DNA of 64,000 bases from Acidobacteriaceae bacterium (GTDB taxonomy: Bacteria; Acidobacteriota; Terriglobia; Terriglobales; Acidobacteriaceae). Of this stretch, positions 1-64,000 are shown piece by piece. The notes under the pieces are model-generated. The model saw only the letters and a program-made list of their open reading frames with translations, ran no database searches and was not told where the DNA came from. Location: the NCBI GenBank assembly GCA_003138515.1, contig PLGG01000020.1:1-64000 (forward strand), read 5' to 3'. Position 1 is the first letter of the stretch. Each line of letters opens with the position of its first letter. The position numbers and the translations under genes are program-made.

Positions 1-523
1 ACTAACCACTACCCACTAATCACTGCTTCTACCACCCCCTCCCCCCTACCCCCAGGGGGGGTCCTCTTTTCCGCCCCTGTTCCATTGTTCCCTTGGTCCC
101 TTGTTCCCTGTTTTTACCCACCCCCCCCCATACTTTCTGGACCCCACCCCCCCATGCCTGTTTGTGAAACTGTGAAACTGTGAAACTGTGGTGCCTTTAG
201 AATCAAGAACTTCTGTCCACAGTTTCACAGTTTCACAGTTCGTAGTTTTGTTTTTGACGATTTTCGATTTTGTCTCGCGAAAACGGCAACCTTTTCACTG
301 CGCGATGCGCAACGATCACGCACCGCAGAAAATCGCGGAAATCGGCCCGCGACTTCGCCGCGGCGACCTCGCTCGGCATGACAGTGCGTCGGCGATGCAA
401 GCATCGTGCGAGGGATGATTGATTGAGGTGGTTCGGCACGTGACTTCGCCGCTTCAATCTTTTTCAAAAGGCCGGGCTGTTTCAAAAAGGACGGGCGGCT
501 TGCGGCTGGCCCATCGCGCTGTC
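1..523. repeat. repeat-rich intergenic region
   Basis: No credible gene is seen. The stretch holds several short tandem arrays. Three 7-mers of the type AAYCACT lie at 4-24. Three 8-mers of the type TTGTTCCC lie at 85-108. A run of 9-mers (TGTGAAACT) lies around 164-190 and recurs inverted at 217-240. C-rich tracts lie around 31-60 and 119-153. The part from 241 to 523 has no motif that I can interpret. Confidence 0.7.
168..240. repeat. 24-bp perfect inverted repeat made of 9-mers
   Basis: Positions 168-191 are the exact reverse complement of 217-240, with a 25-base spacer at 192-216. Each arm is itself a tandem repeat of a 9-mer (AACTGTGAA), so the arms can also pair in shifted registers. 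There is no T-tract after the stem, so it does not look like a simple intrinsic terminator, although it lies downstream of the minus-strand GGDEF-EAL gene. Confidence 0.85.
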
Positions 524-2620
524 TCAGTTCGGTCGGAGCAGCTTGGTCAACTGATCCGGTGGAACGGGCCGGCTGAAGAAGTTTCCCTGGGCTTCATCGC
601 AATCGTGCGCCCACAGATACTCCAGATCTTCGGCCGTTTCAACTCCCTGAGCAATGACCCGGAGATTAAGGCTTCGACCCATGTCGATGAATGCTCCGAC
701 AGCGGACGTTCCACCAGGAACGGTAGTGATCTGGCGGACAAACGACCGGTCGATCTTGAGGGCATTGAGGGGTAGTTTCTGCATACTGCTCAAGCTGGAG
801 TTGCCGGTGCCGAAATTATCGACTGACACCCGCACGCCCTTATCCCTGAGGGTCTTGAGGACAAACGCTGTGCGCTCGGGATGGTTCATCAGAACACTTT
901 CGGCTACGTCCAGCTCCAGAAACCCCGCATCCAGGCCAGAGTCGCCGAGGGCCGCGAACAGCCCATCCACAAAATCCCCGCTCTGAAACTGCACACCCGA
1001 GACATTGACGGCTATCGTCTTTGCGAGCATCCCCGCATCCGCCCAGGCTCGGGCCTGCGTGCATGCCTGGCCGAAGACCCAGGCGCCGATGGACATTATC
1101 AGGCCGGATTGCTCGGCGATGGGAATGAACTGCCCCGGAGAAACGGTTCCGCGCGTGGGATGGTTCCAGCGGGACAGCGCTTCAGCTCCGGAGATGACTC
1201 CCGTCTTCAGATCGACTTTGGGCTGGTAGTGCAACGTCAGTTCGTTGCGTTCCAGGGCGCGGCGCAGACTCTCCTCGATGGATTCGTCTTCGGCGACGGG
1301 GACATTCATGTCGCGGCTGAAGAACCGATAGCTCTGACGCCCGCTCTTCTTGGCCTGATACATTGCGGTGTCTGCATTCCCGATGAGCGTTTCCGCATCC
1401 AGGCCGTCGTCGGGGTAGACGCTCACACCGATGCTTGCGGTGACGTGAAGCTCGGAGCGGCCTGGGAGATGAACCTCCGCTACCCCGCGTAAAACTCTTC
1501 TTGCCGAAGTGGCGGCATCTTCCGGTTCATTGAGGTCTTGCAGCAGCAGGAGGAACTCATCGCCGCCCTGCCTGCTTACCGTGTCTGGAGTGCGCACGCA
1601 ACTCAGCAGGCGTTTTGCCACAGACTTGAGAAACTCGTCCCCGGCGGCATGTCCCAGTGAGTCGTTGATGAGTTTGAAGCCGTCCAAATCGAGGAACAGC
1701 ACGGCGACCCGGCCCCCGTGCCGCCGCGCAAGAGAGATCGCCTGTCCCACCCGGTCGCTAAAAAGCAATCGATTGGGCAATCCGGTCAGGGAGTCGTGTT
1801 CGGCTAAATGAATCATCTGCTCGGACTGCGCCCGCGCCACGCTCACGTCGCGAAAAACGATCACCGCTCCAGTGACCTTTCCTTCACTGTCGTGGATGGG
1901 GGCAACGGAGTCTTCAATGAACACTTCATGACCGTCGCGGTGGATGAGCATACAATTCAACGGCAGTTTCCCCGTCAGGTTTTCCGATGCCGCCTTCGCC
2001 ATAGGATCCAGGATTGCCTTGCGAGTGGAGGCGTCCACGACCCGGAAGACCTCGGTCAGGTGGCGGCCGACTGCGTCCTTCAGCCGCCAGCCCATCATGT
2101 CGCCAGCGATGGGATTGAAGAAGGTGATGTTTCCTGACATGTCGGTGCAGATCACGGCATCTGCGATGCAATTGAGCGTGGCCTGGGCGCGATCCTTTTC
2201 ATTGGTCAGGACCTCTTCGTTCGTCGTGCGCTCCACGGCATTGCGCAGGGTTCGCATGAGTTTGTGCGGCTCGATTTGGCCCTTGATGAGATAGTCTTGC
2301 GCGCCCTCATGAATGGCCTGAATTGCCTTCGGCTCGTCGTCCAGGCTGGACAACAGCACAATGGAGGCGCGGGGCGCGGCCGCACGCGCCCGTCTCACCG
2401 CATCCGGTCCTCCCGGATCGGGCAATCCGAGGTCCAGCAGGACAATGTCGGCAGAATGCCCTGCGAGCCAGGTCTCGGCGTCCGCCAGACTTGCCACCTG
2501 GGTTAATGCGAACGAGTATGGACCCTGATCGTCGAACATCGCGCTGATCAGGCGAGCTTGTTTGAGATCATTCTCGATCAGAAGAACCGTCTTGTCTGGG
2601 TTTTTTCCCATTTGTCTCAC
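524..2620 (-). CDS. REC-PAS-GGDEF-EAL cyclic-di-GMP signalling protein
   Basis: This cytoplasmic protein of 698 residues combines a response-regulator receiver domain (about residues 10-125, phospho-acceptor Asp in VLLDLGLPD), a PAS domain (about 145-260), a GGDEF domain (about 270-430) and an EAL domain (about 440-695). The diguanylate cyclase looks active: the GGDEF signature is exact, and an RxxD product-inhibition site (RTPD) sits five residues before it. The EAL domain keeps EAL and the NVSG Asn. However, the usual LEIxE is LELDVAE, DDFGTG is DNFGTG and AEGVE is AQGVE, so three conserved active-site acidic positions are changed. I infer net cyclic-di-GMP synthesis with an EAL domain that may only bind the nucleotide. 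No partner histidine kinase gene is adjacent. Confidence 0.9.
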   Translation of the reverse strand: MRQMGKNPDKTVLLIENDLKQARLISAMFDDQGPYSFALTQVASLADAETWLAGHSADIVLLDLGLPDPGGPDAVRRARAAAPRASIVLLSSLDDEPKAIQAIHEGAQDYLIKGQIEPHKLMRTLRNAVERTTNEEVLTNEKDRAQATLNCIADAVICTDMSGNITFFNPIAGDMMGWRLKDAVGRHLTEVFRVVDASTRKAILDPMAKAASENLTGKLPLNCMLIHRDGHEVFIEDSVAPIHDSEGKVTGAVIVFRDVSVARAQSEQMIHLAEHDSLTGLPNRLLFSDRVGQAISLARRHGGRVAVLFLDLDGFKLINDSLGHAAGDEFLKSVAKRLLSCVRTPDTVSRQGGDEFLLLLQDLNEPEDAATSARRVLRGVAEVHLPGRSELHVTASIGVSVYPDDGLDAETLIGNADTAMYQAKKSGRQSYRFFSRDMNVPVAEDESIEESLRRALERNELTLHYQPKVDLKTGVISGAEALSRWNHPTRGTVSPGQFIPIAEQSGLIMSIGAWVFGQACTQARAWADAGMLAKTIAVNVSGVQFQSGDFVDGLFAALGDSGLDAGFLELDVAESVLMNHPERTAFVLKTLRDKGVRVSVDNFGTGNSSLSSMQKLPLNALKIDRSFVRQITTVPGGTSAVGAFIDMGRSLNLRVIAQGVETAEDLEYLWAHDCDEAQGNFFSRPVPPDQLTKLLRPN

Positions 2621-2840
2621 CTCTGCACGGGGACCCTAGCACATTTTGTCTAAGATTCATGAGTTCGGAGAACCTTCCCAGACGAGATTGATTGAAGAAT
2701 CTCAAAGCCCACACAACGGTACTGTTCTCTTTTGCTCACTCTGGGTTGACGAGTTTGGTCCCTGTGATCCTGCGAAAGGTGGTGTGGATCTATCTCCTTG
2801 ATTCGACAGCAGATCGGTGAGCCGGCGAGCATCCCCTGAG

Positions 2841-3533
2841 CTACTTCAACCCTGTGGTTTGCGCATTAGCCGCAGATTGAGGGAGCGAAGACCGGGTAGG
2901 CGGGCCAGTCGCGTCGGGAGCCTGGCGCGCAGTGAGCGCCGGAGCCCAGTTCGAATCGAGAACGTTGACCAGCGACCAGGGACTTCCGGCCAGATCGTAG
3001 TGAAACGCTCCCTGCTCATCGACCACGAGCCGGCTTGCAAGGTACAGGAATCCCGTGCTCTTGGTATTGTCGGTGTCATTGATTTCGAATTGACCAACCA
3101 TCAGGTCGAAGGACTGGGAGTCCGGGTCCGAACTGACTTCATCTGATTGAAGCGGACGGTTGGCGATGAAGGTGATCTCGCGCCCGGTCGGCGTAACAAC
3201 CATCTGGATGAAGGCGACGTCGAAGATGGGATCTCCGGCAATTGAGCAATGACCAGCGGCTTTGGTTTTGGAGAGCGCGGCGGCCAATTCCCGATCCTGG
3301 CCCTGCTGAAATGCCAATGAAAGAATCTGCAGATCGGCCGAAGTGGTGTAGTTGTAAACGATGAGCGTTACGCCGATGGTGTTGCCGGCTTGAGCGTAGG
3401 TTGCGCGAATCTTCTCGAAACCCGGGCTGGCGGCGAACGCCGGAACGGCTGCCAGCGTGAATGTGCCCACGAGCGCCAGGATGGGAAGTACCGACTTGCG
3501 AAGGCGTCGAGCTGTGTTTGTGAGGGTTCCCAT
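2841..3533 (-). CDS. secreted protein of unknown function
   Basis: The 230-residue product starts with an arginine-rich n-region and a hydrophobic core ending in a signal-peptidase I type site (AVPAFA-A, about residue 34), so it is probably exported. The mature part contains two cysteines at most and no motif that I recognise. The last 25 residues are low-complexity (P, T, S, Q). The start is supported by GAGGA about seven bases upstream of the ATG. It lies in the same direction as the two membrane-anchored paralogs upstream, but the gap of 85 bases does not prove an operon. Confidence 0.7.
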   Translation of the reverse strand: MGTLTNTARRLRKSVLPILALVGTFTLAAVPAFAASPGFEKIRATYAQAGNTIGVTLIVYNYTTSADLQILSLAFQQGQDRELAAALSKTKAAGHCSIAGDPIFDVAFIQMVVTPTGREITFIANRPLQSDEVSSDPDSQSFDLMVGQFEINDTDNTKSTGFLYLASRLVVDEQGAFHYDLAGSPWSLVNVLDSNWAPALTARQAPDATGPPTRSSLPQSAANAQTTGLK

Positions 3534-3618
3534 TTTGCTGTCCTCAAGGAGATGTGCCAGGGCCTGGTCGCATTGCGCAGGCCCTGACCAGGCCCCTTCG
3601 CGCCGGTCACTTGGAGAG

Positions 3619-4191
3619 CTACGCTGCGGTTCTGGTTTCGATCGGTTTCTGTGTCTGGATGAGCTCGTCGAACATGGCGCGCGATTGGATCATCGCGGTG
3701 CGGAGCTCTTCGGTGCTTGCTTCAGGCCCGCTGGACCGCACCGCGATGGCGTGCGCTGCGCGGTAGCTTTCCATGGCGCGAGGATAGGTGACGGAGAGGT
3801 CGGCGGCGCTTTGCTCGAAGGTGTCTCTGGGATAGCCGCGAGCCAAGAGGATCGAGGCTATCAAATTGTCGGCTTCAGTGACTGCGGCCCTGGGCTGATC
3901 TACGAAGCGGGATTGCAAGGTCTGCCACGCGGCGACAAATCGCTCCCGCTCGATGGCTCCGAGTTCGTGGATTTTGAACGCGTCGACGCGAGTTTGGAGG
4001 CCGGCAAGTTTGGCCTCGGCTTTCCGCCGGGAGCCGTGCGTCAGAACAGCGCGATCGTATTCCGATCCGAAACGATTGCGGAGGGCCTTGGTTTTGCGCT
4101 TTTCAAGAATAGTGGCAACGACGATGAGAACAACAAAAAGGATGGCGACCGCAACAACGATGATCTGGGCACTCGTGAATTGACTGAACAT
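3619..4191 (-). CDS. membrane-anchored conserved hypothetical protein
   Basis: The 190-residue protein has one N-terminal transmembrane helix (about residues 8-30, valine/isoleucine rich) followed by a charged, probably helical domain with the segment RNRFGSEYDRAV and a long stretch around RFVDQPRAAVTEADNLI. I recall this architecture as a common uncharacterised protein in soil bacteria but cannot name a function. An AGGAGA ribosome site lies five bases before the ATG. The next gene upstream (4391-4684) encodes a truncated paralog with the same anchor, the same FG-x-EYDR segment and the same AGGAGAAC ribosome-site context, so the two arose by tandem duplication. Confidence 0.75.
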   Translation of the reverse strand: MFSQFTSAQIIVVAVAILFVVLIVVATILEKRKTKALRNRFGSEYDRAVLTHGSRRKAEAKLAGLQTRVDAFKIHELGAIERERFVAAWQTLQSRFVDQPRAAVTEADNLIASILLARGYPRDTFEQSAADLSVTYPRAMESYRAAHAIAVRSSGPEASTEELRTAMIQSRAMFDELIQTQKPIETRTAA

Positions 4192-4390
4192 TGTGTTCTC
4201 CTATGCGGGATTTCCGCAATAGCAAAGGGTGAATGGGGAGGCTTCCCAGACGGGAAGGAACCTGCACTCCTCGATCATGGGCGGCCGGGCGCATGAATGC
4301 TGGGCAGAATTGCACACTGCGGAATTGAATGGGCGGTAAGAGAAGGCTGGGGCAAGCCGATCTATTGTTGCGGGATGGATGACTGCTGGA

Positions 4391-4684
4391 TCAATCCCGG
4401 TCGCGATTCCGCCGGATTGTGCCGCTGCCTCTTGAATAGCGCTCGGTAGCGCCGTAATCACCCATGTTGAAGGTATCAAAGCGAGTTCGACGGTCAGAGG
4501 GGTTCTCGCCATCGCACCAGGAGCTTTGCCGCAGGAGGTCGCGGTCGTATTCGGCTCCGAAATAATTGCGGAAAGGCGCCAGTTCTTCACCGCGATTCTC
4601 AAGGTGGGCTCTCACATCCATCACAATGCCGAGAACGAGGATGAAGGCGCCAACGATCATCAGGACAAGCGTAAGGTTGGACAA
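4391..4684 (-). CDS. short membrane-anchored paralog of the downstream gene
   Basis: The 97-residue product begins with a TTG codon preceded at seven bases by AAGGAGA. It has one N-terminal transmembrane helix, then FRNYFGAEYDRDLL and TRFDTFNMGDYGATER. These align with LRNRFGSEYDRAVL and TRVDAFKIHELGAIER in the neighbour at 3619-4191. It stops where the neighbour continues with its C-terminal helical domain, so it is either a truncated duplicate or a natural short form. In other frames of the 200 bases downstream I see no remnant of the missing domain. Confidence 0.6.
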   Translation of the reverse strand: MSNLTLVLMIVGAFILVLGIVMDVRAHLENRGEELAPFRNYFGAEYDRDLLRQSSWCDGENPSDRRTRFDTFNMGDYGATERYSRGSGTIRRNRDRD

Positions 4685-5028
4685 AACGTTCTCCTTTGCA
4701 TCGAATGATCACGGCAGCTGGAGCAGCGTGGCCAGGCAAACCGGCGAACGAATCAACTGTGGAGCAGGCAGGGGCGCGAAGGCTGGTCAGAATTGCTCAC
4801 CCCGGAGCGTCGTTGAGGCGTATGGCAAAGCTCATGGGTGGGTTCGTTATGGTTCGGCAGCCTGCGAAGCCGTACGCAGATGCAGGCCGAGAAGCAACTG
4901 CGGTGCGCGTGGCTGCGTTTAGGGCGCCGTGCTCAGGATGAGGAGTGACGGGGTGCCCGGCGGGGGATTGCGGGGATGAATTAGTATTTGGGGTTGGCGT
5001 CAAAAATCGCTTTACCCGAGGACGAACT
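4685..5028. other. intergenic region without recognised features
   Basis: This divergent gap separates the leftward membrane-anchored genes from the rightward GH52 gene, so promoters for both directions should lie here. I see no convincing -35/-10 pair, repeat or small gene. The first 28 codons of the long open frame that starts at 4945 lack similarity to GH52 proteins and are better read as leader. Confidence 0.5.
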
Positions 5029-7302
5029 GTGACCAAACGCGGACCGCTCAAGACCCACCTCAGCTTTAACGCACAACACTCGCCCATGGGCGCATTCATG
5101 AGCTTTACTTGCGGGAACTTCGGGACTCGCGGCGGGATTGGCTTGCAGATCGGCCAGCCGGGCGACCAGGAGGTCTTTGTCGGGTTCAAAGATGGAGATC
5201 GTTACTCGAGCTCGACGCTGAAGTGCCTGCCGTTTTACGTGGGAGCGGTGAGCCGGGCGGCGGATGCGTTCCTGGTGGAGCAGGCGGGGCCGTCGGAGCA
5301 GAACGTGAAGCCGGATGCGGAGCCTTTCAAGGATGGCGAAGTTGCGCGGTCGTATGGATGGGCGACGGACGAGTGGCGCGCGGATGGGCTGACGTTTACG
5401 GTGTACTCGCCGTTTGAGTCGATTCCCGACCCGGAGCTGGAGAGCGTGGAGCGGATGCGCGAGGGGCTGCTGCCGGCGGTGGTGGCGCGGCTCGTGCTGG
5501 ACAACACGAACGGCACCGAGACAAAGACGGCGATGTTTGCGCTGAATCACGCGCGGCCGGGCGAGCGGATTCTGGAGGACGATTTGGGAGCAGGGCGGCT
5601 GGGGTTTGCCTTCAGGCGCGAGGCGGGCGGAGCGGCCGAGCTTTGGGACTGGACGACGGGGAAAAAGGCAGCGGCGGGCACGGAGCCGTTTGTGTTCATG
5701 CGGTGGTCAGCGAGCGACGGGGTTCGCGAGAGACATAACCCGGTGCACCTGCTGGGGTCGTGTCCGGGATTCGGGTTCGAGGTGCCGGCGGGAAAGAAAT
5801 ATGGATTGACGATCGCGCTGGGTTCGTACCTGGAGGGCGCGCAGACGAACGGGTTGGACGGGAAGTACCTGTATGCGCGGTATTACAAGGGCCTGGGAGA
5901 CGTGCTGAAGACTGCGCTGGACGGCGCGGACGAGATGGCGGCGCGTGCCGAGGCGCTGGACGCGAAGCTGGACGCGACGAAACTGTCGGACGATCAGCGT
6001 TTCATCATTGCTCACTCGACTCACAGCTATTACGGGAGCACGCAGTTGCTTGACGTGGATGGGCAGCCGTTGTGGGTGGTGAACGAGGGCGAGTACTGCA
6101 TGATGAACACGCTCGACCTGGCGGTGGATCACGTGTTCTGGGAGCTCGAGCATAACCCGTGGCTGGTACGGAATTTGCTGGACACGTTTGCGCGGCGGTA
6201 CAGCTACACAGACGAGGTCAAGGTGTACAAGACGGCGATTGCGATGGCGGCTCCGCTGGGACAGGCCGATCCGTCGCAGGCTCCGCCGGCTCCGGACGAG
6301 GCACAACTGACGCGGCCGTATGACACGAAGCCAGGCGGGCTGAGCTTTTGCCACGATATGGGCGCGCACAATAATTTTTCGCCGAAGGGGCGGAGCAGTT
6401 ATGAGCTGGCGAATCTGACGGGATGCTTCAGCTACATGACGCAAGAACAACTGTGCAACTGGATTCTGGTGGCCGGGTGCTACGTGGCGAAGACGCGCGA
6501 CGTGGAGTGGCTGAAGCGTAACCGCGGCGTGGTGGAGCAGTGCCTCGAAAGCATGATCAACCGCGGCGGGGACGTGGGATTTGCGCAATACGACAGCACG
6601 CGGACGGCAGGCGGGCAGGAGATTACGACGTACGATTCGCTGGACCACTCGCTGGCTCAGACGCGGAATAACGTGTACATCGCGGTGAAGAGCTGGGCGA
6701 GCTACCGCGCGCTGGCATTGCTGTTCCGCGAACTGGGCGCGGCCGCGGACGAGAAGCGGGCGATGGAGCTGGCGGTGAAGGTCGCCGGCGTGGTGAGCGA
6801 CCAGGCGGTGGACGGAGTGCTGCCCGCGATCTTCGAGAAAGCGAACCCGGGATATGGGTCGCGGATTCTGCCTGCGGTGGAAGGGTGCGCGTATCCGCTG
6901 TACTTTGTGAAGACCGGATTTGCAGGCGGGACGCTGGAGCAGGTGTTCGGGAGCGCGGAAGAGAAGCGCATGTACGACGCGCTGAAGGAGCACACGCGGA
7001 AGCTGTTGCTGGATGCGGAGCGGCGGAATTTGTTTGCCGACGGCGGAATCAAGCTGTCGTCGACGAGCAACAACTCGTGGATGAGCAAGATTTCGATCTT
7101 CATGCACGTGACGCGGAGGGTGTTCCACCTGGACGAGGACCCCAAGGTGGCGGATGTTTTCCGCAAGGCGGACGCGGCGCACGTGAAGTGGCAGACGGAG
7201 GGCAGCTCGTACTGGGCGTGCTGCGACCAGATTGTGTCGGGCGAAGGCAAGGCGAGCCGGTACTATCCGCGGATCATTACCAGTGCGTTGTGGATGGAGT
7301 AG
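5029..7302 (+). CDS. glycoside hydrolase family 52 beta-xylosidase
   Basis: The protein (about 757 residues from a GTG start) matches GH52 beta-xylosidases along its length: it opens with FNAQHSPMGAFMSFT and contains VVNEGEYCMMNT, YDSTRTAGG, SSTSNNSWMSKI and KYYPR-like ends (SRYYPRIITS). By comparison with Geobacillus XynB2, the Glu in VNEGEY is the nucleophile and the Asp in YDSTRT is the general acid/base; both are present. The predicted reaction is release of xylose from the non-reducing ends of xylo-oligosaccharides with retention. No signal peptide is visible, so it should act in the cytoplasm on imported oligosaccharides. The start is placed at GTG 5029 because GAGGA lies six bases upstream and similarity begins just after it. 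No xylanase or transporter is adjacent. Confidence 0.93.
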   Translation: MTKRGPLKTHLSFNAQHSPMGAFMSFTCGNFGTRGGIGLQIGQPGDQEVFVGFKDGDRYSSSTLKCLPFYVGAVSRAADAFLVEQAGPSEQNVKPDAEPFKDGEVARSYGWATDEWRADGLTFTVYSPFESIPDPELESVERMREGLLPAVVARLVLDNTNGTETKTAMFALNHARPGERILEDDLGAGRLGFAFRREAGGAAELWDWTTGKKAAAGTEPFVFMRWSASDGVRERHNPVHLLGSCPGFGFEVPAGKKYGLTIALGSYLEGAQTNGLDGKYLYARYYKGLGDVLKTALDGADEMAARAEALDAKLDATKLSDDQRFIIAHSTHSYYGSTQLLDVDGQPLWVVNEGEYCMMNTLDLAVDHVFWELEHNPWLVRNLLDTFARRYSYTDEVKVYKTAIAMAAPLGQADPSQAPPAPDEAQLTRPYDTKPGGLSFCHDMGAHNNFSPKGRSSYELANLTGCFSYMTQEQLCNWILVAGCYVAKTRDVEWLKRNRGVVEQCLESMINRGGDVGFAQYDSTRTAGGQEITTYDSLDHSLAQTRNNVYIAVKSWASYRALALLFRELGAAADEKRAMELAVKVAGVVSDQAVDGVLPAIFEKANPGYGSRILPAVEGCAYPLYFVKTGFAGGTLEQVFGSAEEKRMYDALKEHTRKLLLDAERRNLFADGGIKLSSTSNNSWMSKISIFMHVTRRVFHLDEDPKVADVFRKADAAHVKWQTEGSSYWACCDQIVSGEGKASRYYPRIITSALWME

Positions 7303-7307
7303 GGGCA

Positions 7308-7356
7308 GCTTCTAGCTTCTAGCACTTAGCTCTTAGCTCTTAGCTCTTAGCTTTCA
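7308..7356 (+). repeat. tandem heptamer array (seven units)
   Basis: Seven consecutive 7-base units of consensus GCTYTTA/GCTTCTA run without interruption, starting five bases after the stop codon of the GH52 gene. No coding or strong secondary-structure role is visible. The same consensus reappears at 12872, 23164 and 26383. Confidence 0.85.
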
Positions 7357-7525
7357 GATTCAGATAGTCGGGCGCCGGGGTCAGGGAGGGGGGCTGCGCG
7401 ATTCGCGGCCCGGGCTGCGGCTTCCCTTCCCTGGTGTTGAAGTTTCAATGAGCCTCTCAGGTGCGCCTAGGGGCGAAATCTTCTTGAAAGATCGGCCGAG
7501 ATGCCTGGGCGCCGGGAGCCTGGGC

Positions 7526-7571
7526 TTGACAATTTGCTGTTTCTTTTATTTAATTCATGCATTATTTAATT
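7526..7571 (+). promoter_or_regulatory. sigma-70-type promoter with direct-repeat operator for the tetR-efflux operon
   Basis: TTGACA (7526-7531) is followed after exactly 17 bases by TTTAAT (7549-7554). A 10-base direct repeat TTATTTAATT occurs at 7546-7555 and 7562-7571, one copy on the -10 and one over the expected transcription start. This AT-rich island in GC-rich DNA is a natural candidate for autoregulation by the downstream TetR protein; operator function is an inference. Confidence 0.7.
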
Positions 7572-7598
7572 ATGACAATGCGAACGAGACGAGATTCG

Positions 7599-8351
7599 AT
7601 GGGCGCCAAAGGCCGGCGGGATTTTGCGCGGGGGCCGGGGCAGCGGAAATCTGCGCGAGGGCCGGGGCGGCCCACGTCCACTTCAGGGCTCTATGCGCGC
7701 GAGAAGCTGATCGAGGCAGCTACCGAGCTTTTTGCGAAACAGGGAGTGGCGGCGACGACGTTTGCCATGATCGCCGAGCGGGCGGAGCTGACTCCGGCGA
7801 TGCCGCACTACTACTTCAGAGACCGAGAACAATTGCTGGATGCGGTAGTGAAGGAACGGCTGGCGCCGCTGATCGCGGGAGTATGGGGCCCGGTGACGGC
7901 AGGCGAGGCTCCGGCGGAACTGATGCGTGGGATCGTGGAGCGGATGCTGGTCGGGATCGAGAAAATGCCGTGGGTGCCATCGATGTGGATGCGCGAAGTG
8001 CTGAACGAAGGAGGGCTTTTGCGCGGGAGAGTGCTGCGCCATCTGCCGTTCCAGAGGATCGGAGCGCTGAGCCAGAGCGTGGCAAAGGCGCAGGCCGCCG
8101 GCACGGCGAATGCGGAGATCGATGCGGGGCTGATCGTGTTTTCGCTGATCGGTCTCGTGATGATGCACATGGCAACGATCAATTTGTGGGCAGAGGTCTT
8201 CGGGCGGAAAACACTGGAGCGCGAGGCGCTGAGCCGCCACATTACCGGGCTGCTCATTCATGGATTGCAGCGGGGTGAAGGGCTTAAATCGGGCGAAGGC
8301 GGGCAACCTGGCGGCCCGATGAAACGCAAGGCGAGATCGAAGCGTAAGTGA
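7599..8351 (+). CDS. TetR/AcrR family transcriptional regulator of the adjacent efflux operon
   Basis: The protein has an arginine-rich N-terminal extension, then a TetR helix-turn-helix (about REKLIEAATELFAKQGVAA, followed by MPHYYFRDREQLL) and an all-helical ligand-binding domain. It ends in a basic tail. The start at ATG 7599 is preferred because the likely transcription start near 7561 lies after the first in-frame ATG (7557); ATG 7572 remains possible. Its stop codon overlaps the first possible start of the HlyD gene. The order regulator, HlyD, ABC ATPase, ABC permease mirrors the E. coli cecR (ybiH)-ybhG-ybhF-ybhS operon, so it probably represses this operon until a toxic ligand is bound. 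The ligand is unknown. Confidence 0.88.
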   Translation: MGAKGRRDFARGPGQRKSARGPGRPTSTSGLYAREKLIEAATELFAKQGVAATTFAMIAERAELTPAMPHYYFRDREQLLDAVVKERLAPLIAGVWGPVTAGEAPAELMRGIVERMLVGIEKMPWVPSMWMREVLNEGGLLRGRVLRHLPFQRIGALSQSVAKAQAAGTANAEIDAGLIVFSLIGLVMMHMATINLWAEVFGRKTLEREALSRHITGLLIHGLQRGEGLKSGEGGQPGGPMKRKARSKRK

Positions 8352-8365
8352 GTATGGAGGGGAAG

Positions 8366-9334
8366 ATGCATGTTCTCCGAGACGGAGCCCTGACGGGCAC
8401 AGCGGCGGCAGCGGCGCTGGTGTTGCTGGCGGGCTGCGCGCAGAAGCCGACGAACACCTACCAGGGATACATCGAGGGCAAGTTTGTTTACGTGGCTTCT
8501 CCGCAGAGCGGAAGGCTGGACCAGGTGAACGTGGCGCGCGGCGATACTGTGACGGCCGGTCATCCGCTGTTTGCGCTGGACGATGAGCCGGAGGCGTCTG
8601 AAGAGCGGACAGCGGAGCAGGTGCTGCACAGCTCTGAGTCTCGACTCAACGACTTGGAGACGGGAAAGCGACCGGCGGAGGTGGACGTGACGCGCGCGCA
8701 ACTGGCGCGGGCGGTTGCGGACAAGAAGCAGGCAGACGAGATTTTGGTGAGCGATGAGGCGCAGTTCAAGGCTGGAGGCATTGCGCAGACAGAGCTGATC
8801 AACGCGCAGGCGGCGGCAGAGACGAGCGCGGCAAAGGTGCGTGAGCTGGAAGCCGATCTGGCGGTGGATGCACTGCCGGCGCGGGAGCAGCAGATCAAGG
8901 CGCAGACGAATCAGGTGGCTGCGGATCGTGCGTCGCTGGCGAACGCACAGTGGCACCTGAAGCAAAAACAGATTGCCTCCCCGCGGAACGGGTTGATCTT
9001 CGACACGCTCTACCGGCAGGGCGAGTGGGTTGCGGCGGGAAACCCAGTGATTCAGATTCTGCCGCCGGAAAATCTGGAGATTCGATTCTTCGTGCCGGAA
9101 ACGGTGGTGGGCGGGCTGCGCGTGGGAGGGAGTGTGCGCGTGGCTTGCGACGGATGCGCGAACGCGGTTGCAGCGACGATCAGTTTTGTGTCGCCGCAGA
9201 GCGAGTACACGCCACCGGTGATCTACAGCAACGAGAACCGGTCGAAGCTGGTGTACATCGTGATTGCGAATCCGGCGCCGCAGACGGCGGCAACGCTGCA
9301 TCCGGGCCAGCCTGTAGAGGTGACCGTTCAGTGA
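8366..9334 (+). CDS. HlyD/EmrA-type membrane fusion lipoprotein of an ABC efflux pump
   Basis: About 322 residues: a lipobox (LLAGC, Cys at about residue 26 of this start) indicates a periplasmic lipoprotein rather than a membrane-spanning adaptor. The biotinyl-lipoyl half (YVASPQSGRLDQVNV, GDTVTAG) is followed by a long helical hairpin (about residues 75-190, alanine/glutamate rich, coiled coil) and a beta-barrel part (IASPRNGLIFD, GEWVAAGNPV). It should link the inner-membrane ABC permease to the outer-membrane channel encoded downstream, as YbhG does. ATG 8366 is favoured by GGAGG five bases upstream; an in-frame GTG at 8348 overlaps the tetR stop. Confidence 0.9.
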   Translation: MHVLRDGALTGTAAAAALVLLAGCAQKPTNTYQGYIEGKFVYVASPQSGRLDQVNVARGDTVTAGHPLFALDDEPEASEERTAEQVLHSSESRLNDLETGKRPAEVDVTRAQLARAVADKKQADEILVSDEAQFKAGGIAQTELINAQAAAETSAAKVRELEADLAVDALPAREQQIKAQTNQVAADRASLANAQWHLKQKQIASPRNGLIFDTLYRQGEWVAAGNPVIQILPPENLEIRFFVPETVVGGLRVGGSVRVACDGCANAVAATISFVSPQSEYTPPVIYSNENRSKLVYIVIANPAPQTAATLHPGQPVEVTVQ

Positions 9335-10278
9335 CAGCGGCCGCGCAATTCGACTATGCCATCGATGTGGAGGGATTGAACAAGCACTTCGACGGCAAGC
9401 ACGTGGTGAAGGATGTGTCGCTGCGCGTGCGGAAGGGCGAGATCTTCGGCTTTCTGGGGCCTAATGGAAGCGGAAAGACGACAACGATCCGGATGATGTG
9501 CGGACTTCTGAAACCCGACTCAGGAACGGGGACGTGCCTGGGCCACGACATTCGCCGGGAGAGCGCGGAGATCAAGCGCAGCGTGGGTTACATGACGCAA
9601 CGGTTCTCGTTCTGGGAGGACCTGACGATTGCGGAGAACATGGAGTTTGTGGCGAGGATTTACCAGCTTCGCGATCGAAAGGCTACGGTTCGTAAATCTC
9701 TTGCCGACCTGGGGCTGACGGCGAGGGCGCATCAGCTTGCAGGCGAACTGTCTGGAGGGTGGAAGCAGCGGATGGCGCTGGCAGCATGCATGCTACACGC
9801 GCCGCAACTGCTGCTGCTGGACGAGCCAACGGCGGGCGTCGACCCGAGAGCGCGGCGCGACTTCTGGGACGAGCTTCAGGCGCTCGCGGCCAAGGGAATC
9901 TCGGTGCTGGTGAGCACGCACTATATGGATGAAGCGGTGCGGTGCCACAAGCTGGCCTACATTTCTTCCGGGACATTGCTGGCGCAAGGCACGGCACAGG
10001 AAATCATCGAGGGGCAACATCTGAACACATGGGCCATTCACGGCGACCACCTTGCGGAGTTGCAGGAAGAGCTGCGGAAAAGAGATAACGTGGCGCAGAC
10101 GGTGACGTTTGGCGACGTGCTGCACGTAAGCGGGACGAATGACGAACTGCTCGAACGGGAGATTGAAGCGGCTGTTGGGCGGAGTGGACGACGCGTGGAG
10201 CGAATCGAGACGAGCCTCGAAGACGTGTTCATTTACCTGATGGGCCGCTCAGAAACGAACAGCGGAGGCAACGCGTGA
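9331..10278 (+). CDS. ABC transporter ATP-binding protein (YbhF/CcmA-like)
   Basis: A single nucleotide-binding domain of about 315 residues with Walker A (GPNGSGKTT), signature (LSGGWKQRMALA), Walker B (LLLLDEPTAGVDP) and switch His (STHYMDEA), followed by a roughly 80-residue regulatory tail. It energises the ABC-2 permease encoded next. The GTG start at 9331 overlaps the HlyD stop (GTGA), and the gene again ends in a GTGA overlap with the permease, so the three are translationally coupled. E. coli YbhF carries two such domains in one chain; here there is only one, so a homodimer is expected. An open frame extends upstream to 8950 but that part is out-of-frame HlyD sequence. Confidence 0.93.
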   Translation: MTAAAQFDYAIDVEGLNKHFDGKHVVKDVSLRVRKGEIFGFLGPNGSGKTTTIRMMCGLLKPDSGTGTCLGHDIRRESAEIKRSVGYMTQRFSFWEDLTIAENMEFVARIYQLRDRKATVRKSLADLGLTARAHQLAGELSGGWKQRMALAACMLHAPQLLLLDEPTAGVDPRARRDFWDELQALAAKGISVLVSTHYMDEAVRCHKLAYISSGTLLAQGTAQEIIEGQHLNTWAIHGDHLAELQEELRKRDNVAQTVTFGDVLHVSGTNDELLEREIEAAVGRSGRRVERIETSLEDVFIYLMGRSETNSGGNA

Positions 10279-11417
10279 AGGGGCGGCAACGATTCTCGGG
10301 AGCGCGATGGTGGGCGGTCGTGCTGAAGGAGTTCACGCAATTGAAGCGCGACCGGCTGACGTTTGCCATGATTATGGGCATTCCGATCATGCAGATGACA
10401 CTCTTCGGTTTCGCCATCAATACGATTCCCCGGCACCTGGACACGGGGGTTATCAGCGCGGACGACAGCGACGTGACGCGGGATTTTATGGAGGCGATGC
10501 AGAACTCGTCGTATTTCAAAATCGTCGAGAGGCTGCCAAACGAAGAAGCGGGGCGCGAGGCGCTGGCGCAGGGCCAGCTCTTGTTTGTGGTGAATATTCC
10601 CGCGGGGTTTACGCGGCAGGTGCTGCGGCGCGAGCGGCCGTCGATTCTGATCGAGGCCGACGCGACCGATCCGACGACAACGGGGAGCGCGCTGGCCGCG
10701 GTGGATGGAATTACGCAAACGGTGATCCAGCGAGAGCTGACTGGGCCGCTGGCCAGCCTGCAGGGCGGTCCGGCGCCGTTCGCAGTGAGCGTGCATCCGC
10801 TGTACAACCCGGATGAGATTACGCAGTACAACGTTGTGCCGGGACTGATGGGGATGGTTTTGACGCTGACCATGGTGATGATGACGGGACTGGCAGTGAC
10901 GCGGGAGCGCGAACGCGGCACGATGGAGAATCTGCTGGCCATGCCGTCGACGCCACTGGAAGTGATGACGGGAAAGCTGGTTCCTTACATCGGCATCGGG
11001 CTTCTGCAAGCGTCGATTATCCTGCTGGCCGCGCGCTACGTGTTTTTCGTGCCGTTTTTTGGAAATGTTCTCGCCGTTTATCTTTCCACGCTGCTTTTCA
11101 TCGCGGCGAACCTGACGGTAGGCATTACGTTTTCGTCGCTGGCGCGGAATCAACTGCAGGCAGTGCAACTGGCGATCTTCTATTTTCTGCCCAACATTAT
11201 TCTGTCGGGATTCATGTTCCCGTTCAAGGGAATGCCGGGATGGGCGCAGGCCATCGGGAACTTGCTGCCGCTGACGTATTTCAACCGGCTGGTCCGGGGA
11301 ATTCTGCTGAAGGGCAATGGGTGGGCGGATTCGTGGCCCAGCGTGTGGCCCATGATGGTGTTCACCGTGGTGGTGATGTGCGTGGCTGTGGCGACGTACC
11401 GGAGAACGCTCGACTGA
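10275..11417 (+). CDS. ABC-2 type transporter permease (YbhS/YhhJ-like)
   Basis: The 380-residue inner-membrane protein has one N-terminal transmembrane helix, a periplasmic domain of about 150 residues (around residues 50-190) and five C-terminal helices beginning near VPGLMGMVLTLTMVMM. The segment TRERERGTMENLL is typical of ABC-2 drug-export permeases. It starts with GTG overlapping the ATPase stop. Only one permease gene is present where E. coli has two (ybhS and ybhR), so the membrane part is probably a homodimer. The pump should move a hydrophobic or cationic toxicant directly through the tripartite channel. Confidence 0.92.
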   Translation: MKGRQRFSGARWWAVVLKEFTQLKRDRLTFAMIMGIPIMQMTLFGFAINTIPRHLDTGVISADDSDVTRDFMEAMQNSSYFKIVERLPNEEAGREALAQGQLLFVVNIPAGFTRQVLRRERPSILIEADATDPTTTGSALAAVDGITQTVIQRELTGPLASLQGGPAPFAVSVHPLYNPDEITQYNVVPGLMGMVLTLTMVMMTGLAVTRERERGTMENLLAMPSTPLEVMTGKLVPYIGIGLLQASIILLAARYVFFVPFFGNVLAVYLSTLLFIAANLTVGITFSSLARNQLQAVQLAIFYFLPNIILSGFMFPFKGMPGWAQAIGNLLPLTYFNRLVRGILLKGNGWADSWPSVWPMMVFTVVVMCVAVATYRRTLD

Positions 11418-11428
11418 GGAGGGCGACC

Positions 11429-12886
11429 ATGCAGCGATTGACGCAGTGGATGAGCGGAGCGGCGGGGCTGGCGGCGCTGATGACGGTCGCGGGCTGCACA
11501 GTGGGGCCGAGGTATCGCGCGCCAGCGCCGCCGACCGTGACTGCTTACACTCCGCAACCGCTGCCGGCCGAGACGGCGAGCAGCGAAGGCATTGCGGGAA
11601 ACGCGCAGCACTTCAATTCATCCGCGGCGATTCCAGCAGACTGGTGGACGGCGTTTCAATCACCCGAGCTGAATGCGATGGTCGAGGAGGCGCTCAAGAA
11701 CAGTCCGACGCTGGAGCAGGCGACGGCGCGGCTGAAGCAGGCGCAGGAAGAGGTAAATGCGCGGACGGGGAGGACGAAGTTTCCGGAGGTGACGGGCAAT
11801 GCATCCGTGACCGAAGAGCAGTTGAACCTGGCGGCGTATGGAATTCCCTTCCCCAACCCATCGCCGTTTACGCTGCTGAATGGATCGGTGGCGGTTTCGT
11901 ATGCGCTCGATGTGTTCGGAGCGAATCGGCGGGCGATCGAGGGGCTGAAAGCGCAGAGGGATTACGAGGCGCGGCAAATCGAGGGCGCACGACTGATGCT
12001 CGAGGGAAACGTGGTGGCAGCGGCGATCCGGCAGGCGGAGGTGCGGAGAGAGGTTGAGATCACGCGGCAGTTGCTGGCGGTAGAGCAAAAGGAATTGAGG
12101 ATTGCGGAGGAGCGCGTGCGGGCGGGCGGGATTTCCGATTTCGACGTGCATAGCCAGCGAACACAGGTGGCACAGACGGAGGCGGCGATTCCGCCACTTG
12201 AATTGCAACTGGACACGATCGACGACCAACTGGCGGCGCTGATGGGAAAGAGCCCGGCGGAAGCGCAGGTAGCGGGGATTTCGCTTGACGCGCTGCATCT
12301 GCCAGCGGATTTGCCGTTGACGGTACCGTCGGAACTGGTGCGGCAGCGGCCGGATATTCGCGCGGCGGAGGCGCTGCTGCATGAGGCGAGCGCGAATGTG
12401 GGCGTGGCGACGGCGAACCAGTATCCGCAGATTGTGCTGACGGGGAGCGGAGGCGGAGTTGGCACGCGATTCAACTCCGGCGGAGACGTGTGGAATGTGA
12501 GCGCGGCCCTGGCGGCGCCGATCTTCAACGGTGGAGCACTGCAGGCGGAGAAGCGCAAGGTGCAGGACGCGTACGACGAGGCGGCAAGCGAGTACCGCGC
12601 GACGGTGCTCGAAAGTTTTCGCGAGGTGGCCGATGCGCTGTATGCGGCGGAGCACGACGCGGAAACGCTGAAGGCGCGCAGTGCGGCGGCCGGCGAGGCG
12701 GAGGGAGCGTACGGAATCGCTGCGAAGCGCTTCGAGTCTGGAGGGATCAGCGAGCAAAGCTTGTTGGAAGCAGAGCGACAAAAGCTGCAGACGGGGCTTG
12801 ACCGCGAGAATGCCGCGGCGAGCAGGCTGACGGACTCGGCGACGCTGTTTGAGGCGCTGGGGGGAAAAGCAGCTTCTAGCTTCTAG
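11429..12886 (+). CDS. outer-membrane efflux lipoprotein (NodT/OprM family)
   Basis: About 485 residues: signal peptide with lipobox (MTVAGC, Cys at about residue 24), then two outer-membrane efflux (TolC-type) repeats. Typical segments are WWTAFQSPELNAMVEEAL, SYALDVFGANRRAIEG, VRAGGISDFDVHSQR, RPDIRAAEALLHEASANVG and APIFNGGAL. It forms the trimeric channel of the pump. GAGGAGGG precedes the ATG by about seven bases. E. coli uses the unlinked TolC for YbhFSR, so an operon-encoded dedicated channel is a difference. The stop codon lies inside a heptamer array, so the last residues (AASSF) are encoded by repeat DNA. Confidence 0.93.
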   Translation: MQRLTQWMSGAAGLAALMTVAGCTVGPRYRAPAPPTVTAYTPQPLPAETASSEGIAGNAQHFNSSAAIPADWWTAFQSPELNAMVEEALKNSPTLEQATARLKQAQEEVNARTGRTKFPEVTGNASVTEEQLNLAAYGIPFPNPSPFTLLNGSVAVSYALDVFGANRRAIEGLKAQRDYEARQIEGARLMLEGNVVAAAIRQAEVRREVEITRQLLAVEQKELRIAEERVRAGGISDFDVHSQRTQVAQTEAAIPPLELQLDTIDDQLAALMGKSPAEAQVAGISLDALHLPADLPLTVPSELVRQRPDIRAAEALLHEASANVGVATANQYPQIVLTGSGGGVGTRFNSGGDVWNVSAALAAPIFNGGALQAEKRKVQDAYDEAASEYRATVLESFREVADALYAAEHDAETLKARSAAAGEAEGAYGIAAKRFESGGISEQSLLEAERQKLQTGLDRENAAASRLTDSATLFEALGGKAASSF

Positions 12887-12934
12887 CTTCCAGCTCTTGG
12901 CCTTTGGCTTTGGGCCCCCGGCTTTTGACTTACA
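12872..12934 (+). repeat. tandem heptamer array overlapping a stop codon (nine units)
   Basis: Nine consecutive 7-base units begin with GCTTCTA, GCTTCTA, GCTTCCA and drift to GCTTTGG and ACTTACA. The TAG stop of the efflux lipoprotein gene (12884-12886) is formed within the second and third units. The rest of the gap to 13214 holds no recognisable gene or terminator. Confidence 0.8.
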
Positions 12935-13214
12935 ACTCTGGTTAGGCTTTGGCGAATCAGGAAAGGGCCGCCTCGGGATGGGCCTCGATTCCGTTTTTTC
13001 CTTGCGATTTGTGAATTGGTCTTGCAATTCAATAGCGGAGTCGATGAGAATCCGAGTATTCGGCGGCGGCCGTAGATTCCCGCGGAATAGCGACAATCAA
13101 AACGGTTCTTTGATGAACAAACACCGTTCCAACTGCAGGCGATTCGCAGGCCGGTGGAGTTGTACGACGCGAACCAGAGACTTGTAATCATGAACTTGCA
13201 ATCAGGAGTTTGTC

Positions 13215-13616
13215 ATGGGGACATCCGGGTGGCAGACGTGGAATAGCGGCCCCTTCAGCATTGAACGCAGACCGGGCAAATCGCCGGGCACGGTGATTCT
13301 CCGTTTCTGCGGCCCCTTCACGATACGCGACGCTTACAGCTCTCTGCCGCCGGGAGAGCTGAACAGGATTCTGGGATTGGAACCGGCACCAGGAGAGGCG
13401 CCACCGAAGCTGAACATTCTGGACCTGTCCACCTGTCCTTATATGGATTCCTCCGGCCTGGGCATCATCGCGACCCATTATGTTCGCTGCCAGAAGCAGG
13501 GCTTGAAGATGATTGTCGCCGGATTGAGCCCAAAGGTCCGGGACGTCTTCAGGATCACTAAGATGGACAAGGTGATTCCGATCGCGGCCACAGTTGAGGA
13601 AGCAGACAACAACTAG
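13215..13616 (+). CDS. STAS-domain anti-sigma factor antagonist-like protein
   Basis: The 133-residue protein carries a STAS fold. ILRFCGPFTIRDAY matches the first strands, and LDLSTCPYMDSSGLGIIATH is the conserved loop, where one of the two serines after Asp would be the phosphorylation site. The C-terminal part (GLKMIVAGLSPKVRDVF) is also typical. Such proteins bind an anti-sigma kinase of the SpoIIAB/RsbW type and release a sigma factor when unphosphorylated. No kinase or phosphatase partner is encoded in the window. AGGAG lies six bases before the ATG. An insertion of about 15 residues (LGLEPAPGEAPPK) before the second strand is longer than in SpoIIAA. Confidence 0.85.
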   Translation: MGTSGWQTWNSGPFSIERRPGKSPGTVILRFCGPFTIRDAYSSLPPGELNRILGLEPAPGEAPPKLNILDLSTCPYMDSSGLGIIATHYVRCQKQGLKMIVAGLSPKVRDVFRITKMDKVIPIAATVEEADNN

Positions 13617-13923
13617 ACTTCAAGCGATTTGCGGCGTTGGGCGGTTCGAAAGCCAGAGGCCCCTCGACTCCGGGCAGTGCCTAGCCCCCGATTTTCAACT
13701 TCGACAAAAAACTGAAAAAAGTTGAGGCACTTTTGCGCGCGATCACGCCTTCTACGGTGAAGGCCGAATGAGAGCGCGGTAATGAAAGATCCCGGGGGGA
13801 TTGCTGCGCTCTCGGCTTTCATCCAACCGAGCTGTCCTCAAACAGACTTTTCAATCCAATGGAAACAGGACCGGGCTTGCGCCGCGAGCCTGTTGTCGGG
13901 CCGCGCCGTCGTGTCGCGCCGGC
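13617..13923. other. convergent intergenic region without recognised features
   Basis: The region lies between the convergent STAS and helicase genes, so both transcripts should terminate here. A weak stem (CAACTT ... AAGTTG around 13707-13733) is followed by GAGGCACTTTTG, which is a poor terminator candidate. No gene is supported. Confidence 0.4.
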
Positions 13924-15933
13924 TCAAGCGGGCTTGGGCGCAAAGAAGGCTTCGACGTCGGTGATTGTCTTGGTGATGCGGTATGGCGGGAGGGACTGGA
14001 GGAATATCTGGCCGTAGCGCTGGCGAGTGATGCGGGGATCGAGGAGGACGAGGACGCCGCGGTCTTCGAGCGAGCGAATGAGGCGGCCGAAGCCCTGCTT
14101 GAGAGTGAGGACGGCTTCGGGAACCTGGTAGTCGAAGAAGGGACGGCCGCCCGATTCCTCGATGGCGCGCATGCGGGCCTGGACGACGGGATCGGAGGGA
14201 ACGGCGAAAGGCAGGCGATCAATGATGACGCAACTGAGGGCTTCGCCTTGAACGTCGACTCCCTGCCAGAAGCTGGAGGTGCCGAAGAGGACAGAGTTGG
14301 GGGTGGCGCGGAATTCTTCGAGGAGAGCCTTGCGCGGAGCCGTGCCGTGGAGAAGCAGCGGAAAATCGAGGACGGGGAGAAGCCGCTCGTATAGGGCGCG
14401 CATCTGGGTATAGCTGGTGAAGAGGCAGAACGCGCGGCCGCGGGTGATGCGGAGAACGCGCTCGATGGTTGTGGCTGCAGCCTCAACGAAGTCGGGTTCG
14501 CGCGGGTCGGGCATGGAGGGCGGGAGATAGAGGAGAGCCTGCTTCTCGTAGCGGAAGTGGGACGGGACGATGAGCTCGCGGGTTTCGTTAAGGCCGAGAC
14601 GGCGGCGGATGTGCTCGAAGCTGCCTTGCACGGTGAGTGTGGCGGAGGTGAGGACGACGGTTGGGATCTGCTCGAAGACGAGGGTGCGGAGAAGCTCGGA
14701 GACGTCAATGGGGGTGGCCTGCAGAAATGTACTGCGAGCGCTGCCGCGTGGGGCAGACCGTTGCGCCGAATTTGTACCTGGAGCAGCGGAGATGCGGCGC
14801 TCAAGCCAAAAGACGATGTTGGAGGCTGTGGACTCAAGCATGAACTCGAGGTCGGCGCGGAGGGAGGCGACGCGGGTCTCGAGGCCGCGGGCTTCGTCCA
14901 CATCGGTGAGGCGTTCCATCTCCGCTTCAATGAGCCTGAGGGTGGAGCGGACTGCGAGGTAGAGATCGCCGGAGGACTCGAGGAAATCTTCGCGATTGGT
15001 GAAGGGATGGCGGCCGTCAGCGGGCATGGGGAGGGCGGCGAAGAAGAGGCGCGCACGCTCGCGGAGCTGCTGGGTGAGGGCGGGGATTTGCGTGGCGGAG
15101 GATTGGCCGCGGAGGAGTACATCGGTGTCACGGGCGAGGTCTTCGAAGCGGAGATTGGAGAGCGACCGGCCGAAATACTGCGAGGCGACCTCTTCGAGCT
15201 CATGGGCCTCGTCGAAGATGACGGCGGCGGATTCAGGAAGAACACCAGCGTCGGGAGCGTTGCCGGCAGCGAGGCGGACGGCGGTATCGGCGAAGAAGAG
15301 GTGGTGATTGACGATGATCAGGTCGGATTCGAGGGCGCGACGGCGCATCTCGGTGATGAAGCAGCGGCGGTAGTCGGGGCAGGTTGAGCCGAGGCAGGCG
15401 TCGGAGCGGGCGTCGAGCTTGTGCCAGAGGGCGGACGATTCGGGGAGGGCGGAAAGCTCGGCGCGGTCGCCGGTTTCAGTGATCCGCTCCCACTCTGCGA
15501 TCTGGCGGTATTCGTCGATCTCGTCGAGGCCCGAGAGAATAGGCTGGTCGCGGAGGGCGAAGAGCTTTCGGCGGCAGAGGTAGTTGGCGCGGCCCTTCAT
15601 GTAGCAGACGCGGAGTTCGCCGAGGAGGGTTTCGAGGAAAGGGACATCGCGGAAGAAGAGCTGGTCCTGAAGGGCCTTGGTGCCCGTGGAAACAATGACG
15701 CGCTGGCCGGTGCGGAGAGCGGGAAGAAGATAGGCGAGGGTTTTGCCTGTGCCTGTGCCGGCTTCGACGATGAGATGGCGACGCTCGGATAAAGCCCGCT
15801 CGACTGCTTTGGCCATTTCAAGTTGGCCGGGACGGTATTCGAAGGGGAGCGGGGAACGAGCGAGGACTCCGCCGGGCGCAAAGAATTCGTGGAGCGTGGG
15901 CAGGGTGCGGGTTGAGGCGTCGGAGGAGGGCAT
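13924..15933 (-). CDS. DinG/XPD-type ATP-dependent DNA helicase
   Basis: About 669 residues of a superfamily 2 iron-sulphur helicase. Near the N-terminus is Walker A (VEAGTGTGKTLAYLLPAL). Four cysteines (YLC, DACLGSTC, RRC, between residues about 110 and 180) match the 4Fe-4S cluster of XPD/DinG, followed by the DEAH box (VIFDEAHELEEVA). C-terminal motifs include VVLTSATL, LFTSYTQM, SFWQGVDVQGEALSCVII and QGFGRLIRS. It should unwind 5' overhang or R-loop substrates in repair. The start is placed at ATG 15933, because the in-frame sequence further upstream covers a heptamer array and another gene. Confidence 0.92.
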   Translation of the reverse strand: MPSSDASTRTLPTLHEFFAPGGVLARSPLPFEYRPGQLEMAKAVERALSERRHLIVEAGTGTGKTLAYLLPALRTGQRVIVSTGTKALQDQLFFRDVPFLETLLGELRVCYMKGRANYLCRRKLFALRDQPILSGLDEIDEYRQIAEWERITETGDRAELSALPESSALWHKLDARSDACLGSTCPDYRRCFITEMRRRALESDLIIVNHHLFFADTAVRLAAGNAPDAGVLPESAAVIFDEAHELEEVASQYFGRSLSNLRFEDLARDTDVLLRGQSSATQIPALTQQLRERARLFFAALPMPADGRHPFTNREDFLESSGDLYLAVRSTLRLIEAEMERLTDVDEARGLETRVASLRADLEFMLESTASNIVFWLERRISAAPGTNSAQRSAPRGSARSTFLQATPIDVSELLRTLVFEQIPTVVLTSATLTVQGSFEHIRRRLGLNETRELIVPSHFRYEKQALLYLPPSMPDPREPDFVEAAATTIERVLRITRGRAFCLFTSYTQMRALYERLLPVLDFPLLLHGTAPRKALLEEFRATPNSVLFGTSSFWQGVDVQGEALSCVIIDRLPFAVPSDPVVQARMRAIEESGGRPFFDYQVPEAVLTLKQGFGRLIRSLEDRGVLVLLDPRITRQRYGQIFLQSLPPYRITKTITDVEAFFAPKPA

Positions 15934-15959
15934 GAGGGCGCTGCATCCATCATAGAGAA

Positions 15960-15994
15960 GCAGGGAGTAGAGAGTAGCCAGTAGGGAGTAGAAG
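15960..15994 (-). repeat. tandem heptamer array (five units)
   Basis: Five 7-base units (GCAGGGA, GTAGAGA, GTAGCCA, GTAGGGA, GTAGAAG on the plus strand) lie in the 115-base gap between the helicase start and the small upstream gene. The period is the same as in the GCTYTTA arrays but the sequence differs. Confidence 0.75.
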
Positions 15995-16048
15995 TACAAG
16001 AAGCGAGGAAACGAGGGAGCATATAACCGAAGGAACAAACGTCGCGGG

Positions 16049-16291
16049 TTAGGCAAAGTCGGGGTCTTCGCCTTCCGATGCGGCGCGGTACGAATCGCCG
16101 GGCAGGACTTGGCTGTGGCGGCTGTCGAGCCACTGGCCGATGAGGAGATCCTCTTCGGGTGTTGCAGCGGCGGCGGCACTTTGTGCGGCTTTGAGGAGGC
16201 GCTTGCGAGTCTCGGCGGAGGCAGCGCGTTCGTTACCGGCAGCGTAGGAATTAATGGGATGCAGACCGATGGCGGAAGGGTGGATGTGCAT
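16049..16291 (-). CDS. small hypothetical protein
   Basis: The 80-residue product has an N-terminal segment with IGLHPINSYAAGNERAA, an alanine-rich basic helix (RKRLLKAAQSAAAAA) and an acidic tail ending EGEDPDFA. GGAGG lies five bases before the ATG. It precedes the DinG-type helicase in the same direction, separated by 115 bases that contain a heptamer array. It has no signal peptide or membrane segment, and I do not recognise a family. Composition and the ribosome site favour a real gene over the overlapping longer frame from the helicase. Confidence 0.6.
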   Translation of the reverse strand: MHIHPSAIGLHPINSYAAGNERAASAETRKRLLKAAQSAAAAATPEEDLLIGQWLDSRHSQVLPGDSYRAASEGEDPDFA

Positions 16292-16482
16292 TGAGCCCTC
16301 CGTTGGTTAAGGAGCAATTCGAGGACCGCGATCAACGCGTGGGCATCAGAAAACGCTCATCAACAGATCTTTTGAAGGCTATGCATTTCTGGACGAAGCG
16401 CGGGCGGAATGCTCGATGTCCAACCGGACAGTACACTGATAAAGCAGCGCGTCTTTGACTGTTTCGCTGCTGGAGACAAGTT

Positions 16483-17952
16483 TTGCCCACGTATCGCAGA
16501 TCGGTTGTGCCGGTGAAGTTGGGAGCCGCGAAGCTGCCGTTGGTGGCGATTGTGGGGCGGCCGAATGTGGGCAAGAGCACCCTGTTCAACCGGATGACGG
16601 GGAGCCGACGCTCGATTGTGGGCGACGAGCCTGGAATCACCCGCGACCGGATCTACGGCGAGTACGAGTGGCAGGGGCGTCAATACCGGCTGGTGGATAC
16701 GGGCGGAATTGTGCCCGACGATCCGGAGCTAATGGCGACGGAGATTTTTGCGCAAGCAAAGGTGGCGCTTGAGGAAGCGGACGCGCTGGTGATGGTGGTG
16801 GACGCGCGGACGGAACTGGCACGGCCCGACTACGACCTGGCGCAACTGCTGAAACGCGGCGGAAAACCGTTGTTTCTCGCCGTAAACAAGGTTGAGACCG
16901 AAGGGCTGGCTGCGGAGGCGCAGAACTTTCGCCGGCTGGGGATTCGCGATTTGTATGGGGTGAGCTCGGAACACGGGCAGGGCGTTGGCGACCTGCTGGA
17001 CGCGATTGCGGAAGCGACTCCCGAGCAGGCGGATGTAGTTGAAGAGGGCGAGGGGCCCGCGGCGGAACAGAGCGAAGAAACGGGCGAGAAGAAGATCCGA
17101 ACGCACGGAGAGTTCGAGCAGCGCGAGACGGCGGTGGCGATTATCGGGCGGCCGAATGTGGGCAAGAGCACGCTGCTGAATGCGCTGACGGGGACATCGA
17201 GAGCGATTGTGTCTCCGATTGCAGGGACGACGCGCGACGCGGTGGATGAAGTGGTGGAATTCGAGGGGCAGACGCTGCGATTTGTGGATACGGCGGGGAT
17301 CAGGCGCAAGGGTAAGACGAAATTGATGGCCGAGAAGATGAGCGTGGTGATGGCGCGGCGGCACCTGGAGGCGGCGGACGTGGCGCTGGTAATGATCGAT
17401 GCGATGGAGGGCGTGACAGCGAGCGATGCGACGATTGGAGGGTACGCGCACGAGAGCGGGCGCAGCGTGGTCATCATTGTAAACAAGTGGGACTTGGTGA
17501 CGACGAGGCGGAGCGATGGAAAAAAGCCCGCAGACCGCGAGATTTTTGAAAAGCAGGTGCGTGGGGCGTTGAAATATCTGGATTATGCGCCGGTGATTTT
17601 CTTGTCGGCGCTGGAAGCGATCGGGCCCGAACGGAAGGGTATGACGCGCGTGCTGCGCGAGGTGGTGTCGGTGGCCAAGGAGCGGAGAAAACGCGTCTCG
17701 ACGGGGGCGATGAATCGATTTCTCGAAAAGATCGATTTTCAGCGGGCGCCGGTGCCGATGGCAAAGAGAATCAGGATTTTTTATATGACGCAGGCGGCAG
17801 TGGCTCCGCCGACGTTTGTGCTGTTCACGGATCGCGACATCAAGCTGCATTTCGCGTTCGAACGATTCCTGGAGAACCAGATTCGCGAGGCGTTTGGGTT
17901 CAAGGGGACGCCGGTTTGGTTCAAGGTGAAGGCGCGGAAGGACAGTGGTTAG
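16483..17952 (+). CDS. der: ribosome biogenesis GTPase Der (EngA)
   Basis: A 489-residue double GTPase essential for 50S subunit maturation. Both G domains have G1 (GRPNVGKST, at about residues 25 and 222), G3 (DTGG and DTAG) and G4 (NKVE and NKWD), and the C-terminal KH-like domain is recognisable (RIFYMTQAAVAPPTFVLF, FGFKGTPVWF). The linker between the G domains is long and acidic (about 40 residues around EEGEGPAAEQSEETGEKK). The start is TTG 16483, with GGAGA seven bases upstream; GTG 16507 is an alternative. The family is normally about 440-500 residues, so it is complete. The stop codon lies within an AGTGGTT array. Confidence 0.96.
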   Translation: MPTYRRSVVPVKLGAAKLPLVAIVGRPNVGKSTLFNRMTGSRRSIVGDEPGITRDRIYGEYEWQGRQYRLVDTGGIVPDDPELMATEIFAQAKVALEEADALVMVVDARTELARPDYDLAQLLKRGGKPLFLAVNKVETEGLAAEAQNFRRLGIRDLYGVSSEHGQGVGDLLDAIAEATPEQADVVEEGEGPAAEQSEETGEKKIRTHGEFEQRETAVAIIGRPNVGKSTLLNALTGTSRAIVSPIAGTTRDAVDEVVEFEGQTLRFVDTAGIRRKGKTKLMAEKMSVVMARRHLEAADVALVMIDAMEGVTASDATIGGYAHESGRSVVIIVNKWDLVTTRRSDGKKPADREIFEKQVRGALKYLDYAPVIFLSALEAIGPERKGMTRVLREVVSVAKERRKRVSTGAMNRFLEKIDFQRAPVPMAKRIRIFYMTQAAVAPPTFVLFTDRDIKLHFAFERFLENQIREAFGFKGTPVWFKVKARKDSG

Positions 17953-17966
17953 TGGTTAGTGATTAG
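17944..17966 (+). repeat. tandem heptamer array over the der stop codon (three units)
   Basis: AGTGGTT, AGTGGTT and AGTGATT follow each other, with the TAG stop of der inside. The reverse complements of close variants occur at 4-24 of the window. Confidence 0.7.
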
Positions 17967-18120
17967 GGGTCATGGAAGATCGTGCGTTACAGTGAGAACC
18001 GCTCTTCGGTGAGCGCATTTGTAAATTCAATTCCTTGGTCTTTATTTGCAAACTGCTGGGGCTGCGCGCTGCGCAGCCCTTTTGGTTCGGCACGGCACGG
18101 TTGGGGTCGTGTGCGCTTTC

Positions 18121-20169
18121 TTATTGCTGGACGGGGGCGGGTTGCGATGAGGAGGAGCCGCTATTGTCGTCGGGGCCGAGAGTGCGGATGTGGATGCTGG
18201 CCTCGGTTTCGGGAACGGTGCCGTCGTTGGCCTGGACTTGAGTGGGTTGGCCTTGCATGAGGATGCGCTGCGTAGCCTTGCCGCGCGCGGGGACGACGAT
18301 GCGCTGGGTGACGGAGGCAGCAGAGTTGCTGACGGTGAGGGGGATTTCAGCAGCAGCGTAGCCGGAGTTCGAGAGGTTGACGGCGACGAGCCAATTGTCG
18401 CCCTCGGTGTGCGATGGAAAGACGCTGTCGATGGCGATGTCAGGCAAACCTTTGTCGGCGTCGACCCAATCGGAGAAGAACCAGGAGAGATCGCGATGGA
18501 GTCCGGCTTGCTCAATGAGTTTCTCAAAGTAATCTGAGCCGGCGGTTGGGCTCAGGTCATGTGCGGCGTCCTGAGTGGGCGAGTAGGCGCGCAGAGCGAC
18601 GGAGAGCGCGGCGTCGCCGGCAAGATCGCGGAGCATCCAGAGAACGTAGGTGGCCTTCGAGCGATAGTAGACGGGCGAGATGGCCTGCGCGAGCGGCTGG
18701 CCGGGACTTTCACCGGGACTGGCGGGCTCGCCGAGAGCGAGAGCCGAGCGGCCGGACTCAAGGGATTCGAGCGCCTTCTTGCGGCCCTGCTGTTTCTCGA
18801 TCCAGAGAGTTCCCATGAAATGAGCGACGCCCTCGCTGAGCCAGGCGCGGGGAGAGGACATCCATGCATGAGTGAGCGCGTGAGCGAAGACGCCATCGAG
18901 CTCGTCGGGCGTGGCCGGGCGAATGGCGGTGACGAGAAGCGGGCCGGTTTCGAAAGGCGCGTCGTCAGGATCGGGGAGATCGAGGATGGTGAGTTGTGAG
19001 CGCGGCGCCTGGCCGAGCCAACTTTGCAGGAAGGGCGTGACGAAAGAAGCAGCCGAGGCCCAGCCTTCAACGGCGAAGTCGTCCTCGGGAAGGGTGTAGA
19101 GCGTAGTGTTGGTGGCCTGGTGAACGGTGCGGACGGCGAGGAAGATGCTGGGAGCCTCAAAGCCGAGAGCCGGTTCGTCGAGGCTGGCTGTGGCGATGCC
19201 GGCGATTTCAGGACCGGCGGTTGAAGGCTCGGTGAGCGCGAGCGGAACGAGATGGCCATTGATGAGGGCGACGGAGGGCGCCTGGCCGTGGGGATATTCA
19301 TCGGTGAGGTTGAGGCGGAGGTGCGCGCCCGCCATGCGGAGCTTGTGCTCGCCCATTTCTTCGAAGACGCGAGCGCCGTCACCGAGAATGACGGGAACGC
19401 TGGAAACGGGATACCAGACGACGTTGCCGAAACCGCGCAGGCCGGTAAAGTCGACAGCGATCGAGTCCCAGTCGGTATGGAGAGCAGCGTCGTCAGGCGT
19501 GCCAATGGTGATGAGGCGCTGGGCGGATTGCGGGATTGAGCCGGAGTAGGTGACGTCGAGCTGAAGAGTTGCGCCGGGGGCGAGCGGAGCAGCGAGAGCG
19601 ATGGCGGCTTCGTGAAGCTGGCCGGTGTGGTCGACGTCGGAGTTGAGGGTGGCGACGGTGAAGGTGACGTCGCGGCCGGCGAGGCGAATAGTTTCCCAGT
19701 CGAGCGAAGAGGAGATTTGGAGCGGAATGTGAGCAAGAGGGGCGCGGCCGTCATTGCGCAAGGTGAGGAGAGCGCGAACGGCGATCTGCTGCGCGGCAGG
19801 GCGGAGATGAACGTCCAGGTCGAAGGCGGTGAAGGTGAGGGCTTCGCGTTCGGCGTCGGTGGCGATGGGGGCGGAGACGGGCTGGCCTGCAGTTTTCGGC
19901 GCGGCGGGGCCGGCGGTGGTGGTGGTCTGGCCGTTGTCGTCGGCGGAGCGGGAGAAGATGATCTGACCGTGAGGCTGCTGGTCCGGTGTGGATGATGGCG
20001 TGGACGCGGGCGCGGCGGGGGTGGTCTGGGAAAGCGCGGGGAGAACGGCGAGAAACGGAACCGCCATCGAAATGAAGAGTGCGACGCGGGAGAGCAGAGG
20101 CCTGTGCTTTCCCGGGTCCCAAAATCGGGACCTGTGGCACCCCATCGTGCCGATGGAAGCGAATTTCAT
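18121..20169 (-). CDS. M1-like gluzincin homolog lacking the catalytic Glu, exported
   Basis: The 682-residue protein has an N-terminal hydrophobic segment (about residues 28-47, signal peptide or anchor) and a long P/T/S/A-rich linker. An N-terminal beta domain typical of M1 aminopeptidases follows, then the region FAHALTHAWMSSPRAW followed by LSEGVAHFMG. In M1 enzymes this is HExxH-x18-E; here both histidines and the downstream Glu remain but the catalytic Glu is Ala (HALTH). It may still bind zinc but should not hydrolyse peptides by the normal mechanism. Its ATG overlaps the rlmB stop (ATGA), so it is the last gene of the sigma/anti-sigma operon. A scaffold or sensor role is possible. Confidence 0.75.
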   Translation of the reverse strand: MKFASIGTMGCHRSRFWDPGKHRPLLSRVALFISMAVPFLAVLPALSQTTPAAPASTPSSTPDQQPHGQIIFSRSADDNGQTTTTAGPAAPKTAGQPVSAPIATDAEREALTFTAFDLDVHLRPAAQQIAVRALLTLRNDGRAPLAHIPLQISSSLDWETIRLAGRDVTFTVATLNSDVDHTGQLHEAAIALAAPLAPGATLQLDVTYSGSIPQSAQRLITIGTPDDAALHTDWDSIAVDFTGLRGFGNVVWYPVSSVPVILGDGARVFEEMGEHKLRMAGAHLRLNLTDEYPHGQAPSVALINGHLVPLALTEPSTAGPEIAGIATASLDEPALGFEAPSIFLAVRTVHQATNTTLYTLPEDDFAVEGWASAASFVTPFLQSWLGQAPRSQLTILDLPDPDDAPFETGPLLVTAIRPATPDELDGVFAHALTHAWMSSPRAWLSEGVAHFMGTLWIEKQQGRKKALESLESGRSALALGEPASPGESPGQPLAQAISPVYYRSKATYVLWMLRDLAGDAALSVALRAYSPTQDAAHDLSPTAGSDYFEKLIEQAGLHRDLSWFFSDWVDADKGLPDIAIDSVFPSHTEGDNWLVAVNLSNSGYAAAEIPLTVSNSAASVTQRIVVPARGKATQRILMQGQPTQVQANDGTVPETEASIHIRTLGPDDNSGSSSSQPAPVQQ

Positions 20170-21032
20170 GAACCGAGGCCTTTCTGCGTTCTTGTTTTGG
20201 CGCTGCTACTGCGTGGAGCGCCACTGCGTGGAGCCGATTCTTGGACGGGCGCGGCGGAAGAATTGGCAGCGGCGCGCCGCTGGCGAGCGGCCTCGAAGAG
20301 AACTACGGCACCGGCGGCAGAGACGTTGAGGGAGCTGACGCCGCCGGCCATGGGAATGCTGAGGAGATGGTCGCAGGTACGTCGGACCAGATCGTGAAGG
20401 CCGGCGCCTTCGCGGCCGAGGACGACGACGAGATCGCCCGTGAAATCGAATTGGTCGTATGCGACCGGGCCGCGCTCGGCAACCCTCGCATCTAGTCTCG
20501 CATCCAGGCCGACAATCCAAAGGTTGCGGCGCTTAAGCTCTTCGAGGGAGCGAACTAGATTGACGACGCGGGCGATGCGCAGGTGCTCGGCGGCTCCGGC
20601 GCTGGCTTTGACGGCAGCGGGACTCAGTGGCGCGGAGCGGCGTTCGGTAAGCAGGACGCCATCGACGCCTGCGCCATCGGCGACGCGAAGAAGAGCGCCG
20701 AGATTCTGGGGATCTTCAACACCGTCGAGCGCGAGGATCAGGCGGGCTGGAGAGTCGTCGGCGGAGGGCGGAGGCTCGAAGAGGTCCTCGAGAGACAGAA
20801 ATTCCTGCGGACGAACAAGCGCGACGACGCCCTGGTGGGCGGCGGTATTGGCGGCGAGGGTGAGCTGCTCGCGAGGCCCTTCAAGAACGCGAATGCCTGC
20901 GTTGCGGCATTGGGCGACGAGGCTTGTGAGGCGGTCGTCGTGGCGCTCTCGAGCGACCAGAACGTGATCAAAGCGGCGGCGGCCGGCCTTGAGAGCTTCA
21001 GAGACCGGATGCAGGCCGTAGAGAACTTCCAT
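20166..21032 (-). CDS. rlmB: 23S rRNA (guanosine-2'-O)-methyltransferase RlmB, SpoU family
   Basis: The 288-residue protein has the substrate-binding N-terminal domain (MEVLYGLHPVSEALKAGRR) and the SpoU knot domain with the three motifs LDGVEDPQNLGALLR, VLGREGAGL and IPMAGGVSSLNVSAAGAVVL. It should methylate the 2'-OH of G2251 in the peptidyl-transferase P loop using S-adenosylmethionine. The last 35 residues (after LFEAARQRR) are a basic, low-complexity tail not found in E. coli RlmB. A GC-rich hairpin (21061-21086) separates it from the PDZ gene upstream, and it is coupled by ATGA to the gene downstream. The paralogous tRNA methylase TrmH is less likely because of the N-terminal domain. Confidence 0.93.
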   Translation of the reverse strand: MEVLYGLHPVSEALKAGRRRFDHVLVARERHDDRLTSLVAQCRNAGIRVLEGPREQLTLAANTAAHQGVVALVRPQEFLSLEDLFEPPPSADDSPARLILALDGVEDPQNLGALLRVADGAGVDGVLLTERRSAPLSPAAVKASAGAAEHLRIARVVNLVRSLEELKRRNLWIVGLDARLDARVAERGPVAYDQFDFTGDLVVVLGREGAGLHDLVRRTCDHLLSIPMAGGVSSLNVSAAGAVVLFEAARQRRAAANSSAAPVQESAPRSGAPRSSSAKTRTQKGLGS

Positions 21033-21060
21033 GAGAGTAGTTTACGGCGCTAGACACGAA

Positions 21061-21086
21061 GGGCGCCGCATGGAAACGCGGCGCCC
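21061..21086 (-). terminator. GC-rich hairpin between the PDZ gene and rlmB
   Basis: A perfect 9-bp stem (GGGCGCCGC and its complement) with an 8-base loop lies downstream of the leftward PDZ gene. Only a weak T-run follows on the minus strand (TTCGTGT), so partial termination or mRNA protection is as likely as full termination. Confidence 0.45.
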
Positions 21087-21127
21087 AAGTGAGTTCGGAA
21101 CAGAACATTCAAATGTAAATCGAGCGA

Positions 21128-22069
21128 CTACACGAGGGCGCCGGCAGGTGCCTGCTGCCCACGGACGGCTGGGGCGCTGACGGCGCCGCGATGCTTGGAG
21201 TCGACCTGGAGGGTGAGGGTCTGCTGTTTCTTGTCGCGCAGGATGGTGATCTGGACGGGCTTGCCCACGTTGGAGCGGAGATCGCGGTCCCAGTCAGCGG
21301 AGGTGTTGATGGAATCTGTGCCGACCTTGAGGATGACGTCGAAGGCTTTGAGGCCCGATACCGCGGCTTCACTCTTGCGCGCCACCTGCTTGACCATGAG
21401 GCCACCCTGAACGCCGAGATACTCGGCCATCTGCGAGGTGAGCGGCTCAACCAGCGCGCCCACGTTGAGGGTGCTGGTGAAGACGGAGATGTGGAAGCCG
21501 CTCGAGACGGGGACATCGGAGCCGGTGATGCCCATTGTGGGCGGCGGCGCGACGGGAGCGATGCCATCGACATCGATATCGAGGCGGGTCCAAATGTCGT
21601 GCTCCATGGCCTTACGATCGACCAACTGCACCGCCAGCGTCTGGATATTACCATCACGGCTGATTTCAAGGCTGACCTTGCGGCCGGGCGGAATATCGCG
21701 GAGCATGCGGCGCAATGCATCGGCGTCGGCGACATTCTGGCCATCGATGGCGAGGACGACATCGTTGACCTTGAGCCCGATTTGGCCGGCAGGCGCGTCG
21801 TGATCGATGAGGGTGATGACTGCGCCGTGAACGTCCTTGAGCTTGAGAGCCTGCGCCTTGTCGGCATCGACGTCGGTAACATCGACGCCGAGGTAGCCGG
21901 GAACGCTGGTGTGGGCGAGGAGCGGGCTGGTGTCCTCAAGGAAAGGCGCGAGCTGCCCCGCCTGGGCTTGAGCCGGAAGGGACGCAACGAGCACGCAGGC
22001 GGCGACTGCGAGCCCGGCGAATGCAAGGTTCAAATGAGATGTACGGAATGGCCTCAAAAGGTGATTCAT
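21128..22069 (-). CDS. exported protein with two PDZ domains
   Basis: About 313 residues with a signal peptide (hydrophobic core FAGLAVAACVLVASLP, cleavage near AQA) and two PDZ domains. The first is around GYLGVDVTDVDADKAQALKL and DHDAPAGQIGLKVNDVVLAI. The second is around EYLGVQGGLMVKQVARKSEA and GLKAFDVILKVGTDSI. It resembles the PDZ half of HtrA/DegP but no trypsin-like domain or Ser-His-Asp set is present. The start at ATG 22069 is favoured over 22114 by GGAG about eight bases upstream and by the position of the signal peptide. It follows an ECF sigma and its anti-sigma, which suggests binding of misfolded or cleaved envelope proteins. Confidence 0.8.
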   Translation of the reverse strand: MNHLLRPFRTSHLNLAFAGLAVAACVLVASLPAQAQAGQLAPFLEDTSPLLAHTSVPGYLGVDVTDVDADKAQALKLKDVHGAVITLIDHDAPAGQIGLKVNDVVLAIDGQNVADADALRRMLRDIPPGRKVSLEISRDGNIQTLAVQLVDRKAMEHDIWTRLDIDVDGIAPVAPPPTMGITGSDVPVSSGFHISVFTSTLNVGALVEPLTSQMAEYLGVQGGLMVKQVARKSEAAVSGLKAFDVILKVGTDSINTSADWDRDLRSNVGKPVQITILRDKKQQTLTLQVDSKHRGAVSAPAVRGQQAPAGALV

Positions 22070-22145
22070 TGCGATTTCTCCATCTTGTTTCGTCGACCGG
22101 TCCGCGCTCATCAAGACGGCGCAGTGGCCGGAAGGGTTTGCACTG

Positions 22146-23135
22146 TTATTGGAATTGCGGAACCCGGCTCAAAACTTGCCGGGAAACGTCTCGGATTTGA
22201 GGATTACGGTCCGAGTTGGAGACCGAGTAGAGAACCTGGCGAACGCTTGAATCGGATTCGACAGGCTCCAAAAGACCGATGGCAGCGGTCCGGATAGCCG
22301 GGTCGTTATCGTTCAAAACTGCTTCAAGAACAGCGTCACGAACGCGCACGTCGTCGGCCACATAAGGCTCCAGACCTTGGAGTGCCTTCTGGCGAACCTT
22401 GGGACTGCGGTCGTAGCGCAGGGCGTACATGAGCGCATCGCGGATGCCGGAGGGCTGGCAGCTGTGCCCGGCGCGGCACTCGGCGGCGAGCAAGGCCACG
22501 GAGTCGTCGCGGACACCGGGTGAGGCAGAATCTTCAGAGGCCAGCATGAGCAACTGACGGATGGCGGGGTCGTCGAGCGAGCCCTCGATCTGGCGCGGAA
22601 CGACCTGGTTGTAGTTGACGTCGACGATCTCGCTGTTGGGCTGACGAACGATGCCGGAGATGCCGGCCACGTTGGCGAGCTGCGGGAGGTCTGCGGCGGG
22701 CAGCACCTGCGCTCCAGCGGGCGTAGGAGCCTGGGCCACAGTTGCGGCATGCGCGGCGCGGTTCTGCGCGTATTCGAAGCCGCCGAGCATTCCTGCGCCC
22801 GCGCCGGCCACGAGCAGAAGCAGCGCTGCAATGGGCGCAGCCTGAAGGCTGGCGAAGTTGTTCATGATGCGCTGGCCCAGAATCTCAAACCAACGCCTGG
22901 GCGGCAGGGTGTCGAGAGCCTCGTCGAGGCGCAGGCGAGCACGGGCAACAAGATTTGGATCGGGCTCGACAACGGGATTCGCATCGGCCAGCACCTTGAG
23001 CGCAAGAATCTGCTCGCGCTCCTTTTGGCACTCGGTGCAAGCAATCACATGCCGCTCGAGCTGGTGGACCTGATCGTCGGGCAGCTCCCCATAGGCAGCA
23101 GCGACGATGTGTTCGTGTGCAAGTTCGCAATTCAT
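22146..23135 (-). CDS. membrane anti-sigma factor with zinc-finger and C-terminal HEAT repeats
   Basis: The 329-residue protein begins with an anti-sigma zinc-binding motif (LERHVIACTECQKE, H-x3-C-x2-C). One transmembrane helix follows (APIAALLLLVAGAGAG, about residue 100), then a proline/alanine linker and an exported C-terminal part with HEAT-like repeats (VRDDSVALLAAE, KVRQKALQGLEPYV, AIRTAAIGLLEPV). It should hold the ECF sigma factor encoded immediately upstream at the membrane. A HEAT-repeat sensor domain outside the membrane is uncommon and could bind a protein ligand. A GCTYTTA heptamer array fills part of the 168-base gap to the sigma gene. Confidence 0.85.
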   Translation of the reverse strand: MNCELAHEHIVAAAYGELPDDQVHQLERHVIACTECQKEREQILALKVLADANPVVEPDPNLVARARLRLDEALDTLPPRRWFEILGQRIMNNFASLQAAPIAALLLLVAGAGAGMLGGFEYAQNRAAHAATVAQAPTPAGAQVLPAADLPQLANVAGISGIVRQPNSEIVDVNYNQVVPRQIEGSLDDPAIRQLLMLASEDSASPGVRDDSVALLAAECRAGHSCQPSGIRDALMYALRYDRSPKVRQKALQGLEPYVADDVRVRDAVLEAVLNDNDPAIRTAAIGLLEPVESDSSVRQVLYSVSNSDRNPQIRDVSRQVLSRVPQFQ

Positions 23136-23163
23136 AGTTACGTCCTTTTAGCCCCTAAAAGCA

Positions 23164-23198
23164 GCTACTAGCCTTTAGCTATTAGCTGTCAGCTCGCC
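23164..23198 (+). repeat. tandem heptamer array (five units) upstream of the anti-sigma gene
   Basis: Units GCTACTA, GCCTTTA, GCTATTA, GCTGTCA and GCTCGCC, followed by GTGCGA. The tail GCTCGCCGTGCGA recurs with one change after the array at 26383, suggesting that the array and its tail form one element. Confidence 0.75.
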
Positions 23199-23303
23199 GT
23201 GCGAAGGCCGAGCCTGTCGTTTCTTTTGACGGCTCATCGCGTTGAATGGATGAGTCTCGTATTTCTCCCCCCGGAAAATCGAACCGGGAGCAAATGCTAA
23301 CAG

Positions 23304-24062
23304 CTACCTCAGGTCCGCCAGTTGTGCACGCAACTTTTTAGTTGCGCGAAAGAGGGTGTTCTTGGCGGTCTCTTCCGTGGTGTTCAACATTTCGCCGATG
23401 GTGCGAAGGCGAAGACCCTGGTAATGCTTCAGCTCGAAGACCATCCGCTCGCGGGGCGTGAGCTTGCTCAGTGCCGCCTGGATTTTCGCGCCCAGCAGCT
23501 TGCGATCGAGCTCGCGAGCGGGGTTGGAAAACGAGCGGTTGTCAGAGACGGACGCCAGAATGTCGATCTCGTCGCCGCTGCGGTCGATCACTACAGCGTG
23601 GTCCTCGCGGCGCGTTTTGCGGCGGCGCAACTGATCCAGGCAGAGGTTGGTAACGATGCGGTAGATCCATGTGTAAAAGGAGCACTCGAAGCGGAAATTA
23701 CCGATGTAGCGGTAGGCCTTGAGGAATGCTTCCTGGTAGATGTCTTCGGCGTCGTGCTCGGAACCGGTGAGATGGAGGGCCAGGCGCAGGACCTGGTGCT
23801 CATATTGGCGGACGAGAGAATCGAAAGCAACGCGGGAACCGGCCTGGGCCTCGCGGATCAGGTCCATCTCAAGGGCGCGGCTTTGCGCCCGGCTCGCATC
23901 GTTCTGGCCGGGGTTCTGGCGCCTTGCTCCGCCCATTGCTCTGGAAGCAGCCACGTCTGGAGAGGATTGTACCCTCCCGGCTGCAGGCCAAGCCAAAGTG
24001 CCGGTGGTTTGGGCGAGATTCATCGCCGGGGTCATGGAAACACTGATTGCGTCTGTAGCCAT
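23304..24062 (-). CDS. ECF RNA polymerase sigma factor (RpoE-like)
   Basis: The 252-residue protein has sigma region 2 (about residues 70-140: FDSLVRQYEHQVLRLA, DAEDIYQEAFLKAYRYI, FYTWIYRIVTNLCLDQLRRRK) and region 4 (ALSKLTPRERMVFELKHYQG, LRTIGEMLNTTEETAKNTLF). An N-terminal extension of about 65 residues precedes region 2. The start at 24062 is supported by GGAGAA four bases upstream. The anti-sigma with an extracytoplasmic HEAT domain and the PDZ protein lie directly downstream, the usual arrangement for envelope-stress control. It probably directs transcription of its own operon; I could not identify its promoter with confidence. Confidence 0.92.
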   Translation of the reverse strand: MATDAISVSMTPAMNLAQTTGTLAWPAAGRVQSSPDVAASRAMGGARRQNPGQNDASRAQSRALEMDLIREAQAGSRVAFDSLVRQYEHQVLRLALHLTGSEHDAEDIYQEAFLKAYRYIGNFRFECSFYTWIYRIVTNLCLDQLRRRKTRREDHAVVIDRSGDEIDILASVSDNRSFSNPARELDRKLLGAKIQAALSKLTPRERMVFELKHYQGLRLRTIGEMLNTTEETAKNTLFRATKKLRAQLADLR

Positions 24063-24146
24063 CGCTTCTCCGCCCGCGGAAGATGCCGACTTTGCTCATG
24101 GGGTAGACGTGGAAACGGGGTAATTGTAAGCAGGTTGTGGAAGACA

Positions 24147-24193
24147 GGGACTACGGGACTACGGCTACGGGACTGGGGGACTAAGGGACCAAG
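24147..24193 (+). repeat. degenerate GGGACTAC tandem repeat
   Basis: Imperfect 7-8 base units related to GGGACTAC are repeated about six times in the divergent gap between the sigma factor and the RNase H gene. The complementary form resembles the TTGTTCCC/TTGGTCCC units at 85-108. Confidence 0.6.
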
Positions 24194-24264
24194 GCGAGCC
24201 AGGGGCCGGGCGGAGGAGCGGCGAGGCCGGGCTGGATGGGCGGGTCCCGATACACTGGGAAGCG

Positions 24265-24726
24265 ATGAGCGGAAACCTGTTTGAGACTGAAGCGGTCCGG
24301 GATGAAGCCGGCGGGTGGTATGTCGCGCACTGCGATGGGGGGTCGCGGGGCAATCCGGGGCCGGCCGGGTATGGGGCGGTGGTTGAGGACCCGGAGGGGC
24401 TGGTGGTGGCGCGGCTGAGCGAGTACCTGGGCCGTCAGACCAACAATTATGCCGAGTACAAGGGGCTGCTGGCGGTGCTGGTTTGGGCGCTGGCGAATGG
24501 GGCGAGGCGGCTGAGAGTTGTATCGGATTCGGAGTTGATGGTGAGGCAGATGAAGGGCCGGTACAAGGTGAAAAGTCCGGGGCTCCGGCCGCTCTGGGAG
24601 GAGGCGCAGCGGCTGGCGCTCAAGCTGAAAGGGTTTGAGATGCGGCACACGCTGCGCGGCGGGAACAAGGAAGCGGACCGGCTGGCGAATGAGGCGATGG
24701 ATGAAGGAATGAAGAAGCGGGGTTAG
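24265..24726 (+). CDS. ribonuclease HI-like protein
   Basis: The 153-residue protein has the RNase H fold with its catalytic acidic residues visible: Asp in CDGGSRGNPGPAGYG, Glu in NNYAEYKGLL, Asp in VVSDSELMVRQMKGRYKVK and Asp in ADRLANEA. It should cleave the RNA strand of RNA-DNA hybrids. The spacing and the NNxAEY / KGRYKVK forms match the short RNase HI relatives of the Rv2228c N-terminal type rather than E. coli RnhA. It stands alone and is transcribed rightward. The last codons run into a 9-base tandem repeat (24721-24747). Confidence 0.88.
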   Translation: MSGNLFETEAVRDEAGGWYVAHCDGGSRGNPGPAGYGAVVEDPEGLVVARLSEYLGRQTNNYAEYKGLLAVLVWALANGARRLRVVSDSELMVRQMKGRYKVKSPGLRPLWEEAQRLALKLKGFEMRHTLRGGNKEADRLANEAMDEGMKKRG

Positions 24727-24747
24727 CGGAGTTGGCGGAGTTAGCGG
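24721..24747 (+). repeat. 9-base tandem repeat over the RNase H stop codon
   Basis: GGTTAGCGG, AGTTGGCGG and AGTTAGCGG follow each other directly, and the TAG stop of the RNase H gene is in the first unit. Confidence 0.7.
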
Positions 24748-24789
24748 GGTCTTCCACCCAGGCCTTGAGACCGGCGCTACAGTCCATCG

Positions 24790-26352
24790 TCAGGCTTTGC
24801 GGCCGAGGTCATTGCGCCAGGAGTGGCCAGTGCTTTCGAGCAGGTGGTCGGCGCACTCGGGGCCCCATGAGCCGGCGAAATAGTTGGGAAAGACCTGAGG
24901 TTTCTTAGAGGCCCAGGCCTGCAGAACGGGCGTGTAGAGGGCCCAGGTGGTCTCGACGCCGTCGCGATGCGAGAAAAGAGTCTGGTCGCCGAGCATGGCG
25001 TCGAGGAGCAGACGCTCATAGCCGTTGGCGCTGGACTTGCCGAAGGCGGCTTCGTAATCGAAATCCATATTGACGGGGCAGACGGTCATCTCGGGTGTTG
25101 TGGGCACCTTGGCGCCAAAGCGCAGGGAGATGCCTTCGTCGGGCTGGATGCGAATGGTGAGCAGGTTGGGCTGAATGTCGGAACACGGGCCGGAAAGCGC
25201 CATGCGATTGAAGATGAGGAGCGGCGGCTGCTTGAATTGAATGCTGATTTCGGTGGCGCGCTTCTTCATGCGCTTGCCGGCGCGGAGAAAGAAAGGGACG
25301 CCAGCCCAGCGCCAGTTCTCAATGGTGAGGCGGAGCGCGGCGTAGGTTTCGGTGCCGGATTCGGGATTGACGCGTTCTTCGTCGCGATAGCCGACAACGT
25401 GCTCGCCGGCGACGATGCCGGGGCCGTACTGGCCGCGAACGGTGCTGAGGATGGGGATTGAAGGGATAGCCTGCCAGACCTTGAGCTTTTCGCGGCGCAC
25501 GCTTTCGGATTCGAAGCTGGAGGGCGGCTCGAGGGCGACGAGCGCGAGCAGCTCCATCATGTGGTTCTGGACGACGTCGCGCAGAGCGCCGGCTTTCTCG
25601 TAGAAGGGACCGCGGCCTTCGACGCCGAGTGTTTCAGCGACGGTGATCTGTACATGGTCAATGTAGTTGCGCTTCCAGATCGGCTCAAAGATGCCGTTGG
25701 CGAAGCGGAAGACAAGGAGGTTCTGGACTGTCTCCTTGCCGAGATAGTGATCGATGCGGAAGACCTGGTTCTCGTGGAAGACGGCATTGACCTGATGGTT
25801 GAGCAGGCGGGCGGAATCGAGGTCGTGGCCGAAAGGCTTCTCAATGACGATCGCGACGCGGCCTTTTTCGGGCTGGGCCATGTTCTGCGCGCCAAGATTC
25901 TCGATAATGCCGGTGAAGAATTCGGGCGCGGTGGCGAGATAGAAGAGGCGGTCGGGGCCAATTCCCTTCTCGCTGGCGATGCGGTCGAGCTCGGTTTTTA
26001 GACCTGCGTAGCTGGCCGGATCGTCGAAGTTGAGGGGAAAGTAGCTGATGGTCGAAACGAAGCCGTCGAGTTTTGGATCGCGGGCGTCGACGCCGCCAAA
26101 CTCGACGATGCCGGAGCGCATGTCAGCGGCGAATTCGTCGCCGAGCGGACGGCGCGCGACGCCGACAATGGCGAACTTCTGCGGTAGAAGGTTGGATTGC
26201 CAGAGATGAAAGAGCGCGGGCAGCAGCTTGCGCTTGGTGAGGTCGCCGGAGGCGCCAAAGATGACGAGGATGCCCGGGTCAGGGATGCGCTCAGCGCCCT
26301 TCGGGAGTTGAGAGAGATCCTCGGGGCGCACTGTCATTTGCATGGTGGCCAT
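24790..26352 (-). CDS. zwf: glucose-6-phosphate 1-dehydrogenase
   Basis: The 520-residue enzyme oxidises glucose 6-phosphate to 6-phosphogluconolactone with reduction of NADP+. The coenzyme motif GASGDLTKRK (about residue 34), the active-site signature RIDHYLGKE (about 199) and IEKPFGHDL are all present. Length is normal. No 6-phosphogluconolactonase or 6-phosphogluconate dehydrogenase gene is next to it. The downstream neighbour in the same direction is a hypothetical stretch before the RNase H gene; upstream is sodA across an inverted pair of heptamer arrays. NADPH supply for the detoxification genes nearby is a plausible but unproven link. Confidence 0.95.
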   Translation of the reverse strand: MATMQMTVRPEDLSQLPKGAERIPDPGILVIFGASGDLTKRKLLPALFHLWQSNLLPQKFAIVGVARRPLGDEFAADMRSGIVEFGGVDARDPKLDGFVSTISYFPLNFDDPASYAGLKTELDRIASEKGIGPDRLFYLATAPEFFTGIIENLGAQNMAQPEKGRVAIVIEKPFGHDLDSARLLNHQVNAVFHENQVFRIDHYLGKETVQNLLVFRFANGIFEPIWKRNYIDHVQITVAETLGVEGRGPFYEKAGALRDVVQNHMMELLALVALEPPSSFESESVRREKLKVWQAIPSIPILSTVRGQYGPGIVAGEHVVGYRDEERVNPESGTETYAALRLTIENWRWAGVPFFLRAGKRMKKRATEISIQFKQPPLLIFNRMALSGPCSDIQPNLLTIRIQPDEGISLRFGAKVPTTPEMTVCPVNMDFDYEAAFGKSSANGYERLLLDAMLGDQTLFSHRDGVETTWALYTPVLQAWASKKPQVFPNYFAGSWGPECADHLLESTGHSWRNDLGRKA

Positions 26353-26382
26353 GTGCGAAAAAACCTCCGGCGTGGGGAGACA

Positions 26383-26469
26383 GCTTCTAACTTCCAGCCT
26401 CCAGCTCGCTGTGCGAGAACTCAGTTCCTCAACGAAGCGTGGAAAGGCTGAAGGCTAGGAGCTAGTGGC
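26383..26469. repeat. two heptamer arrays in inverted orientation
   Basis: A plus-strand array (GCTTCTA, ACTTCCA, GCCTCCA, GCTCGCT at 26383-26410, followed by GTGCGA) faces a minus-strand array of the same family (GCCACTA, GCTCCTA, GCCTTCA, GCCTTTC at 26442-26469). The pair fills the gap between the zwf start and the sodA stop. Confidence 0.75.
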
Positions 26470-26474
26470 TGTGT

Positions 26475-27098
26475 TCATCCTTTGGCTTTGGCGAAGCGCT
26501 TGTTGACTTCGGCCCAATTGACGACGTTCCACCAGGCAGCGAGGTAGTCGGGGCGGCGGTTCTGATACTTGAGATAGTAGGCGTGCTCCCAGACGTCATT
26601 GCCGAGAATGGGATAAACGCCCTGCGACAGCGGCGAGTCCTGGTTGCCGGTGGTGATGACCTTGAGCTTGCCGCCGGTGAAGACGAGCCAGCCCCAGCCT
26701 GAGCCGAACTGCTTGGCCGTGGTCTCGTTGAAGGTCTTCTTGAAGGCCTCGAAGTCGCCGAAATCGGCAGTGATCTGCTTGGCGATGTCGCCGGAGGGGC
26801 TGCCGCCGATGCCGGTCGAGTTGGCCGGGCCCATGATGGTCCAGAACATGGAGTGGTTCGAGTGGCCTCCGCCGTTGTTGCGAACGACGCCGCGAATGTC
26901 TTCCGAGACGGCATTGAGATCGCCGATGAGGTCGTCGACGGATTTGGCGGCGAGCGTGGGGTGATTCGCCAGCGCGTTGTTCACGTTGGTGATGTAGGTC
27001 TGGTGATGCTTGTCGTGGTGGAGCTTCATGGTTTCAATGTCGATGAACGGCTCAAGCGCCGAGTAATCGTAGGGGAGCGGTGGTAACTCGTATGCCAT
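26475..27098 (-). CDS. sodA: superoxide dismutase (Fe/Mn family)
   Basis: The 207-residue product beginning MAYELPPLPYDYSALEPF is a complete iron/manganese superoxide dismutase, converting superoxide to oxygen and hydrogen peroxide in the cytoplasm. Metal ligands are visible in KLHHDKHHQTYI, GGGHSNHSMFW and ILGNDVWEHAYY. The form GNQDSP is typical of manganese enzymes. An AAGGAGA site lies about eight bases before the ATG. The reading frame is open upstream all the way through the TldE-like gene, so an 831-residue fusion is possible on paper. The ribosome site and normal length argue that this gene is translated separately. Confidence 0.93.
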   Translation of the reverse strand: MAYELPPLPYDYSALEPFIDIETMKLHHDKHHQTYITNVNNALANHPTLAAKSVDDLIGDLNAVSEDIRGVVRNNGGGHSNHSMFWTIMGPANSTGIGGSPSGDIAKQITADFGDFEAFKKTFNETTAKQFGSGWGWLVFTGGKLKVITTGNQDSPLSQGVYPILGNDVWEHAYYLKYQNRRPDYLAAWWNVVNWAEVNKRFAKAKG

Positions 27099-28970
27099 TG
27101 GGGAAAGTCTCCTTCGTTCGGATTGTACTTTGTGGGTTAGGCCCGGATGAAGTGTGGGTTGGTTAAATTCAGCGACCGGGCGGGAAAGGTGCCTATAAAG
27201 ATGGATGCGAAAACCGGTGACCGGGGTGCGGGAAAGTTCACAGAGTGAGATGCACCGGGGCTGAGAATCGCGCGTTTGTGCGCTTGATGGCCTTGCGAAC
27301 GCGCCCAAGTCAGGCGGGGGATAAAAGGGCAGCTTGTCGTTCTTAGCGTTGGCGCGGCGGACAGTAGCATCGTCAAAGAGTAGCGCCGGCGCGAGGATTG
27401 TGAGAGGCGGGTCCACGAAGGAGTTGGCGACCCAGAGATCCTTGCCCGCAGCTTCAATGCTGGAGCGAAGAGCGCGCTCATCGATGTCGGCAAGCACAGC
27501 GCCTCGGACCAGCTCGCGCTTGCCGTCGGGGCTGACGCGGTAGAGGAGCCGAGGAGTGCGATCGGGGCCCATCGTTTGCACGAAATAAACGCTCGACAGA
27601 CCGCGATCCTTCGCCACATCCAAAAGCTTCTGGTTGAGCTCGCCGGTTGAAAGGCCGTTGTCCGCGGTGATTTTGAGGACGCCGATCGCGGGGTGCGCGG
27701 GGCCGGTGATGCCGGCGCGGCCATGGCCGTTGGACTGCGGGAAGTCGCGGACCGGCTGGCGGCCGATGAGGTAGCTGTCGAGGCGGCCGGCGTCCACGAG
27801 CTTGACGGCCTGGGCGGGAACGCCTTCGTCGTCGACGGCGTAGGCGCCGAGGAGGCCTTTGCCGTTGAAAGTGCTCAAGCTGGGATCGTCGACAACGTTC
27901 ATGAAATCGGGCATGACGCGCGCGCGGTAGCTGGATGCAAACGGGCCGTTGGTGCGCGCTTCGGTTCCGAGCGCGGGACGCGTGGCCGTGACCGAGGAAG
28001 CGAGGAGCGACCGCAGCGTGTCGGCAGCAGCGTCGGCCGAGAAGAGTAGCGGCCCGTGGTATTCCTCTTCGACGAGCGGGGACTTGCGAAGATCGGTGAG
28101 CGAAGCGAGTTCGTCGACGGCGTGCTGGTTGAAAACGGCCTCGGAGTCGAGGTCGGCGAGCGAAGTTCCCGAGGATCCGTAGGAGCGATCGAGGCGCATG
28201 CCGTCGGGAGCCTGCGTGCCTGCGGCGAAGGACTCCTGGTAATCGACGGAGGACTTGCGGACGATGGCGCCTTCGCTCGTTACAAGCCAGGTTGTGGTGG
28301 TGCGGGCGCGAAAACTCGCGGAGGAATATTCGATGTCGCGCTGATCCGGGCTAAACGAGGCGCCGGTGCGGTAGAGCCCGCTGGCGCGGGCGACGCGATC
28401 GGCCCAGGAGCCCTCGTCGACGTGAAGGGCGATCGGATCGGCGAGAGAGACGATCGGCTTCTCATGGCTGAAGTCGTCGGCCTGCGGCGGAGTTTGAACC
28501 TGCTTCAACTCGGCCTGCTTTTGCGCATAGGCGGACAGCGCAATTTTGTAGGCCTGGTCGGTGGCGGTCCAAAGCGAGGAGCGGAGGGCGATGGGGTCGT
28601 CGTCGAGTGCAGTCACTTGGAGCGAGCCATCGCCGCGCGCGCCGGAGCTGTCGGTCTTGTAGTCGCCTACGCGCACGGTGACGCGCACGACGCGCTGGTG
28701 AGCGTGTTCAGAGCCTTCGCTTGAGCCGAATTCGGCAGATGTCTGGAAGTCGTTGACGTCTTCAATGCGGTACTGGACGAAGAAGGGCTTGGCAAAGCCG
28801 GTCAACTGGAGCTGGCTCATGCTGCGGTCAAGCTCAGTGAGCATGGCTTTGAGGACAGAATCTTTTTCGGCGTCAGTGCGGGTGGGTTGGGCGGGGAGCG
28901 ATGGCATGGAGACGAAGAACGCGAGAAGTCCAGTGAGGGTTACCATGGTGCGCAAACGGAGCCGGTTCAT
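26475..28970 (-). CDS. exported TldE/PmbA-like protein without own stop codon (open frame continues into sodA)
   Basis: From ATG 28970 the frame encodes a signal peptide (LLAFFVSMPSLPAQ) and about 560 residues of TldD/PmbA (former U62) fold, with GKGLLGAYAVDDEGVPAQAV, GHGRAG and a C-terminal RELVRGAVLADI. The HExxxH zinc motif of the TldD subunit is absent (the corresponding region reads YHGPLLFSADAAADT), so this is the TldE-like, non-catalytic partner. Similarity ends near KLPFYPPPDLG (about 27310). The frame then runs without a stop through about 210 bases of apparent intergenic DNA into sodA. A lost stop or a frameshift near 27310 is likely. It follows the TldD-like gene with an overlapping ATGA. 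Confidence 0.75.
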   Translation of the reverse strand: MNRLRLRTMVTLTGLLAFFVSMPSLPAQPTRTDAEKDSVLKAMLTELDRSMSQLQLTGFAKPFFVQYRIEDVNDFQTSAEFGSSEGSEHAHQRVVRVTVRVGDYKTDSSGARGDGSLQVTALDDDPIALRSSLWTATDQAYKIALSAYAQKQAELKQVQTPPQADDFSHEKPIVSLADPIALHVDEGSWADRVARASGLYRTGASFSPDQRDIEYSSASFRARTTTTWLVTSEGAIVRKSSVDYQESFAAGTQAPDGMRLDRSYGSSGTSLADLDSEAVFNQHAVDELASLTDLRKSPLVEEEYHGPLLFSADAAADTLRSLLASSVTATRPALGTEARTNGPFASSYRARVMPDFMNVVDDPSLSTFNGKGLLGAYAVDDEGVPAQAVKLVDAGRLDSYLIGRQPVRDFPQSNGHGRAGITGPAHPAIGVLKITADNGLSTGELNQKLLDVAKDRGLSSVYFVQTMGPDRTPRLLYRVSPDGKRELVRGAVLADIDERALRSSIEAAGKDLWVANSFVDPPLTILAPALLFDDATVRRANAKNDKLPFYPPPDLGAFARPSSAQTRDSQPRCISLCELSRTPVTGFRIHLYRHLSRPVAEFNQPTLHPGLTHKVQSERRRLSPMAYELPPLPYDYSALEPFIDIETMKLHHDKHHQTYITNVNNALANHPTLAAKSVDDLIGDLNAVSEDIRGVVRNNGGGHSNHSMFWTIMGPANSTGIGGSPSGDIAKQITADFGDFEAFKKTFNETTAKQFGSGWGWLVFTGGKLKVITTGNQDSPLSQGVYPILGNDVWEHAYYLKYQNRRPDYLAAWWNVVNWAEVNKRFAKAKG

Positions 28971-30826
28971 TGGGCCCCCTTGGTTGCGGGCGCTTGCGAG
29001 TCATCGCCGGGGATAAGCAGGATCGGTGGCCGCGCGGTGCCTTGTGGCTGTCGCTGCGTCTCGATGGTGCTCAGCAGCATGGCGGGAGCCACGGCGCTGA
29101 CGGGGATTGTGCCCGATTCCGCGCCGCACTCGCCGTTAAAGACTTCGCTCTTGTCTCCGGTGGCGATGATGCTCTTCATGGCGGCGAGAGGCGTGCCAAC
29201 TATGCTGACGCCGCGGACGAGCTCGTCGGAGCGGCCGTCGACGTAGACGCGCCAGACCACGAGAGGAATGACCTGAAACGCCTGCGGCGAGCTGCGCTGC
29301 GTGACGGCGAAGCCGGAAGAGATGTCTTCAAAGTAGAGGCCGTAGGGCTTGCCCTGTTTTTTGGCTTCGTCGATGAGCTGCTGGCGGAGCTCGGAGTCGG
29401 GGATGCTTTTGGTGGACGTGACGATGAGGTTGCCCTGGCGGCCGGTGGGCACGTGCCCGGATTCGGCGCGGCCGTGGCCGTTGGATGCGCCGAAGCTGGC
29501 GATGGGTAGGCGCGACATGAGAAAAGTCTTGAGCACGCCGCCCTGAATGAGATCGACGCGCTCGGCCTTCTGCCCTTCATCGTCGTACTGGTAGCTGCCG
29601 CTGAGCCAGGTGCTGCCGAAGTTGTCTACCGTGGGGTCGTCAGCGACGGAGAGGAAGTCAGGAAGAATCGGCTTGCCGACGTCCTTGGTGAAGGTCTGGC
29701 CCTCTTCGTCGCCCCGCTGGCGCTGGCCCTCGAGGCGATGGCCGAGAACTTCGTGGAAGAAGACGGCGGCGGCGCGGCCGGAGAGAATGGCGGGGCCGTC
29801 GAAAGGCTCAGTGACGGGAGCTTTGCGCAGGGCCTCGAGACTCTTGCCGAGATCGCGAACGGCGGATGCGAGAACGGCTTGCGTGGGAAGGCCATCAATG
29901 GTTTCAGCCTCGAAGGTCTGTTCGCGAAAGAGGTCCATGCCGTCAACGGCGCGGGTGACGGCGACTGCGACGATTCGCGCCTGCAGATGGGATGCGACGA
30001 TTTGCGATCCCTCGGAGGAGGCGAAATAGTCGGTCTCATTTTGCACGGTAAGAAAAACCATGTTCTCGTACACGTCAGGGTAGTCGCGGAAGATGCGCGA
30101 CAGTTCCCTCACCCGCTGCTCCCATGCGGCGTGGTCAATGACGATGCTCGGAGCGACGGCGCCGATGTGATTCTGGGCGGCCTGCTGGCTGAAATCGGGC
30201 GAAGTGTCCTCTTCTTTGGCGCGGACTTCGGCTTCGGTTTGGACGCGAAGGTAGTTGTCGAGAGCATTGCCGTAGCCGGTATTGGTGGCCAGCCAGAGGG
30301 AACGCGCAAGGGCCGCACGGTCGTCGCCAAGCGGGAGCTGGAGGCTGTTGACGGCCGAGCCGCGATGCGTGCCGTGGGTGTTGTCGAGTTTGGGATCGCC
30401 GACGCGCACCTGTATGTCGGCCGAGCGCGTGCGGCCCGCAGAACTCTCAGCAAGTGCGCCGTAGAGCGCGCGAATGGAGACGTAATTCGTGTCGCGAACC
30501 GTGTAGCTGAGAAAGTAGGGCGGCAATGGCTCGTCGGCGGAAGCGGCCGATGTAGCATCCGCGACCGGGATCGCAGGGGGCGCCGGCGATGACGCAGGCG
30601 ATACTGCACTGGGGGACTTGCCCAGCGAGGTGAAGGCGCGATGGAGCTCGCCGGTCATAGCCTCGAGAACAACGGGGACGGGCTGCTGGGTTTGCGCTGC
30701 GGCCGAGAGGAGGAGCAGTGGGAGGACGACTGCCGGAACCGCAGAACGAAGAGGTGAAACGATCCGGCGCCATGATTGGCCTTTAGAATGGATGGGCGTG
30801 AGAGCTCGAAGTTTTTGCGAAAGCAT
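28967..30826 (-). CDS. exported TldD-like metalloprotease
   Basis: The 619-residue protein has an N-terminal signal (VPAVVLPLLLLSAAAQ) and a TldD/PmbA fold. The zinc motif HEVLGH followed by RLEGQRQRGDEEGQ is present (about residue 350), as are GSYQYDDEGQ, GHGRAESGH and the C-terminal SDELVRGVSIVG with a Cys in GECGAESG. In E. coli the cytoplasmic TldD/TldE heterodimer trims small peptides such as microcin B17 precursor, with TldD providing the metal site. Here both subunits are adjacent, overlapping by ATGA, and both carry signal peptides, so they should act outside the cytoplasm. Only 47 bases separate its start from the divergent M48 protease gene. Confidence 0.85.
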   Translation of the reverse strand: MLSQKLRALTPIHSKGQSWRRIVSPLRSAVPAVVLPLLLLSAAAQTQQPVPVVLEAMTGELHRAFTSLGKSPSAVSPASSPAPPAIPVADATSAASADEPLPPYFLSYTVRDTNYVSIRALYGALAESSAGRTRSADIQVRVGDPKLDNTHGTHRGSAVNSLQLPLGDDRAALARSLWLATNTGYGNALDNYLRVQTEAEVRAKEEDTSPDFSQQAAQNHIGAVAPSIVIDHAAWEQRVRELSRIFRDYPDVYENMVFLTVQNETDYFASSEGSQIVASHLQARIVAVAVTRAVDGMDLFREQTFEAETIDGLPTQAVLASAVRDLGKSLEALRKAPVTEPFDGPAILSGRAAAVFFHEVLGHRLEGQRQRGDEEGQTFTKDVGKPILPDFLSVADDPTVDNFGSTWLSGSYQYDDEGQKAERVDLIQGGVLKTFLMSRLPIASFGASNGHGRAESGHVPTGRQGNLIVTSTKSIPDSELRQQLIDEAKKQGKPYGLYFEDISSGFAVTQRSSPQAFQVIPLVVWRVYVDGRSDELVRGVSIVGTPLAAMKSIIATGDKSEVFNGECGAESGTIPVSAVAPAMLLSTIETQRQPQGTARPPILLIPGDDSQAPATKGAQ

Positions 30827-30873
30827 CTGTTTGTTCGATTCTCGCAGACTTGGCTAACCAAGGAAGGAGGGGG

Positions 30874-32214
30874 ATGAGATTTAGACGCACAGCGCGGGTT
30901 GCGGTTTGTTCGGCAGCGTTTTTGGCTGGACTTTTTCCGCAGGTGCTGGCCGCGCAGAATGCGACCACGCAGGAGGCGCCGGCTCCAGTGGCCGTGGCCG
31001 CGCAGGCGCCGTCGAGCTCGGTGCAGGCGTACACACTGCCGCCGGACAAGCTGGCCAAGGCGATCGCCATCAGCCGCATCCGGAACATACTGAACATCGC
31101 GGGATCGGTCTGGGGCATTGTTTTTGTCTGGCTGCTGCTGGCGACGCGCGCGTGGGCGGGCCTGGAGAGGTGGGCGCAGGAGATTTCCGGCCGGCGGTGG
31201 ATTCAGGGAGTGGTTTTCTTCGCCACGTACCTGATCATCGGAGCCTTGGCCGACCTGCCGCTGGACTGGATCGGCGAGCACTACGAACGCAGATTCGGAA
31301 TCAGCGTGCAGGGATGGGGCAGCTGGCTTGGCGACGTGGGCAAGACACTCGGATTGACGATCTTGATCGGCGCACCAATCCTACTGCTGTTCAACTGGAT
31401 TGTGCGGCGCTGGCCGAGGCGTTACTGGCTCGGGATTTGGGTAGTGACACTGCCGATTCTCGCGATTCTGACTTTTGTTGAGCCGCTGTTTGTACCGCTT
31501 TTTTTCAAGCAGGAGCCGCTCGCGAAAAATCACGCGGTCCTGGTGGCAAAGCTTGAGACAGTGGTGGTGCGAACCGGGATCGACATTCCCCCGGACCGCA
31601 TGTATCTACTGAAAGCCGGCGTAAAGTACACGGGGATCAATGCGTTCGTGGCGGGGATCGGCGCTACAAAACGACTGGTGATGTGGGATACGGCGACGGA
31701 TCAATTGCCAGACGACGAAGTGCTGTTTGTCTTCGGGCATGAGAGCGGGCACTATGTGCTGCATCACATTCCGAAGGGATTTGCATTGTCGGCCGTGGGC
31801 TTGTTTTTCGTTTATGCGGCGTGCGCGGCATTCGCGGTGTGGATGGTACGGCGGTCTGGCGCGCGCTGGGGCACGACTGAACTCTCGTCGCGGACAGGAT
31901 TTGTGGTGCTGCTGTTCTCAATCTCGATCGCGAGTTTTCTCTTGGAGCCGGTAAGCAATGCCGTTAGCCGCCATTTTGAGCACCAGGCCGATGTGTACGG
32001 GCAGGAGGCGATCCACGGGATCGTGCCGGATCCGCAGAAGACCGCGGTCGCCGCGTTCAACGCTCTGGGCCGGTCGTGGCTGGACGATCCGAATCCGAGT
32101 CCGTTCATTGAGTTCTGGCTTTACGACCATCCCAGCGCGCAACATCGCGCAAACTTCGCACTGCATTATGATCCCTGGGCAAACGGGGGGCATGGGGAGT
32201 TCTTTAAGAACTAG
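30874..32214 (+). CDS. M48 family (Ste24/CAAX-type) membrane metalloprotease
   Basis: About 446 residues with an N-terminal signal or first membrane helix (VAVCSAAFLAGLFP) and several transmembrane segments (around RNILNIAGSVWGIVFVW, VVFFATYLIIGALA, TLGLTILIGAPILLLF and ILAILTFVEPLFVPLFF). The zinc site is in VFGHESGHYVLHH (HExxH), with the downstream third ligand in SRHFEHQADVYGQ. Ste24-type enzymes degrade damaged membrane proteins or cleave near membranes. ATG 30874 is preceded by AAGGAAGGAGGGGG, a very strong ribosome site, so the in-frame TTG at 30850 is not used. It is divergent from the exported TldD/TldE-like pair, which may share its regulation. Confidence 0.9.
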   Translation: MRFRRTARVAVCSAAFLAGLFPQVLAAQNATTQEAPAPVAVAAQAPSSSVQAYTLPPDKLAKAIAISRIRNILNIAGSVWGIVFVWLLLATRAWAGLERWAQEISGRRWIQGVVFFATYLIIGALADLPLDWIGEHYERRFGISVQGWGSWLGDVGKTLGLTILIGAPILLLFNWIVRRWPRRYWLGIWVVTLPILAILTFVEPLFVPLFFKQEPLAKNHAVLVAKLETVVVRTGIDIPPDRMYLLKAGVKYTGINAFVAGIGATKRLVMWDTATDQLPDDEVLFVFGHESGHYVLHHIPKGFALSAVGLFFVYAACAAFAVWMVRRSGARWGTTELSSRTGFVVLLFSISIASFLLEPVSNAVSRHFEHQADVYGQEAIHGIVPDPQKTAVAAFNALGRSWLDDPNPSPFIEFWLYDHPSAQHRANFALHYDPWANGGHGEFFKN

Positions 32215-32247
32215 GTGCCAGGGATCAGGCAACTGAGCGCCTGCGCC

Positions 32248-33432
32248 TCAATCGAGCAGTTCGAAGATGCCGGCGGCGCCCATGCCGCCGCCGACGCACA
32301 TGGTGACCATTCCATAACGGGCGCTCCGCGCTTTCATTTCTTGGAGGAGTGTCGCGGTCAATTTGGCGCCGGTGCAACCCAGCGGGTGGCCAAGAGCGAT
32401 GGCGCCGCCATTAACGTTGATGCGGGTGGAATCGAGCGAGAGGGTTCGGATGATGGCCAGGACCTGCGAGGCGAAGGCTTCGTTCAATTCGATGAGGTCG
32501 ATGTCGGAGAGAGTGAGGCCGGCGAGGCGAAGGGCTTTGGGGATTGCAGTGATGGGGCCGATGCCCATCTCTTCAGGAAGACAACCGGTGACGGCATAAG
32601 AGACAAGCCGGGCGAGCGGCTGAATGCCGAGTGAGCGCGCTCGGCCAGCTTCCATGAGAACGGCGGCGGCGGCGCCGTCGGAGGTTTGCGAGGAGTTCCC
32701 CGCGGTGACGGTTCCCTGCACTTGAAAAACGGGTTTGAGCTGTGCGAGGGCTTCGGCGGAAGTGTCGGCGCGGGGGCCTTCGTCGGCGGAAAATTCTTTT
32801 TCCTGAACGTGAGGCTTTTTCGGTGGAGTGTCCGGTGTTGCGGTTGTGACTTTGACCGGAATGAGTTCCTCAGCGAAGCGGCCAGCGGCTTGTGCGGCGA
32901 GGGCTTTCTGGTGGCTACGGAGGGCGAATTCGTCCTGGTCAACACGCGAAATACAGTAGTGGCGGGCGACGCGCTCGGCGGTAAGGCCCATGGTGAGCAT
33001 GGACGCTGGATAATTTGCGGTGAGCCATGGATTGGGGCTGGGCTTGTTGCCGCCCATGGGAATGAGGCTCATGGATTCGGCGCCGCCCGCAACGATGATT
33101 TGCGCTGCGCCGGACCGGATGCGTTGATCGGCGATCGCGATGGCCTCGAGACCGGAGGCGCAGAGGCGATTGACGGTTGCGCCGGGGATTTCAACGGGGA
33201 GGCCGGCGCGGAGAGCGGCCATGCGGGCGATGTTCCAGCCCTGCTCGCCTTCGGGCTGCGCGCAGCCAAGGATGACGTCGTCGATGGCGGATTTATCCAG
33301 CGCAGGCACGCGGTCGAGCGCGCCAGTGATTGCCGTTGCGGCGAGTTCGTCGGGGCGCGTGGTAGAGAGCGCACCTTTGGGAGCGCGGCCAACGGGCGTG
33401 CGAACGGCGGCGACGAGGACAGCTTCATGCAT
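32248..33432 (-). CDS. fadA: acetyl-CoA acyltransferase (thiolase)
   Basis: The 394-residue enzyme has all thiolase active-site elements: the nucleophilic Cys in VNRLCASGLEAI (about residue 89), NEAFASQ, NVNGGAIALGHPLGCTGA (His) and the second Cys in MCVGGGMGAAG. It catalyses the thiolytic cleavage of 3-ketoacyl-CoA, the last step of beta-oxidation. It lies at the end of a leftward group with the FadN-type multifunctional protein (34168-36600), the usual pairing for a beta-oxidation operon, with a small secreted protein gene between. No acyl-CoA dehydrogenase gene is present in the window. Confidence 0.93.
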   Translation of the reverse strand: MHEAVLVAAVRTPVGRAPKGALSTTRPDELAATAITGALDRVPALDKSAIDDVILGCAQPEGEQGWNIARMAALRAGLPVEIPGATVNRLCASGLEAIAIADQRIRSGAAQIIVAGGAESMSLIPMGGNKPSPNPWLTANYPASMLTMGLTAERVARHYCISRVDQDEFALRSHQKALAAQAAGRFAEELIPVKVTTATPDTPPKKPHVQEKEFSADEGPRADTSAEALAQLKPVFQVQGTVTAGNSSQTSDGAAAAVLMEAGRARSLGIQPLARLVSYAVTGCLPEEMGIGPITAIPKALRLAGLTLSDIDLIELNEAFASQVLAIIRTLSLDSTRINVNGGAIALGHPLGCTGAKLTATLLQEMKARSARYGMVTMCVGGGMGAAGIFELLD

Positions 33433-33483
33433 GGTGCTTTACTCCTTCACGATTCTATTGCGCGGAAGGCCTCTTATCGCGGG

Positions 33484-34101
33484 TCAGTCCTGCATCTCCA
33501 GCACGATCCAAGCGCTCTTCAAATAGAAGTGGTAGATGGTGTGGCGATCGACGAGGGTGTCGGCGAGTGCGTCGTGATCGAGCCGCGGCGACGGATGGCG
33601 CATGCCGAGTTGCGCATCGTGGACATCCTGCGGCGATGCGGGATCGATGGCCCAATTGAAGCCGAGTACGCCGCTGGGATCGTGTGCCTGCAGGCGCTCG
33701 GTCTCGAGCGCCGAGGCCAGCGTGAAAGGTCGACTCGAGCCATCGCCAAAGAAGACGAGCAGGGAGACGGTTCCCTGAGCCGAACAAAGGACGGCCCAAT
33801 CGGAAGAGCCGGGGCGCTCAAGGCTGGCGTGGACTATGTTCTCGGGACGATGGGCCTCGTAGGTTTGAGGAATGAGACAGCCGCGGAGGTCGAGCTGCTC
33901 CTGGATGGTGACCGGCAAATCGGGAAACGAGCTGACGGGGAGATGGCGGATGAGGTAGGGGGTGGAGTGGTCGTCGATCACGATCGAGCCGGACGTATTG
34001 AGAGCTGCAGAGGCCGAATCCTGCGGCAAGAGTTTTGAGGGGCAGCAGAAAAGAAGCAGTGAAGCAAGCAAAAGCTCCGTTTTGAACGACGCGCGAACCA
34101 T
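33484..34101 (-). CDS. secreted hypothetical protein
   Basis: The 205-residue product has an N-terminal signal sequence (ELLLASLLLFCCPS, possibly a lipoprotein because two cysteines follow the core). The mature part contains RGCLIPQTYEAHRPENIVHA and SDWAVLCSAQGTVSLLVFF, a combination I have the impression of having seen in other acidobacterial proteins but cannot assign. Two further cysteines in the mature chain could form a disulphide. It sits between the FadN-type gene and the thiolase in the same direction, but its function in fatty-acid metabolism is not implied by anything in the sequence. Confidence 0.7.
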   Translation of the reverse strand: MVRASFKTELLLASLLLFCCPSKLLPQDSASAALNTSGSIVIDDHSTPYLIRHLPVSSFPDLPVTIQEQLDLRGCLIPQTYEAHRPENIVHASLERPGSSDWAVLCSAQGTVSLLVFFGDGSSRPFTLASALETERLQAHDPSGVLGFNWAIDPASPQDVHDAQLGMRHPSPRLDHDALADTLVDRHTIYHFYLKSAWIVLEMQD

Positions 34102-34167
34102 CGAAAACTCTCACGAGCACTCTATGCCGAGGGGAGCTGGAGCGCAAATCTTTCCCGCCAATGCGAA

Positions 34168-36600
34168 TCAATTACGCAGCGGCTTGCCGGTCTTGAGGGT
34201 GAAGGCAATGCGTTCCTGCGTCTTGCGCTCGCCGCAGAGGGAGAGAAAGGCCTCGCGCTCGAGATCGAGGAAGTATTGCTCGCTGACGAGTGTGCCGGGA
34301 GTGATGCGGCCGCCGGCGAGGATATACGCGGCCCAGCGGGCGACCTTCTGGTCGTGCTCTGAGGCGTAGCCGGCTTCGCCCATCAAATAGATTCCCATTT
34401 CAAGCGTAGCGAGCGCGGCCAGGCCGGGAGCGGGGATTTGCGTGCGTGGTTGCGGCGGAGCGTAGCCGGGCTCGGCAAGGGCGGCGGCCTGGGCCTTGGC
34501 ATCGAGCAGCAGGCGGTCGCGGTTCATGGTGATGCGATCGGCGGGCGCGAGCAGCCCGAGGAAGCGCGCTTCAGCTGCCGAGGTTGAGGCCTTTGCCATC
34601 GCGATGGTTTCGAGAGTGCGCTTGAGAGCCGTAGCGAGCTCTGCGGATTGGGCGAAGCGCGACGGAGGGTCGCGAGGGTCGGGCGGGGCGAGGGCTGTGG
34701 CTGCGTCGAATGCGCGGAGGAGCATTTCCTTTGCGCCGCCGCCGGCGGGGATTAGCCCGACGCCGGCTTCGACAAGGCCCATGTAGGTTTCAGCGTGAGG
34801 CTGGCGGCGCGCGGCGTGGAGGCAGATTTCAGCACCGCCGCCGAGGGTGAGGCCGAAGGGGGCAGCGACGACGGGGCGAGGACAGAACTTGATGGCTGCG
34901 GTCATCTGCTGAAAGCTGTGAATGACGCGGGCCAGCTCGTCCCACTCGCCCTCCTGCGCCGTGAGCAAGAGCTGCATGAGGTTGGCGCCGACGGAAAAGT
35001 TGTCGCGGTCGCCGGAGATGACGAAGGCGGAGAAATCGCGAACGGCAACGGAGGAGGGGTTGAGGACAGCGGAGATGAGAGAGAGAACGTCGCCGCCGAT
35101 GGCGTTCTTGAGTGAGTGCAGCTCGATGCAGGCGATGCCGTCGCCGAGATCGACGAGCGACGCGCCGGGGTTAGTGCGAATGAGCGCGCGCGAACGGCGG
35201 AAATCGGCGACGCGGGCGTGACCGGCGACGGCGGGAATGGGAATGAGTTGGCCGGCCGCAGGTTGGAAGCAGGCGTCGCGAACGGGCGAGTACCAAGTGG
35301 TGCGCGATGCTGCGAGAAGAGCTTCGACGGGAGCGCTGACGGGAAGGCCAAGCGCCTTCATGCGGGCGGCGGTATCAGGAACTCCGGCAGCATCCCACAT
35401 TTCAAAGGGGCCCATTTCCCAGTTGAAGCCGGCGCGCATGGCTTCGTCGATGGAAGGAGCGTCATCGGCGACTTCGCCGATGCGATCGGCGGCGAAGTTC
35501 CAAAGCGAAGAAAGAAAGGGCCAGAGAAATGCTGCGGCTTTGTCTTTGGCGGGGTTGTTCGCAAGGAGCAGGCGGAGGCGCTCGGGGAGCGTGGCGGCGT
35601 TTTTCGCCATATCGAGCGAGGGAAGAGCGGGTTTGGCAGAAGGACGGTATTCGAAGGTGGAGAGATCGAGGACGAGGCGTTCGTCCTTGCCGTCGGCGCT
35701 GCGGATCTTCTTGTAAAAACCCTGGCCGGATTTATCGCCGAGCCAGCCGCGCTTGAGAAGCTCGGCAAGGATTGGGGAAAACCTGCCGCCGGTGACGCCC
35801 TGTGGGAAGTTGGTGGCGACGTGGCCGAGGATGTCGATGCCGACGAGGTCGGCTAGGCGAAAGGTTCCGGTTCGCGGCCAGCCGATGGCGGGGCCGGTAA
35901 GTGCGTCGACTTCCTCGATGGAGAGCCCTTGCTCGAGCATGAGGTTGGCGGCGTTGAACATGACCGCGATTCCGATGCGATTGGCGATGAAGTTGGGCGT
36001 GTCGTGCGCGAAGACGACCTGTTTGCCGAGGTGAAGATCGGCGAAAGCGGAAAACGCGGAGACTGCGGCGGGATCGGAATTGGCGGTGGGGATGACCTCA
36101 AGCAAGCGCATATAGCGCGGGGGATTGAAGAAGTGCGTGCCGAAGAAGCGGCCGCGGATCGTGGGAACCGAGGCGGCGATGCGCGCGATGGGCAGGCCGG
36201 ATGTGTTCGTGGTGAGAATCGCGTGCGCGGCGAGATACGGCACGACGCGGGTGAGCAGGGCGGTTTTGATCTCGAGGCTCTCCGCGACAGCTTCGATGAT
36301 CCAGTCGTACTGCGCAAGTTTGGGAAGATCGTCGTCGAACGTGCCGGGAGTGATGAGCGAGGCGCGAGAAGGTTCAAAGAATGCTGCGGGTTTGGATTTC
36401 GAGAGCGCATCGAGGGCCCGCTTCGCGATTTGATCTTTTGGAGGAAGATCGAGGAGAAGAACGGGGATTCCGGAGTTGGCCAAATGTGCGGCGATGCGGG
36501 CGCCCATCGTTCCCGCGCCGAGAACGGCGACGCGGCGAACGAGGAGCGGCTTGGTACCTATTTGCGAAGCGGGAGTTGCGGCCGTGGAAGCGGTGCTCAT
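34168..36600 (-). CDS. fadN: 3-hydroxyacyl-CoA dehydrogenase / enoyl-CoA hydratase (FadN type)
   Basis: The 810-residue protein has the dehydrogenase half first: NAD-binding RRVAVLGAGTMGARIAAHLA, the signature FFGTHFFNPPRYMRLLEVI and SGQGFYKK. The hydratase half follows (about residues 480-720), with FVISGDRDNFSVGANL, FGLTLGGGAEICLHA and ETYMGLVEAGVGLIPAGGG. This order is that of Bacillus FadN, opposite to E. coli FadB. It should hydrate trans-2-enoyl-CoA and oxidise the product for the downstream thiolase. GGGGAGA lies about seven bases before the ATG. A helical C-terminal segment of about 60 residues (ALATLEMGIYLMGEAGYASE) resembles an acyl-CoA dehydrogenase-like end. Confidence 0.9.
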   Translation of the reverse strand: MSTASTAATPASQIGTKPLLVRRVAVLGAGTMGARIAAHLANSGIPVLLLDLPPKDQIAKRALDALSKSKPAAFFEPSRASLITPGTFDDDLPKLAQYDWIIEAVAESLEIKTALLTRVVPYLAAHAILTTNTSGLPIARIAASVPTIRGRFFGTHFFNPPRYMRLLEVIPTANSDPAAVSAFSAFADLHLGKQVVFAHDTPNFIANRIGIAVMFNAANLMLEQGLSIEEVDALTGPAIGWPRTGTFRLADLVGIDILGHVATNFPQGVTGGRFSPILAELLKRGWLGDKSGQGFYKKIRSADGKDERLVLDLSTFEYRPSAKPALPSLDMAKNAATLPERLRLLLANNPAKDKAAAFLWPFLSSLWNFAADRIGEVADDAPSIDEAMRAGFNWEMGPFEMWDAAGVPDTAARMKALGLPVSAPVEALLAASRTTWYSPVRDACFQPAAGQLIPIPAVAGHARVADFRRSRALIRTNPGASLVDLGDGIACIELHSLKNAIGGDVLSLISAVLNPSSVAVRDFSAFVISGDRDNFSVGANLMQLLLTAQEGEWDELARVIHSFQQMTAAIKFCPRPVVAAPFGLTLGGGAEICLHAARRQPHAETYMGLVEAGVGLIPAGGGAKEMLLRAFDAATALAPPDPRDPPSRFAQSAELATALKRTLETIAMAKASTSAAEARFLGLLAPADRITMNRDRLLLDAKAQAAALAEPGYAPPQPRTQIPAPGLAALATLEMGIYLMGEAGYASEHDQKVARWAAYILAGGRITPGTLVSEQYFLDLEREAFLSLCGERKTQERIAFTLKTGKPLRN

Positions 36601-36719
36601 ACGGGCTCTCCCCTTTGCGGCGTGGATTCAGATAATCTCCGCCGCGCGTAAACGCTCGCAGCATACGCAAGGCGGCGGCACGCGGTCAAGGATGGACGCC
36701 GTCGAACAATAGCGCGGCG

Positions 36720-37199
36720 TCAGTACACGATCTTGTTGGGCGCTGCAATCCAGGCCGCAAAGCTGGCCCAGGCTTCGTCGGCGAGCAATTGCGTTGCGTG
36801 AAGTTTACGCTGGCTTGCGCCCTTGCGGAGCTCGGCGTAGAGAAAGGCGTCGTCGAAGCCTGCACGAGCTGCGTCGGCGGCGCTGGCTCCGTAGTAGACG
36901 GCGTCGAGGCGCGCCCAATAGGCCGCAGCCAAACACATGGGGCACGGCTCGCAACTGGTGTAGAGTTCGCAGCCGGCGAGCGAAAAGGTTCCCAGAGCCT
37001 TGGCTGCGGCGCGGATGGCGTTCACCTCAGCGTGCGCTGTGGGATCGTTGGTTGTAGTGACGGAGTTTGCGCCCTCGCTGATGATTTTGCCTTCGCGCAC
37101 GACGACCGCAGCGAACGGCCCGCCTGTTGAGGTGAGAACGTTGCGCGTGGCCAGCGCGACGGCGCGGCGGAGAAACTCCGGGTTGGGTTGGGCGGTCAT
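36720..37199 (-). CDS. guaD: guanine deaminase (cytidine/deoxycytidylate deaminase fold)
   Basis: About 159 residues with the zinc deaminase motifs TAHAEVNAIRAA (HAE) and TSCEPCPMCLAA (PCxxC), plus GGPFAAVVVREGKIISEG, VYYGASAADAARAGFDD and a C-terminal aromatic end (NKIVY). These details match Bacillus GuaD, where the C-terminal end completes the partner's active site, more closely than TadA. The expected reaction is guanine to xanthine plus ammonia. The start is placed at ATG 37199; the longer frame from 37331 adds 44 residues with no similarity. Confidence 0.85.
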   Translation of the reverse strand: MTAQPNPEFLRRAVALATRNVLTSTGGPFAAVVVREGKIISEGANSVTTTNDPTAHAEVNAIRAAAKALGTFSLAGCELYTSCEPCPMCLAAAYWARLDAVYYGASAADAARAGFDDAFLYAELRKGASQRKLHATQLLADEAWASFAAWIAAPNKIVY

Positions 37200-37333
37200 G
37201 CGGGGTGATTTCGATTCCTGAGGGAACGCGAAGACAGATTCAGTATGGCACAGGGTGCGCGACGGAAATACGCGGCGCGGAATGATGAGGCTCGCGCCGC
37301 TGCGGTGAGGAGTTGATGCGAATGAAGTCAAGA

Positions 37334-37915
37334 TCAGGCAGCGGCGCGAGACTCAAGAACCTTAAGGAAGCGGGCAAGCCAGACGGGGTGCGCGGGCCAG
37401 GCAGGGCCAGTGACGAGGTTGCCGTCGACGACGGCGTCCGTCATATCGACAGAGACGTAGGTTCCGCCGGCGAGCTCAACTTCAGGAGCGCAGGCAGGAT
37501 AGGCATTGAGCTTGCGGCCCTTGATGACGCCGGCAGCAGCGAGCAGTTGCGGGCCGTGACAGAGCGCGGCGATCGGTTTGTTGGCCTTCGCGAAGTGGCG
37601 AATGAGGTCGAGAACCTTTGGGTTAAGGCGAAGATACTCCGGGGCCCGGCCGCCGGGAATGATGAGGCCGTCGTAGTGCGACGGGTCGATCTCGTCGAAG
37701 GCGGCATTGAGCGTGAAGTTGTGACCGCGTTTTTCGGTGTAGGTTTGATCGCCTTCGAAATCGTGGATCGCGGTGCGGACCTGATCGCCTTTCTTCTTGC
37801 CGGGGCAGACTGCGTGGACGCTGTGGCCTACCATTTGCAGGGCGTGGAAAGGAACCATGATCTCGTAGTCCTCAACAAAATCGCCGGCGAGCAACAATAG
37901 CTTTGCGTGTTTCAT
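37334..37915 (-). CDS. DJ-1/PfpI family protein (YhbO/PfpI-like)
   Basis: The 193-residue product starts [18 protein letters not shown] and contains PGGRAPEYL (Glu of the active site) and the nucleophile elbow [13 protein letters not shown] (Cys, followed by His). C-terminal [17 protein letters not shown] is also typical. Proteins of this group act as glyoxalase/deglycase-like repair enzymes or stress chaperones; the exact activity cannot be read from the sequence. The frame extends upstream to 38182 but similarity begins at ATG 37915. It is divergent from the uracil-DNA glycosylase pseudogene, with 63 bases between. Confidence 0.88.
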
Positions 37916-37978
37916 CGTGCGAATTCCTCCGCACCAAGTTTGCCATAAGCTCCTGCCGCCGCGCCGTAGAATCTTCTC

Positions 37979-38671
37979 ATGGCCAGGGCCACAACTCTTG
38001 CTGCGTTGAATACGCGGATTGTCACTTGCGAGCTTTGCCCGAGGTTGCGCGCACATTGCACGGAGGTGGCGTAGAAGCGGCGGCGGGCCTATGCGGATTG
38101 GGAATATTGGGGCCGGCCGGTGCCGTCGTTTGGCGACCCGAAGGCGCGCGTGATGGCGCTGGGATTGGCGCCGGGAGCGCATGGCTCGAATCGCACGGGG
38201 CGGCCGTTCACGGGCGATGGTTCAGGCGACTTTCTGTATCCGGTGCTGCACGAGGCAGGATTTGCGTCGCAGGCAAAGGCCATTTCGCGCGACGATGGAA
38301 TGAAGCTGAGCGGGCTTTGGATCACCGCAATGGCACGATGCGCGCCGCCGGGGAACAAGCCGACTCCGGAAGAGCTGCGCAACTGCGCTCCTTGGCTTGA
38401 CCAAGAGATGAAGCTGCTCACGGAATTGCGCGTGGTGGTCTGTTTGGGGCGGATCGCGTTCGATGGTTTGCTAGGGCATATCGTGAGAAAGGGAATGATG
38501 AAAACGCGCGCGGGGTTTGCTTTTGCGCACGGAGCGGAGCACGAGCTACCAGGCGGCCTGATCGCGATCGCCAGCTATCATCCTTCGCTGCAGAATACGA
38601 ACACTGGCAAGCTGACGCGGGCGATGCTGCTGAAAGTCTTCGAGCGGGCGCGGAAACGGGCGGAGTTCTGA
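37979..38671 (+). pseudogene. family 5 uracil-DNA glycosylase (UdgB) interrupted by an amber codon
   Basis: From ATG 37979 the frame reads 31 codons including [11 protein letters not shown], the cysteine cluster that ligates the 4Fe-4S centre in UdgB. It then meets TAG at 38072-38074 and continues in the same frame with [59 protein letters not shown] and ASYHPSLQNTNTGKLT. The part after the stop is open and begins at GTG 38120. Relatives have Glu or Lys at the stop position, one base away from TAG. Without suppression the product would lack at least the first two cluster cysteines. The alternatives are a recent nonsense mutation or a sequencing error. Confidence 0.8.
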
Positions 38672-38715
38672 AGGGTGGCGATGGCTGGAAGTTTTCGGAG
38701 GCCGAAGGAAACGAA

Positions 38716-39201
38716 ATGGATTTGTTGTCGAAGCGGATTTTGAAGGATGTGAACCTGGACGAAGTAGGTGAAAAGCCGCGCGGGCCGAAGAATTCGGTGG
38801 ATCATTGGTCGCCGGCAGTTCTGCTGGAGCGTGCGACGTACCTGCGCAAGCTGGCCAAGCACGGGGATGGATCGGCGTCGGAGGCGCTAAAGGAGTATCC
38901 GCAGCACTGCGCGATGCTTTCGTTCCGCAGCCGCGATGGCGAAGCGGAAGTGCACGAGAGGTTTGCGGATTTGTTTTGCGTGCTGGCCGGCAAGGCGACG
39001 CTGGTGACGGGTGGAGTGGTGAACGGGGCGAGGACGGTTGCGCCGGGCGAGACGCGCGGTTTGTCGATCGAGGGAGGGGCACGGCAGACGATGCGGGCGG
39101 GAGATTTTGCACACGTGCCGGCGGGAACACCTCATCAGATGCTGGTGAAGGCGGAGGACACGATCACATGCCTGGTGGTGAAGGTGCAGGAAGTTCTGTA
39201 G
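38716..39201 (+). CDS. cupin-domain protein
   Basis: The 161-residue protein has an N-terminal segment of about 60 residues and a single cupin barrel. Motif 1 is around FRSRDGEAEVHERFADLFCVLAG (His, Glu and the downstream acidic position), and motif 2 is around GDFAHVPAGTPHQMLV, so a mononuclear metal site is likely. Such proteins range from sugar isomerases to dioxygenases and regulators, and no specific substrate is suggested. GGAAACGAA just before the ATG serves as the ribosome site. It follows the glycosylase pseudogene by 44 bases in the same direction and may share its transcript. Confidence 0.8.
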   Translation: MDLLSKRILKDVNLDEVGEKPRGPKNSVDHWSPAVLLERATYLRKLAKHGDGSASEALKEYPQHCAMLSFRSRDGEAEVHERFADLFCVLAGKATLVTGGVVNGARTVAPGETRGLSIEGGARQTMRAGDFAHVPAGTPHQMLVKAEDTITCLVVKVQEVL

Positions 39202-39241
39202 GATCGGGAATCGCGAGGCGCGCGGGGAAAGCGAAGGGAAT

Positions 39242-39316
39242 TGGAGCGGGAGACCGGGATCGAACCGGCGACATTCAGCTTGGGAAGCTGACGTTCTGCC
39301 ACTGAACTACTCCCGC
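39242..39316 (-). tRNA. tRNA-Gly (anticodon CCC)
   Basis: The minus strand folds into a complete cloverleaf of 75 bases including encoded CCA. It has a GCGGGAG/CTCCCGC acceptor, a D-stem GTTC/GAAC, an anticodon stem TCAGC/GCTGA with loop TTCCCAA, a 5-base variable region and a T-arm with TTCGATC. The anticodon is read as CCC (39282-39284), decoding GGG. It marks the left edge of the gene-poor junction before the exopolysaccharide locus. Confidence 0.95.
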
Positions 39317-39331
39317 CTTTTATAATCAATC

Positions 39332-39362
39332 ATTTAGCAGATTGACTCGCGTTTGCTGTCAA
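39332..39362 (-). promoter_or_regulatory. probable promoter of tRNA-Gly
   Basis: On the minus strand a perfect TTGACA (39357-39362) lies upstream of TGCTAAAT (39332-39339), with 17-19 bases between depending on which hexamer is taken as the -10. A transcription start near 39325 would leave a leader of about ten bases. Confidence 0.5.
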
Positions 39363-40038
39363 ATCTACTGTCATCTGAGCTGCAATTCCCTCAAATCTCC
39401 TGCATGCTTCCGGCGACGATCAGCGCTCGAAAACCTATCGAACAGAAGACTGAGCAGAACAAAAACGTGCAACAGGTCGACAGTAACGTTGACTGCAGGG
39501 CAACCAGAAGAGCTCGCCTGACACAGTATCGCAAGAACGCCGGACGCTGGCAATTCTATGCAGTAGCTCACCTTACATTATCTGATCGTTATAGATGGTA
39601 CAGAATCTGCTGGGCACTCCACGCTCCCGTGGCAAACATCGCTTTATGGATTTTCCATACCCTCGTCGCTCTCGTGTTCTTTTTCATGTATGGTGTGCCT
39701 ACGGCCATTGCCTACTACACTCCCTTTGTTCTTTTCGAGGCGGCTTGTACCGTTCTTATCGCTTGACTGGCGTGGAGGTGAAAAAAGGCCCACGCCGTTG
39801 CAGTCACGGACAACTGAGACGCGATTGTAATTCAGGCCGATGTTAGCGGATGGATGACCCATCCAACCAGTTCTGGCCCCGAATTCGCTGCACCCTTCGG
39901 AAGCAGAGTACGATCCGCGGCCTGCTTAATGCGGCCCCGCAGGGGTTCAGCTTCGGATGAATGCCGGAGGCCGCACTCATCGCTCGACTACAGACCGCCG
40001 GCACCGGCAGCATGGCAGGCTTAAACCAAAACAGGGGT

Positions 40039-40079
40039 GTGGAAAAGTGGGAAGCAAAGAATGCTTCCCACTTTCCCAC
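40039..40079. repeat. 18-bp near-perfect hairpin
   Basis: 40039-40056 pairs with 40062-40079 with one mismatch and a five-base loop. The stem sequence contains GTGGGAAGCA and an internal GTGG/GTGGG repetition. It lacks a following T-run in either direction but sits about 450 bases downstream of the last gene of the leftward exopolysaccharide operon. Confidence 0.75.
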
Positions 40080-40534
40080 AACCCCCGGCTGCGGCGGCGA
40101 GTTATCTAATTCACTTTCCGCGTTACATTAACAATCTCGCTGGTACAAAAGATCGGGCAGGCCAGCTGGTCACCCATGTGGCCGATGTGTTGGAATGAGG
40201 CTGCCAAAGCAGGTTTGACGGAAGCCAAACTACTCATTCACACGGACTCTGTAGTAGCTACGCGGCGAGAGCGCCTCCGGAAGTATCCGACTATCTTCTT
40301 TGCGGACTTTCGGCAGAACGCTGCGGGCAACCGCGACTTTCCGGGAACCCTCAATTCGAAACAAAGCAAGTCTAAGAATAGGCGCAGCCTGACGCGCAAA
40401 GGCTTTCCGCGGGATCGACAAAGAAATAGATAAAGTACTCTGTGCGGCCATCCAGAGAACGAATTTTCTGGCTTGCTGCGCTGCCAGCATTCGTACCTAT
40501 CAAAGAAGGACACGCGCGAACTGCGCAGATCCGT

Positions 40535-41422
40535 CTAGACTTCCGGGGGCACGCGGTCTGCGAAGTCGCGCTGGACATGTTCCAACGCGCGGCCGATCAT
40601 GAGCGTAAGAGTTTTCTTGTGTGCCTGCGCCAGCAGCCGGTCCCAGTCGAGATCTGGTGTGCTGCGAAGGACGGCAAGAGCATCGGGAATCCACCGGATG
40701 GGAGACGAATCAGTTCCATGAACACAGATGTGGAGGAGTTGATCGGCTGGGTTGAGGATTCGGACCTTTTGACCGCCAAGAACCGACTCGCCCGAATCAG
40801 CCCAGAAGTCTTCGTCCACGTCCGGGCCAAGACGACAGGTAAGAAGATTCCAGTGCAGGTCCAGATCTCTTCCGCGGGAGTCGAAGAGGTGAGCCGCGTG
40901 CCGATACTGCAGCGCCTGCTCGATCAATTGAGGGTTCTCTGGGTCTGAGAATTCGTTTGTCCATCCAAAGCGGGCGAGAATCTGGCACGCTTCGCGCGCA
41001 TGCCGATGGGGAACCAGCAGGTCCGCATCGTTCATCGGTCGCAGGCTGTAATCGTGGTAGTAAGCAATGATCAAGGCTGTACCTTTGATCAACATGACAT
41101 CTATCCCCGCCTGCTGAAGGGCGCGAATTGCTTCACTGGCCGTGCGGAAAAGGAGGTTGTTTCGCGACCAGGCGTGCTTTTTCAGGCCTTTAAGCCTGGG
41201 CAGCAAAGGGGTGTCAATTCCCTCAATGCGCAGTCGTTCGTAAAGCTGTGGCATCAGGCGCAGCGAGTCAAAGCCCATGCTTTCAATGTTGGCCCGTGGG
41301 AGCCATGCAATGGCTTCGTCACGCGCGTCCGGACCAGGATGCAACGCGGCCCTCAGGATCTGTCGCTGCTCCTCGAGAGACAACGTTCGCGGTTCGAGGT
41401 ATTGTCCAATCTCAATCAACAT
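40535..41422 (-). CDS. NTP_transf_5-type nucleotidyltransferase family protein
   Basis: The 295-residue protein has the nucleotidyltransferase core in IKGTALIIAYYHDYSLRPMN followed by DADLLV: the conserved Gly, then two metal-binding Asp. Further typical parts are DLHWNLL and a C-terminal ILNPADQLLHICVHG. The family is found near RRE/PqqD proteins and HPr-like kinases; in pseudomycoidin-type lasso-peptide clusters a related protein decorates a phosphorylated peptide. The ATG overlaps the stop of the ABC exporter gene (ATGTTGA), so it is translationally coupled and forms the last gene of the operon. Substrate and product are unknown. Confidence 0.8.
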   Translation of the reverse strand: MLIEIGQYLEPRTLSLEEQRQILRAALHPGPDARDEAIAWLPRANIESMGFDSLRLMPQLYERLRIEGIDTPLLPRLKGLKKHAWSRNNLLFRTASEAIRALQQAGIDVMLIKGTALIIAYYHDYSLRPMNDADLLVPHRHAREACQILARFGWTNEFSDPENPQLIEQALQYRHAAHLFDSRGRDLDLHWNLLTCRLGPDVDEDFWADSGESVLGGQKVRILNPADQLLHICVHGTDSSPIRWIPDALAVLRSTPDLDWDRLLAQAHKKTLTLMIGRALEHVQRDFADRVPPEV

Positions 41423-43158
41423 ATGACATCGGCCCCAAAATATTCGCTGGACTGCGATCTCTGTGCCGTACTTCGAGCGGACTGAAGGGCGATCAGTTTT
41501 CCGTCATCGAGCAAATAGCGTTGCGTAGAAACCTGAGCGAAGTTGAGATTCTGTGTGATGACAAGAATAGCTGGATGTTCCGGCAACGAATCCAGGCGTT
41601 CGAGTAGCTTTTGCACCGATTCGCCGTCAAGGTGATTGGTGGGCTCATCCAAGATCAGCAACCGCGGCCGGCGCGCCAAAGCACATGCGATCGCTATTTT
41701 CTGCCGCTGCCCGCCTGAAATGACTCCGCCATCGTCGTCAATGGGAGTGTTGTAACCGAGCTTCAGCGACCCGACGAATTCGTCCACCAGAGCAGCCCGG
41801 CAGGCCCGCAGCGCGTTCTCTTCGGATTCCTGGATGGAAAGCCCGTAAGTCACGTTCTCCCAGATCGTTCCCGCAAACAAGATCGAGTCCTGTGACGTAA
41901 AGGCGATGTGACGGCGCAGCCAGGCCATATCGAGGCGATCATAGGGAACGCCGTCGGCAAGTATCCGGCCGCTCTGCGGCCGGTAGAGACCAAGGATGAG
42001 GCGCGCCACCGTAGTCTTCCCTGCGCCGTTGGGACCCACGATGGCAGTCACCGATCCGGGCTCGAGCCGCAGCGAGACGTCCTCTAGTACGGCGCAGCGC
42101 CCGTAGCTGAAATTCACAGAATCCAACTCAATCAAGCCGCTGAACGCGCTCTTCCTGGTCCCGGTGTAAAGCGCCGACGCATCTTCGCCGGCAAAAGAGC
42201 TCAACGCGGCAAGGGCCTGACGCCCCTCGATCAGCTGCGGGACCGAGTTGAAGAATTGTTGCAAGCTGGCGTTCAGGAACAGGGTAGCCACATAAAACGA
42301 CATCAGGCTGCCTAGTGACAATTGCCCCCCCGCCACCTGCAGGCCGCCCACCACAAGAATCATTATGCCAGCCAGCATTACGGCGCTTGTATGCGCCTGT
42401 CCGTAGGCCGTCTGTAGCCAAGCCATGCGCCCGCTGTCGATGCGGAGGCTCTCAATATTCTCGTGCTGTCGCCCCGTCTCCATTTCTTCTGCGGACTGGT
42501 AACGAGTCAGATCCATGCGCCGCAGCATGAACTGCACGTCGCTGCTGAAGCGGGTGAAGGAAGCCCGATTGCGCGCGACGAGTAGTTTGACGGCGGATGC
42601 GAGATAGCGGTTGGCAAGAAAAAGAACTGGGATTACGAGCGCGAGCAGACCCAGAAGTCTTGCATTCAGCATGGCCATCAACGCGATCAGGCCGACGCAC
42701 AGAACAAGAGAAGGAAGCACGAAAGAGAAAAGCGCGTTGAGCATCACGTCCAGCAGTTGCGTGTCCTGCACCATCAGCGTGTGCAACTCGCTCCGGTTGG
42801 CCGTGTCGTGATATGTGCGCGGCAAGGCATGACAGTGGGTCACCAGATCGCGACGGATTGCCGCAATGGCCACTTTGGTCGTCCTGAGCGCTGCAAAGCG
42901 CGTGATCAGTGTGAGGCAGGCTCCGCCGGCCGTCAGCAGCAGGATGCACAGCCCCAGCAGCAGCAAGCCGTGGACGTCGCGATGCGGAATCGCGGAATCG
43001 AAGGCGCGTCGAACCAGCCAAGCGATCGGCACCAGGCTCACACTCTGCAAAAGGGCCAGAAGCACACAGCCGGCAAGCTCAAGTCGGAGACGGCGGAGAT
43101 ACGGCCAAAGATATTTCATGGCGGCGCGGTCAACCGGTCTCGTGAGTGTTCGATTCAA
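41416..43158 (-). CDS. ABC exporter (fused membrane and ATPase domains) with Gln at the switch position
   Basis: The 580-residue half-transporter has six predicted transmembrane helices (about residues 25-310) and one nucleotide-binding domain. The domain has Walker A (GPNGAGKTT), a Q-loop region (FTSQDSILFAG), signature (ISGGQRQKIAIA) and Walker B (LLILDEPTNHLD). The usual switch His is Gln (LVITQNLNF, residue 536). No peptidase C39 domain is present at the N-terminus, so it does not process a leader itself. The start is TTG 43158, overlapping the GT2 stop; ATG at residue 14 is an alternative. Position between a GT2 enzyme and the nucleotidyltransferase suggests export of the module's product. 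Confidence 0.88.
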   Translation of the reverse strand: MNRTLTRPVDRAAMKYLWPYLRRLRLELAGCVLLALLQSVSLVPIAWLVRRAFDSAIPHRDVHGLLLLGLCILLLTAGGACLTLITRFAALRTTKVAIAAIRRDLVTHCHALPRTYHDTANRSELHTLMVQDTQLLDVMLNALFSFVLPSLVLCVGLIALMAMLNARLLGLLALVIPVLFLANRYLASAVKLLVARNRASFTRFSSDVQFMLRRMDLTRYQSAEEMETGRQHENIESLRIDSGRMAWLQTAYGQAHTSAVMLAGIMILVVGGLQVAGGQLSLGSLMSFYVATLFLNASLQQFFNSVPQLIEGRQALAALSSFAGEDASALYTGTRKSAFSGLIELDSVNFSYGRCAVLEDVSLRLEPGSVTAIVGPNGAGKTTVARLILGLYRPQSGRILADGVPYDRLDMAWLRRHIAFTSQDSILFAGTIWENVTYGLSIQESEENALRACRAALVDEFVGSLKLGYNTPIDDDGGVISGGQRQKIAIACALARRPRLLILDEPTNHLDGESVQKLLERLDSLPEHPAILVITQNLNFAQVSTQRYLLDDGKLIALQSARSTAQRSQSSEYFGADVIC

Positions 43159-43865
43159 ATTGGAACTCCAGGCAAAGCTTCCAATCTCCTACCGCGCTTA
43201 CGGTCCATGTGTTCTTTCAGGATCCGAATAGTGGCCCGGGCGACCGCACGCTGGTCCTGAGAGATATTCGCGTCGTGAATCCGCCGGCACACCATGATCG
43301 AAGAAGTAAAGCCAATGGAAATCCCGGCCTCCCGCACTCGGAAAAACCATTCCACGTCATCGGCGATCCGGTAGCGCTCATTGAAAGCGCCCACTTTGTC
43401 GAAGACCCACCGGTGGATCAGACTTGCCTGTAGTCCCAAGGAGACAGCATCCTCTTCGAGCATGTATTCGGCTACCCAATCGGGCTTTTCGGTTCCGATT
43501 TCGATAAAGTTCTGGAATCTCCCAACCACGCAGCCCAGTTCCCCGTGCTTGGCAAGATATTGGCTCTGTACCATCAGATAATGCGGTGGCCAGTAGTCGT
43601 CGGCATCGAGAAATGCGATCATCTCCCCGGTGCTGTTCCTCAATCCCGTATTTCGAGCCACCGGGGGGCCCTGGTTCGACTGGTGAACGTTGCGCACCTC
43701 GGGATAAGAGCGGGCGATGGCCGCGGTAAAATCCGTTGAGCCATCGTCCGTCACGACAATCTCTATTGGCCGATAGGTCTGCGCCAGGACACTGTCGATC
43801 GCTTGCGAGAGATACTTCTCGGCGTTGTAGGCCGGAATTATCGCGCTTATCAGCTTCGGCTGCAT
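43155..43865 (-). CDS. family 2 glycosyltransferase
   Basis: The 236-residue GT-A fold enzyme starts with ISAIIPAYNAEKYLSQAIDS and has the nucleotide-binding VTDDGSTD and the metal-binding DxD as FLDADDYW, followed by GFTSSI and CRRIHDANIS near the end. It lacks membrane helices, so it is cytoplasmic or peripheral. It starts 16 bases inside the kinase gene and ends overlapping the ABC exporter start, so it belongs to the coupled RRE-kinase module rather than to the main set of glycosyltransferases further upstream. Acceptor and donor sugars cannot be inferred; UDP-glucose is available from the GalU-like enzyme two genes upstream. Confidence 0.88.
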   Translation of the reverse strand: MQPKLISAIIPAYNAEKYLSQAIDSVLAQTYRPIEIVVTDDGSTDFTAAIARSYPEVRNVHQSNQGPPVARNTGLRNSTGEMIAFLDADDYWPPHYLMVQSQYLAKHGELGCVVGRFQNFIEIGTEKPDWVAEYMLEEDAVSLGLQASLIHRWVFDKVGAFNERYRIADDVEWFFRVREAGISIGFTSSIMVCRRIHDANISQDQRAVARATIRILKEHMDRKRGRRLEALPGVPI

Positions 43866-44953
43866 TGTTCCCGCTTTCCAGGTCTCGCGGGCAAGCGCGC
43901 GAGCAACTCCCGCAGAAGTGGGGGCGTGGAGCGCACGTCAGCGCCAAGTTCAATGACGTAGGTGGGCAGCCGCCGAACCAGCCCGTTGAAACACGAAAGG
44001 GCCCGGGCTCGGGCAGAAGGGGGGTGAACAGCACAGCTTCCAACCAGCATCCTGAATGCCTCACCCTGCGTGGCCGCGATCAATTTGGTCCGCGGAACGT
44101 CCATGATGCGGGCCAGGAGAATCGCGCGCAATGTCATAGAGCGGTTAAGGTGCGCGACAGAGAAAGCGCCAAAGAAAAACACGGCCTTTTCATTCTCTGG
44201 CCGGTCGCGCGTATCGGCGGCAGGCGCGAGCATAGGGAATCGATCGATCTCCTCGGTCGCCAGCTTGCCGGTTCCGTAAACGCTATGTACCAGCGGTGCC
44301 GCATGCAGAGATACAAGGCAGTAATCGTCCCCAGCGTAATGCATCCCGTCTTCGAGACAAGTGAGCGCCGTTGTGGACTTGCCTGCGCCGCCATGACCGA
44401 GGATCAGAACCCCATTCTCCTCATTGCCCACGGCAGCTCCGTGTACAAAGAATCGCCCTTGCTTACCCAGCCAATAAATCAGCAGTTGCTGCAGGGGATG
44501 GGCACGATCGACATAGGCGATAGAAGCCGCGTTCGGTACCAGCCAGCAGGCGGTCCGTTTTGCCCACTCCACCGCGGTTATGAACTGGCGCTGCCTTTGC
44601 AGGATTACGGAATACTCCCGCCCCTCTTCCAGCCAGAAATCGCTCTCCCCGGGAGTGGTTGCGAATTCGGGCAGGGAAAACGCGCGCTCGAAGAGCGAGG
44701 CTTCTTCGCGAACAAAAATGGTGAGCCGTGGTTCTGCATTGTCGGAATCCAGAAGGTGATCAAACGCTGGCGCGATCTTCCTTCGGAGAGTCTCGCTGCC
44801 AAATTCCAGACGAACTGCCAGCCCGGCAATCGCGATGGATGCCACGGAACTGCATGGCTGATCGTGCAGGCGATCCCGAACACCGCGGAATATCTCAGTC
44901 AAGGAAGAGGTGTGCGGCGGAGACACGAATGCTACTTCAGATCCTGGGCCCAA
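43850..44953 (-). CDS. HPr kinase-related (serine) kinase
   Basis: The 367-residue protein has the HPrK/P fold centre. VHGAAVGNEENGVLILGH runs into the Walker A GHGGAGKST (about residue 190), followed by EDGMHYAGDDYCLV with the acidic pair and, further on, KAVFFFG and HLNRSM. The N-terminal 150 residues are unlike the HPr kinase of Gram-positives but resemble the kinases found beside PqqD-like proteins. Such kinases phosphorylate the C-terminal Ser in paeninodin-type lasso peptides; here the target is unknown. No HPr-like protein is encoded nearby. The TTG start at 44953 has GGAGAG upstream and overlaps the end of the PqqD-like gene by 17 bases; GTG 44926 is an alternative. Confidence 0.8.
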   Translation of the reverse strand: MGPGSEVAFVSPPHTSSLTEIFRGVRDRLHDQPCSSVASIAIAGLAVRLEFGSETLRRKIAPAFDHLLDSDNAEPRLTIFVREEASLFERAFSLPEFATTPGESDFWLEEGREYSVILQRQRQFITAVEWAKRTACWLVPNAASIAYVDRAHPLQQLLIYWLGKQGRFFVHGAAVGNEENGVLILGHGGAGKSTTALTCLEDGMHYAGDDYCLVSLHAAPLVHSVYGTGKLATEEIDRFPMLAPAADTRDRPENEKAVFFFGAFSVAHLNRSMTLRAILLARIMDVPRTKLIAATQGEAFRMLVGSCAVHPPSARARALSCFNGLVRRLPTYVIELGADVRSTPPLLRELLARLPARPGKREQCSRS

Positions 44954-45437
44954 GCTGGCTCTCCGAATTTGTTTTTTTTGGCCATCCGTAGTCGGGGTCG
45001 ACCTGATGTATCGGGTCGATCAAGAGGAGGTCACGTACGTCGTCGAAACGCTCGAGCACCGGCAATTCATAGCCTGCGTCTGCCGGATAACGGCGCAAGG
45101 CCGTGAACCTGCTAACGACACTCTCTGGCTCGCGTTCCACGATGATGCCCTCTGCCGCGAGTCGAGCGACAAAGCTGGCGATCGAGGACCGAAATCGTTC
45201 GCAATTCTCGGAGACGCCGAAAAGGGCGGGTGCAAGATTGTCCGCCGTGACTCCGTCATTCAGCAGTTCCAGAATCTCCGTGCCTGACAAGGAGAGGCTG
45301 AAGTAGTAGCCGGTTTCGACATTTACCAGTACGGTCTCCTCTTCGAACCGCTCTGCTACATGCCGGGCGTGGTCGATCCGATATTTTCCCAGTGACTGAT
45401 CCAAAGAACCCTCCCAAAATACAGCCCGCGCTCCCAT
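44937..45437 (-). CDS. PqqD-like RRE protein with conserved-looking acidic C-terminal tail
   Basis: Residues about 15-100 form a PqqD-type winged-helix (RIDHARHVAERFEEETVLVN, TGYYFSLSLSGTEILELL, ARLAAEGIIVE), the fold that binds leader peptides in RiPP pathways. It continues for 65 residues, with FDDVRDLLLIDPIHQVDPDY followed by GWP. I recall similar DPIHxVDxxGWP tails on other PqqD-family proteins from HPr-rel-A type loci. The tail is not needed for an RRE fold. GGGAGG lies six bases before an in-frame TTG at 45404, which may be the true start instead of ATG 45437. It is coupled to GalU upstream (gap of eight bases) and the kinase downstream. Confidence 0.82.
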   Translation of the reverse strand: MGARAVFWEGSLDQSLGKYRIDHARHVAERFEEETVLVNVETGYYFSLSLSGTEILELLNDGVTADNLAPALFGVSENCERFRSSIASFVARLAAEGIIVEREPESVVSRFTALRRYPADAGYELPVLERFDDVRDLLLIDPIHQVDPDYGWPKKTNSESQLGPRI

Positions 45438-45445
45438 TCGGCCGT

Positions 45446-46369
45446 CTAGTTATTGCAAGGCGCCGAACTCGGCGACATATACCGAGATAGAACCGGCGCT
45501 AGTTCAACATCGGCGAGCAAGCACTCAATCGTCGCTTCGACAAATCCATGCCAGTTACCGGTATCGATGTGCCTGCCCTCAAAGAGATAGCCGTAGACGG
45601 GGTTTGAATTGCAATACGAGTTCAATGCATCCGTCAATTGAAGCTCACCGGATGGATCGGGCTGGGTATTGTCAATTGCGTCGAACACTTCGGGGGCAAG
45701 CACGTATCTTCCAAAAACACCGTATAACGAAGGTGCGCATTGCGGCGATGGTTTCTCGACCATCGATCTTACGCGAACTGTTCGCATGTCTTTCTCTGGT
45801 CTCTCCGAATCCACAACGAGAATCCCATAACGGCGAGTCTCAAACATCTGGACCAAGCGTGTTGCAATCACCGGTCTCCGATGTCGGCGATAACATTCGG
45901 CCAATTGGGCGATGCACGGATTCTGAGAGATGATTAAGGCGTCGGGCAAGATGACTCCGAATGCCTCGTCCTTTATCTCTGGTCGTGCGCAACGGATCGC
46001 GTCGGCAAGACCGAGCGGGGCACTCTGGTTGACGAAAGAAAATCGTAGCCCGCTGAACATCGCGCGCAGCTTCTCGGCCTCTCCCTGGACGCCATGTACA
46101 TCCAAAAAGTGCTCCAACTGTATATCGCGCTCGAAGAATCTTTGTAAACTCGAGTCGGATCGGGCACATACGAAGATAATGTGATCGATCCCGCTTGTCG
46201 CCGCCTCTTCCACTGCATACAGAATCAAGGGCTTTCGCCCAATAGGAAGAAGTTCTTTGCGAACTGCTTTGGTCGCCGGAAGAAGGCGGGTTCCCCGTCC
46301 GGCCACAGGTATTACAACTGACCTTAACGGCGAAACAGTCTGCGGTCCAGAGGACGCCGGCATTATCAT
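45446..46369 (-). CDS. galU: UTP-glucose-1-phosphate uridylyltransferase (GalU-like)
   Basis: About 307 residues starting MIMPASSG, with the nucleotidyltransferase signature VVIPVAGRGTRLLPATKAVR, KELLPIGRKPLILYAVEEA, FGVILPDALI and MVEKPSPQCAPSLYGVFGRY. These are typical GalU features, so UDP-glucose from UTP and glucose 1-phosphate is expected. Because it sits among D-manno-heptose genes, activation of heptose 1-phosphate is a possible alternative, although the sequence is closer to GalU than to HddC. The ATG 46369 overlaps the stop of the isomerase gene (ATGA), which supports it over the ATG five codons upstream. Confidence 0.85.
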   Translation of the reverse strand: MIMPASSGPQTVSPLRSVVIPVAGRGTRLLPATKAVRKELLPIGRKPLILYAVEEAATSGIDHIIFVCARSDSSLQRFFERDIQLEHFLDVHGVQGEAEKLRAMFSGLRFSFVNQSAPLGLADAIRCARPEIKDEAFGVILPDALIISQNPCIAQLAECYRRHRRPVIATRLVQMFETRRYGILVVDSERPEKDMRTVRVRSMVEKPSPQCAPSLYGVFGRYVLAPEVFDAIDNTQPDPSGELQLTDALNSYCNSNPVYGYLFEGRHIDTGNWHGFVEATIECLLADVELAPVLSRYMSPSSAPCNN

Positions 46370-46962
46370 TTCACCGATTCCCATTTCATTTCGGATGCCT
46401 TAAGCCTGGGATGGCACACCAATAAGTGCCACACCAGAGCCTGAAACGACTCAGTGAGCGGGGTGACTCTGGCAGGGTTGGGTACTTTTACAATCACGCA
46501 GGCATCCGCGACTTTCGCGGTATATCCCCCGTCTCGACCAACTACACCACAGATTTTCGCTCCTACCTGCTTGGCATACTGCAATGCGCGCACAAGATTT
46601 GCACTGATATTGCGCTCCGCGTCTCCGCCGCCCACTGAGAATACGAAGATCAGGTCGACGGCTCGCAGTCTGCTGCCATGCAGCCAGTTGACGTATACGG
46701 AATCCCAGCCATCGTCATTGACTCGAGCCGTCAGTTCCGAGGTATTGTCGCTCGGCGCGTACGCCTCGATATCGGCGATCTTTCGAAAATCGCACACCGC
46801 GTGAGACGCATTCCCCGCTCCTCCTCCCACGCCAAGAAAAAACACCCGCCCATCATGAGCGCGTGTTTCCTCCAACAGTTCCGCCATCCGCTCGATTCCG
46901 TTCTCGTCGAGGTCATGCAGGACTGCAATGGCTTCCTCGATGTACGCGTGCGAGTAACTCAT
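46366..46962 (-). CDS. gmhA: SIS-domain phosphoheptose isomerase-like protein (GmhA type)
   Basis: The 198-residue SIS-fold protein contains VFFLGVGGGAGNASHAVCDF, SELTARVNDDGWDSVY and IFVFSVGGGDAERNISANLV, arranged as in sedoheptulose-7-phosphate isomerases. GmhA makes D-glycero-D-manno-heptose 7-phosphate from sedoheptulose 7-phosphate. The usual SGNS-type loop is changed to VGGGDAERN, and GGSA to GGAGNAS, as in variant SIS proteins of capsular heptose loci. The start at ATG 46962 is supported by AAAGGAG about nine bases upstream; it lies 50 bases inside the end of the phosphatase gene. The adjacent kinase and phosphatase make the pathway assignment likely. Confidence 0.8.
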   Translation of the reverse strand: MSYSHAYIEEAIAVLHDLDENGIERMAELLEETRAHDGRVFFLGVGGGAGNASHAVCDFRKIADIEAYAPSDNTSELTARVNDDGWDSVYVNWLHGSRLRAVDLIFVFSVGGGDAERNISANLVRALQYAKQVGAKICGVVGRDGGYTAKVADACVIVKVPNPARVTPLTESFQALVWHLLVCHPRLKASEMKWESVK

Positions 46963-47587
46963 CTTTGTACGCTCCTTTGATTCGCAACATTGCGTCGGAA
47001 TTAATAGCCCCCATAATTGGAACCGCATCTGCGAGAGTAGTTGCAATGAAGTCAGGCGTTACGCCACGTTCCGCCAGTTGATCGCACACGTAGCATTTTC
47101 TCTGACTCAGGAGAATCGCGCGTGACCCTGCGCGCTGTCCCGCAATCACATCCGTAAGGCCGTCTCCGATCATGACAGATTCGCGGAGATCGATGTTCAT
47201 TTCTTCGGCCGCCTTCAGCAAGAGCCCGGGTTTGGGTTTGCGGCATGCGCAGTTCAGTAGATACTCAGGGTGAGTGGCCTGGGGATGGTGCAGGCAGTAA
47301 TAGACCGCATTGATCGCTCCGCTGCAGTCTGCAGTCATCTTTGCAGTAACGGCGTGCAGCAGTTCCGCGCTAAACTTCCCTTTGGCGATTCCTGGCTGAT
47401 TCGACACGACGACAACGAGAAACCCCATATGGCGAAATGCCGCCATCGCCTCCGGAACTCCGGCGACGATCTGAAATTCATCAGGGTTGCTCGGCGAGTC
47501 GACCGTCCCAAACTCAGGGTTGTAGACATAGGAGTTGATTACTCCATCGCGGTCGAGGAAAACTGCCTTCTTGAGTGTGGTCGTCAC
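46913..47587 (-). CDS. gmhB: D-glycero-D-manno-heptose 1,7-bisphosphate phosphatase-like HAD protein
   Basis: The 224-residue HAD-IIIA enzyme has motif I (AVFLDRDGVIN), motif II (VVVVSNQPGIAKG), the zinc-binding CLHHPQATHPEYLLNCACRK and the motif III/IV region MIGDGLTDVIAGQRAGS. These are the hallmarks of GmhB, which removes the 7-phosphate from heptose 1,7-bisphosphate. The C-terminal 25 residues (AMLRIKGAYKDELLARVHRG) extend beyond the usual fold and overlap the isomerase gene by 50 bases. It follows the heptose kinase gene by 23 bases. Confidence 0.9.
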   Translation of the reverse strand: MTTTLKKAVFLDRDGVINSYVYNPEFGTVDSPSNPDEFQIVAGVPEAMAAFRHMGFLVVVVSNQPGIAKGKFSAELLHAVTAKMTADCSGAINAVYYCLHHPQATHPEYLLNCACRKPKPGLLLKAAEEMNIDLRESVMIGDGLTDVIAGQRAGSRAILLSQRKCYVCDQLAERGVTPDFIATTLADAVPIMGAINSDAMLRIKGAYKDELLARVHRGSHCSPA

Positions 47588-47610
47588 GGTTCGCTGAAGA
47601 GACTTCCTAA

Positions 47611-48669
47611 TTACACTTCTACTGTCGCCGCGCTCGCGGCGTTCTCCAGCCGTCTCATGTGGGCCAGACGTCCGTCGCGAGATACGATGTCGAAGATGAC
47701 CTTGCTGCCTTCGAATTCAAAGCGGAAGTTAAGCTCGCGCAAACCTGCGCCTCTCATTGCTTCTCGCAGAACGCCCTTTGGGCCCTCACAATAAAGCGTA
47801 AGAAATCCACCCCCGCCGGCGCCAGTAATCTTACCGCCGATTGCGCCGTGACGTTTGGCGAGTTCATACCATCCATCGATGCGGGGATTGCTGATCCCCT
47901 TGGCCAGGCGCTTCTTTGTCTGCCAATGGAGGTCCATTAACTCGCCGAATCGCGTCAGGTTGCCCCGAGAAATGCAGTCGCGGATCTCAAATCCCATGGC
48001 TTTGATTTCCAGAAGGCTACTTACAACCTCTGCGTCGCTTCTCTTGGTTGCACTATCCTGGCTCGACAGTATCGCATTGGCATCCCGTACTTCCCCGGTA
48101 TAGAAGAGAAGCATGTTACTTTCAAGTTCTTCGATGATCTCAAAGGGCAGCGCCAGGCGAGTCACTTTGACTGTGCCGTCGTTGGCAATATCCAGTTGGG
48201 TCAGACCGCCAAAGGCGGCCATATATTGATCCTGCTTGCCGATCGACTTCTTCAGAATCTCGAGCTCAATTTGGCAGGCTTCCTCCGCCAATTCCTGAGT
48301 TCTCACCGGGTCCTGCGACAACGCGTGCAGGGCTTTGAGCAGGCCAACGAGATAGCAACTCGACGATCCAAGGCCAGTGCCGGCGGGAATATCTGCGATC
48401 GAGACGATTTCGAGACCAGTTTCGAAACCGAAGAATCTCATCGCCTCCCTTGCCAACGTGTGCTGCACTTCATTCGCATGACACACCAGTTCGGCGTGGC
48501 TATATCGGACTCGAATCATATCGTCCACAATCGGAGCATTCACATTAAGGTACATGTACTTATCGATGGCAACAGCGAGCACAAATCCGCCATACTCCCG
48601 GTAAAAGGAGGGCAAATCCGTTCCGCCTCCACCCAGGGCGACCCGGTAAGGTGTACGCGTCATTATCAT
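47611..48669 (-). CDS. hddA: GHMP-family D-glycero-D-manno-heptose 7-phosphate kinase (HddA-like)
   Basis: The 352-residue kinase has the GHMP motifs: RTPYRVALGGGGTDLPSFY near the start, the ATP loop IPAGTGLGSSSCYLVGLL (about residue 98), KQDQYMAAFGG and a C-terminal GKITGAGGGGFLTLY. HddA phosphorylates heptose 7-phosphate at C1, the alpha branch that leads to GDP-heptose in capsule pathways, in contrast to bifunctional HldE of the LPS route. Its ATG overlaps the stop of the oxidoreductase gene (ATGA). A fucose/galactokinase-type substrate is possible, but the neighbouring isomerase and phosphatase favour heptose. Confidence 0.85.
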   Translation of the reverse strand: MIMTRTPYRVALGGGGTDLPSFYREYGGFVLAVAIDKYMYLNVNAPIVDDMIRVRYSHAELVCHANEVQHTLAREAMRFFGFETGLEIVSIADIPAGTGLGSSSCYLVGLLKALHALSQDPVRTQELAEEACQIELEILKKSIGKQDQYMAAFGGLTQLDIANDGTVKVTRLALPFEIIEELESNMLLFYTGEVRDANAILSSQDSATKRSDAEVVSSLLEIKAMGFEIRDCISRGNLTRFGELMDLHWQTKKRLAKGISNPRIDGWYELAKRHGAIGGKITGAGGGGFLTLYCEGPKGVLREAMRGAGLRELNFRFEFEGSKVIFDIVSRDGRLAHMRRLENAASAATVEV

Positions 48670-49694
48670 GGTTGCGCATCCTCATCTTCTGCGATCGCGA
48701 CCCACCTGCCAACCGCAGAGCTTTCGTATGCTGTTTCGATCATGCGTTGGGCGCGAAGACCATCGCGCCCGCTGCCCAGTGGCGCTCGTTGCTCGGCGAT
48801 GGCTGCCAGGAATTCTTTCCATTCCTCCCGCCAGTCGTCGCCGGATTCAAATTCGATGTGCTGCTCGCAAGGCCGAGAGTGATCGCTATTTCGTTTCGCC
48901 CATCTTATAACCGGTGGGCCATAATGCCCGTCCCTGCCTTGCAGCTTCAGATATCCGTCTTGGCCGTAGAGCTCTAACTGGAAGGAATTAATCCATTGAG
49001 TCCAACTTACATGGACTTGAGCAATCTGACCGGCTTTCGTCTCAAACAGGCAAAAGCAATTATCCTCGACATCGCGAAGATTCCAAAAAAAGGTGCTTCT
49101 TTGTCCTGCCACGCGGACTGGCTCTCCCAAAAGGTAACGGATCAGGTCCATCACATGAATGCCCTGTTCCAGTAACGCACCGCCGCCAGAAATTTCGGGA
49201 TCAGTATGCCACTCTTTCTCGAAGCCGGGTCTACCCCCATGGCCGAAATGGCAGCGCAGGAAAGAAAGCTCACCCAGCTCGCCGCCGGCAATAAGTTCCT
49301 TCGCTTTGCGAACGTGCGGGAGGTGTCGATAGTTGAATCCGGTCTTAAGCACTTTGCTCGAGGCGCGCGCCGCATCCACAATTCGTTCAGCTTCGGCCAC
49401 GTTTCGCGCCAGCGGTTTCTCGCAGAGAACATGTTTGCCTGCCGCCAGGGCTGCGGACGCGATCTCAGCATGAAGCATGGTGGGCGTCGCCACAATCACA
49501 GCATCGACGCCCGGAGCGGAGATGCACTCGCGCCAGTCGCTGAAGCTCTTAGCTCGCACGGGTGAGGCAACCCTTTCCGCAGCTGCGATGTTTGCATCGG
49601 CAACCGCCACGAGCTCGGCTGGCTTTACTTCGCTGATGACTCGTGCGCGAATCTGACCGATCCGTCCCGCTCCGATCAATGCGATCCCGATCAT
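48666..49694 (-). CDS. Gfo/Idh/MocA family oxidoreductase
   Basis: About 342 residues: Rossmann motif IGIALIGAGRIGQIRARVI, the family signature GKHVLCEKPLARNVAEAE (Lys of EKP near the active site) and GFNYRHLPHVRKAKELI. The C-terminal beta domain has GGGALLEQGIHVMDLIRYLLG. Such enzymes oxidise or reduce sugar ring positions with NAD(P), often on nucleotide sugars. ATG 49694 is preceded by AGGAGG and overlaps the SDR stop (ATGA). It probably modifies the same sugar as the SDR and epimerase, but the position acted on is unknown. Confidence 0.88.
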   Translation of the reverse strand: MIGIALIGAGRIGQIRARVISEVKPAELVAVADANIAAAERVASPVRAKSFSDWRECISAPGVDAVIVATPTMLHAEIASAALAAGKHVLCEKPLARNVAEAERIVDAARASSKVLKTGFNYRHLPHVRKAKELIAGGELGELSFLRCHFGHGGRPGFEKEWHTDPEISGGGALLEQGIHVMDLIRYLLGEPVRVAGQRSTFFWNLRDVEDNCFCLFETKAGQIAQVHVSWTQWINSFQLELYGQDGYLKLQGRDGHYGPPVIRWAKRNSDHSRPCEQHIEFESGDDWREEWKEFLAAIAEQRAPLGSGRDGLRAQRMIETAYESSAVGRWVAIAEDEDAQP

Positions 49695-50521
49695 TTTCCT
49701 CCTATCGATACGCGTCGAAGTGTCCAGGTGTCGGAGTTGAGGAGCGATGTGAAGTGCTGGTCGAGGTGTTCCCAATCGTCCCAGACGACACTGATTAACC
49801 GTCCCGTTATAGGAACGGGAGTACCAGCCAGCATGAGCGCAAGGCGGGCTGCACGTTGCGCGGAAACTCCTCCTGTGGCGTCCATTTCATTCAACTCGCG
49901 CAGCGCGTCTTCACCGGCAAGCGAACTCGCCGCGCGCAATTCTTCCCACATTGCGCTCTTCACCGGACCAGGTGCGATCACGTTCACATAGATGTTTTTG
50001 TCCTTCAATTCCATCGCAATGCATTCCGTGAATCGCACGATAGCTGCTTTGCAAGCGCTGTAGGATGAGAAGAATGGACGCCCGTAGGCGCCGCCTCCGC
50101 CGGAGAAATGAACGATCCGTCCAGTGCGACCCTGCAACATGGAAGGCAAAATCGCGTGCACAACATTGAAGGCACCGGTTACATTGATTTCGACTGCGCG
50201 CGCCCAGTGCGCAGGATCATTCTGCTCCACAGGTCCTATGGGCCCGTAAGCCCCGGTGGCGTTCACCAGGATTTCTACAGAACCGAAGCCCCTTTCCACC
50301 GCGCCAATCGCCCGCGCTATTGTCTCAGGGCACGTAACGTCCATTTCAACCTGCATGCATCGAGCGCCGGTTGCACCGATCTGCTTGACAAGACCGGATA
50401 CCGATGACAATCGAGATGCCAGTGCGACCGCGGCGCCTTCCCGCGCGAACTCATGGGCAATTGCGCTTCCGATTGCCCCTGAAGCCCCCACAATCAACGC
50501 TACCTTTCCGCGAACCGTCAC
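49691..50521 (-). CDS. short-chain dehydrogenase/reductase
   Basis: About 276 residues starting from GTG 50521, which overlaps the epimerase stop (GTGA). The cofactor motif is KVALIVGASGAIGSAIAHEF; the active site has NATGAYGPIGP, a Ser in HFSGGGGAYG and the catalytic pair YSACKAAI (Tyr-x3-Lys). APGPVKSAMWEEL is also typical of classical SDRs. The longer frame from 50617 lies over the epimerase gene and shows no similarity. Substrate is probably a sugar or sugar nucleotide made in this locus. Confidence 0.88.
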   Translation of the reverse strand: MTVRGKVALIVGASGAIGSAIAHEFAREGAAVALASRLSSVSGLVKQIGATGARCMQVEMDVTCPETIARAIGAVERGFGSVEILVNATGAYGPIGPVEQNDPAHWARAVEINVTGAFNVVHAILPSMLQGRTGRIVHFSGGGGAYGRPFFSSYSACKAAIVRFTECIAMELKDKNIYVNVIAPGPVKSAMWEELRAASSLAGEDALRELNEMDATGGVSAQRAARLALMLAGTPVPITGRLISVVWDDWEHLDQHFTSLLNSDTWTLRRVSIGGK

Positions 50522-51471
50522 GCTCGCACTTCCTCGTGGATCGAAACGTGCGCGCGGGACGCGAAAAACTCGACCGTTCGCTTCGCTCCAACTGCGAGCG
50601 GTATTTCGGGCTTCCATTGGAGCAGACGTGCCGCCTTTGAGATGTCGAGTGTGATCTTATCGATCTCGCCCGGGCGAGCCGATGCATATCTCGGTTCGAT
50701 TTCTTGCCCCAGTAAATCGCGAATGACTGCAAAGACCTCGTAATCCGTAGTGGGCTCGCCGCTGCCGATATTGAACTTCTCTCCCCCGCCCAGCTTGAGC
50801 GCTGCTATGTTCGCGCGGACGGCATCCTCAATGTAGACGTAATCGCGATACTTCGTGCCATCCCCGTAAATGACCGGCTGAATCCCCGCGAGCATCTGTT
50901 CGCAGAAAATCGCGAAGACTCCAGCCTCCCCCTTTGAACTTTGGCGGGGGCCGTACACATTCCCGTAGCGGAGGACGACATACGGAAGACCGTACAGAAA
51001 TGAAAACGTGAAGAGATAGTGTTCGATCGTATGCTTGCTGATTCCGTACGGAGTGATCGGATTGATCGGGCAATCTTCTCCCACCGGTTCCGATGCCGGT
51101 TCGCCATAGCCGGCGCCGGCGCTGGCTATATAGATGAATCGCTGAAGCTTGTGCTGCACCGCCAATTCCAATAAATTGATGGAGCCAAGAATGTTCACCG
51201 ATGCATCGAATACCGGTTCACGTACCCCGCGCCTGACGTCCATTTGAGCAGCGTGGTGGTTAATGACCTCGGGTTGCTCCCGGTGAAAGACCGTTTCGAG
51301 AAAAGCTCGATCCAGGATGTCGCCGCGATAGAACCTCGCCTTGGGGTTCAGGTTGCTCTCCGAACCACGGGACAAATCATCCACAATAGCAACATCGTGC
51401 CCCTGCTCGATATAGCCGTCGGCTACATGCGAGGCGATAAATCCAGCTCCGCCAGTCACCAGTATTTTCAT
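50518..51471 (-). CDS. NAD-dependent nucleotide-sugar epimerase (GalE-like)
   Basis: The 317-residue extended SDR has MKILVTGGAGFIASHVADGY for NAD binding, HHAAQMDVRRGVREP, the active-site YGISKHTIEHY (Tyr-x3-Lys) and RYGNVYGPRQ. The strongest general resemblance is to UDP-glucose 4-epimerases of polysaccharide loci, so it could supply UDP-galactose from the GalU product, but other 4-epimerases or dehydratases share these motifs. It follows the priming transferase gene by 26 bases. Confidence 0.87.
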   Translation of the reverse strand: MKILVTGGAGFIASHVADGYIEQGHDVAIVDDLSRGSESNLNPKARFYRGDILDRAFLETVFHREQPEVINHHAAQMDVRRGVREPVFDASVNILGSINLLELAVQHKLQRFIYIASAGAGYGEPASEPVGEDCPINPITPYGISKHTIEHYLFTFSFLYGLPYVVLRYGNVYGPRQSSKGEAGVFAIFCEQMLAGIQPVIYGDGTKYRDYVYIEDAVRANIAALKLGGGEKFNIGSGEPTTDYEVFAVIRDLLGQEIEPRYASARPGEIDKITLDISKAARLLQWKPEIPLAVGAKRTVEFFASRAHVSIHEEVRA

Positions 51472-51497
51472 GATTTAGGCTCCTAAAGAAACAACAG

Positions 51498-52982
51498 TTA
51501 AATTGCGCCTTCCTGCGAGAGGAACCCGCAGATTGTCTTTCCGATGATGACCAGATCCAACCAGATAGACCAGTGGTCGATGTAGAACATATCCATCGCG
51601 ATACGATCTTCGTAGCTCGTCGCCTGACGCCCGTTGACCTGCCAGTATCCGGTAAGGCCCGGTTTAACCATCAGGCGCTTTTCCATTAGTTTTCCGTAGC
51701 GCTCTGTTTCGGCGAAGGCAATGACCCTCGGACCTACGAATGTCAATTGGCCGGTGAGCACGCTGAAAAACTGCGGAAACTCATCGATACTGAACTTTCT
51801 CAATGTGTGCCCAACTTTCAGAATGCGCGGATCCTCTGACAACTTGTGATTTTCTGCGAACCGTCTTTGCATCTCCGCGTTACCGCGGATAACTGCGTCG
51901 GCATCTCGAACCATCGTACGGAACTTGAGGTAGTAATGAATGCGACCGTCAGATCCAACAAACTCCCGCCTGTGAAACAACGGCCCTCGGTCCTCGAGGT
52001 AGATAAGTCCACAGATAACCGGGGCAATCAGTATTGTGAGAATGCTGCCGATCAGCCCAATCGCCAAGTCGAGCAGGAATTTGCAGGCTCGTTGCAGTTG
52101 TGTGGACCACGCTGGAGTCGTGCGAAAGCGGAGGCTTCCGCTGTAGTAGTCGATTTCGCAATCGCCGCCATACTCGCGGAACAGTTCATTGGCCAACTCA
52201 ACTTCAATGCCAAGCTGCCTGCAGCCGCTGAGAATATCGAGAATCAGTCCGTTCCGATTTGCCGTTTCGTTTAGATCGATCACGACGACATTGGCCTGCG
52301 CGCTTTCCAAGATTGCCCGCCAGTCGTCCACCTGGCCCAACACGGGCACATCAGCGTCCAGAATTGCATCGGAATCGCTGTCCCGTGCCGGGATCAAACC
52401 AAGCAACTCGTATCCGCGAAAGCGCTGAATTGCCAAGTTTCGCTGAAAGGCGCGCAAACCGGCGACTGCAGCCACCATGGTGACGCGCTTTCGCGAGTAT
52501 CCGGCCTTCCAGAGTCTGACGTAGGCGGCGCGGACAATGAAGCGGCCCATTAGGACGATTGGCAATGCGCTCACAAACCAACCGATGGCCCAGTGCCTGA
52601 AAGGCGCATCGTTCAAGAACAGGAACGTCTCCAAATAAATCAGCGCGAACACAGCGGACAGCGCCTTGACCACGCTTGCCAGTTCTTGTTCGGGCCGCTT
52701 AAACAAAACTGAGCGACGGCTGTCCAGCAGTTGCAGTGTACCCACGGCAAAAAGAATCAGAAGCAGACTGCAACCGGCAATCGATTCCCGTCGAATCAGA
52801 GGAAGCTGATCTCTGATCGCCGCGATGGCTAAGCCTTGAGCCGCTATTAATGATAGGACATCCGAGCAGACGCGGGACCAGCACTCGCACAGCTTCAAGC
52901 CGCCGAGAGAAAGGCTGCGCGGACCCTTCCGCACTTCTCCAATCTCCCTGGATGAAGCGAGAACGTCTGAGATCGAGTTCAT
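51498..52982 (-). CDS. polyprenyl-phosphate sugar-1-phosphate transferase (priming enzyme, WcaJ/WbaP-like)
   Basis: The 494-residue inner-membrane protein has four N-terminal helices (about residues 40-170), a CoA-binding-like central domain (RVTMVAAVAGLRAFQRNL) and a further helix. The conserved C-terminal catalytic domain includes KFRTMVRDAD, LRKFSIDEFPQFFSVLTGQL, FVGPRV, KPGLTGYWQVNGR and YEDRIAMDMFYIDHWS. It transfers a sugar-1-phosphate, usually glucose or galactose, to undecaprenyl phosphate and so starts the repeat unit. The product would be extended by the glycosyltransferases encoded upstream. Confidence 0.93.
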   Translation of the reverse strand: MNSISDVLASSREIGEVRKGPRSLSLGGLKLCECWSRVCSDVLSLIAAQGLAIAAIRDQLPLIRRESIAGCSLLLILFAVGTLQLLDSRRSVLFKRPEQELASVVKALSAVFALIYLETFLFLNDAPFRHWAIGWFVSALPIVLMGRFIVRAAYVRLWKAGYSRKRVTMVAAVAGLRAFQRNLAIQRFRGYELLGLIPARDSDSDAILDADVPVLGQVDDWRAILESAQANVVVIDLNETANRNGLILDILSGCRQLGIEVELANELFREYGGDCEIDYYSGSLRFRTTPAWSTQLQRACKFLLDLAIGLIGSILTILIAPVICGLIYLEDRGPLFHRREFVGSDGRIHYYLKFRTMVRDADAVIRGNAEMQRRFAENHKLSEDPRILKVGHTLRKFSIDEFPQFFSVLTGQLTFVGPRVIAFAETERYGKLMEKRLMVKPGLTGYWQVNGRQATSYEDRIAMDMFYIDHWSIWLDLVIIGKTICGFLSQEGAI

Positions 52983-53035
52983 AGTTGGTCTCTCATTGGA
53001 TTCGCCGGTCGCTGTCCGTTGTTCCCAGCAGGGTC

Positions 53036-53824
53036 TTATGAAACGTAAAATCCGTTCTCCCTGACCTTAATGGACGAATGCAAGGCAAGCTCTGCTGGCA
53101 CGGGGCTGGTCGTGAGCGTATATCCCGCCTTTACCGCATCGTGGTGAAACATCTGAACCGTCTCCAGAGAATATTCCTCCAGGGACTTACCGACAAGCGA
53201 CAGTTTCTTGAGCAAGTCGTTGGTCACAGTAATCACATGGCAGCCAATGTCATTGGCCTGAAAGATATTCAGTAATTCCCGCGGACTGGCCCATATAAGT
53301 TCGATGTGCGGGCGACCGGAAAGAACGCACACGGCCTCGGCCATCATCGGAAGAGGATCGCGACCAGTATCGGCCACGCGACCCGCAAACACCGAGATAT
53401 AGCCCGCAGGCGCATCCGCCAGACACTCGGCTGCGACCTTCACCTGCTCAAGCGTCATCAAAGCTGTGACATTCATCCGCACTCCGCTTCGCGCCAGACG
53501 ACGAATGAGGGGCACCGAGTTCATTCCCTTGGTATTCGTCACGGGTATTTTCACGATCACCTGCGGGCCCCAGCTGGAAATCTCCAGTGCCTGCGCTTCC
53601 ATTTCGCTGAATTCGTCTGCAAATACCTCAAATGAAATCGGCTTATCGGGAATCGCGTGCAACACCTCGCGCGCGAACGCCGCATAGTCGTTCACCCCTG
53701 CTTTCCGCATCAAGGTGGGGTTCGTGGTGAATCCTTTGATCAGCGGGTTCAACGAACAATCGACGATACCATTGAGGTCTGCGCCATCGGCGAAGATCTT
53801 TACCTTTAGATCGGCTAGCTGCAT
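53036..53824 (-). CDS. tal: transaldolase family protein
   Basis: About 262 residues of the short (FSA/MipB-like) transaldolase type. KIFADGADLNGIVD gives the first strand Asp, IKGFTTNPTLMRKAG follows, and the Schiff-base Lys is in VIVKIPVTNTKG. VNVTAL-type sequence (MNVTALMTLEQVK) and ISVFAGRVADTGRDP complete the barrel. It can interconvert sedoheptulose 7-phosphate and fructose 6-phosphate. Its presence in an operon with a phosphoheptose isomerase, kinase and phosphatase suggests a role in supplying the C7 precursor. ATG 53824 has GAGGAGA eight bases upstream; the ATG twelve codons earlier is less likely. Confidence 0.88.
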   Translation of the reverse strand: MQLADLKVKIFADGADLNGIVDCSLNPLIKGFTTNPTLMRKAGVNDYAAFAREVLHAIPDKPISFEVFADEFSEMEAQALEISSWGPQVIVKIPVTNTKGMNSVPLIRRLARSGVRMNVTALMTLEQVKVAAECLADAPAGYISVFAGRVADTGRDPLPMMAEAVCVLSGRPHIELIWASPRELLNIFQANDIGCHVITVTNDLLKKLSLVGKSLEEYSLETVQMFHHDAVKAGYTLTTSPVPAELALHSSIKVRENGFYVS

Positions 53825-53903
53825 TGTTGTCTCCTCATCAGGTTGCAACTCATTCTGCACGGAAGCGTGCTAAATACCAAAAGGTTCACTTACTTCTGTA
53901 GCC

Positions 53904-54035
53904 TCACGCCCATAACGCAACAAAGGCGGTGATTCCGGTGTTCACTTCGCTCGCACGCTGGTTGTTGATATTCTGATTCGACGCGAATCCCGCTACCACT
54001 CCAGACATCTGTGCGGTGACAATGAGAGGTTCCAT
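53904..54035 (-). CDS. possible 43-residue peptide
   Basis: In the 310-base gap between the transaldolase and the GT4 gene the minus strand has an open frame of 43 codons starting MEPLIVTAQMSGVVAG and ending GITAFVALWA. It has no cysteine, a weakly hydrophobic end and no clear ribosome site. It is in the same direction as the operon. It could be chance, a regulatory leader, or a small secreted or modified peptide. I do not recognise it. Confidence 0.3.
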   Translation of the reverse strand: MEPLIVTAQMSGVVAGFASNQNINNQRASEVNTGITAFVALWA

Positions 54036-54134
54036 GTATAAGTCTGCCAATCGTTTAACCGAACATGCTATTGCGGCTCAATCCTGGCGGATGTTAGATG
54101 TTATTCGAAGTCGCCGCGAAAATGTTGCGGACGA

Positions 54135-55301
54135 TTAGCAGGTCGTTAACGTTGCCTCGCTCACATTTGAGAGGAGAAGTTCCGTATAGAGGTCGGCAGT
54201 TTTCCGAGCAGCTTGTTCGACGGTGTAATCGGACAGCACCTTTAGGCGGCCACGCTTTCCGAGTGTCGCCATCAGATCTGGCGACTCCAGCAGTTCTTGC
54301 ACGGCGGTTGCCATAGCTTCGGGCTGAGATACTGGAACGAGGCGGCCGCAACCGCTGCCATTGATTAGCTCCCGCGAGCCCGGAATATCGGTGGCGACAA
54401 TCGGCTTTTCCATTAACATTGCCTCTACCAGCGACAACGGCAGGCCCTCCCAAAGTGAGTTGAGGACCACGACATCCATAAGCGCCACAAACTCGCACAG
54501 GTTGTCGGTCCAGGTGCGGAGGGTGACACGATCCCGAAGGCGAAGGTCCTCGACATACTGTTCAGCCTCGACCCGAAGTGGACCATCCTCTCCCACAAAT
54601 ACAAAGTGAGTCTCTGGACAATTGCGCAGTAAAGCAGCGGCCATTGCTATGAAGTCCTTTGGAGCCTTCTGGGGATGGAAGCGGCTAACGGTGCCAACTA
54701 CCTGAGCGCCCAACGGAATCCCCAACTCCGCCCTCAATGCCATTGAGGGCGCCCGCGGCACCCACCGCGTCGCGTCCCCGAAGCAGGGAATAATGGAAAT
54801 GTGATCGTCCGACACGATGCCGTATCTCTTTGCCGTCTCACGTTCTTCCTCGGAGACACACACCAAACGTTCTGTCATATGTCCGAGTATCCGCTCCGCA
54901 CTTAAGTAGCCATTAAACTTCGTCTTGCTGTGGCGAACAGACTCGAATGAGAAGCAATTCGGTGTGAAAACTGTGGGCAGCCTAAAGAGTTTACATAATG
55001 GCCGGCCTAGCAGCCCCGCCTTCGAGCTGTGCAAGTGAACAAGGTCGAACCGCTTCCGCCTTAAAAGCCTCCAGAGTTGAATGCCAGCTCGAACCGCAGA
55101 CATCGCGTTGAGAGGGTGCATATCGATATCGACAATGTCTACGTCAGTGCCGGCCAGCATCTCATGCGCAATACTGCTCTTTGGACAGGCCACGGTAAAA
55201 TGGAATCCGGAACCCTCTAACTTCGCGGCTATTTGTGCGGCGTAGCGCGGCACACCGGATTTCGGCGGTTCGCAGACGCACAGAACTTCACTCACCGACA
55301 T
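54135..55301 (-). CDS. family 4 glycosyltransferase
   Basis: The 388-residue GT-B enzyme has the acceptor half with PPKSGVPRYAAQIAAKL and LVHLHSSKAGLLGR. The donor half has VVGTVSRFHPQKAPKDF, FVFVGEDGPLR and the E-x7-E signature in SLWEGLPLSLVEAMLMEKPI followed by VATDIPGSREL. It should add a sugar to the growing lipid-linked repeat unit at the cytoplasmic face. It follows the methyltransferase gene by 58 bases. Confidence 0.92.
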   Translation of the reverse strand: MSVSEVLCVCEPPKSGVPRYAAQIAAKLEGSGFHFTVACPKSSIAHEMLAGTDVDIVDIDMHPLNAMSAVRAGIQLWRLLRRKRFDLVHLHSSKAGLLGRPLCKLFRLPTVFTPNCFSFESVRHSKTKFNGYLSAERILGHMTERLVCVSEEERETAKRYGIVSDDHISIIPCFGDATRWVPRAPSMALRAELGIPLGAQVVGTVSRFHPQKAPKDFIAMAAALLRNCPETHFVFVGEDGPLRVEAEQYVEDLRLRDRVTLRTWTDNLCEFVALMDVVVLNSLWEGLPLSLVEAMLMEKPIVATDIPGSRELINGSGCGRLVPVSQPEAMATAVQELLESPDLMATLGKRGRLKVLSDYTVEQAARKTADLYTELLLSNVSEATLTTC

Positions 55302-55359
55302 GGGCCTTCCTCACCTGCGTTTTCTTCACGCCCGCCACCCTGCATGAGCAGTGCGAGTT

Positions 55360-56124
55360 TTAATGGATCGCTGGCACATTGTTTGGCTCGACGCAAGAAG
55401 ACGCTGTCTTGGTCCCTTCCAGTGTCATAGACTCCAGTTGCAAGAATCCTTGGGGCATTCGCTCCTCATTCTCTAGATTTCGCAATGCCTCGTCCCGGCT
55501 CTCGTTGAGTCTAAGCCTGCCAATTTCCCTGAATCCGGCCCGCTCGAGCGACTTCCGCAACGTCTTTTCGTCGTAAATGAAGGCATGTCCCCAGGCCCGC
55601 ACAAACTCGTTAATAACAAATGCATCTTCGGCAGGCGTTCTATCCCCGCACATGCCAGCGGCCCACTTGATGTATTCGCTTTGCAATGCTGATTTGTCTG
55701 AACCATAGAGTGCGATCAGAAACGACAGATCCGGTGTTGAAATCCGTATTCTCCCGCCGACCTTCAGAACGCGCCAGCACTCCCTCAGCATCCGCTGACC
55801 ACTTACATAGGGGACGTGCTCAATCATATGTTCGCTGAATATATAGTCGAAAGTATTATCGCTAAATGGGTATCTTTGCGTGGCATCGAGGTGGATAACA
55901 TCGCGTGTTTCCGGAAAATAGTCGGTGTTAAGCCAGTTCTTCAGGACATTGCCGCCACATCCAATATGAAGCTTCCTCGTCTCTCGCTGGCCCAGGTATC
56001 GCTTAACAAGCAGTCGGTCGCTTCCGATAATCGTTCGATAAAGTTTGCTGGCCGTACGATAGAGTTCTTTCGCGGGGCTGGCAAGACCATGGCTCTTCAA
56101 GACGGCTTTTATACGCTTTTGCAT
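55360..56124 (-). CDS. class I SAM-dependent methyltransferase
   Basis: About 254 residues from ATG 56124: KLHIGCGGNVLKNWLNTDYF is the SAM-binding start, with IHLDATQRYPFSDNTFDYIF, SEHMIEHVPYVSGQRMLREC and WRVLKVGGRIRISTPDLSFL following. This type of methyltransferase is frequent in polysaccharide clusters and may methylate a sugar or cap a chain. The exact start is uncertain because the frame is open to 56388 over the previous gene; about 35 bases separate the chosen start from that gene's stop. Confidence 0.82.
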   Translation of the reverse strand: MQKRIKAVLKSHGLASPAKELYRTASKLYRTIIGSDRLLVKRYLGQRETRKLHIGCGGNVLKNWLNTDYFPETRDVIHLDATQRYPFSDNTFDYIFSEHMIEHVPYVSGQRMLRECWRVLKVGGRIRISTPDLSFLIALYGSDKSALQSEYIKWAAGMCGDRTPAEDAFVINEFVRAWGHAFIYDEKTLRKSLERAGFREIGRLRLNESRDEALRNLENEERMPQGFLQLESMTLEGTKTASSCVEPNNVPAIH

Positions 56125-56156
56125 TCGTTGTTCCGCCACTATTGTCGGCTGCACCC

Positions 56157-56906
56157 TTACGATTTGATCGCGAGGGGATATGGCTTTCCGAGCGCGCATT
56201 GTGTGGTCTGCGCCGGTCGCGAGATAAAGTGCTCGGCTATTTCCATGAACTCCGAGAGGTAAGCGTGAAACTCCGCCATGTTCCACTCGCGCAGGTGTGT
56301 CGGATTCGAAGGTGGTCCATGATGTGTTCCGTTGCGGTAGAGATTCCGATCCGGCGTGGAAATGACCACATATTTGAGAGCAATCCATCCAATATACTGA
56401 AGTAAAATATCGGGATTCGGTAAATGTTCGATCACATCGCTGGCGATAACCAAATCGGCTCGCGGTGTGTTATCGGATGAAAAGTCGGAGATCGCCCATT
56501 GCCGATCGGGAGACCGCTTTTGCAATCGCGTGCACGTCTCTTCCACATCTACTCCGAGTGTTACGCGGTCATGAAAGTACTTCAATAGCTTGTATGCGGA
56601 GCCGCAGCCTATATCTACCACCGACCGGAGTTCATGCTGATCCGCGACTTCGCGTGCAAAACGATAGACCTCGTCCTGCCAGTCATCTAAGTAAATCGCG
56701 TCGTTGAAGTATGCGGGTGTGTCCCGGTGCGTGTAGCCCTCATGGATGAAGTAGGACTCTCTTTTGCCAACTATATTTAACTCACTATAGGGCGGGTAGG
56801 AGCCCATAATTTGCGCGCTTCCCTCTACGCTGGGTCTAATGTTCAACTTGAGACCGAGCTTTTTTGAAATGCGCAGCGCAATGGGCTTCATCGTTGCTCG
56901 TATCAT
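56157..56906 (-). CDS. class I SAM-dependent methyltransferase
   Basis: The 249-residue protein has SVVDIGCGSAYKLLKYFHDR for SAM binding, GVDVEETCTRLQ, and the post-I motif ADLVIASDVIEHLPNPDILL. The C-terminal half contains TPDRNLYRNGTHHGPPSNPT, a segment I recall from methyltransferases near glycosyltransferases. It is preceded by a gap of 341 bases and followed closely by a second, unrelated-looking methyltransferase. Acceptor unknown. Confidence 0.85.
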   Translation of the reverse strand: MIRATMKPIALRISKKLGLKLNIRPSVEGSAQIMGSYPPYSELNIVGKRESYFIHEGYTHRDTPAYFNDAIYLDDWQDEVYRFAREVADQHELRSVVDIGCGSAYKLLKYFHDRVTLGVDVEETCTRLQKRSPDRQWAISDFSSDNTPRADLVIASDVIEHLPNPDILLQYIGWIALKYVVISTPDRNLYRNGTHHGPPSNPTHLREWNMAEFHAYLSEFMEIAEHFISRPAQTTQCALGKPYPLAIKS

Positions 56907-57247
56907 GGCCTCTCCTCCAAGCGAGGTGCTGGTTTTGGCTTTCTACAGACAGAAGTTCAGAAGCGTATCTGGGCGTTGTAACGACCAAGTGAAGCATTAC
57001 CTCCACGAGGTGGAAGCAGATTGCTGATCATTTCGTGCAGGCGTCCTGGGCAATGAGGTGAGGCCTGAAACACGTTGGGCATTCGGAATTATTAGGCCGG
57101 ATTCTCCCGTTCGATTGGTGAAGGGGGAAGGCATGGTCATCGATGCGAGAAGAAATCGTCGCAATTCCATCGATATTGAAAGTCGTTTTACGCCGGAGCT
57201 CAAAGTCCCACAGAAAGGCCAGTGCGCCGGCCGAAGAACGAGTCAAT
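56907..57247. other. intergenic gap inside the exopolysaccharide operon
   Basis: This is the longest gap in the leftward operon. A frame of 86 codons on the minus strand (57028-57288) overlaps the end of the GT2 gene and has no recognisable similarity. No promoter, terminator or repeat can be supported. It may contain a remnant of a lost gene. Confidence 0.4.
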
Positions 57248-58066
57248 TCAGCGAACTCCTGACGTTCCGAGCAGCCCCCGAAGCTCATGCAAGCGGGTCG
57301 TAGCAGAACGCGGAAGAATCATCGAAATCATTCCTTCTATCATGCCTATGTATGACTGTCGTAGCAGAGGGTCGAAGTGGGCAAGCACAATGCGTAGCCG
57401 ACTCTTAACCTGCGCTCTGCGACGCCTTGATGAAATCGAAGCAGCGCCTACTTTGTACTCCAGGAGAACCTCCGGAATGATGGCCGTGGAAAAGCGCTGG
57501 GCAATGCGAAAAAACAAGTCGTAATCCTCTGCGGCGGGATATATGTCCCGGTATTGTCCGACTTCCGCAAAAACGTCGGCCCGGAACATGACTGTGGGAT
57601 GGCAGAAGCAATTCTTTCTGTGCAAAGCGCGATAAATCTCCCGCGATAGCGACGGGGGCTTGAAAGTAAAGAGCGATCGGCCGTCTTCTGCAACGAAAAG
57701 GGCGTAACTTCCCAACAGCATGCATTCCGGTGAACGCTCGAGAAAAGCCACCTGTTTGTCTAGCCGACCGCGGATGCTTAAATCTCCGGCGTCCATGCGC
57801 GCCACGTATGAATATCCAGCGCGGAGAATATACTCCAGCCCAGTGTTGAGAGCCGCGGTAATGCCGCGATTGCGTTCATGTCTCACAACGGTAACTCGAG
57901 CGTGCCAATCGCGGGGAATCGAAATCGGAGTGGGATTGCCATCGTCAACGATGACGACGTCATGGGGCTGTATCTCCTGCGCAAGCGACTGCAGGGAGTT
58001 GCGGAGATCATCGAGCGGGCCGTAAAACGGGATGAGCACAGCCAGCGTCGGCTTCCGGTTGTTCAT
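57248..58066 (-). CDS. family 2 glycosyltransferase
   Basis: The 272-residue GT-A enzyme begins LAVLIPFYGPLDDLRNSLQS and has VVIVDDGNPT, the donor and metal region VARMDAGDLS (DxD as DAGD) and a C-terminal amphipathic tail. FCHPTVMFRADVFAEVGQYR and EDYDLFFRI match rhamnosyl/galactosyl-type transferases of O-antigen loci. It overlaps the ligase/polymerase gene by four bases. Confidence 0.9.
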   Translation of the reverse strand: MNNRKPTLAVLIPFYGPLDDLRNSLQSLAQEIQPHDVVIVDDGNPTPISIPRDWHARVTVVRHERNRGITAALNTGLEYILRAGYSYVARMDAGDLSIRGRLDKQVAFLERSPECMLLGSYALFVAEDGRSLFTFKPPSLSREIYRALHRKNCFCHPTVMFRADVFAEVGQYRDIYPAAEDYDLFFRIAQRFSTAIIPEVLLEYKVGAASISSRRRRAQVKSRLRIVLAHFDPLLRQSYIGMIEGMISMILPRSATTRLHELRGLLGTSGVR

Positions 58067-59355
58067 GCAGGCTCCGGGCGTGCCGCATAGGTCTCCAGCG
58101 AATCAAAAGAGAGCTGACCGACACGCGTTGCGATAGCGCCTATACAACCGAGGAAGAAAACCGAATATGATCCGTAGAGGAATTCCGCAGTGTAGGAGAT
58201 AATTAGCAATGCGAGAAGGGCGAAGGTCCAGCTCAGGTGTTTCCTGGATATCAGGCCGAAAAGGCTCAATGAAAGAAAGCCGCCAATCAGGATCGAACCG
58301 ACGATTCCGGTTTCACGCAAGAACGAGATATAGCTGTTATGGGCGGGAAACCACATGCCCGTCTCCGGGTCGATGGTCGCGCTCTGGCGATAACCAATAC
58401 CGATCAGTTGCGGAACTAAACCATCGGCCTGAAAGTCGTTGAGAATACTTTCTCCGAGTTCGGTTCGAGATTGCGCGTCGTCCGCGAAGAGTCCGCGGAA
58501 ATCGATCAGGTATGCACTGGAAACATAGCCAATCGCACCAAGGAAGATGGCGACATACAGAATCTTCGCCACTACGGCCCGTCGCTTGGCGGCAGTTTTG
58601 GCCATAATTGGAATTCCGACGACGATTGCCATAAAACACGCGAGAATTCCACCTTTGGACTGAGTGAGCAGCAGCGTCACGATCATCAGTACAAGACCGG
58701 CGTGGCGGCGAAAAGTCCGCCCTCCCGCTGAAGGCGTGAAGAACGACAAGACAAGGGCGATGGTGAGGAAACCAGCAAGCATTGGAGGGCTTTCGAAAGT
58801 TCCGCAGGCTCGACCGATCGGCAACCCCCAACGCCCTTCAAAATGGTTCGCATAGGAGTAAAACGGCCCCGTCCAAATTGAAACTACGCCCAGGATCGAG
58901 GCGATCAAGCCCAACCCAATCAAGACCGTGCCGACCCATTCGACATCCGCCATTTCTTGAACGATGTCCCTCGTCAACAAAAACCCAGCAAGCAGATAAG
59001 CGATCCACTGGCCTTCCAGGAGGAGAATGATCAAGTTACCTTTCCACAAGGTCAAAACAATGCCATGCACCAGGAGATAGAACATCAGCAGCAAGCTGAG
59101 ACCGCAAATGCCCTTCAGCGGTGGAAGCGGGCGGAATAATAAATGCCAGAAAACATACAGAGCGCAGATTATCGATGCCAACGAGAACTTGCTCTGGGTC
59201 TCGGTGAAGCCGAGCATGATGGAAGGTGCGAAGAGCATCATGGCCCAAATGACAACCCATAGGCTCCTTGGCCTCCAAGACGAATGGAAAAGCCCGTGCT
59301 CGGAACCGCCAACTCTCAACTTTCCGGAGCAAGCTATACTCACCAGCGAAGACAT
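58063..59355 (-). CDS. O-antigen ligase / Wzy-type polymerase family membrane protein
   Basis: About 430 residues with ten or more hydrophobic segments. A large loop (about residues 280-345) contains FRGLFADDAQSRTELGESIL and PAHNSYISFLRETGIVGS, typical of the Wzy_C/O-antigen ligase domain with its conserved Arg and His. Inner membrane; probably polymerises or ligates the exported repeat units. ATG 59355 overlaps the flippase stop (ATGA); the frame upstream to 59472 lies over the flippase gene. Confidence 0.87.
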   Translation of the reverse strand: MSSLVSIACSGKLRVGGSEHGLFHSSWRPRSLWVVIWAMMLFAPSIMLGFTETQSKFSLASIICALYVFWHLLFRPLPPLKGICGLSLLLMFYLLVHGIVLTLWKGNLIILLLEGQWIAYLLAGFLLTRDIVQEMADVEWVGTVLIGLGLIASILGVVSIWTGPFYSYANHFEGRWGLPIGRACGTFESPPMLAGFLTIALVLSFFTPSAGGRTFRRHAGLVLMIVTLLLTQSKGGILACFMAIVVGIPIMAKTAAKRRAVVAKILYVAIFLGAIGYVSSAYLIDFRGLFADDAQSRTELGESILNDFQADGLVPQLIGIGYRQSATIDPETGMWFPAHNSYISFLRETGIVGSILIGGFLSLSLFGLISRKHLSWTFALLALLIISYTAEFLYGSYSVFFLGCIGAIATRVGQLSFDSLETYAARPEPA

Positions 59356-60653
59356 CAAAATACTTCCTTGCGGCGCAAAATGTGAAATTCGCGCGCTGCT
59401 ATGACGATTTCCAAAAAGACAACGGAAAAGGCCAAGCCGATTCCTCCGGCCATTTTGATTGCAATCACGCAAAACATGATGTTCAGAACGGTTCCGGTTC
59501 CGACAACTCTGAGATAGTCGCGCTCGAGTCCCATTCCGAGTAGTCCCTGCAATCCAAGCAAATTACTCATACAGGAAGCACAGACCAGGAATATCAATAC
59601 CTGAAATATCGGAATCGTTCCGATGTATTTGGGACCGAATAAGGCCGGCACGACTGCGGGAGCTGCAAGGCCTGCCACCGCCGCTCCCGCGAGTGTGACG
59701 ACCCCGACCAGGAGCATGATCTGGCGGAGCTTCCGGGCGCCGTCATGGACGCTTACGCGGAACTCATTGCAGAAGAATGGGTATAGAGCCTGCGAAACCG
59801 CCGTCCACAACAACTGCAGGGCAGTAACTACCCTCTGCGCCGCACTGTAGATTCCCACCACAATGCTGCCCGTCATGATGCCGAGAATGAGCGTATTGAA
59901 GCTCGCGTTGAAGTTTGTTGAGGCACAGGAGAGAAACGTCACGAAACCGGACTTAAGTTGGACAACGATATTCCTGGCATCCGGGAACGGCAGCCTGGTG
60001 CGCAACCACCGTTTGACAAGCACATATCCCAAGGCCCCCGAAACAATCGCGTTTATTGACTGGACAAGGAGAAGTTTCCAGTAATCCGAAGGGTGTTTTA
60101 CAACCAGGAAGACCAATGGGAGAATCAACAGCTTTGGGATCACACTGCTGATTGTGATCCACTTCATCTCCTCGACGCCCTGAAAAAACCAATCGGGGTA
60201 GATCACCGTCCCGAACAACGAAATAAATGCACAGAAGTAGGCGAACAGATAAGGACGGAGCTGATGAATGAGGCCGAAAACTAGCAAGCTGACGACGGTG
60301 CAGGCAACCATCAGCAGCGCTTTGGCACCCCAGACGTTGACCAAAATCGATGCCAATCGCTCACGGTCGTGCTTTACAAAAGCAACCTGGCGTGTCGCCG
60401 AATAAGGGAACCCGTAGTTGACGATAATCGCGCACTGCATAACCACGGCTTGATTGAGGGCCAGAACGCCGAAAATGGCAGGGCCCAGAATCACTGCCGT
60501 ATACGGCAAAATAGCCAACGGCACAATGTATCCCGCGATCTGGGCGATGGACAGTGCCAGTGCGTTCTTAAGAACGCGGCCGCGGGAACCAGCCATGATC
60601 GCGGTGGGCGAAGCGGCGACTGACGTAGCCGGCGCCTTAAGACCCATTCGCAA
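59355..60653 (-). CDS. wzx: Wzx-type oligosaccharide flippase
   Basis: The 432-residue membrane protein has about twelve hydrophobic helices and Wzx features: NALALSIAQIAGYIVPLAIL at the start, GPAIFGVLALNQAVV, YPDWFFQGVEEMKWI and AAQRVVTALQLLWTAVSQAL. It should flip the undecaprenyl-linked repeat unit to the periplasm. It overlaps the Wzz gene by 17 bases and the ligase/polymerase gene by an ATGA. Confidence 0.92.
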   Translation of the reverse strand: MRMGLKAPATSVAASPTAIMAGSRGRVLKNALALSIAQIAGYIVPLAILPYTAVILGPAIFGVLALNQAVVMQCAIIVNYGFPYSATRQVAFVKHDRERLASILVNVWGAKALLMVACTVVSLLVFGLIHQLRPYLFAYFCAFISLFGTVIYPDWFFQGVEEMKWITISSVIPKLLILPLVFLVVKHPSDYWKLLLVQSINAIVSGALGYVLVKRWLRTRLPFPDARNIVVQLKSGFVTFLSCASTNFNASFNTLILGIMTGSIVVGIYSAAQRVVTALQLLWTAVSQALYPFFCNEFRVSVHDGARKLRQIMLLVGVVTLAGAAVAGLAAPAVVPALFGPKYIGTIPIFQVLIFLVCASCMSNLLGLQGLLGMGLERDYLRVVGTGTVLNIMFCVIAIKMAGGIGLAFSVVFLEIVIAAREFHILRRKEVF

Positions 60654-61977
60654 CAGTCCGCCGCCGGCTTCGCCACGGCAAATAGCCCGTGATATTCGCT
60701 AATTTGTTTAGCATGATACGACGCGGATCGTCTGGATCCAAAGCCGCACATGCTCTTTCTGCCAACACCATGAGCAAAGAAGCTATGAAGCCCAACATGC
60801 CACCCAAAAGGATAATTAGCGCTTTCGGAGGCCAAGCCTTCTTCTCCGGCACCCTCGGAGGATCTAAGAGCCGAACACTTGGAATCTCCTTGGCTTCTTG
60901 CACCTTGGCGATTTCGTATTCCTTGGTCAGGGCCTCGTAGACGGACTCCTGGAGCTGGACCCGGCGATAGAGGTCCTCGTAGGTATTGCCTAGAATAGGC
61001 AACTCACTCATCGAGGGATAGAGTTCCTCATTGGATCCGTCTGAGGTGGCCGGAGTTACGGGGCCTCCGGTGCCGGCCATTTTATTCAACTGCTCTCGTA
61101 ACTCCGCAACGCGTGCCGACGCACTCCGCACACGTGGGTTGTCCGGGGAATAATTTTGCTGCAATGCACGCAGCTCCGATTCGGCGGCGATTAGGTTCCC
61201 TTGCAGGTCGGCCGATGCTGCCAGCATCGCTCGTCCCTGTATCTCGGGACCCATAGTTCGCGTCTTGCTGGAAAACTCGCTGAGTGCCAACGAAGAGGCG
61301 TCAAGACCGGTCTTGATCGACTTGAGTCGCTCTTCCAGAAATTCCTTTTCGCGATGCGCCGACGATGTCGTCAATTGTACGACCATACTATTCAGCTCAT
61401 CGACATAGGCTTGCGCCATGTCGCGGGCGCGCACCGGATCGGAGTCGGTGACGCGAATTGTAATCATGCCCGCGAGTCGAACATCTTCGATATCTGTATG
61501 CCTCTTCAAATCCTTCTCAGCGTCCACGTACAGTTTGCGCCTGTACACCTTGCGAAGATCGAACCGATCGACAATGTCTCGCGCGACCGTGTCGCTTTCA
61601 AGAATGCCCATCATCACATAGGTCGGATTGCGGGTGCCAAACATTTCGGAAGCGACCGCTCCCAAGCCCGGCCCCGCCTTGGCCGCAATTAAGCCCTGCA
61701 GTGCCGCACTCGCTGAATCGTTGTCATCCGGCGGCATCAAGGTCGCAGAGGATTCCCATCGCTTGGGTATGACGAAGGCACACACGCCGAAGATCACCAC
61801 TGCAATGGCGGTCCCACGGAACAGTCTTCGCCTATTCTGCCAAAGGATACTGGCCAGTGTTTGGGTCGCCAACGGGGCTGTCTTGCTTTCCCCTTGATTT
61901 AGATAGGCGAACTGGTCGGCGCTGTCTTTGGTTGATTCGGGCGGCAACTCATTCTCACCGGATAGGGTTGACATCAT
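60637..61977 (-). CDS. Wzz-family chain length determinant / co-polymerase without kinase domain
   Basis: The 446-residue protein has two transmembrane helices (about 57-75, AIAVVIFGVCAFVIP, and about 390-410, ALIILLGGMLGFIASLLM) enclosing a periplasmic, partly coiled-coil domain. PPRVPEKKAWPPKALIILLG is the proline-rich segment before the second helix. No Walker motifs or C-terminal Tyr-cluster follow, so it is not a BY-kinase. It controls chain length together with Wzx/Wzy. A gap of 90 bases separates it from the SLBB gene. Confidence 0.9.
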   Translation of the reverse strand: MMSTLSGENELPPESTKDSADQFAYLNQGESKTAPLATQTLASILWQNRRRLFRGTAIAVVIFGVCAFVIPKRWESSATLMPPDDNDSASAALQGLIAAKAGPGLGAVASEMFGTRNPTYVMMGILESDTVARDIVDRFDLRKVYRRKLYVDAEKDLKRHTDIEDVRLAGMITIRVTDSDPVRARDMAQAYVDELNSMVVQLTTSSAHREKEFLEERLKSIKTGLDASSLALSEFSSKTRTMGPEIQGRAMLAASADLQGNLIAAESELRALQQNYSPDNPRVRSASARVAELREQLNKMAGTGGPVTPATSDGSNEELYPSMSELPILGNTYEDLYRRVQLQESVYEALTKEYEIAKVQEAKEIPSVRLLDPPRVPEKKAWPPKALIILLGGMLGFIASLLMVLAERACAALDPDDPRRIMLNKLANITGYLPWRSRRRTVANGS

Positions 61978-62067
61978 AAATAATTACTTCGGTTCCTCAT
62001 CGGCAAACCCGATAGAATTCAGTGGATCTTAAGAACTTCGGAATCTACGCAGATCATGATGGGACTT

Positions 62068-64000
62068 TCAGAACGCCCCGACTGCGGCCCCTGTCAAGGC
62101 CACCGACGACATGATCTGCGCGGTGCCGATCAGGTTGCGCCAGACCTGCGACCCGCCCACCACTTTCTCGGGCACAACAACTGAGTCGCCGGGCCGGAGG
62201 CGGAGATCGAGGACACTGTTGCCGAACAAAACGCTTCCCTGATCCCCGACAACCGAACCATCGGCATGGACGATAAAGATATTCTTCTTATCGCCGTCGC
62301 GGGTCACGCCACCAGCCTGGCGCAAATACCACCTGGCATCTCTGCCAGGGCGATAGGTGATGCCGGTCGCGTTGTAAACCTGGCCACTGACAAGCACAAA
62401 GTCGGGCTGCTTGGGAATGCTTAGCCTGTCTCCGGCGCGCATCTGGACATCCACCGGCGTCTTTTCCCATTGGCTCAATTCCGGCGAGATTTTGATCACC
62501 AGGCGGCCGGATGAGGCGTGACTGCGCAGGCTCGCCAGCACCTGCTGTTGCTGCTGCTGCATGGTCTGGAGCAGATTTTGCTGATCCTGCGGGGTTGAAA
62601 GCCCTCCCGACACCGTCGGCAAGGTGCTTTCGATGCGGCGAATCATCTCCTGGCGGTTGTTCTCCTCCATTTGCCGCACCGCAACCCGATCCAGAACAGC
62701 GCCGGCGGGATACGCATCGTCGCGAAGACCTCCGGCGCGCTCGATCACCGAGCTTAGGCGCTCGCCCTCCTCGATCCCATACGTTCCGGAGAATCTTACC
62801 TCCCCATCGATCGTGACCGACGCTCCGATATCTTTCCATCCTGTCAGCTGCCGGATGCCCACGACATCGCCGGGCTGAAGCACCGGATCGGCGCTTCGAT
62901 CGCCGTTCAGCGCCTTGGCGATATCGACAACGCTATGCTTTACCAGCACCAGTTCATTGTTTTCGACTTTATAGCTGCTCAGGTCTGCAACCTGGCGATA
63001 GGCGCTGCGCTTGAAGCTGCCAGCCATGCGCACCAGCCCGGAAAAGGTCATCCCTTCCGACATCGGATATTCGCCCGGCCGAAGCACTTCGCCATAGATC
63101 GATACCTTAGGCGGGTCGATCTCGTACCGTCCAAAAACGCGCACTACGTCGAACGGCTGAAGCGAGACGGGATCGTTGCCAATCAAGACCTGGGAAAGAT
63201 CGAAGCTGATGGTTTCTGGCCGAAGATCCGGTGGTTGCAGGCGAATCACTTCTGCGTAGCTGGCCGGCTCGGGCATCACGTCTTTGTAAGAGTGGAGAAT
63301 GTCAGTCACCGTCATTCCCTCGTGCCAGGCGTAGGGTCCGGGCTTGAAGATATGACCGTCGAGGTATACCACTTCGTTGTCATAAGGAAGGATCGGGGCA
63401 ACCGTAACGTGGTCTCCGTCCTGAACCTTGAAGGCGGTCAGCTCGGGGGCGCTCTCCTGCGCGCCGTCAGGGATGTGTACACTCACCGTCGCGATGCGCT
63501 CGTGCGCCTCAACCCGCAACACGCGAATCTCTCCGAGACTCGCTGTCACCAGCAGACCGCCGGCAAGAGTCAGAACTTCATTGAGATTCTGCTCGCCTTT
63601 CAGCTCATAGATCGCCGGCCGGCGCACCATCCCTGCCACAGTAACCTGCGGCCCCACCGTGGGGACCAGAATCGTATCGCCCGGCAGCAAGCGTTCCAGG
63701 TCCGAGCGCACACCGTGCAGCAGCAGGTCGTACAGATCGATTTCGCGAATCAGTTGTTGGCCACGGTAATGCTTTAGGGTGCGCAAAGATCCGCGGCTCG
63801 TAGGGCCTCCGGCGGCGTAGAGCGCATTCAAGGCCGTCGACAAAGAGCTCACGTCGTAGGCTCCAGGTCGCTGTACGTCACCTACAACGTAGACCCTGAC
63901 TGTCCGCACTTTGCCCAGCGACAATTCCACATGTTCATTCTGAAATTGCGTCCCAAGAGCCTGTTGAATCGCACTTTGCGCCTGGCTCATCGTGAGCCCG
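62068..64000 (-). CDS. polysaccharide export protein with multiple SLBB domains (Wza-like), 5' end outside the window
   Basis: At least 640 residues are visible; the frame stays open to the right edge, so the N-terminal signal and export domain are missing here. Repeated SLBB units are seen (VRVYVVGDVQRPGAYDVSSL, VTVAGMVRRPAIYELKGEQN, VYLDGHIFKPGPYAWHEGM, VSIYGEVLRPGEYPMSEGMT, VTIDGEVRFSGTYGIEEGER, VLVSGQVYNATGITYRPG). A Gln-rich stretch (about residues 480-495, TMQQQQQQV) lies before the last unit, and a C-terminal hydrophobic segment ends the chain. It forms or caps the outer-membrane export channel. Confidence 0.92.
   Translation of the reverse strand, partial: GLTMSQAQSAIQQALGTQFQNEHVELSLGKVRTVRVYVVGDVQRPGAYDVSSLSTALNALYAAGGPTSRGSLRTLKHYRGQQLIREIDLYDLLLHGVRSDLERLLPGDTILVPTVGPQVTVAGMVRRPAIYELKGEQNLNEVLTLAGGLLVTASLGEIRVLRVEAHERIATVSVHIPDGAQESAPELTAFKVQDGDHVTVAPILPYDNEVVYLDGHIFKPGPYAWHEGMTVTDILHSYKDVMPEPASYAEVIRLQPPDLRPETISFDLSQVLIGNDPVSLQPFDVVRVFGRYEIDPPKVSIYGEVLRPGEYPMSEGMTFSGLVRMAGSFKRSAYRQVADLSSYKVENNELVLVKHSVVDIAKALNGDRSADPVLQPGDVVGIRQLTGWKDIGASVTIDGEVRFSGTYGIEEGERLSSVIERAGGLRDDAYPAGAVLDRVAVRQMEENNRQEMIRRIESTLPTVSGGLSTPQDQQNLLQTMQQQQQQVLASLRSHASSGRLVIKISPELSQWEKTPVDVQMRAGDRLSIPKQPDFVLVSGQVYNATGITYRPGRDARWYLRQAGGVTRDGDKKNIFIVHADGSVVGDQGSVLFGNSVLDLRLRPGDSVVVPEKVVGGSQVWRNLIGTAQIMSSVALTGAAVGAF

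Follow-up and report, generated by a model that had tools for sequence, protein, structure and literature searches.

A PqqD/RRE-like protein encoded in the window (the whole stretch of 64,000 nucleotides that was analysed) carries a leader-like segment and an almost constant segment in its own C-terminal tail. Our calculations revealed the RRE fold, the tail and its conservation, and the pairing of the tail with a kinase; no credible separate precursor was found nearby. We tentatively regard the five-gene cassette as a RiPP-derived phospho-glycan tailoring module, in which an RRE with a built-in leader and docking peptide would serve a dedicated kinase, and give this reading slightly less than even weight.

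Architecture and context of the cassette

The original prediction had placed five consecutive genes at 40535-45437, and all five were confirmed on the minus strand (Table 1). The genes overlap as proposed, but not in the range of 1-17 bases; with the starts used, the overlaps were 17, 16, 4 and 7 nt. The assignments of the PqqD-like RRE protein (PF05402, 34 bits, cut-off 23.4), the GT2 enzyme and the peptidase-less ABC exporter were upheld. In Pfam, the exporter showed the ABC_membrane and ABC_tran domains and no peptidase domain; it reached 260.8 bits against MsbA_rel, under the cut-off of that model. For the proposed HPr-kinase-related kinase the Hpr_kinase_C match stayed below the cut-off (23.6 against 33.3 bits), whereas the catalytic His-Lys-Asp-Asp was kept. 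Fold and catalytic residues place it in the HPr kinase/PEPCK superfamily, the fold having been checked on the kinase part of the relative L051.

The described junction with polysaccharide and heptose genes was also found. A GalU-like gene ends 8 nt upstream of the cassette, and co-oriented polysaccharide and heptose genes with intergenic gaps of at most 341 nt reach 64.6 kb. The genes at 45446..49775 may provide an NDP-heptose-type supply. A Pfam scan of the 22 operon and cassette genes of the window detected no peptidase, and a PHROGs search matched nothing.

Table 1. Positions of the cassette genes, the RRE protein segments and the upstream genes
Feature	Coordinates	Strand	Evidence
PqqD/RRE-like protein with C-terminal tail	44937..45437	(-)	166 aa as catalogued; PF05402, alignments, AF2
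RRE domain, aa 18-101	45135..45386	(-)	structure comparison Z 10.6; 28% mean pairwise identity
Tail, aa 123-154: leader-like YELPVLERFDDVRDLLL and constant IDPIHQVDPDYGWP	44976..45071	(-)	18-row alignment, E 1.2e-16
HprK/PEPCK-type kinase, dedicated clade	43850..44953	(-)	H171, K192, S193, D209, D210 invariant in 16 rows
GT2 glycosyltransferase	43155..43865	(-)	PF00535 E 4.7e-35
MsbA-type half ABC exporter without peptidase domain	41416..43158	(-)	PF00664 and PF00005
NTP_transf_5 frame, TAG-interrupted at 40535-40537	40238..41422	(-)	PF14907; same-frame tblastn past the stop
Upstream GalU-type nucleotidylyltransferase, GmhA-like SIS, GmhB-like HAD, HddA-like GHMP kinase, Gfo/Idh/MocA	45446..49775	(-)	most below NCBIfam cut-offs
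Upstream SDR, epimerase, bacterial sugar transferase, transaldolase, GT4, methyltransferases, GT2, Wzy, Wzx, Wzz/GNVR, SLBB exporter	49691..64000, extends beyond the window	(-)	

Two features had been missed in the original prediction, the conserved tail of the RRE protein and the TAG that interrupts the nucleotidyltransferase gene. Membership of the latter in NTP_transf_5 held (PF14907, 139 bits, cut-off 31.2, E 2.3e-40), but the gene is not intact, with the in-frame TAG at its catalogued end. As catalogued, the product (40535-41422, 295 aa) is about 98 aa short and still contains the family domain. Homology to the relatives continued in the same frame past the TAG to 40238 (tblastn), and the segment behind the TAG scored 22.0 bits against the C-terminal profile of the relatives, where the best of 500 shuffles reached 8.9. 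Contrary to this homology, the codon use 3' of the TAG was not clearly coding. Since NTP_transf_5 is truncated in the window, the module may be decaying here.

A constant tail is fused to the RRE

The tail of the RRE protein, YELPVLERFDDVRDLLLIDPIHQVDPDYGWP, consists of a leader-like YxxPxL part followed by a constant DPIHEVD..GWP part. Six of its columns (L, D, P, H, V and W) are invariant in the 18-row alignment. Mean pairwise identity over the 18 rows, with L093 included and L100 excluded, was 56% for the tail, 28% for the RRE, 12% for the linker and 10% for the region after the tail. That the tail stayed constant while the RRE drifted this far is characteristic of a constant job and not of a diversifying peptide product; judged from the alignment, a tail nearly unchanged across very different bacteria probably has one such job.

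The AF2 model of the RRE protein was built on a 21-row alignment and had a mean pLDDT of 81.7. Its nearest solved structures were the lasso TbiB1-leader complexes 5v1u and 5v1v (Z 10.6) and 6jx3 (Z 10.4); with PF05402 above its cut-off, this identifies the PqqD/B1-type RRE fold. Residues 121-140, with one strand and one helix, had pLDDT values of 92 and 87, and residues 141-160 had values of 59 and 58. The leader-like part of the tail is predicted to be ordered, a putative contact with the RRE being read from DSSP and pLDDT. Comparison of the tail with leaders gave an hhalign probability of 14% (E 0.002), a result that 1 of 300 column shuffles equalled; this likeness is weak and partly circular, since the leaders were picked by a motif partly shaped on the tail.

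No Ser or Thr is conserved in the tail, and two of the 18 tails (L050 and L107) have no S, T or Y after the leader part. If the tail is taken as the core, it thus offers no conserved Ser phospho-acceptor, and a Ser-phosphorylated core was rejected for this reason.

The tail was then sought outside the RRE protein with the tail profile A3, and no unfused intact copy was found in 595 genomes. All rows of A3 came from genomes already known by their whole RRE or kinase (L093 was left out as a near copy of L092). The recovery of these genomes is therefore given by construction, and the absence of an unfused intact copy is the informative result. The tail as a stand-alone peptide was rejected: the sole strong match outside an RRE frame was a relic of 22 residues in G377, flanked by stops. 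Matches with E values of 0.002-0.009 in G306, G353 and G584 spanned just 13-15 columns.

The tail is accompanied by a dedicated kinase

In all 19 canonical tailed loci, window included, a kinase of the same clade was located beside the RRE gene, one gene away or fused to it. When 396 genomes were searched with the kinase profile, 13 were recovered at E <= 1e-60, and the score then dropped from 220.7 to 89.4 bits. These were exactly the 13 genomes in which the tail is intact; 11 have the canonical form, and G390 and G484 have a variant one together with the lowest-scoring kinases of the 13. Nine of the 13 had contributed rows to the profile and were recovered by construction; the lack of further kinase genomes is informative. 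In G484, the RRE and the kinase lie on separate contigs, and no kinase was present in the 8.4 kb around the RRE.

L051 encodes an RRE-tail-kinase fusion, and L107 an RRE-kinase pair with neither GT2 nor NTP_transf_5 in its stretch. The latter points to the kinase as the likeliest reader of the tail. In the model of the L051 fusion, the RRE and the tail remained below pLDDT 50. Four loci with short, variant or other tails (L086, L094, L095 and L096) were excluded from the 19. A kinase was adjacent in L095 and more distant in L096, and none was found beside L094 or L086, the second RRE of G246, which ends in FVAPTLTRHANHLI. L052 from Lachnospiraceae was set aside with a weak kinase match and an RRE match without tail.

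The cassette recurs in several phyla

The 18 further tailed loci come from the phylum of the window, from a Bryobacter MAG, from a cyanobacterial plasmid and from four genomes in the same phylum as a Kuenenia-labelled MAG. Homologues of NTP_transf_5 were present in 16 of the 19 tailed loci, as were homologues of GT2 (window included), and the RRE, kinase, GT2 and NTP_transf_5 occurred together in 16, across several families and phyla. The NTP_transf_5 match of L051 was weak (phmmer 4e-9, no Pfam hit). Among the relatives, only L091 and L050 have a transporter in line. L091 encodes an MsbA-like exporter at the same place in the gene order as the window, and L050 another type, in which an ABC-2 permease is joined to NTP_transf_5 in one protein and accompanied by an ATPase. 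Such exporters of differing type would fit a glycan product.

Of the five genes of the proposed set, four thus recur together elsewhere, but not the exporter, which varies or is absent. By sequence comparison, the constant unit is the tailed RRE with its kinase, usually joined by GT2 and NTP_transf_5, and the ABC exporter is facultative. At least in L032, L083, L089, L091, L092 and L107 the flanks are unlike a polysaccharide operon, as judged by eye and by matches to the window genes.

Search for a separate precursor and for lasso genes

With a stringent motif, no precursor was detected in the 18 further tailed loci; one antisense frame matched in the window and three frames in the control L109. 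In the tail-less loci, 4 of 18 had a precursor with this motif, the control genome among them. This set had been reduced from 19 by removing L066, which is the gene of L096, and its L105 is the control locus L109. With a looser motif, each locus gave between 0 and 9 small frames and the control 8; these matches were regarded as noise, as were two small frames downstream of the cassette that matched [YW]xxPx[LIVFMA]. The genome of the window contained no lasso-like leader at E <= 0.1, in a search that is blind to a precursor with an unlike leader; the same search gave 9 places in G635, the source of two of its five rows.

The B2 leader peptidase (PF13471) was absent from this genome at E <= 0.01. 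Asparagine synthase matches (E <= 1e-5) were confined to contigs C37 and C48, with none on the cassette contig C51. The claim that the set lacks a lasso cyclase and a leader peptidase therefore stood. No separate precursor was found either; the RRE does, however, carry a fused leader-like segment. The concern that a cyclase just beyond the window edge would make this an ordinary lasso cluster was followed up, and such a cluster was rejected, because the genome has no B2 and no asparagine-synthetase-like cyclase lies beside the RRE.

Discussion

RREs are known to read a leader on a separate peptide. In the protein described here, the leader-like part (YxxPxL...DLL) is on the RRE reader itself, and the segment after it is near letter-for-letter constant across phyla. 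In the module that we favour, the leader part would fill the RRE groove, either of its own chain or of a second copy, and present the constant DPIHEVD..GWP segment for docking, which may recruit the dedicated HprK-type kinase and activate it. As the acceptor that this enzyme would phosphorylate, a glycan or glycolipid is likelier than the tail. NTP_transf_5 could then decorate the phosphate and GT2 add a sugar, here perhaps heptose, with the order of these steps being putative, and the ABC exporter, where present, would move the product. The constant segment also provides an easy handle for locating the system.

PqqA and MftA have constant cores that yield a peptide-borne carrier or cofactor-like product. 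The RRE protein may likewise be its own substrate, with DPIHEVD..GWP modified by a sugar, a phospho-sugar or another group. The fusion of a tail far better conserved than the RRE, its six invariant residues, the failure to find another precursor and the presence of a GT2 homologue in 16 of the 19 loci argue for this. We consider it rather doubtful, since kinases of this kind are known to act on Ser, which is at odds with a tail without conserved Ser/Thr, two tails having no S/T/Y at all after the leader part. In addition, the protein, with its roughly 150 residues, would need processing or export as a whole, and no peptidase was among the 22 operon genes scanned. It also seems unlikely to us that the RRE, with its own leader and invariant core, unites recognition element, leader and acceptor, on which the kinase, NTP_transf_5 and GT2s would build a phospho-glycan, as a protein-borne carrier for surface glycan assembly that evolved from a RiPP precursor and, going by record labels, has spread over three phyla or more. 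The coupling of a carrier to the polysaccharide, as put forward in the original prediction, is a further possible role.

A RiPP pathway of the LPP or lasso type whose precursor gene is unlinked, and in which the tail would act only as a leader mimic that closes the RRE groove until the true precursor competes it off, is improbable in our view. The enzymes equal the LPP set of PMC13381572 and lie in a polysaccharide locus, and some cassette genomes have a lasso-type locus on another contig. B2 was clearly above the cut-off in G249, G256 and G026, and in G026 it shares a contig with an asparagine synthase and a weak leader match. However, the window's own genome has neither a lasso-like leader (E <= 0.1) nor B2, and a leader mimic has no need of the invariant GWP part. 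The in-frame TAG in NTP_transf_5 and the tail relic without an RRE frame in G377 would suit a haphazard collection of ordinary accessory genes in a polysaccharide operon, a collection that has partly decayed in this genome. This is already disfavoured and very improbable, given the joint occurrence of the four homologues in 16 of 19 loci in several families and phyla and the coincidence of kinase and intact tail in 13 of 13 genomes.

Comparison with known systems

The HPr-rel-A loci (TIGR04352/TIGR04353) and the cassette both have a PqqD-like protein beside an HprK-related kinase. The likeness drawn in the original prediction failed at the level of scores, the window kinase reaching 16 of 200 bits (TIGR04352) and the PqqD protein 17 of 35 bits (TIGR04353). 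Membership was rejected, as the kinases of L087, L100 and L107 were also below the cut-off and the RREs of L091, L100 and L107 had no TIGR04353 match at E <= 0.01. SynChlorMet (ScmC/ScmD) has, by NCBIfam names, a similar PqqD-like and HprK-like pair, and was rejected with scores far under the cut-offs. In open-licence papers, we found none on the cassette when searching for an RRE fused to a precursor or leader, for HPr kinase/PqqD in connection with lasso peptides, exopolysaccharide, glycosyltransferases or Acidobacteria, and for PqqD/HprK in polysaccharide clusters.

The pointer to phosphorylated lasso peptides was a good lead, with the RRE model nearest to lasso B1-leader complexes and the catalytic His-Lys-Asp-Asp retained. 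The paeninodin/pseudomycoidin systems share with the cassette this type of kinase, a nucleotidyltransferase homologue and a B1-type RRE (PMC9266682). There, the homologue PsmN is needed for the hexose on phospho-Ser of pseudomycoidin, its directness being left open. Unlike these systems, the cassette has no cyclase or B2 beside it, no B2 in the genome and no conserved Ser acceptor.

The linear polyphosphorylated peptides (LPP; Popov et al. 2026, PMC13381572) have an RRE, HprK, an NTP transferase and an MsbA-like transporter without a cyclase, often in capsule loci of Bacilli. They use a separate precursor with a YxxPxVLxHQ leader and a variable C terminus, an SpI-like peptidase and a Ser acceptor, and are said to be restricted to Bacillota. 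The cassette differs from this description by a leader-like part fused to the RRE with no separate precursor seen in the motif and leader searches above, by a constant segment without conserved Ser after the leader and by GT2 in the set; no SpI-like (archaeal-type signal peptidase) gene was found by Pfam among its 22 operon and cassette genes. In common are the discrete RRE, the HprK-like kinase, the NTP transferase (truncated in the window), the MsbA-like transporter, the missing cyclase, the YxxP-type leader and the neighbouring polysaccharide locus. The cassette bears on the open LPP/paeninodin question of why such enzymes recur in capsule and exopolysaccharide loci.

Gene organisation of the cassette

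The draft genome has 4.23 Mb in 90 contigs; contig C51 is 100.7 kb long and the window covers its bases 1-64000. A single minus-strand gene series starts with an SLBB exporter (to 64.6 kb), continues with Wzz, Wzx, Wzy, glycosyltransferases, a sugar transferase, a transaldolase and a heptose-type set (HddA-, GmhB-, GmhA- and GalU-like), and leads from this set directly into the cassette with which it ends. The cassette encodes, in this order, a PqqD/RRE-like protein, an HprK-type kinase, a GT2, an MsbA-type half exporter and an NTP_transf_5 protein, the last being the only match in the whole genome. As originally predicted, the genes overlap consecutively, but the overlaps of "1-17 bases" were corrected to 17, 16, 4 and 7 nt, given the gene starts chosen. 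For the RRE gene, a TTG with GGGAGGG just upstream, seen by eye, may be the true start instead of the catalogued ATG. The first 13 residues of the protein had a low pLDDT (AF2). The best named match of the kinase was in a Bryobacter MAG (Acidobacteriota; 31% identity).

The catalogued NTP_transf_5 product has 295 residues, compared to 343-407 in 12 relatives, some of which are cut by contig ends. Homology persists beyond the stop codon, and tblastn with two relatives gave a same-frame match passing through it. The post-stop frame scored 22.0 bits against a profile of the C-terminal parts of ten relatives (best of 500 shuffles, 8.9 bits; frame 2, 0.9; frame 1 unreported). Codon use downstream was not clearly coding, and the family domain lies upstream. 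The stop may be a true nonsense change or an assembly error.

Coordinates of the features in the window and in the loci of relatives
Feature	Location	Content
Cassette	window 40535-45437 (-)	five genes
RRE gene start, catalogued	window 45437	ATG
RRE gene start, alternative	window 45404	TTG
Stop in NTP_transf_5	window 40535-40537	in-frame TAG
Limit of NTP_transf_5 homology	window 40238	
Tail fragment (L122)	G377:C61:9461-9526	22 residues, KPSLEKYTDQQEMLLLDPIHEV, between two stops
Fusion in the Bryobacter MAG	L050:13251-15074	NTP_transf_5 domain fused to ABC-2 permease, then ABC ATPase
Fusion inside a tailed cassette	L084:8986-11487	GT2 and radical SAM domains in a single frame
Perhaps LPP-like set (G359)	L096:8291-12581	PqqD ending YVSPHMEKHGKLDQLMLSGE, with distant HprK, NTP_transf_5 and GT4
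168-aa frame	L096:9231-9737	S24/S26 signal peptidase likeness by eye; no Pfam hit
RiPP-like cluster	L109:5841-6849	tail-less PqqD, then three small frames with leader KKPYxxPxLTVLGTLEDLT and Cys-bearing ends

The RRE protein ends in a conserved tail

The RRE proteins of the cassette have a common C-terminal segment, the tail (window copy YELPVLERFDDVRDLLLIDPIHQVDPDYGWP), with a leader-like half (YxxPxL) and a constant half (DPIHEVD..GWP). Among 18 aligned tails, L15, D19, P20, H22, V24 and W30 were invariant; D11 and G29 occurred in 17/18 each, the first aromatic residue and the proline at column 4 in 15/18 each. Mean pairwise identity of the 18 proteins was 56% in the tail, 28% in the RRE, 12% in the linker and 10% beyond the tail. 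The leader-like half of the tail is similar to the [Y/W]xxPx[L/V/I/F/A] motif bound by the RREs of lasso peptides and of linear polyphosphorylated peptides (LPP), as described in excerpts of PMC13381572. No Ser/Thr is conserved in the tail, and two loci (L050, L107) have no S/T/Y at all beyond the leader-like half. The tail of a second RRE in G246 (L086, contig C64) is leader-like but cut short, FVAPTLTRHANHLI, and no kinase lies alongside.

An AF2 model from 21 RRE proteins reached a mean pLDDT of 81.7. Residues 121-140, with a strand at 128-131, a helix at 134-140 and a weaker linker before, showed pLDDT values of 92 and 87, compared to 58-59 for the DPIHQVD..GWP end. The leader-like half is therefore predicted to be ordered and the constant half to be free. 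The nearest solved structures were the TbiB1 complex with the TbiA leader (5v1u: Z 10.6, rmsd 2.3, 83 aligned; 5v1v: Z 10.6, rmsd 3.1, 87 aligned) and a leader-bound lasso B1 (6jx3: Z 10.4, rmsd 2.2, 84 aligned).

A natural RRE-tail-kinase fusion (L051) was modelled for docking of the constant half on the kinase; its RRE and tail stayed below pLDDT 50, in an alignment without other RRE rows. The kinase part matched PEPCK over 309 aligned residues (Z 17.4, rmsd 4.8) and the HPrK core over 130 (Z 14.2, rmsd 2.2). H171, K192, D209 and D210 were invariant in 16 kinases; His-Lys-Asp-Asp is the essential set reported for paeninodin-type kinases in excerpts of PMC9266682.

The tail occurs with one kinase clade

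At E <= 1e-4, a whole-RRE profile (A2) found matches in 145 of 396 genomes from the phylum of the window, most of them tail-less. Over 396 genomes of this phylum, a tail-only profile gave 16 matches at E <= 0.01, of which 11 were full and strong, every one within an RRE frame. The other five were variant tails (G390, G484), a relic (G377) and marginal matches (G306, G353). The G377 fragment, whose upstream RRE frame is absent, is probably the relic of a lost cassette. In the Kuenenia-labelled MAG's phylum (199 genomes), the tail profile gave five matches, four of them strong. The tail was also found in the Bryobacter MAG, in two members of the window's family from a separate sample of 200 (G131, G026) and in the cyanobacterium Crinalium epipsammum PCC 9333, on its plasmid pCRI9333.04, where consecutive annotations read PqqD, nucleotidyltransferase, HPr kinase, FkbM methyltransferase and glycosyltransferase.

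A kinase profile built from 16 rows, with five candidates scored per genome, found 13 of the 396 genomes at E <= 1e-60; the next score falls from 220.7 to 89.4 bits. These are the 11 genomes with canonical tails plus G390 and G484, which have variant tails (DPPxPGL) and the lowest scores. Nine of the 13 are rows of the profile, and G214, G310, G390 and G484 are outside it. In G484, RRE and kinase lie on separate contigs. By the profile, G377 has no kinase of this clade. In the sample of 200, the two kinases closest to that of the window were likewise in tailed loci.

The neighbours were compared in 19 canonical-tail loci (window, L032, L033, L050, L051, L083-L085, L087-L093, L100, L106-L108). 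The kinase was beside, one gene from (L092, L093, L100) or fused to (L051) the RRE in 19/19. NTP_transf_5 homologues (weak in L051 and L108) and GT2 homologues were each present in 16/19, on the strand of the RRE except for NTP_transf_5 in L088 and L090 and GT2 in L088. Both were missing in L085, L106 and L107; the contig of L085 ends about 3.2 kb downstream and that of L106 at the kinase, and L107 is not at an end. An ABC gene in line with the set was found in only 3/19, of the MsbA-like kind in the window and L091 and of the Wzm/Wzt-like kind in L050; five more loci have one on the opposite strand within the stretch (L033, L051, L088, with a permease identified by eye, L090, L100). Of the five genes of the module, all but the in-line exporter recur together in 16/19 loci. 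The order nearest to the window's was RRE, kinase, GT2, GT2, ABC, NTP_transf_5 (L091). No surrounding polysaccharide operon was seen in the partly scanned flanks of L032, L083, L089, L091, L092 and L107. L050 has a separate radical SAM gene ahead of the RRE.

More distant HprK-type kinases had an SLBB polysaccharide exporter gene within the same 20 kb in 8 of 14 fetched loci (L034, L036, L038-L042 and L046 among L034-L047), several divergently adjoining the kinase. This is a second kinase-exopolysaccharide link.

Search for a separate precursor or lasso genes

A stringent leader motif was sought in small frames of 20-130 aa. None of the 18 other tailed loci had such a frame, and in the window the sole one is antisense, inside the RRE gene. 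The control L109, with a tail-less RRE, showed three in tandem, and 4/18 tail-less RRE loci, including L109's genome, had one in the fetched flanks (about 1.5 kb). The L109 cluster belongs to the phylum of the Kuenenia-labelled MAG. A lasso-like leader profile had no match in the window's genome at E <= 0.1 and matched nine places in G635, the source of two of its five rows. On the claim that the set lacks a precursor, the searches by motif in the window and by leader profile in its genome found no credible separate one, but a leader-like half is present on the RRE itself. No B2 (lasso leader peptidase) was found in the genome, and its asparagine-synthase domains lie only on C37 and C48, not on C51, in agreement with the predicted absence of lasso cyclase and leader peptidase. 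B2 was clear in G249, G256 and G026, on contigs other than that of the tailed cassette, showing that both systems can coexist as separate loci; G657 was marginal.

Proposed role of the tail and comparison with known systems

From genome to genome the tail closely follows the kinase, and L107 has the tailed RRE and the kinase without GT2 or NTP_transf_5, so the kinase is the strongest candidate for reading the constant segment. Excerpts of PMC13381572 and PMC9266682 describe LPP and paeninodin kinases as acting on Ser. Since the tail has no conserved Ser/Thr, we favour that it docks or activates the kinase over the main rival, in which the constant segment itself is modified at another residue. 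With such a docking tail, the phosphate acceptor would be a glycan or glycolipid, on which NTP_transf_5 and GT2 would then act. The differing exporter types agree with a glycan product. PsmN, a relative of NTP_transf_5, is needed for hexose on phospho-Ser, according to excerpts of PMC9266682.

Fusions of RREs to enzymes are described in RRE-Finder (PMC7470986) and a 2025 survey (PMC12710340), the excerpts of which make no mention of an RRE carrying its own leader. The L096 set is perhaps LPP-like, its RRE likewise having a leader-like tail. According to PMC13381572 (2026), LPP systems have an SpI-like peptidase, a Ser acceptor and a separate precursor. The cassette was not classed as LPP: the 22 operon and cassette genes scanned by Pfam included no SpI-like gene, the tail has no conserved Ser, and the motif and leader searches found no credible separate precursor. 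Its enzyme set is the same as that of LPP, which often lie at capsule loci (same source), and its chemistry may be shared with them.
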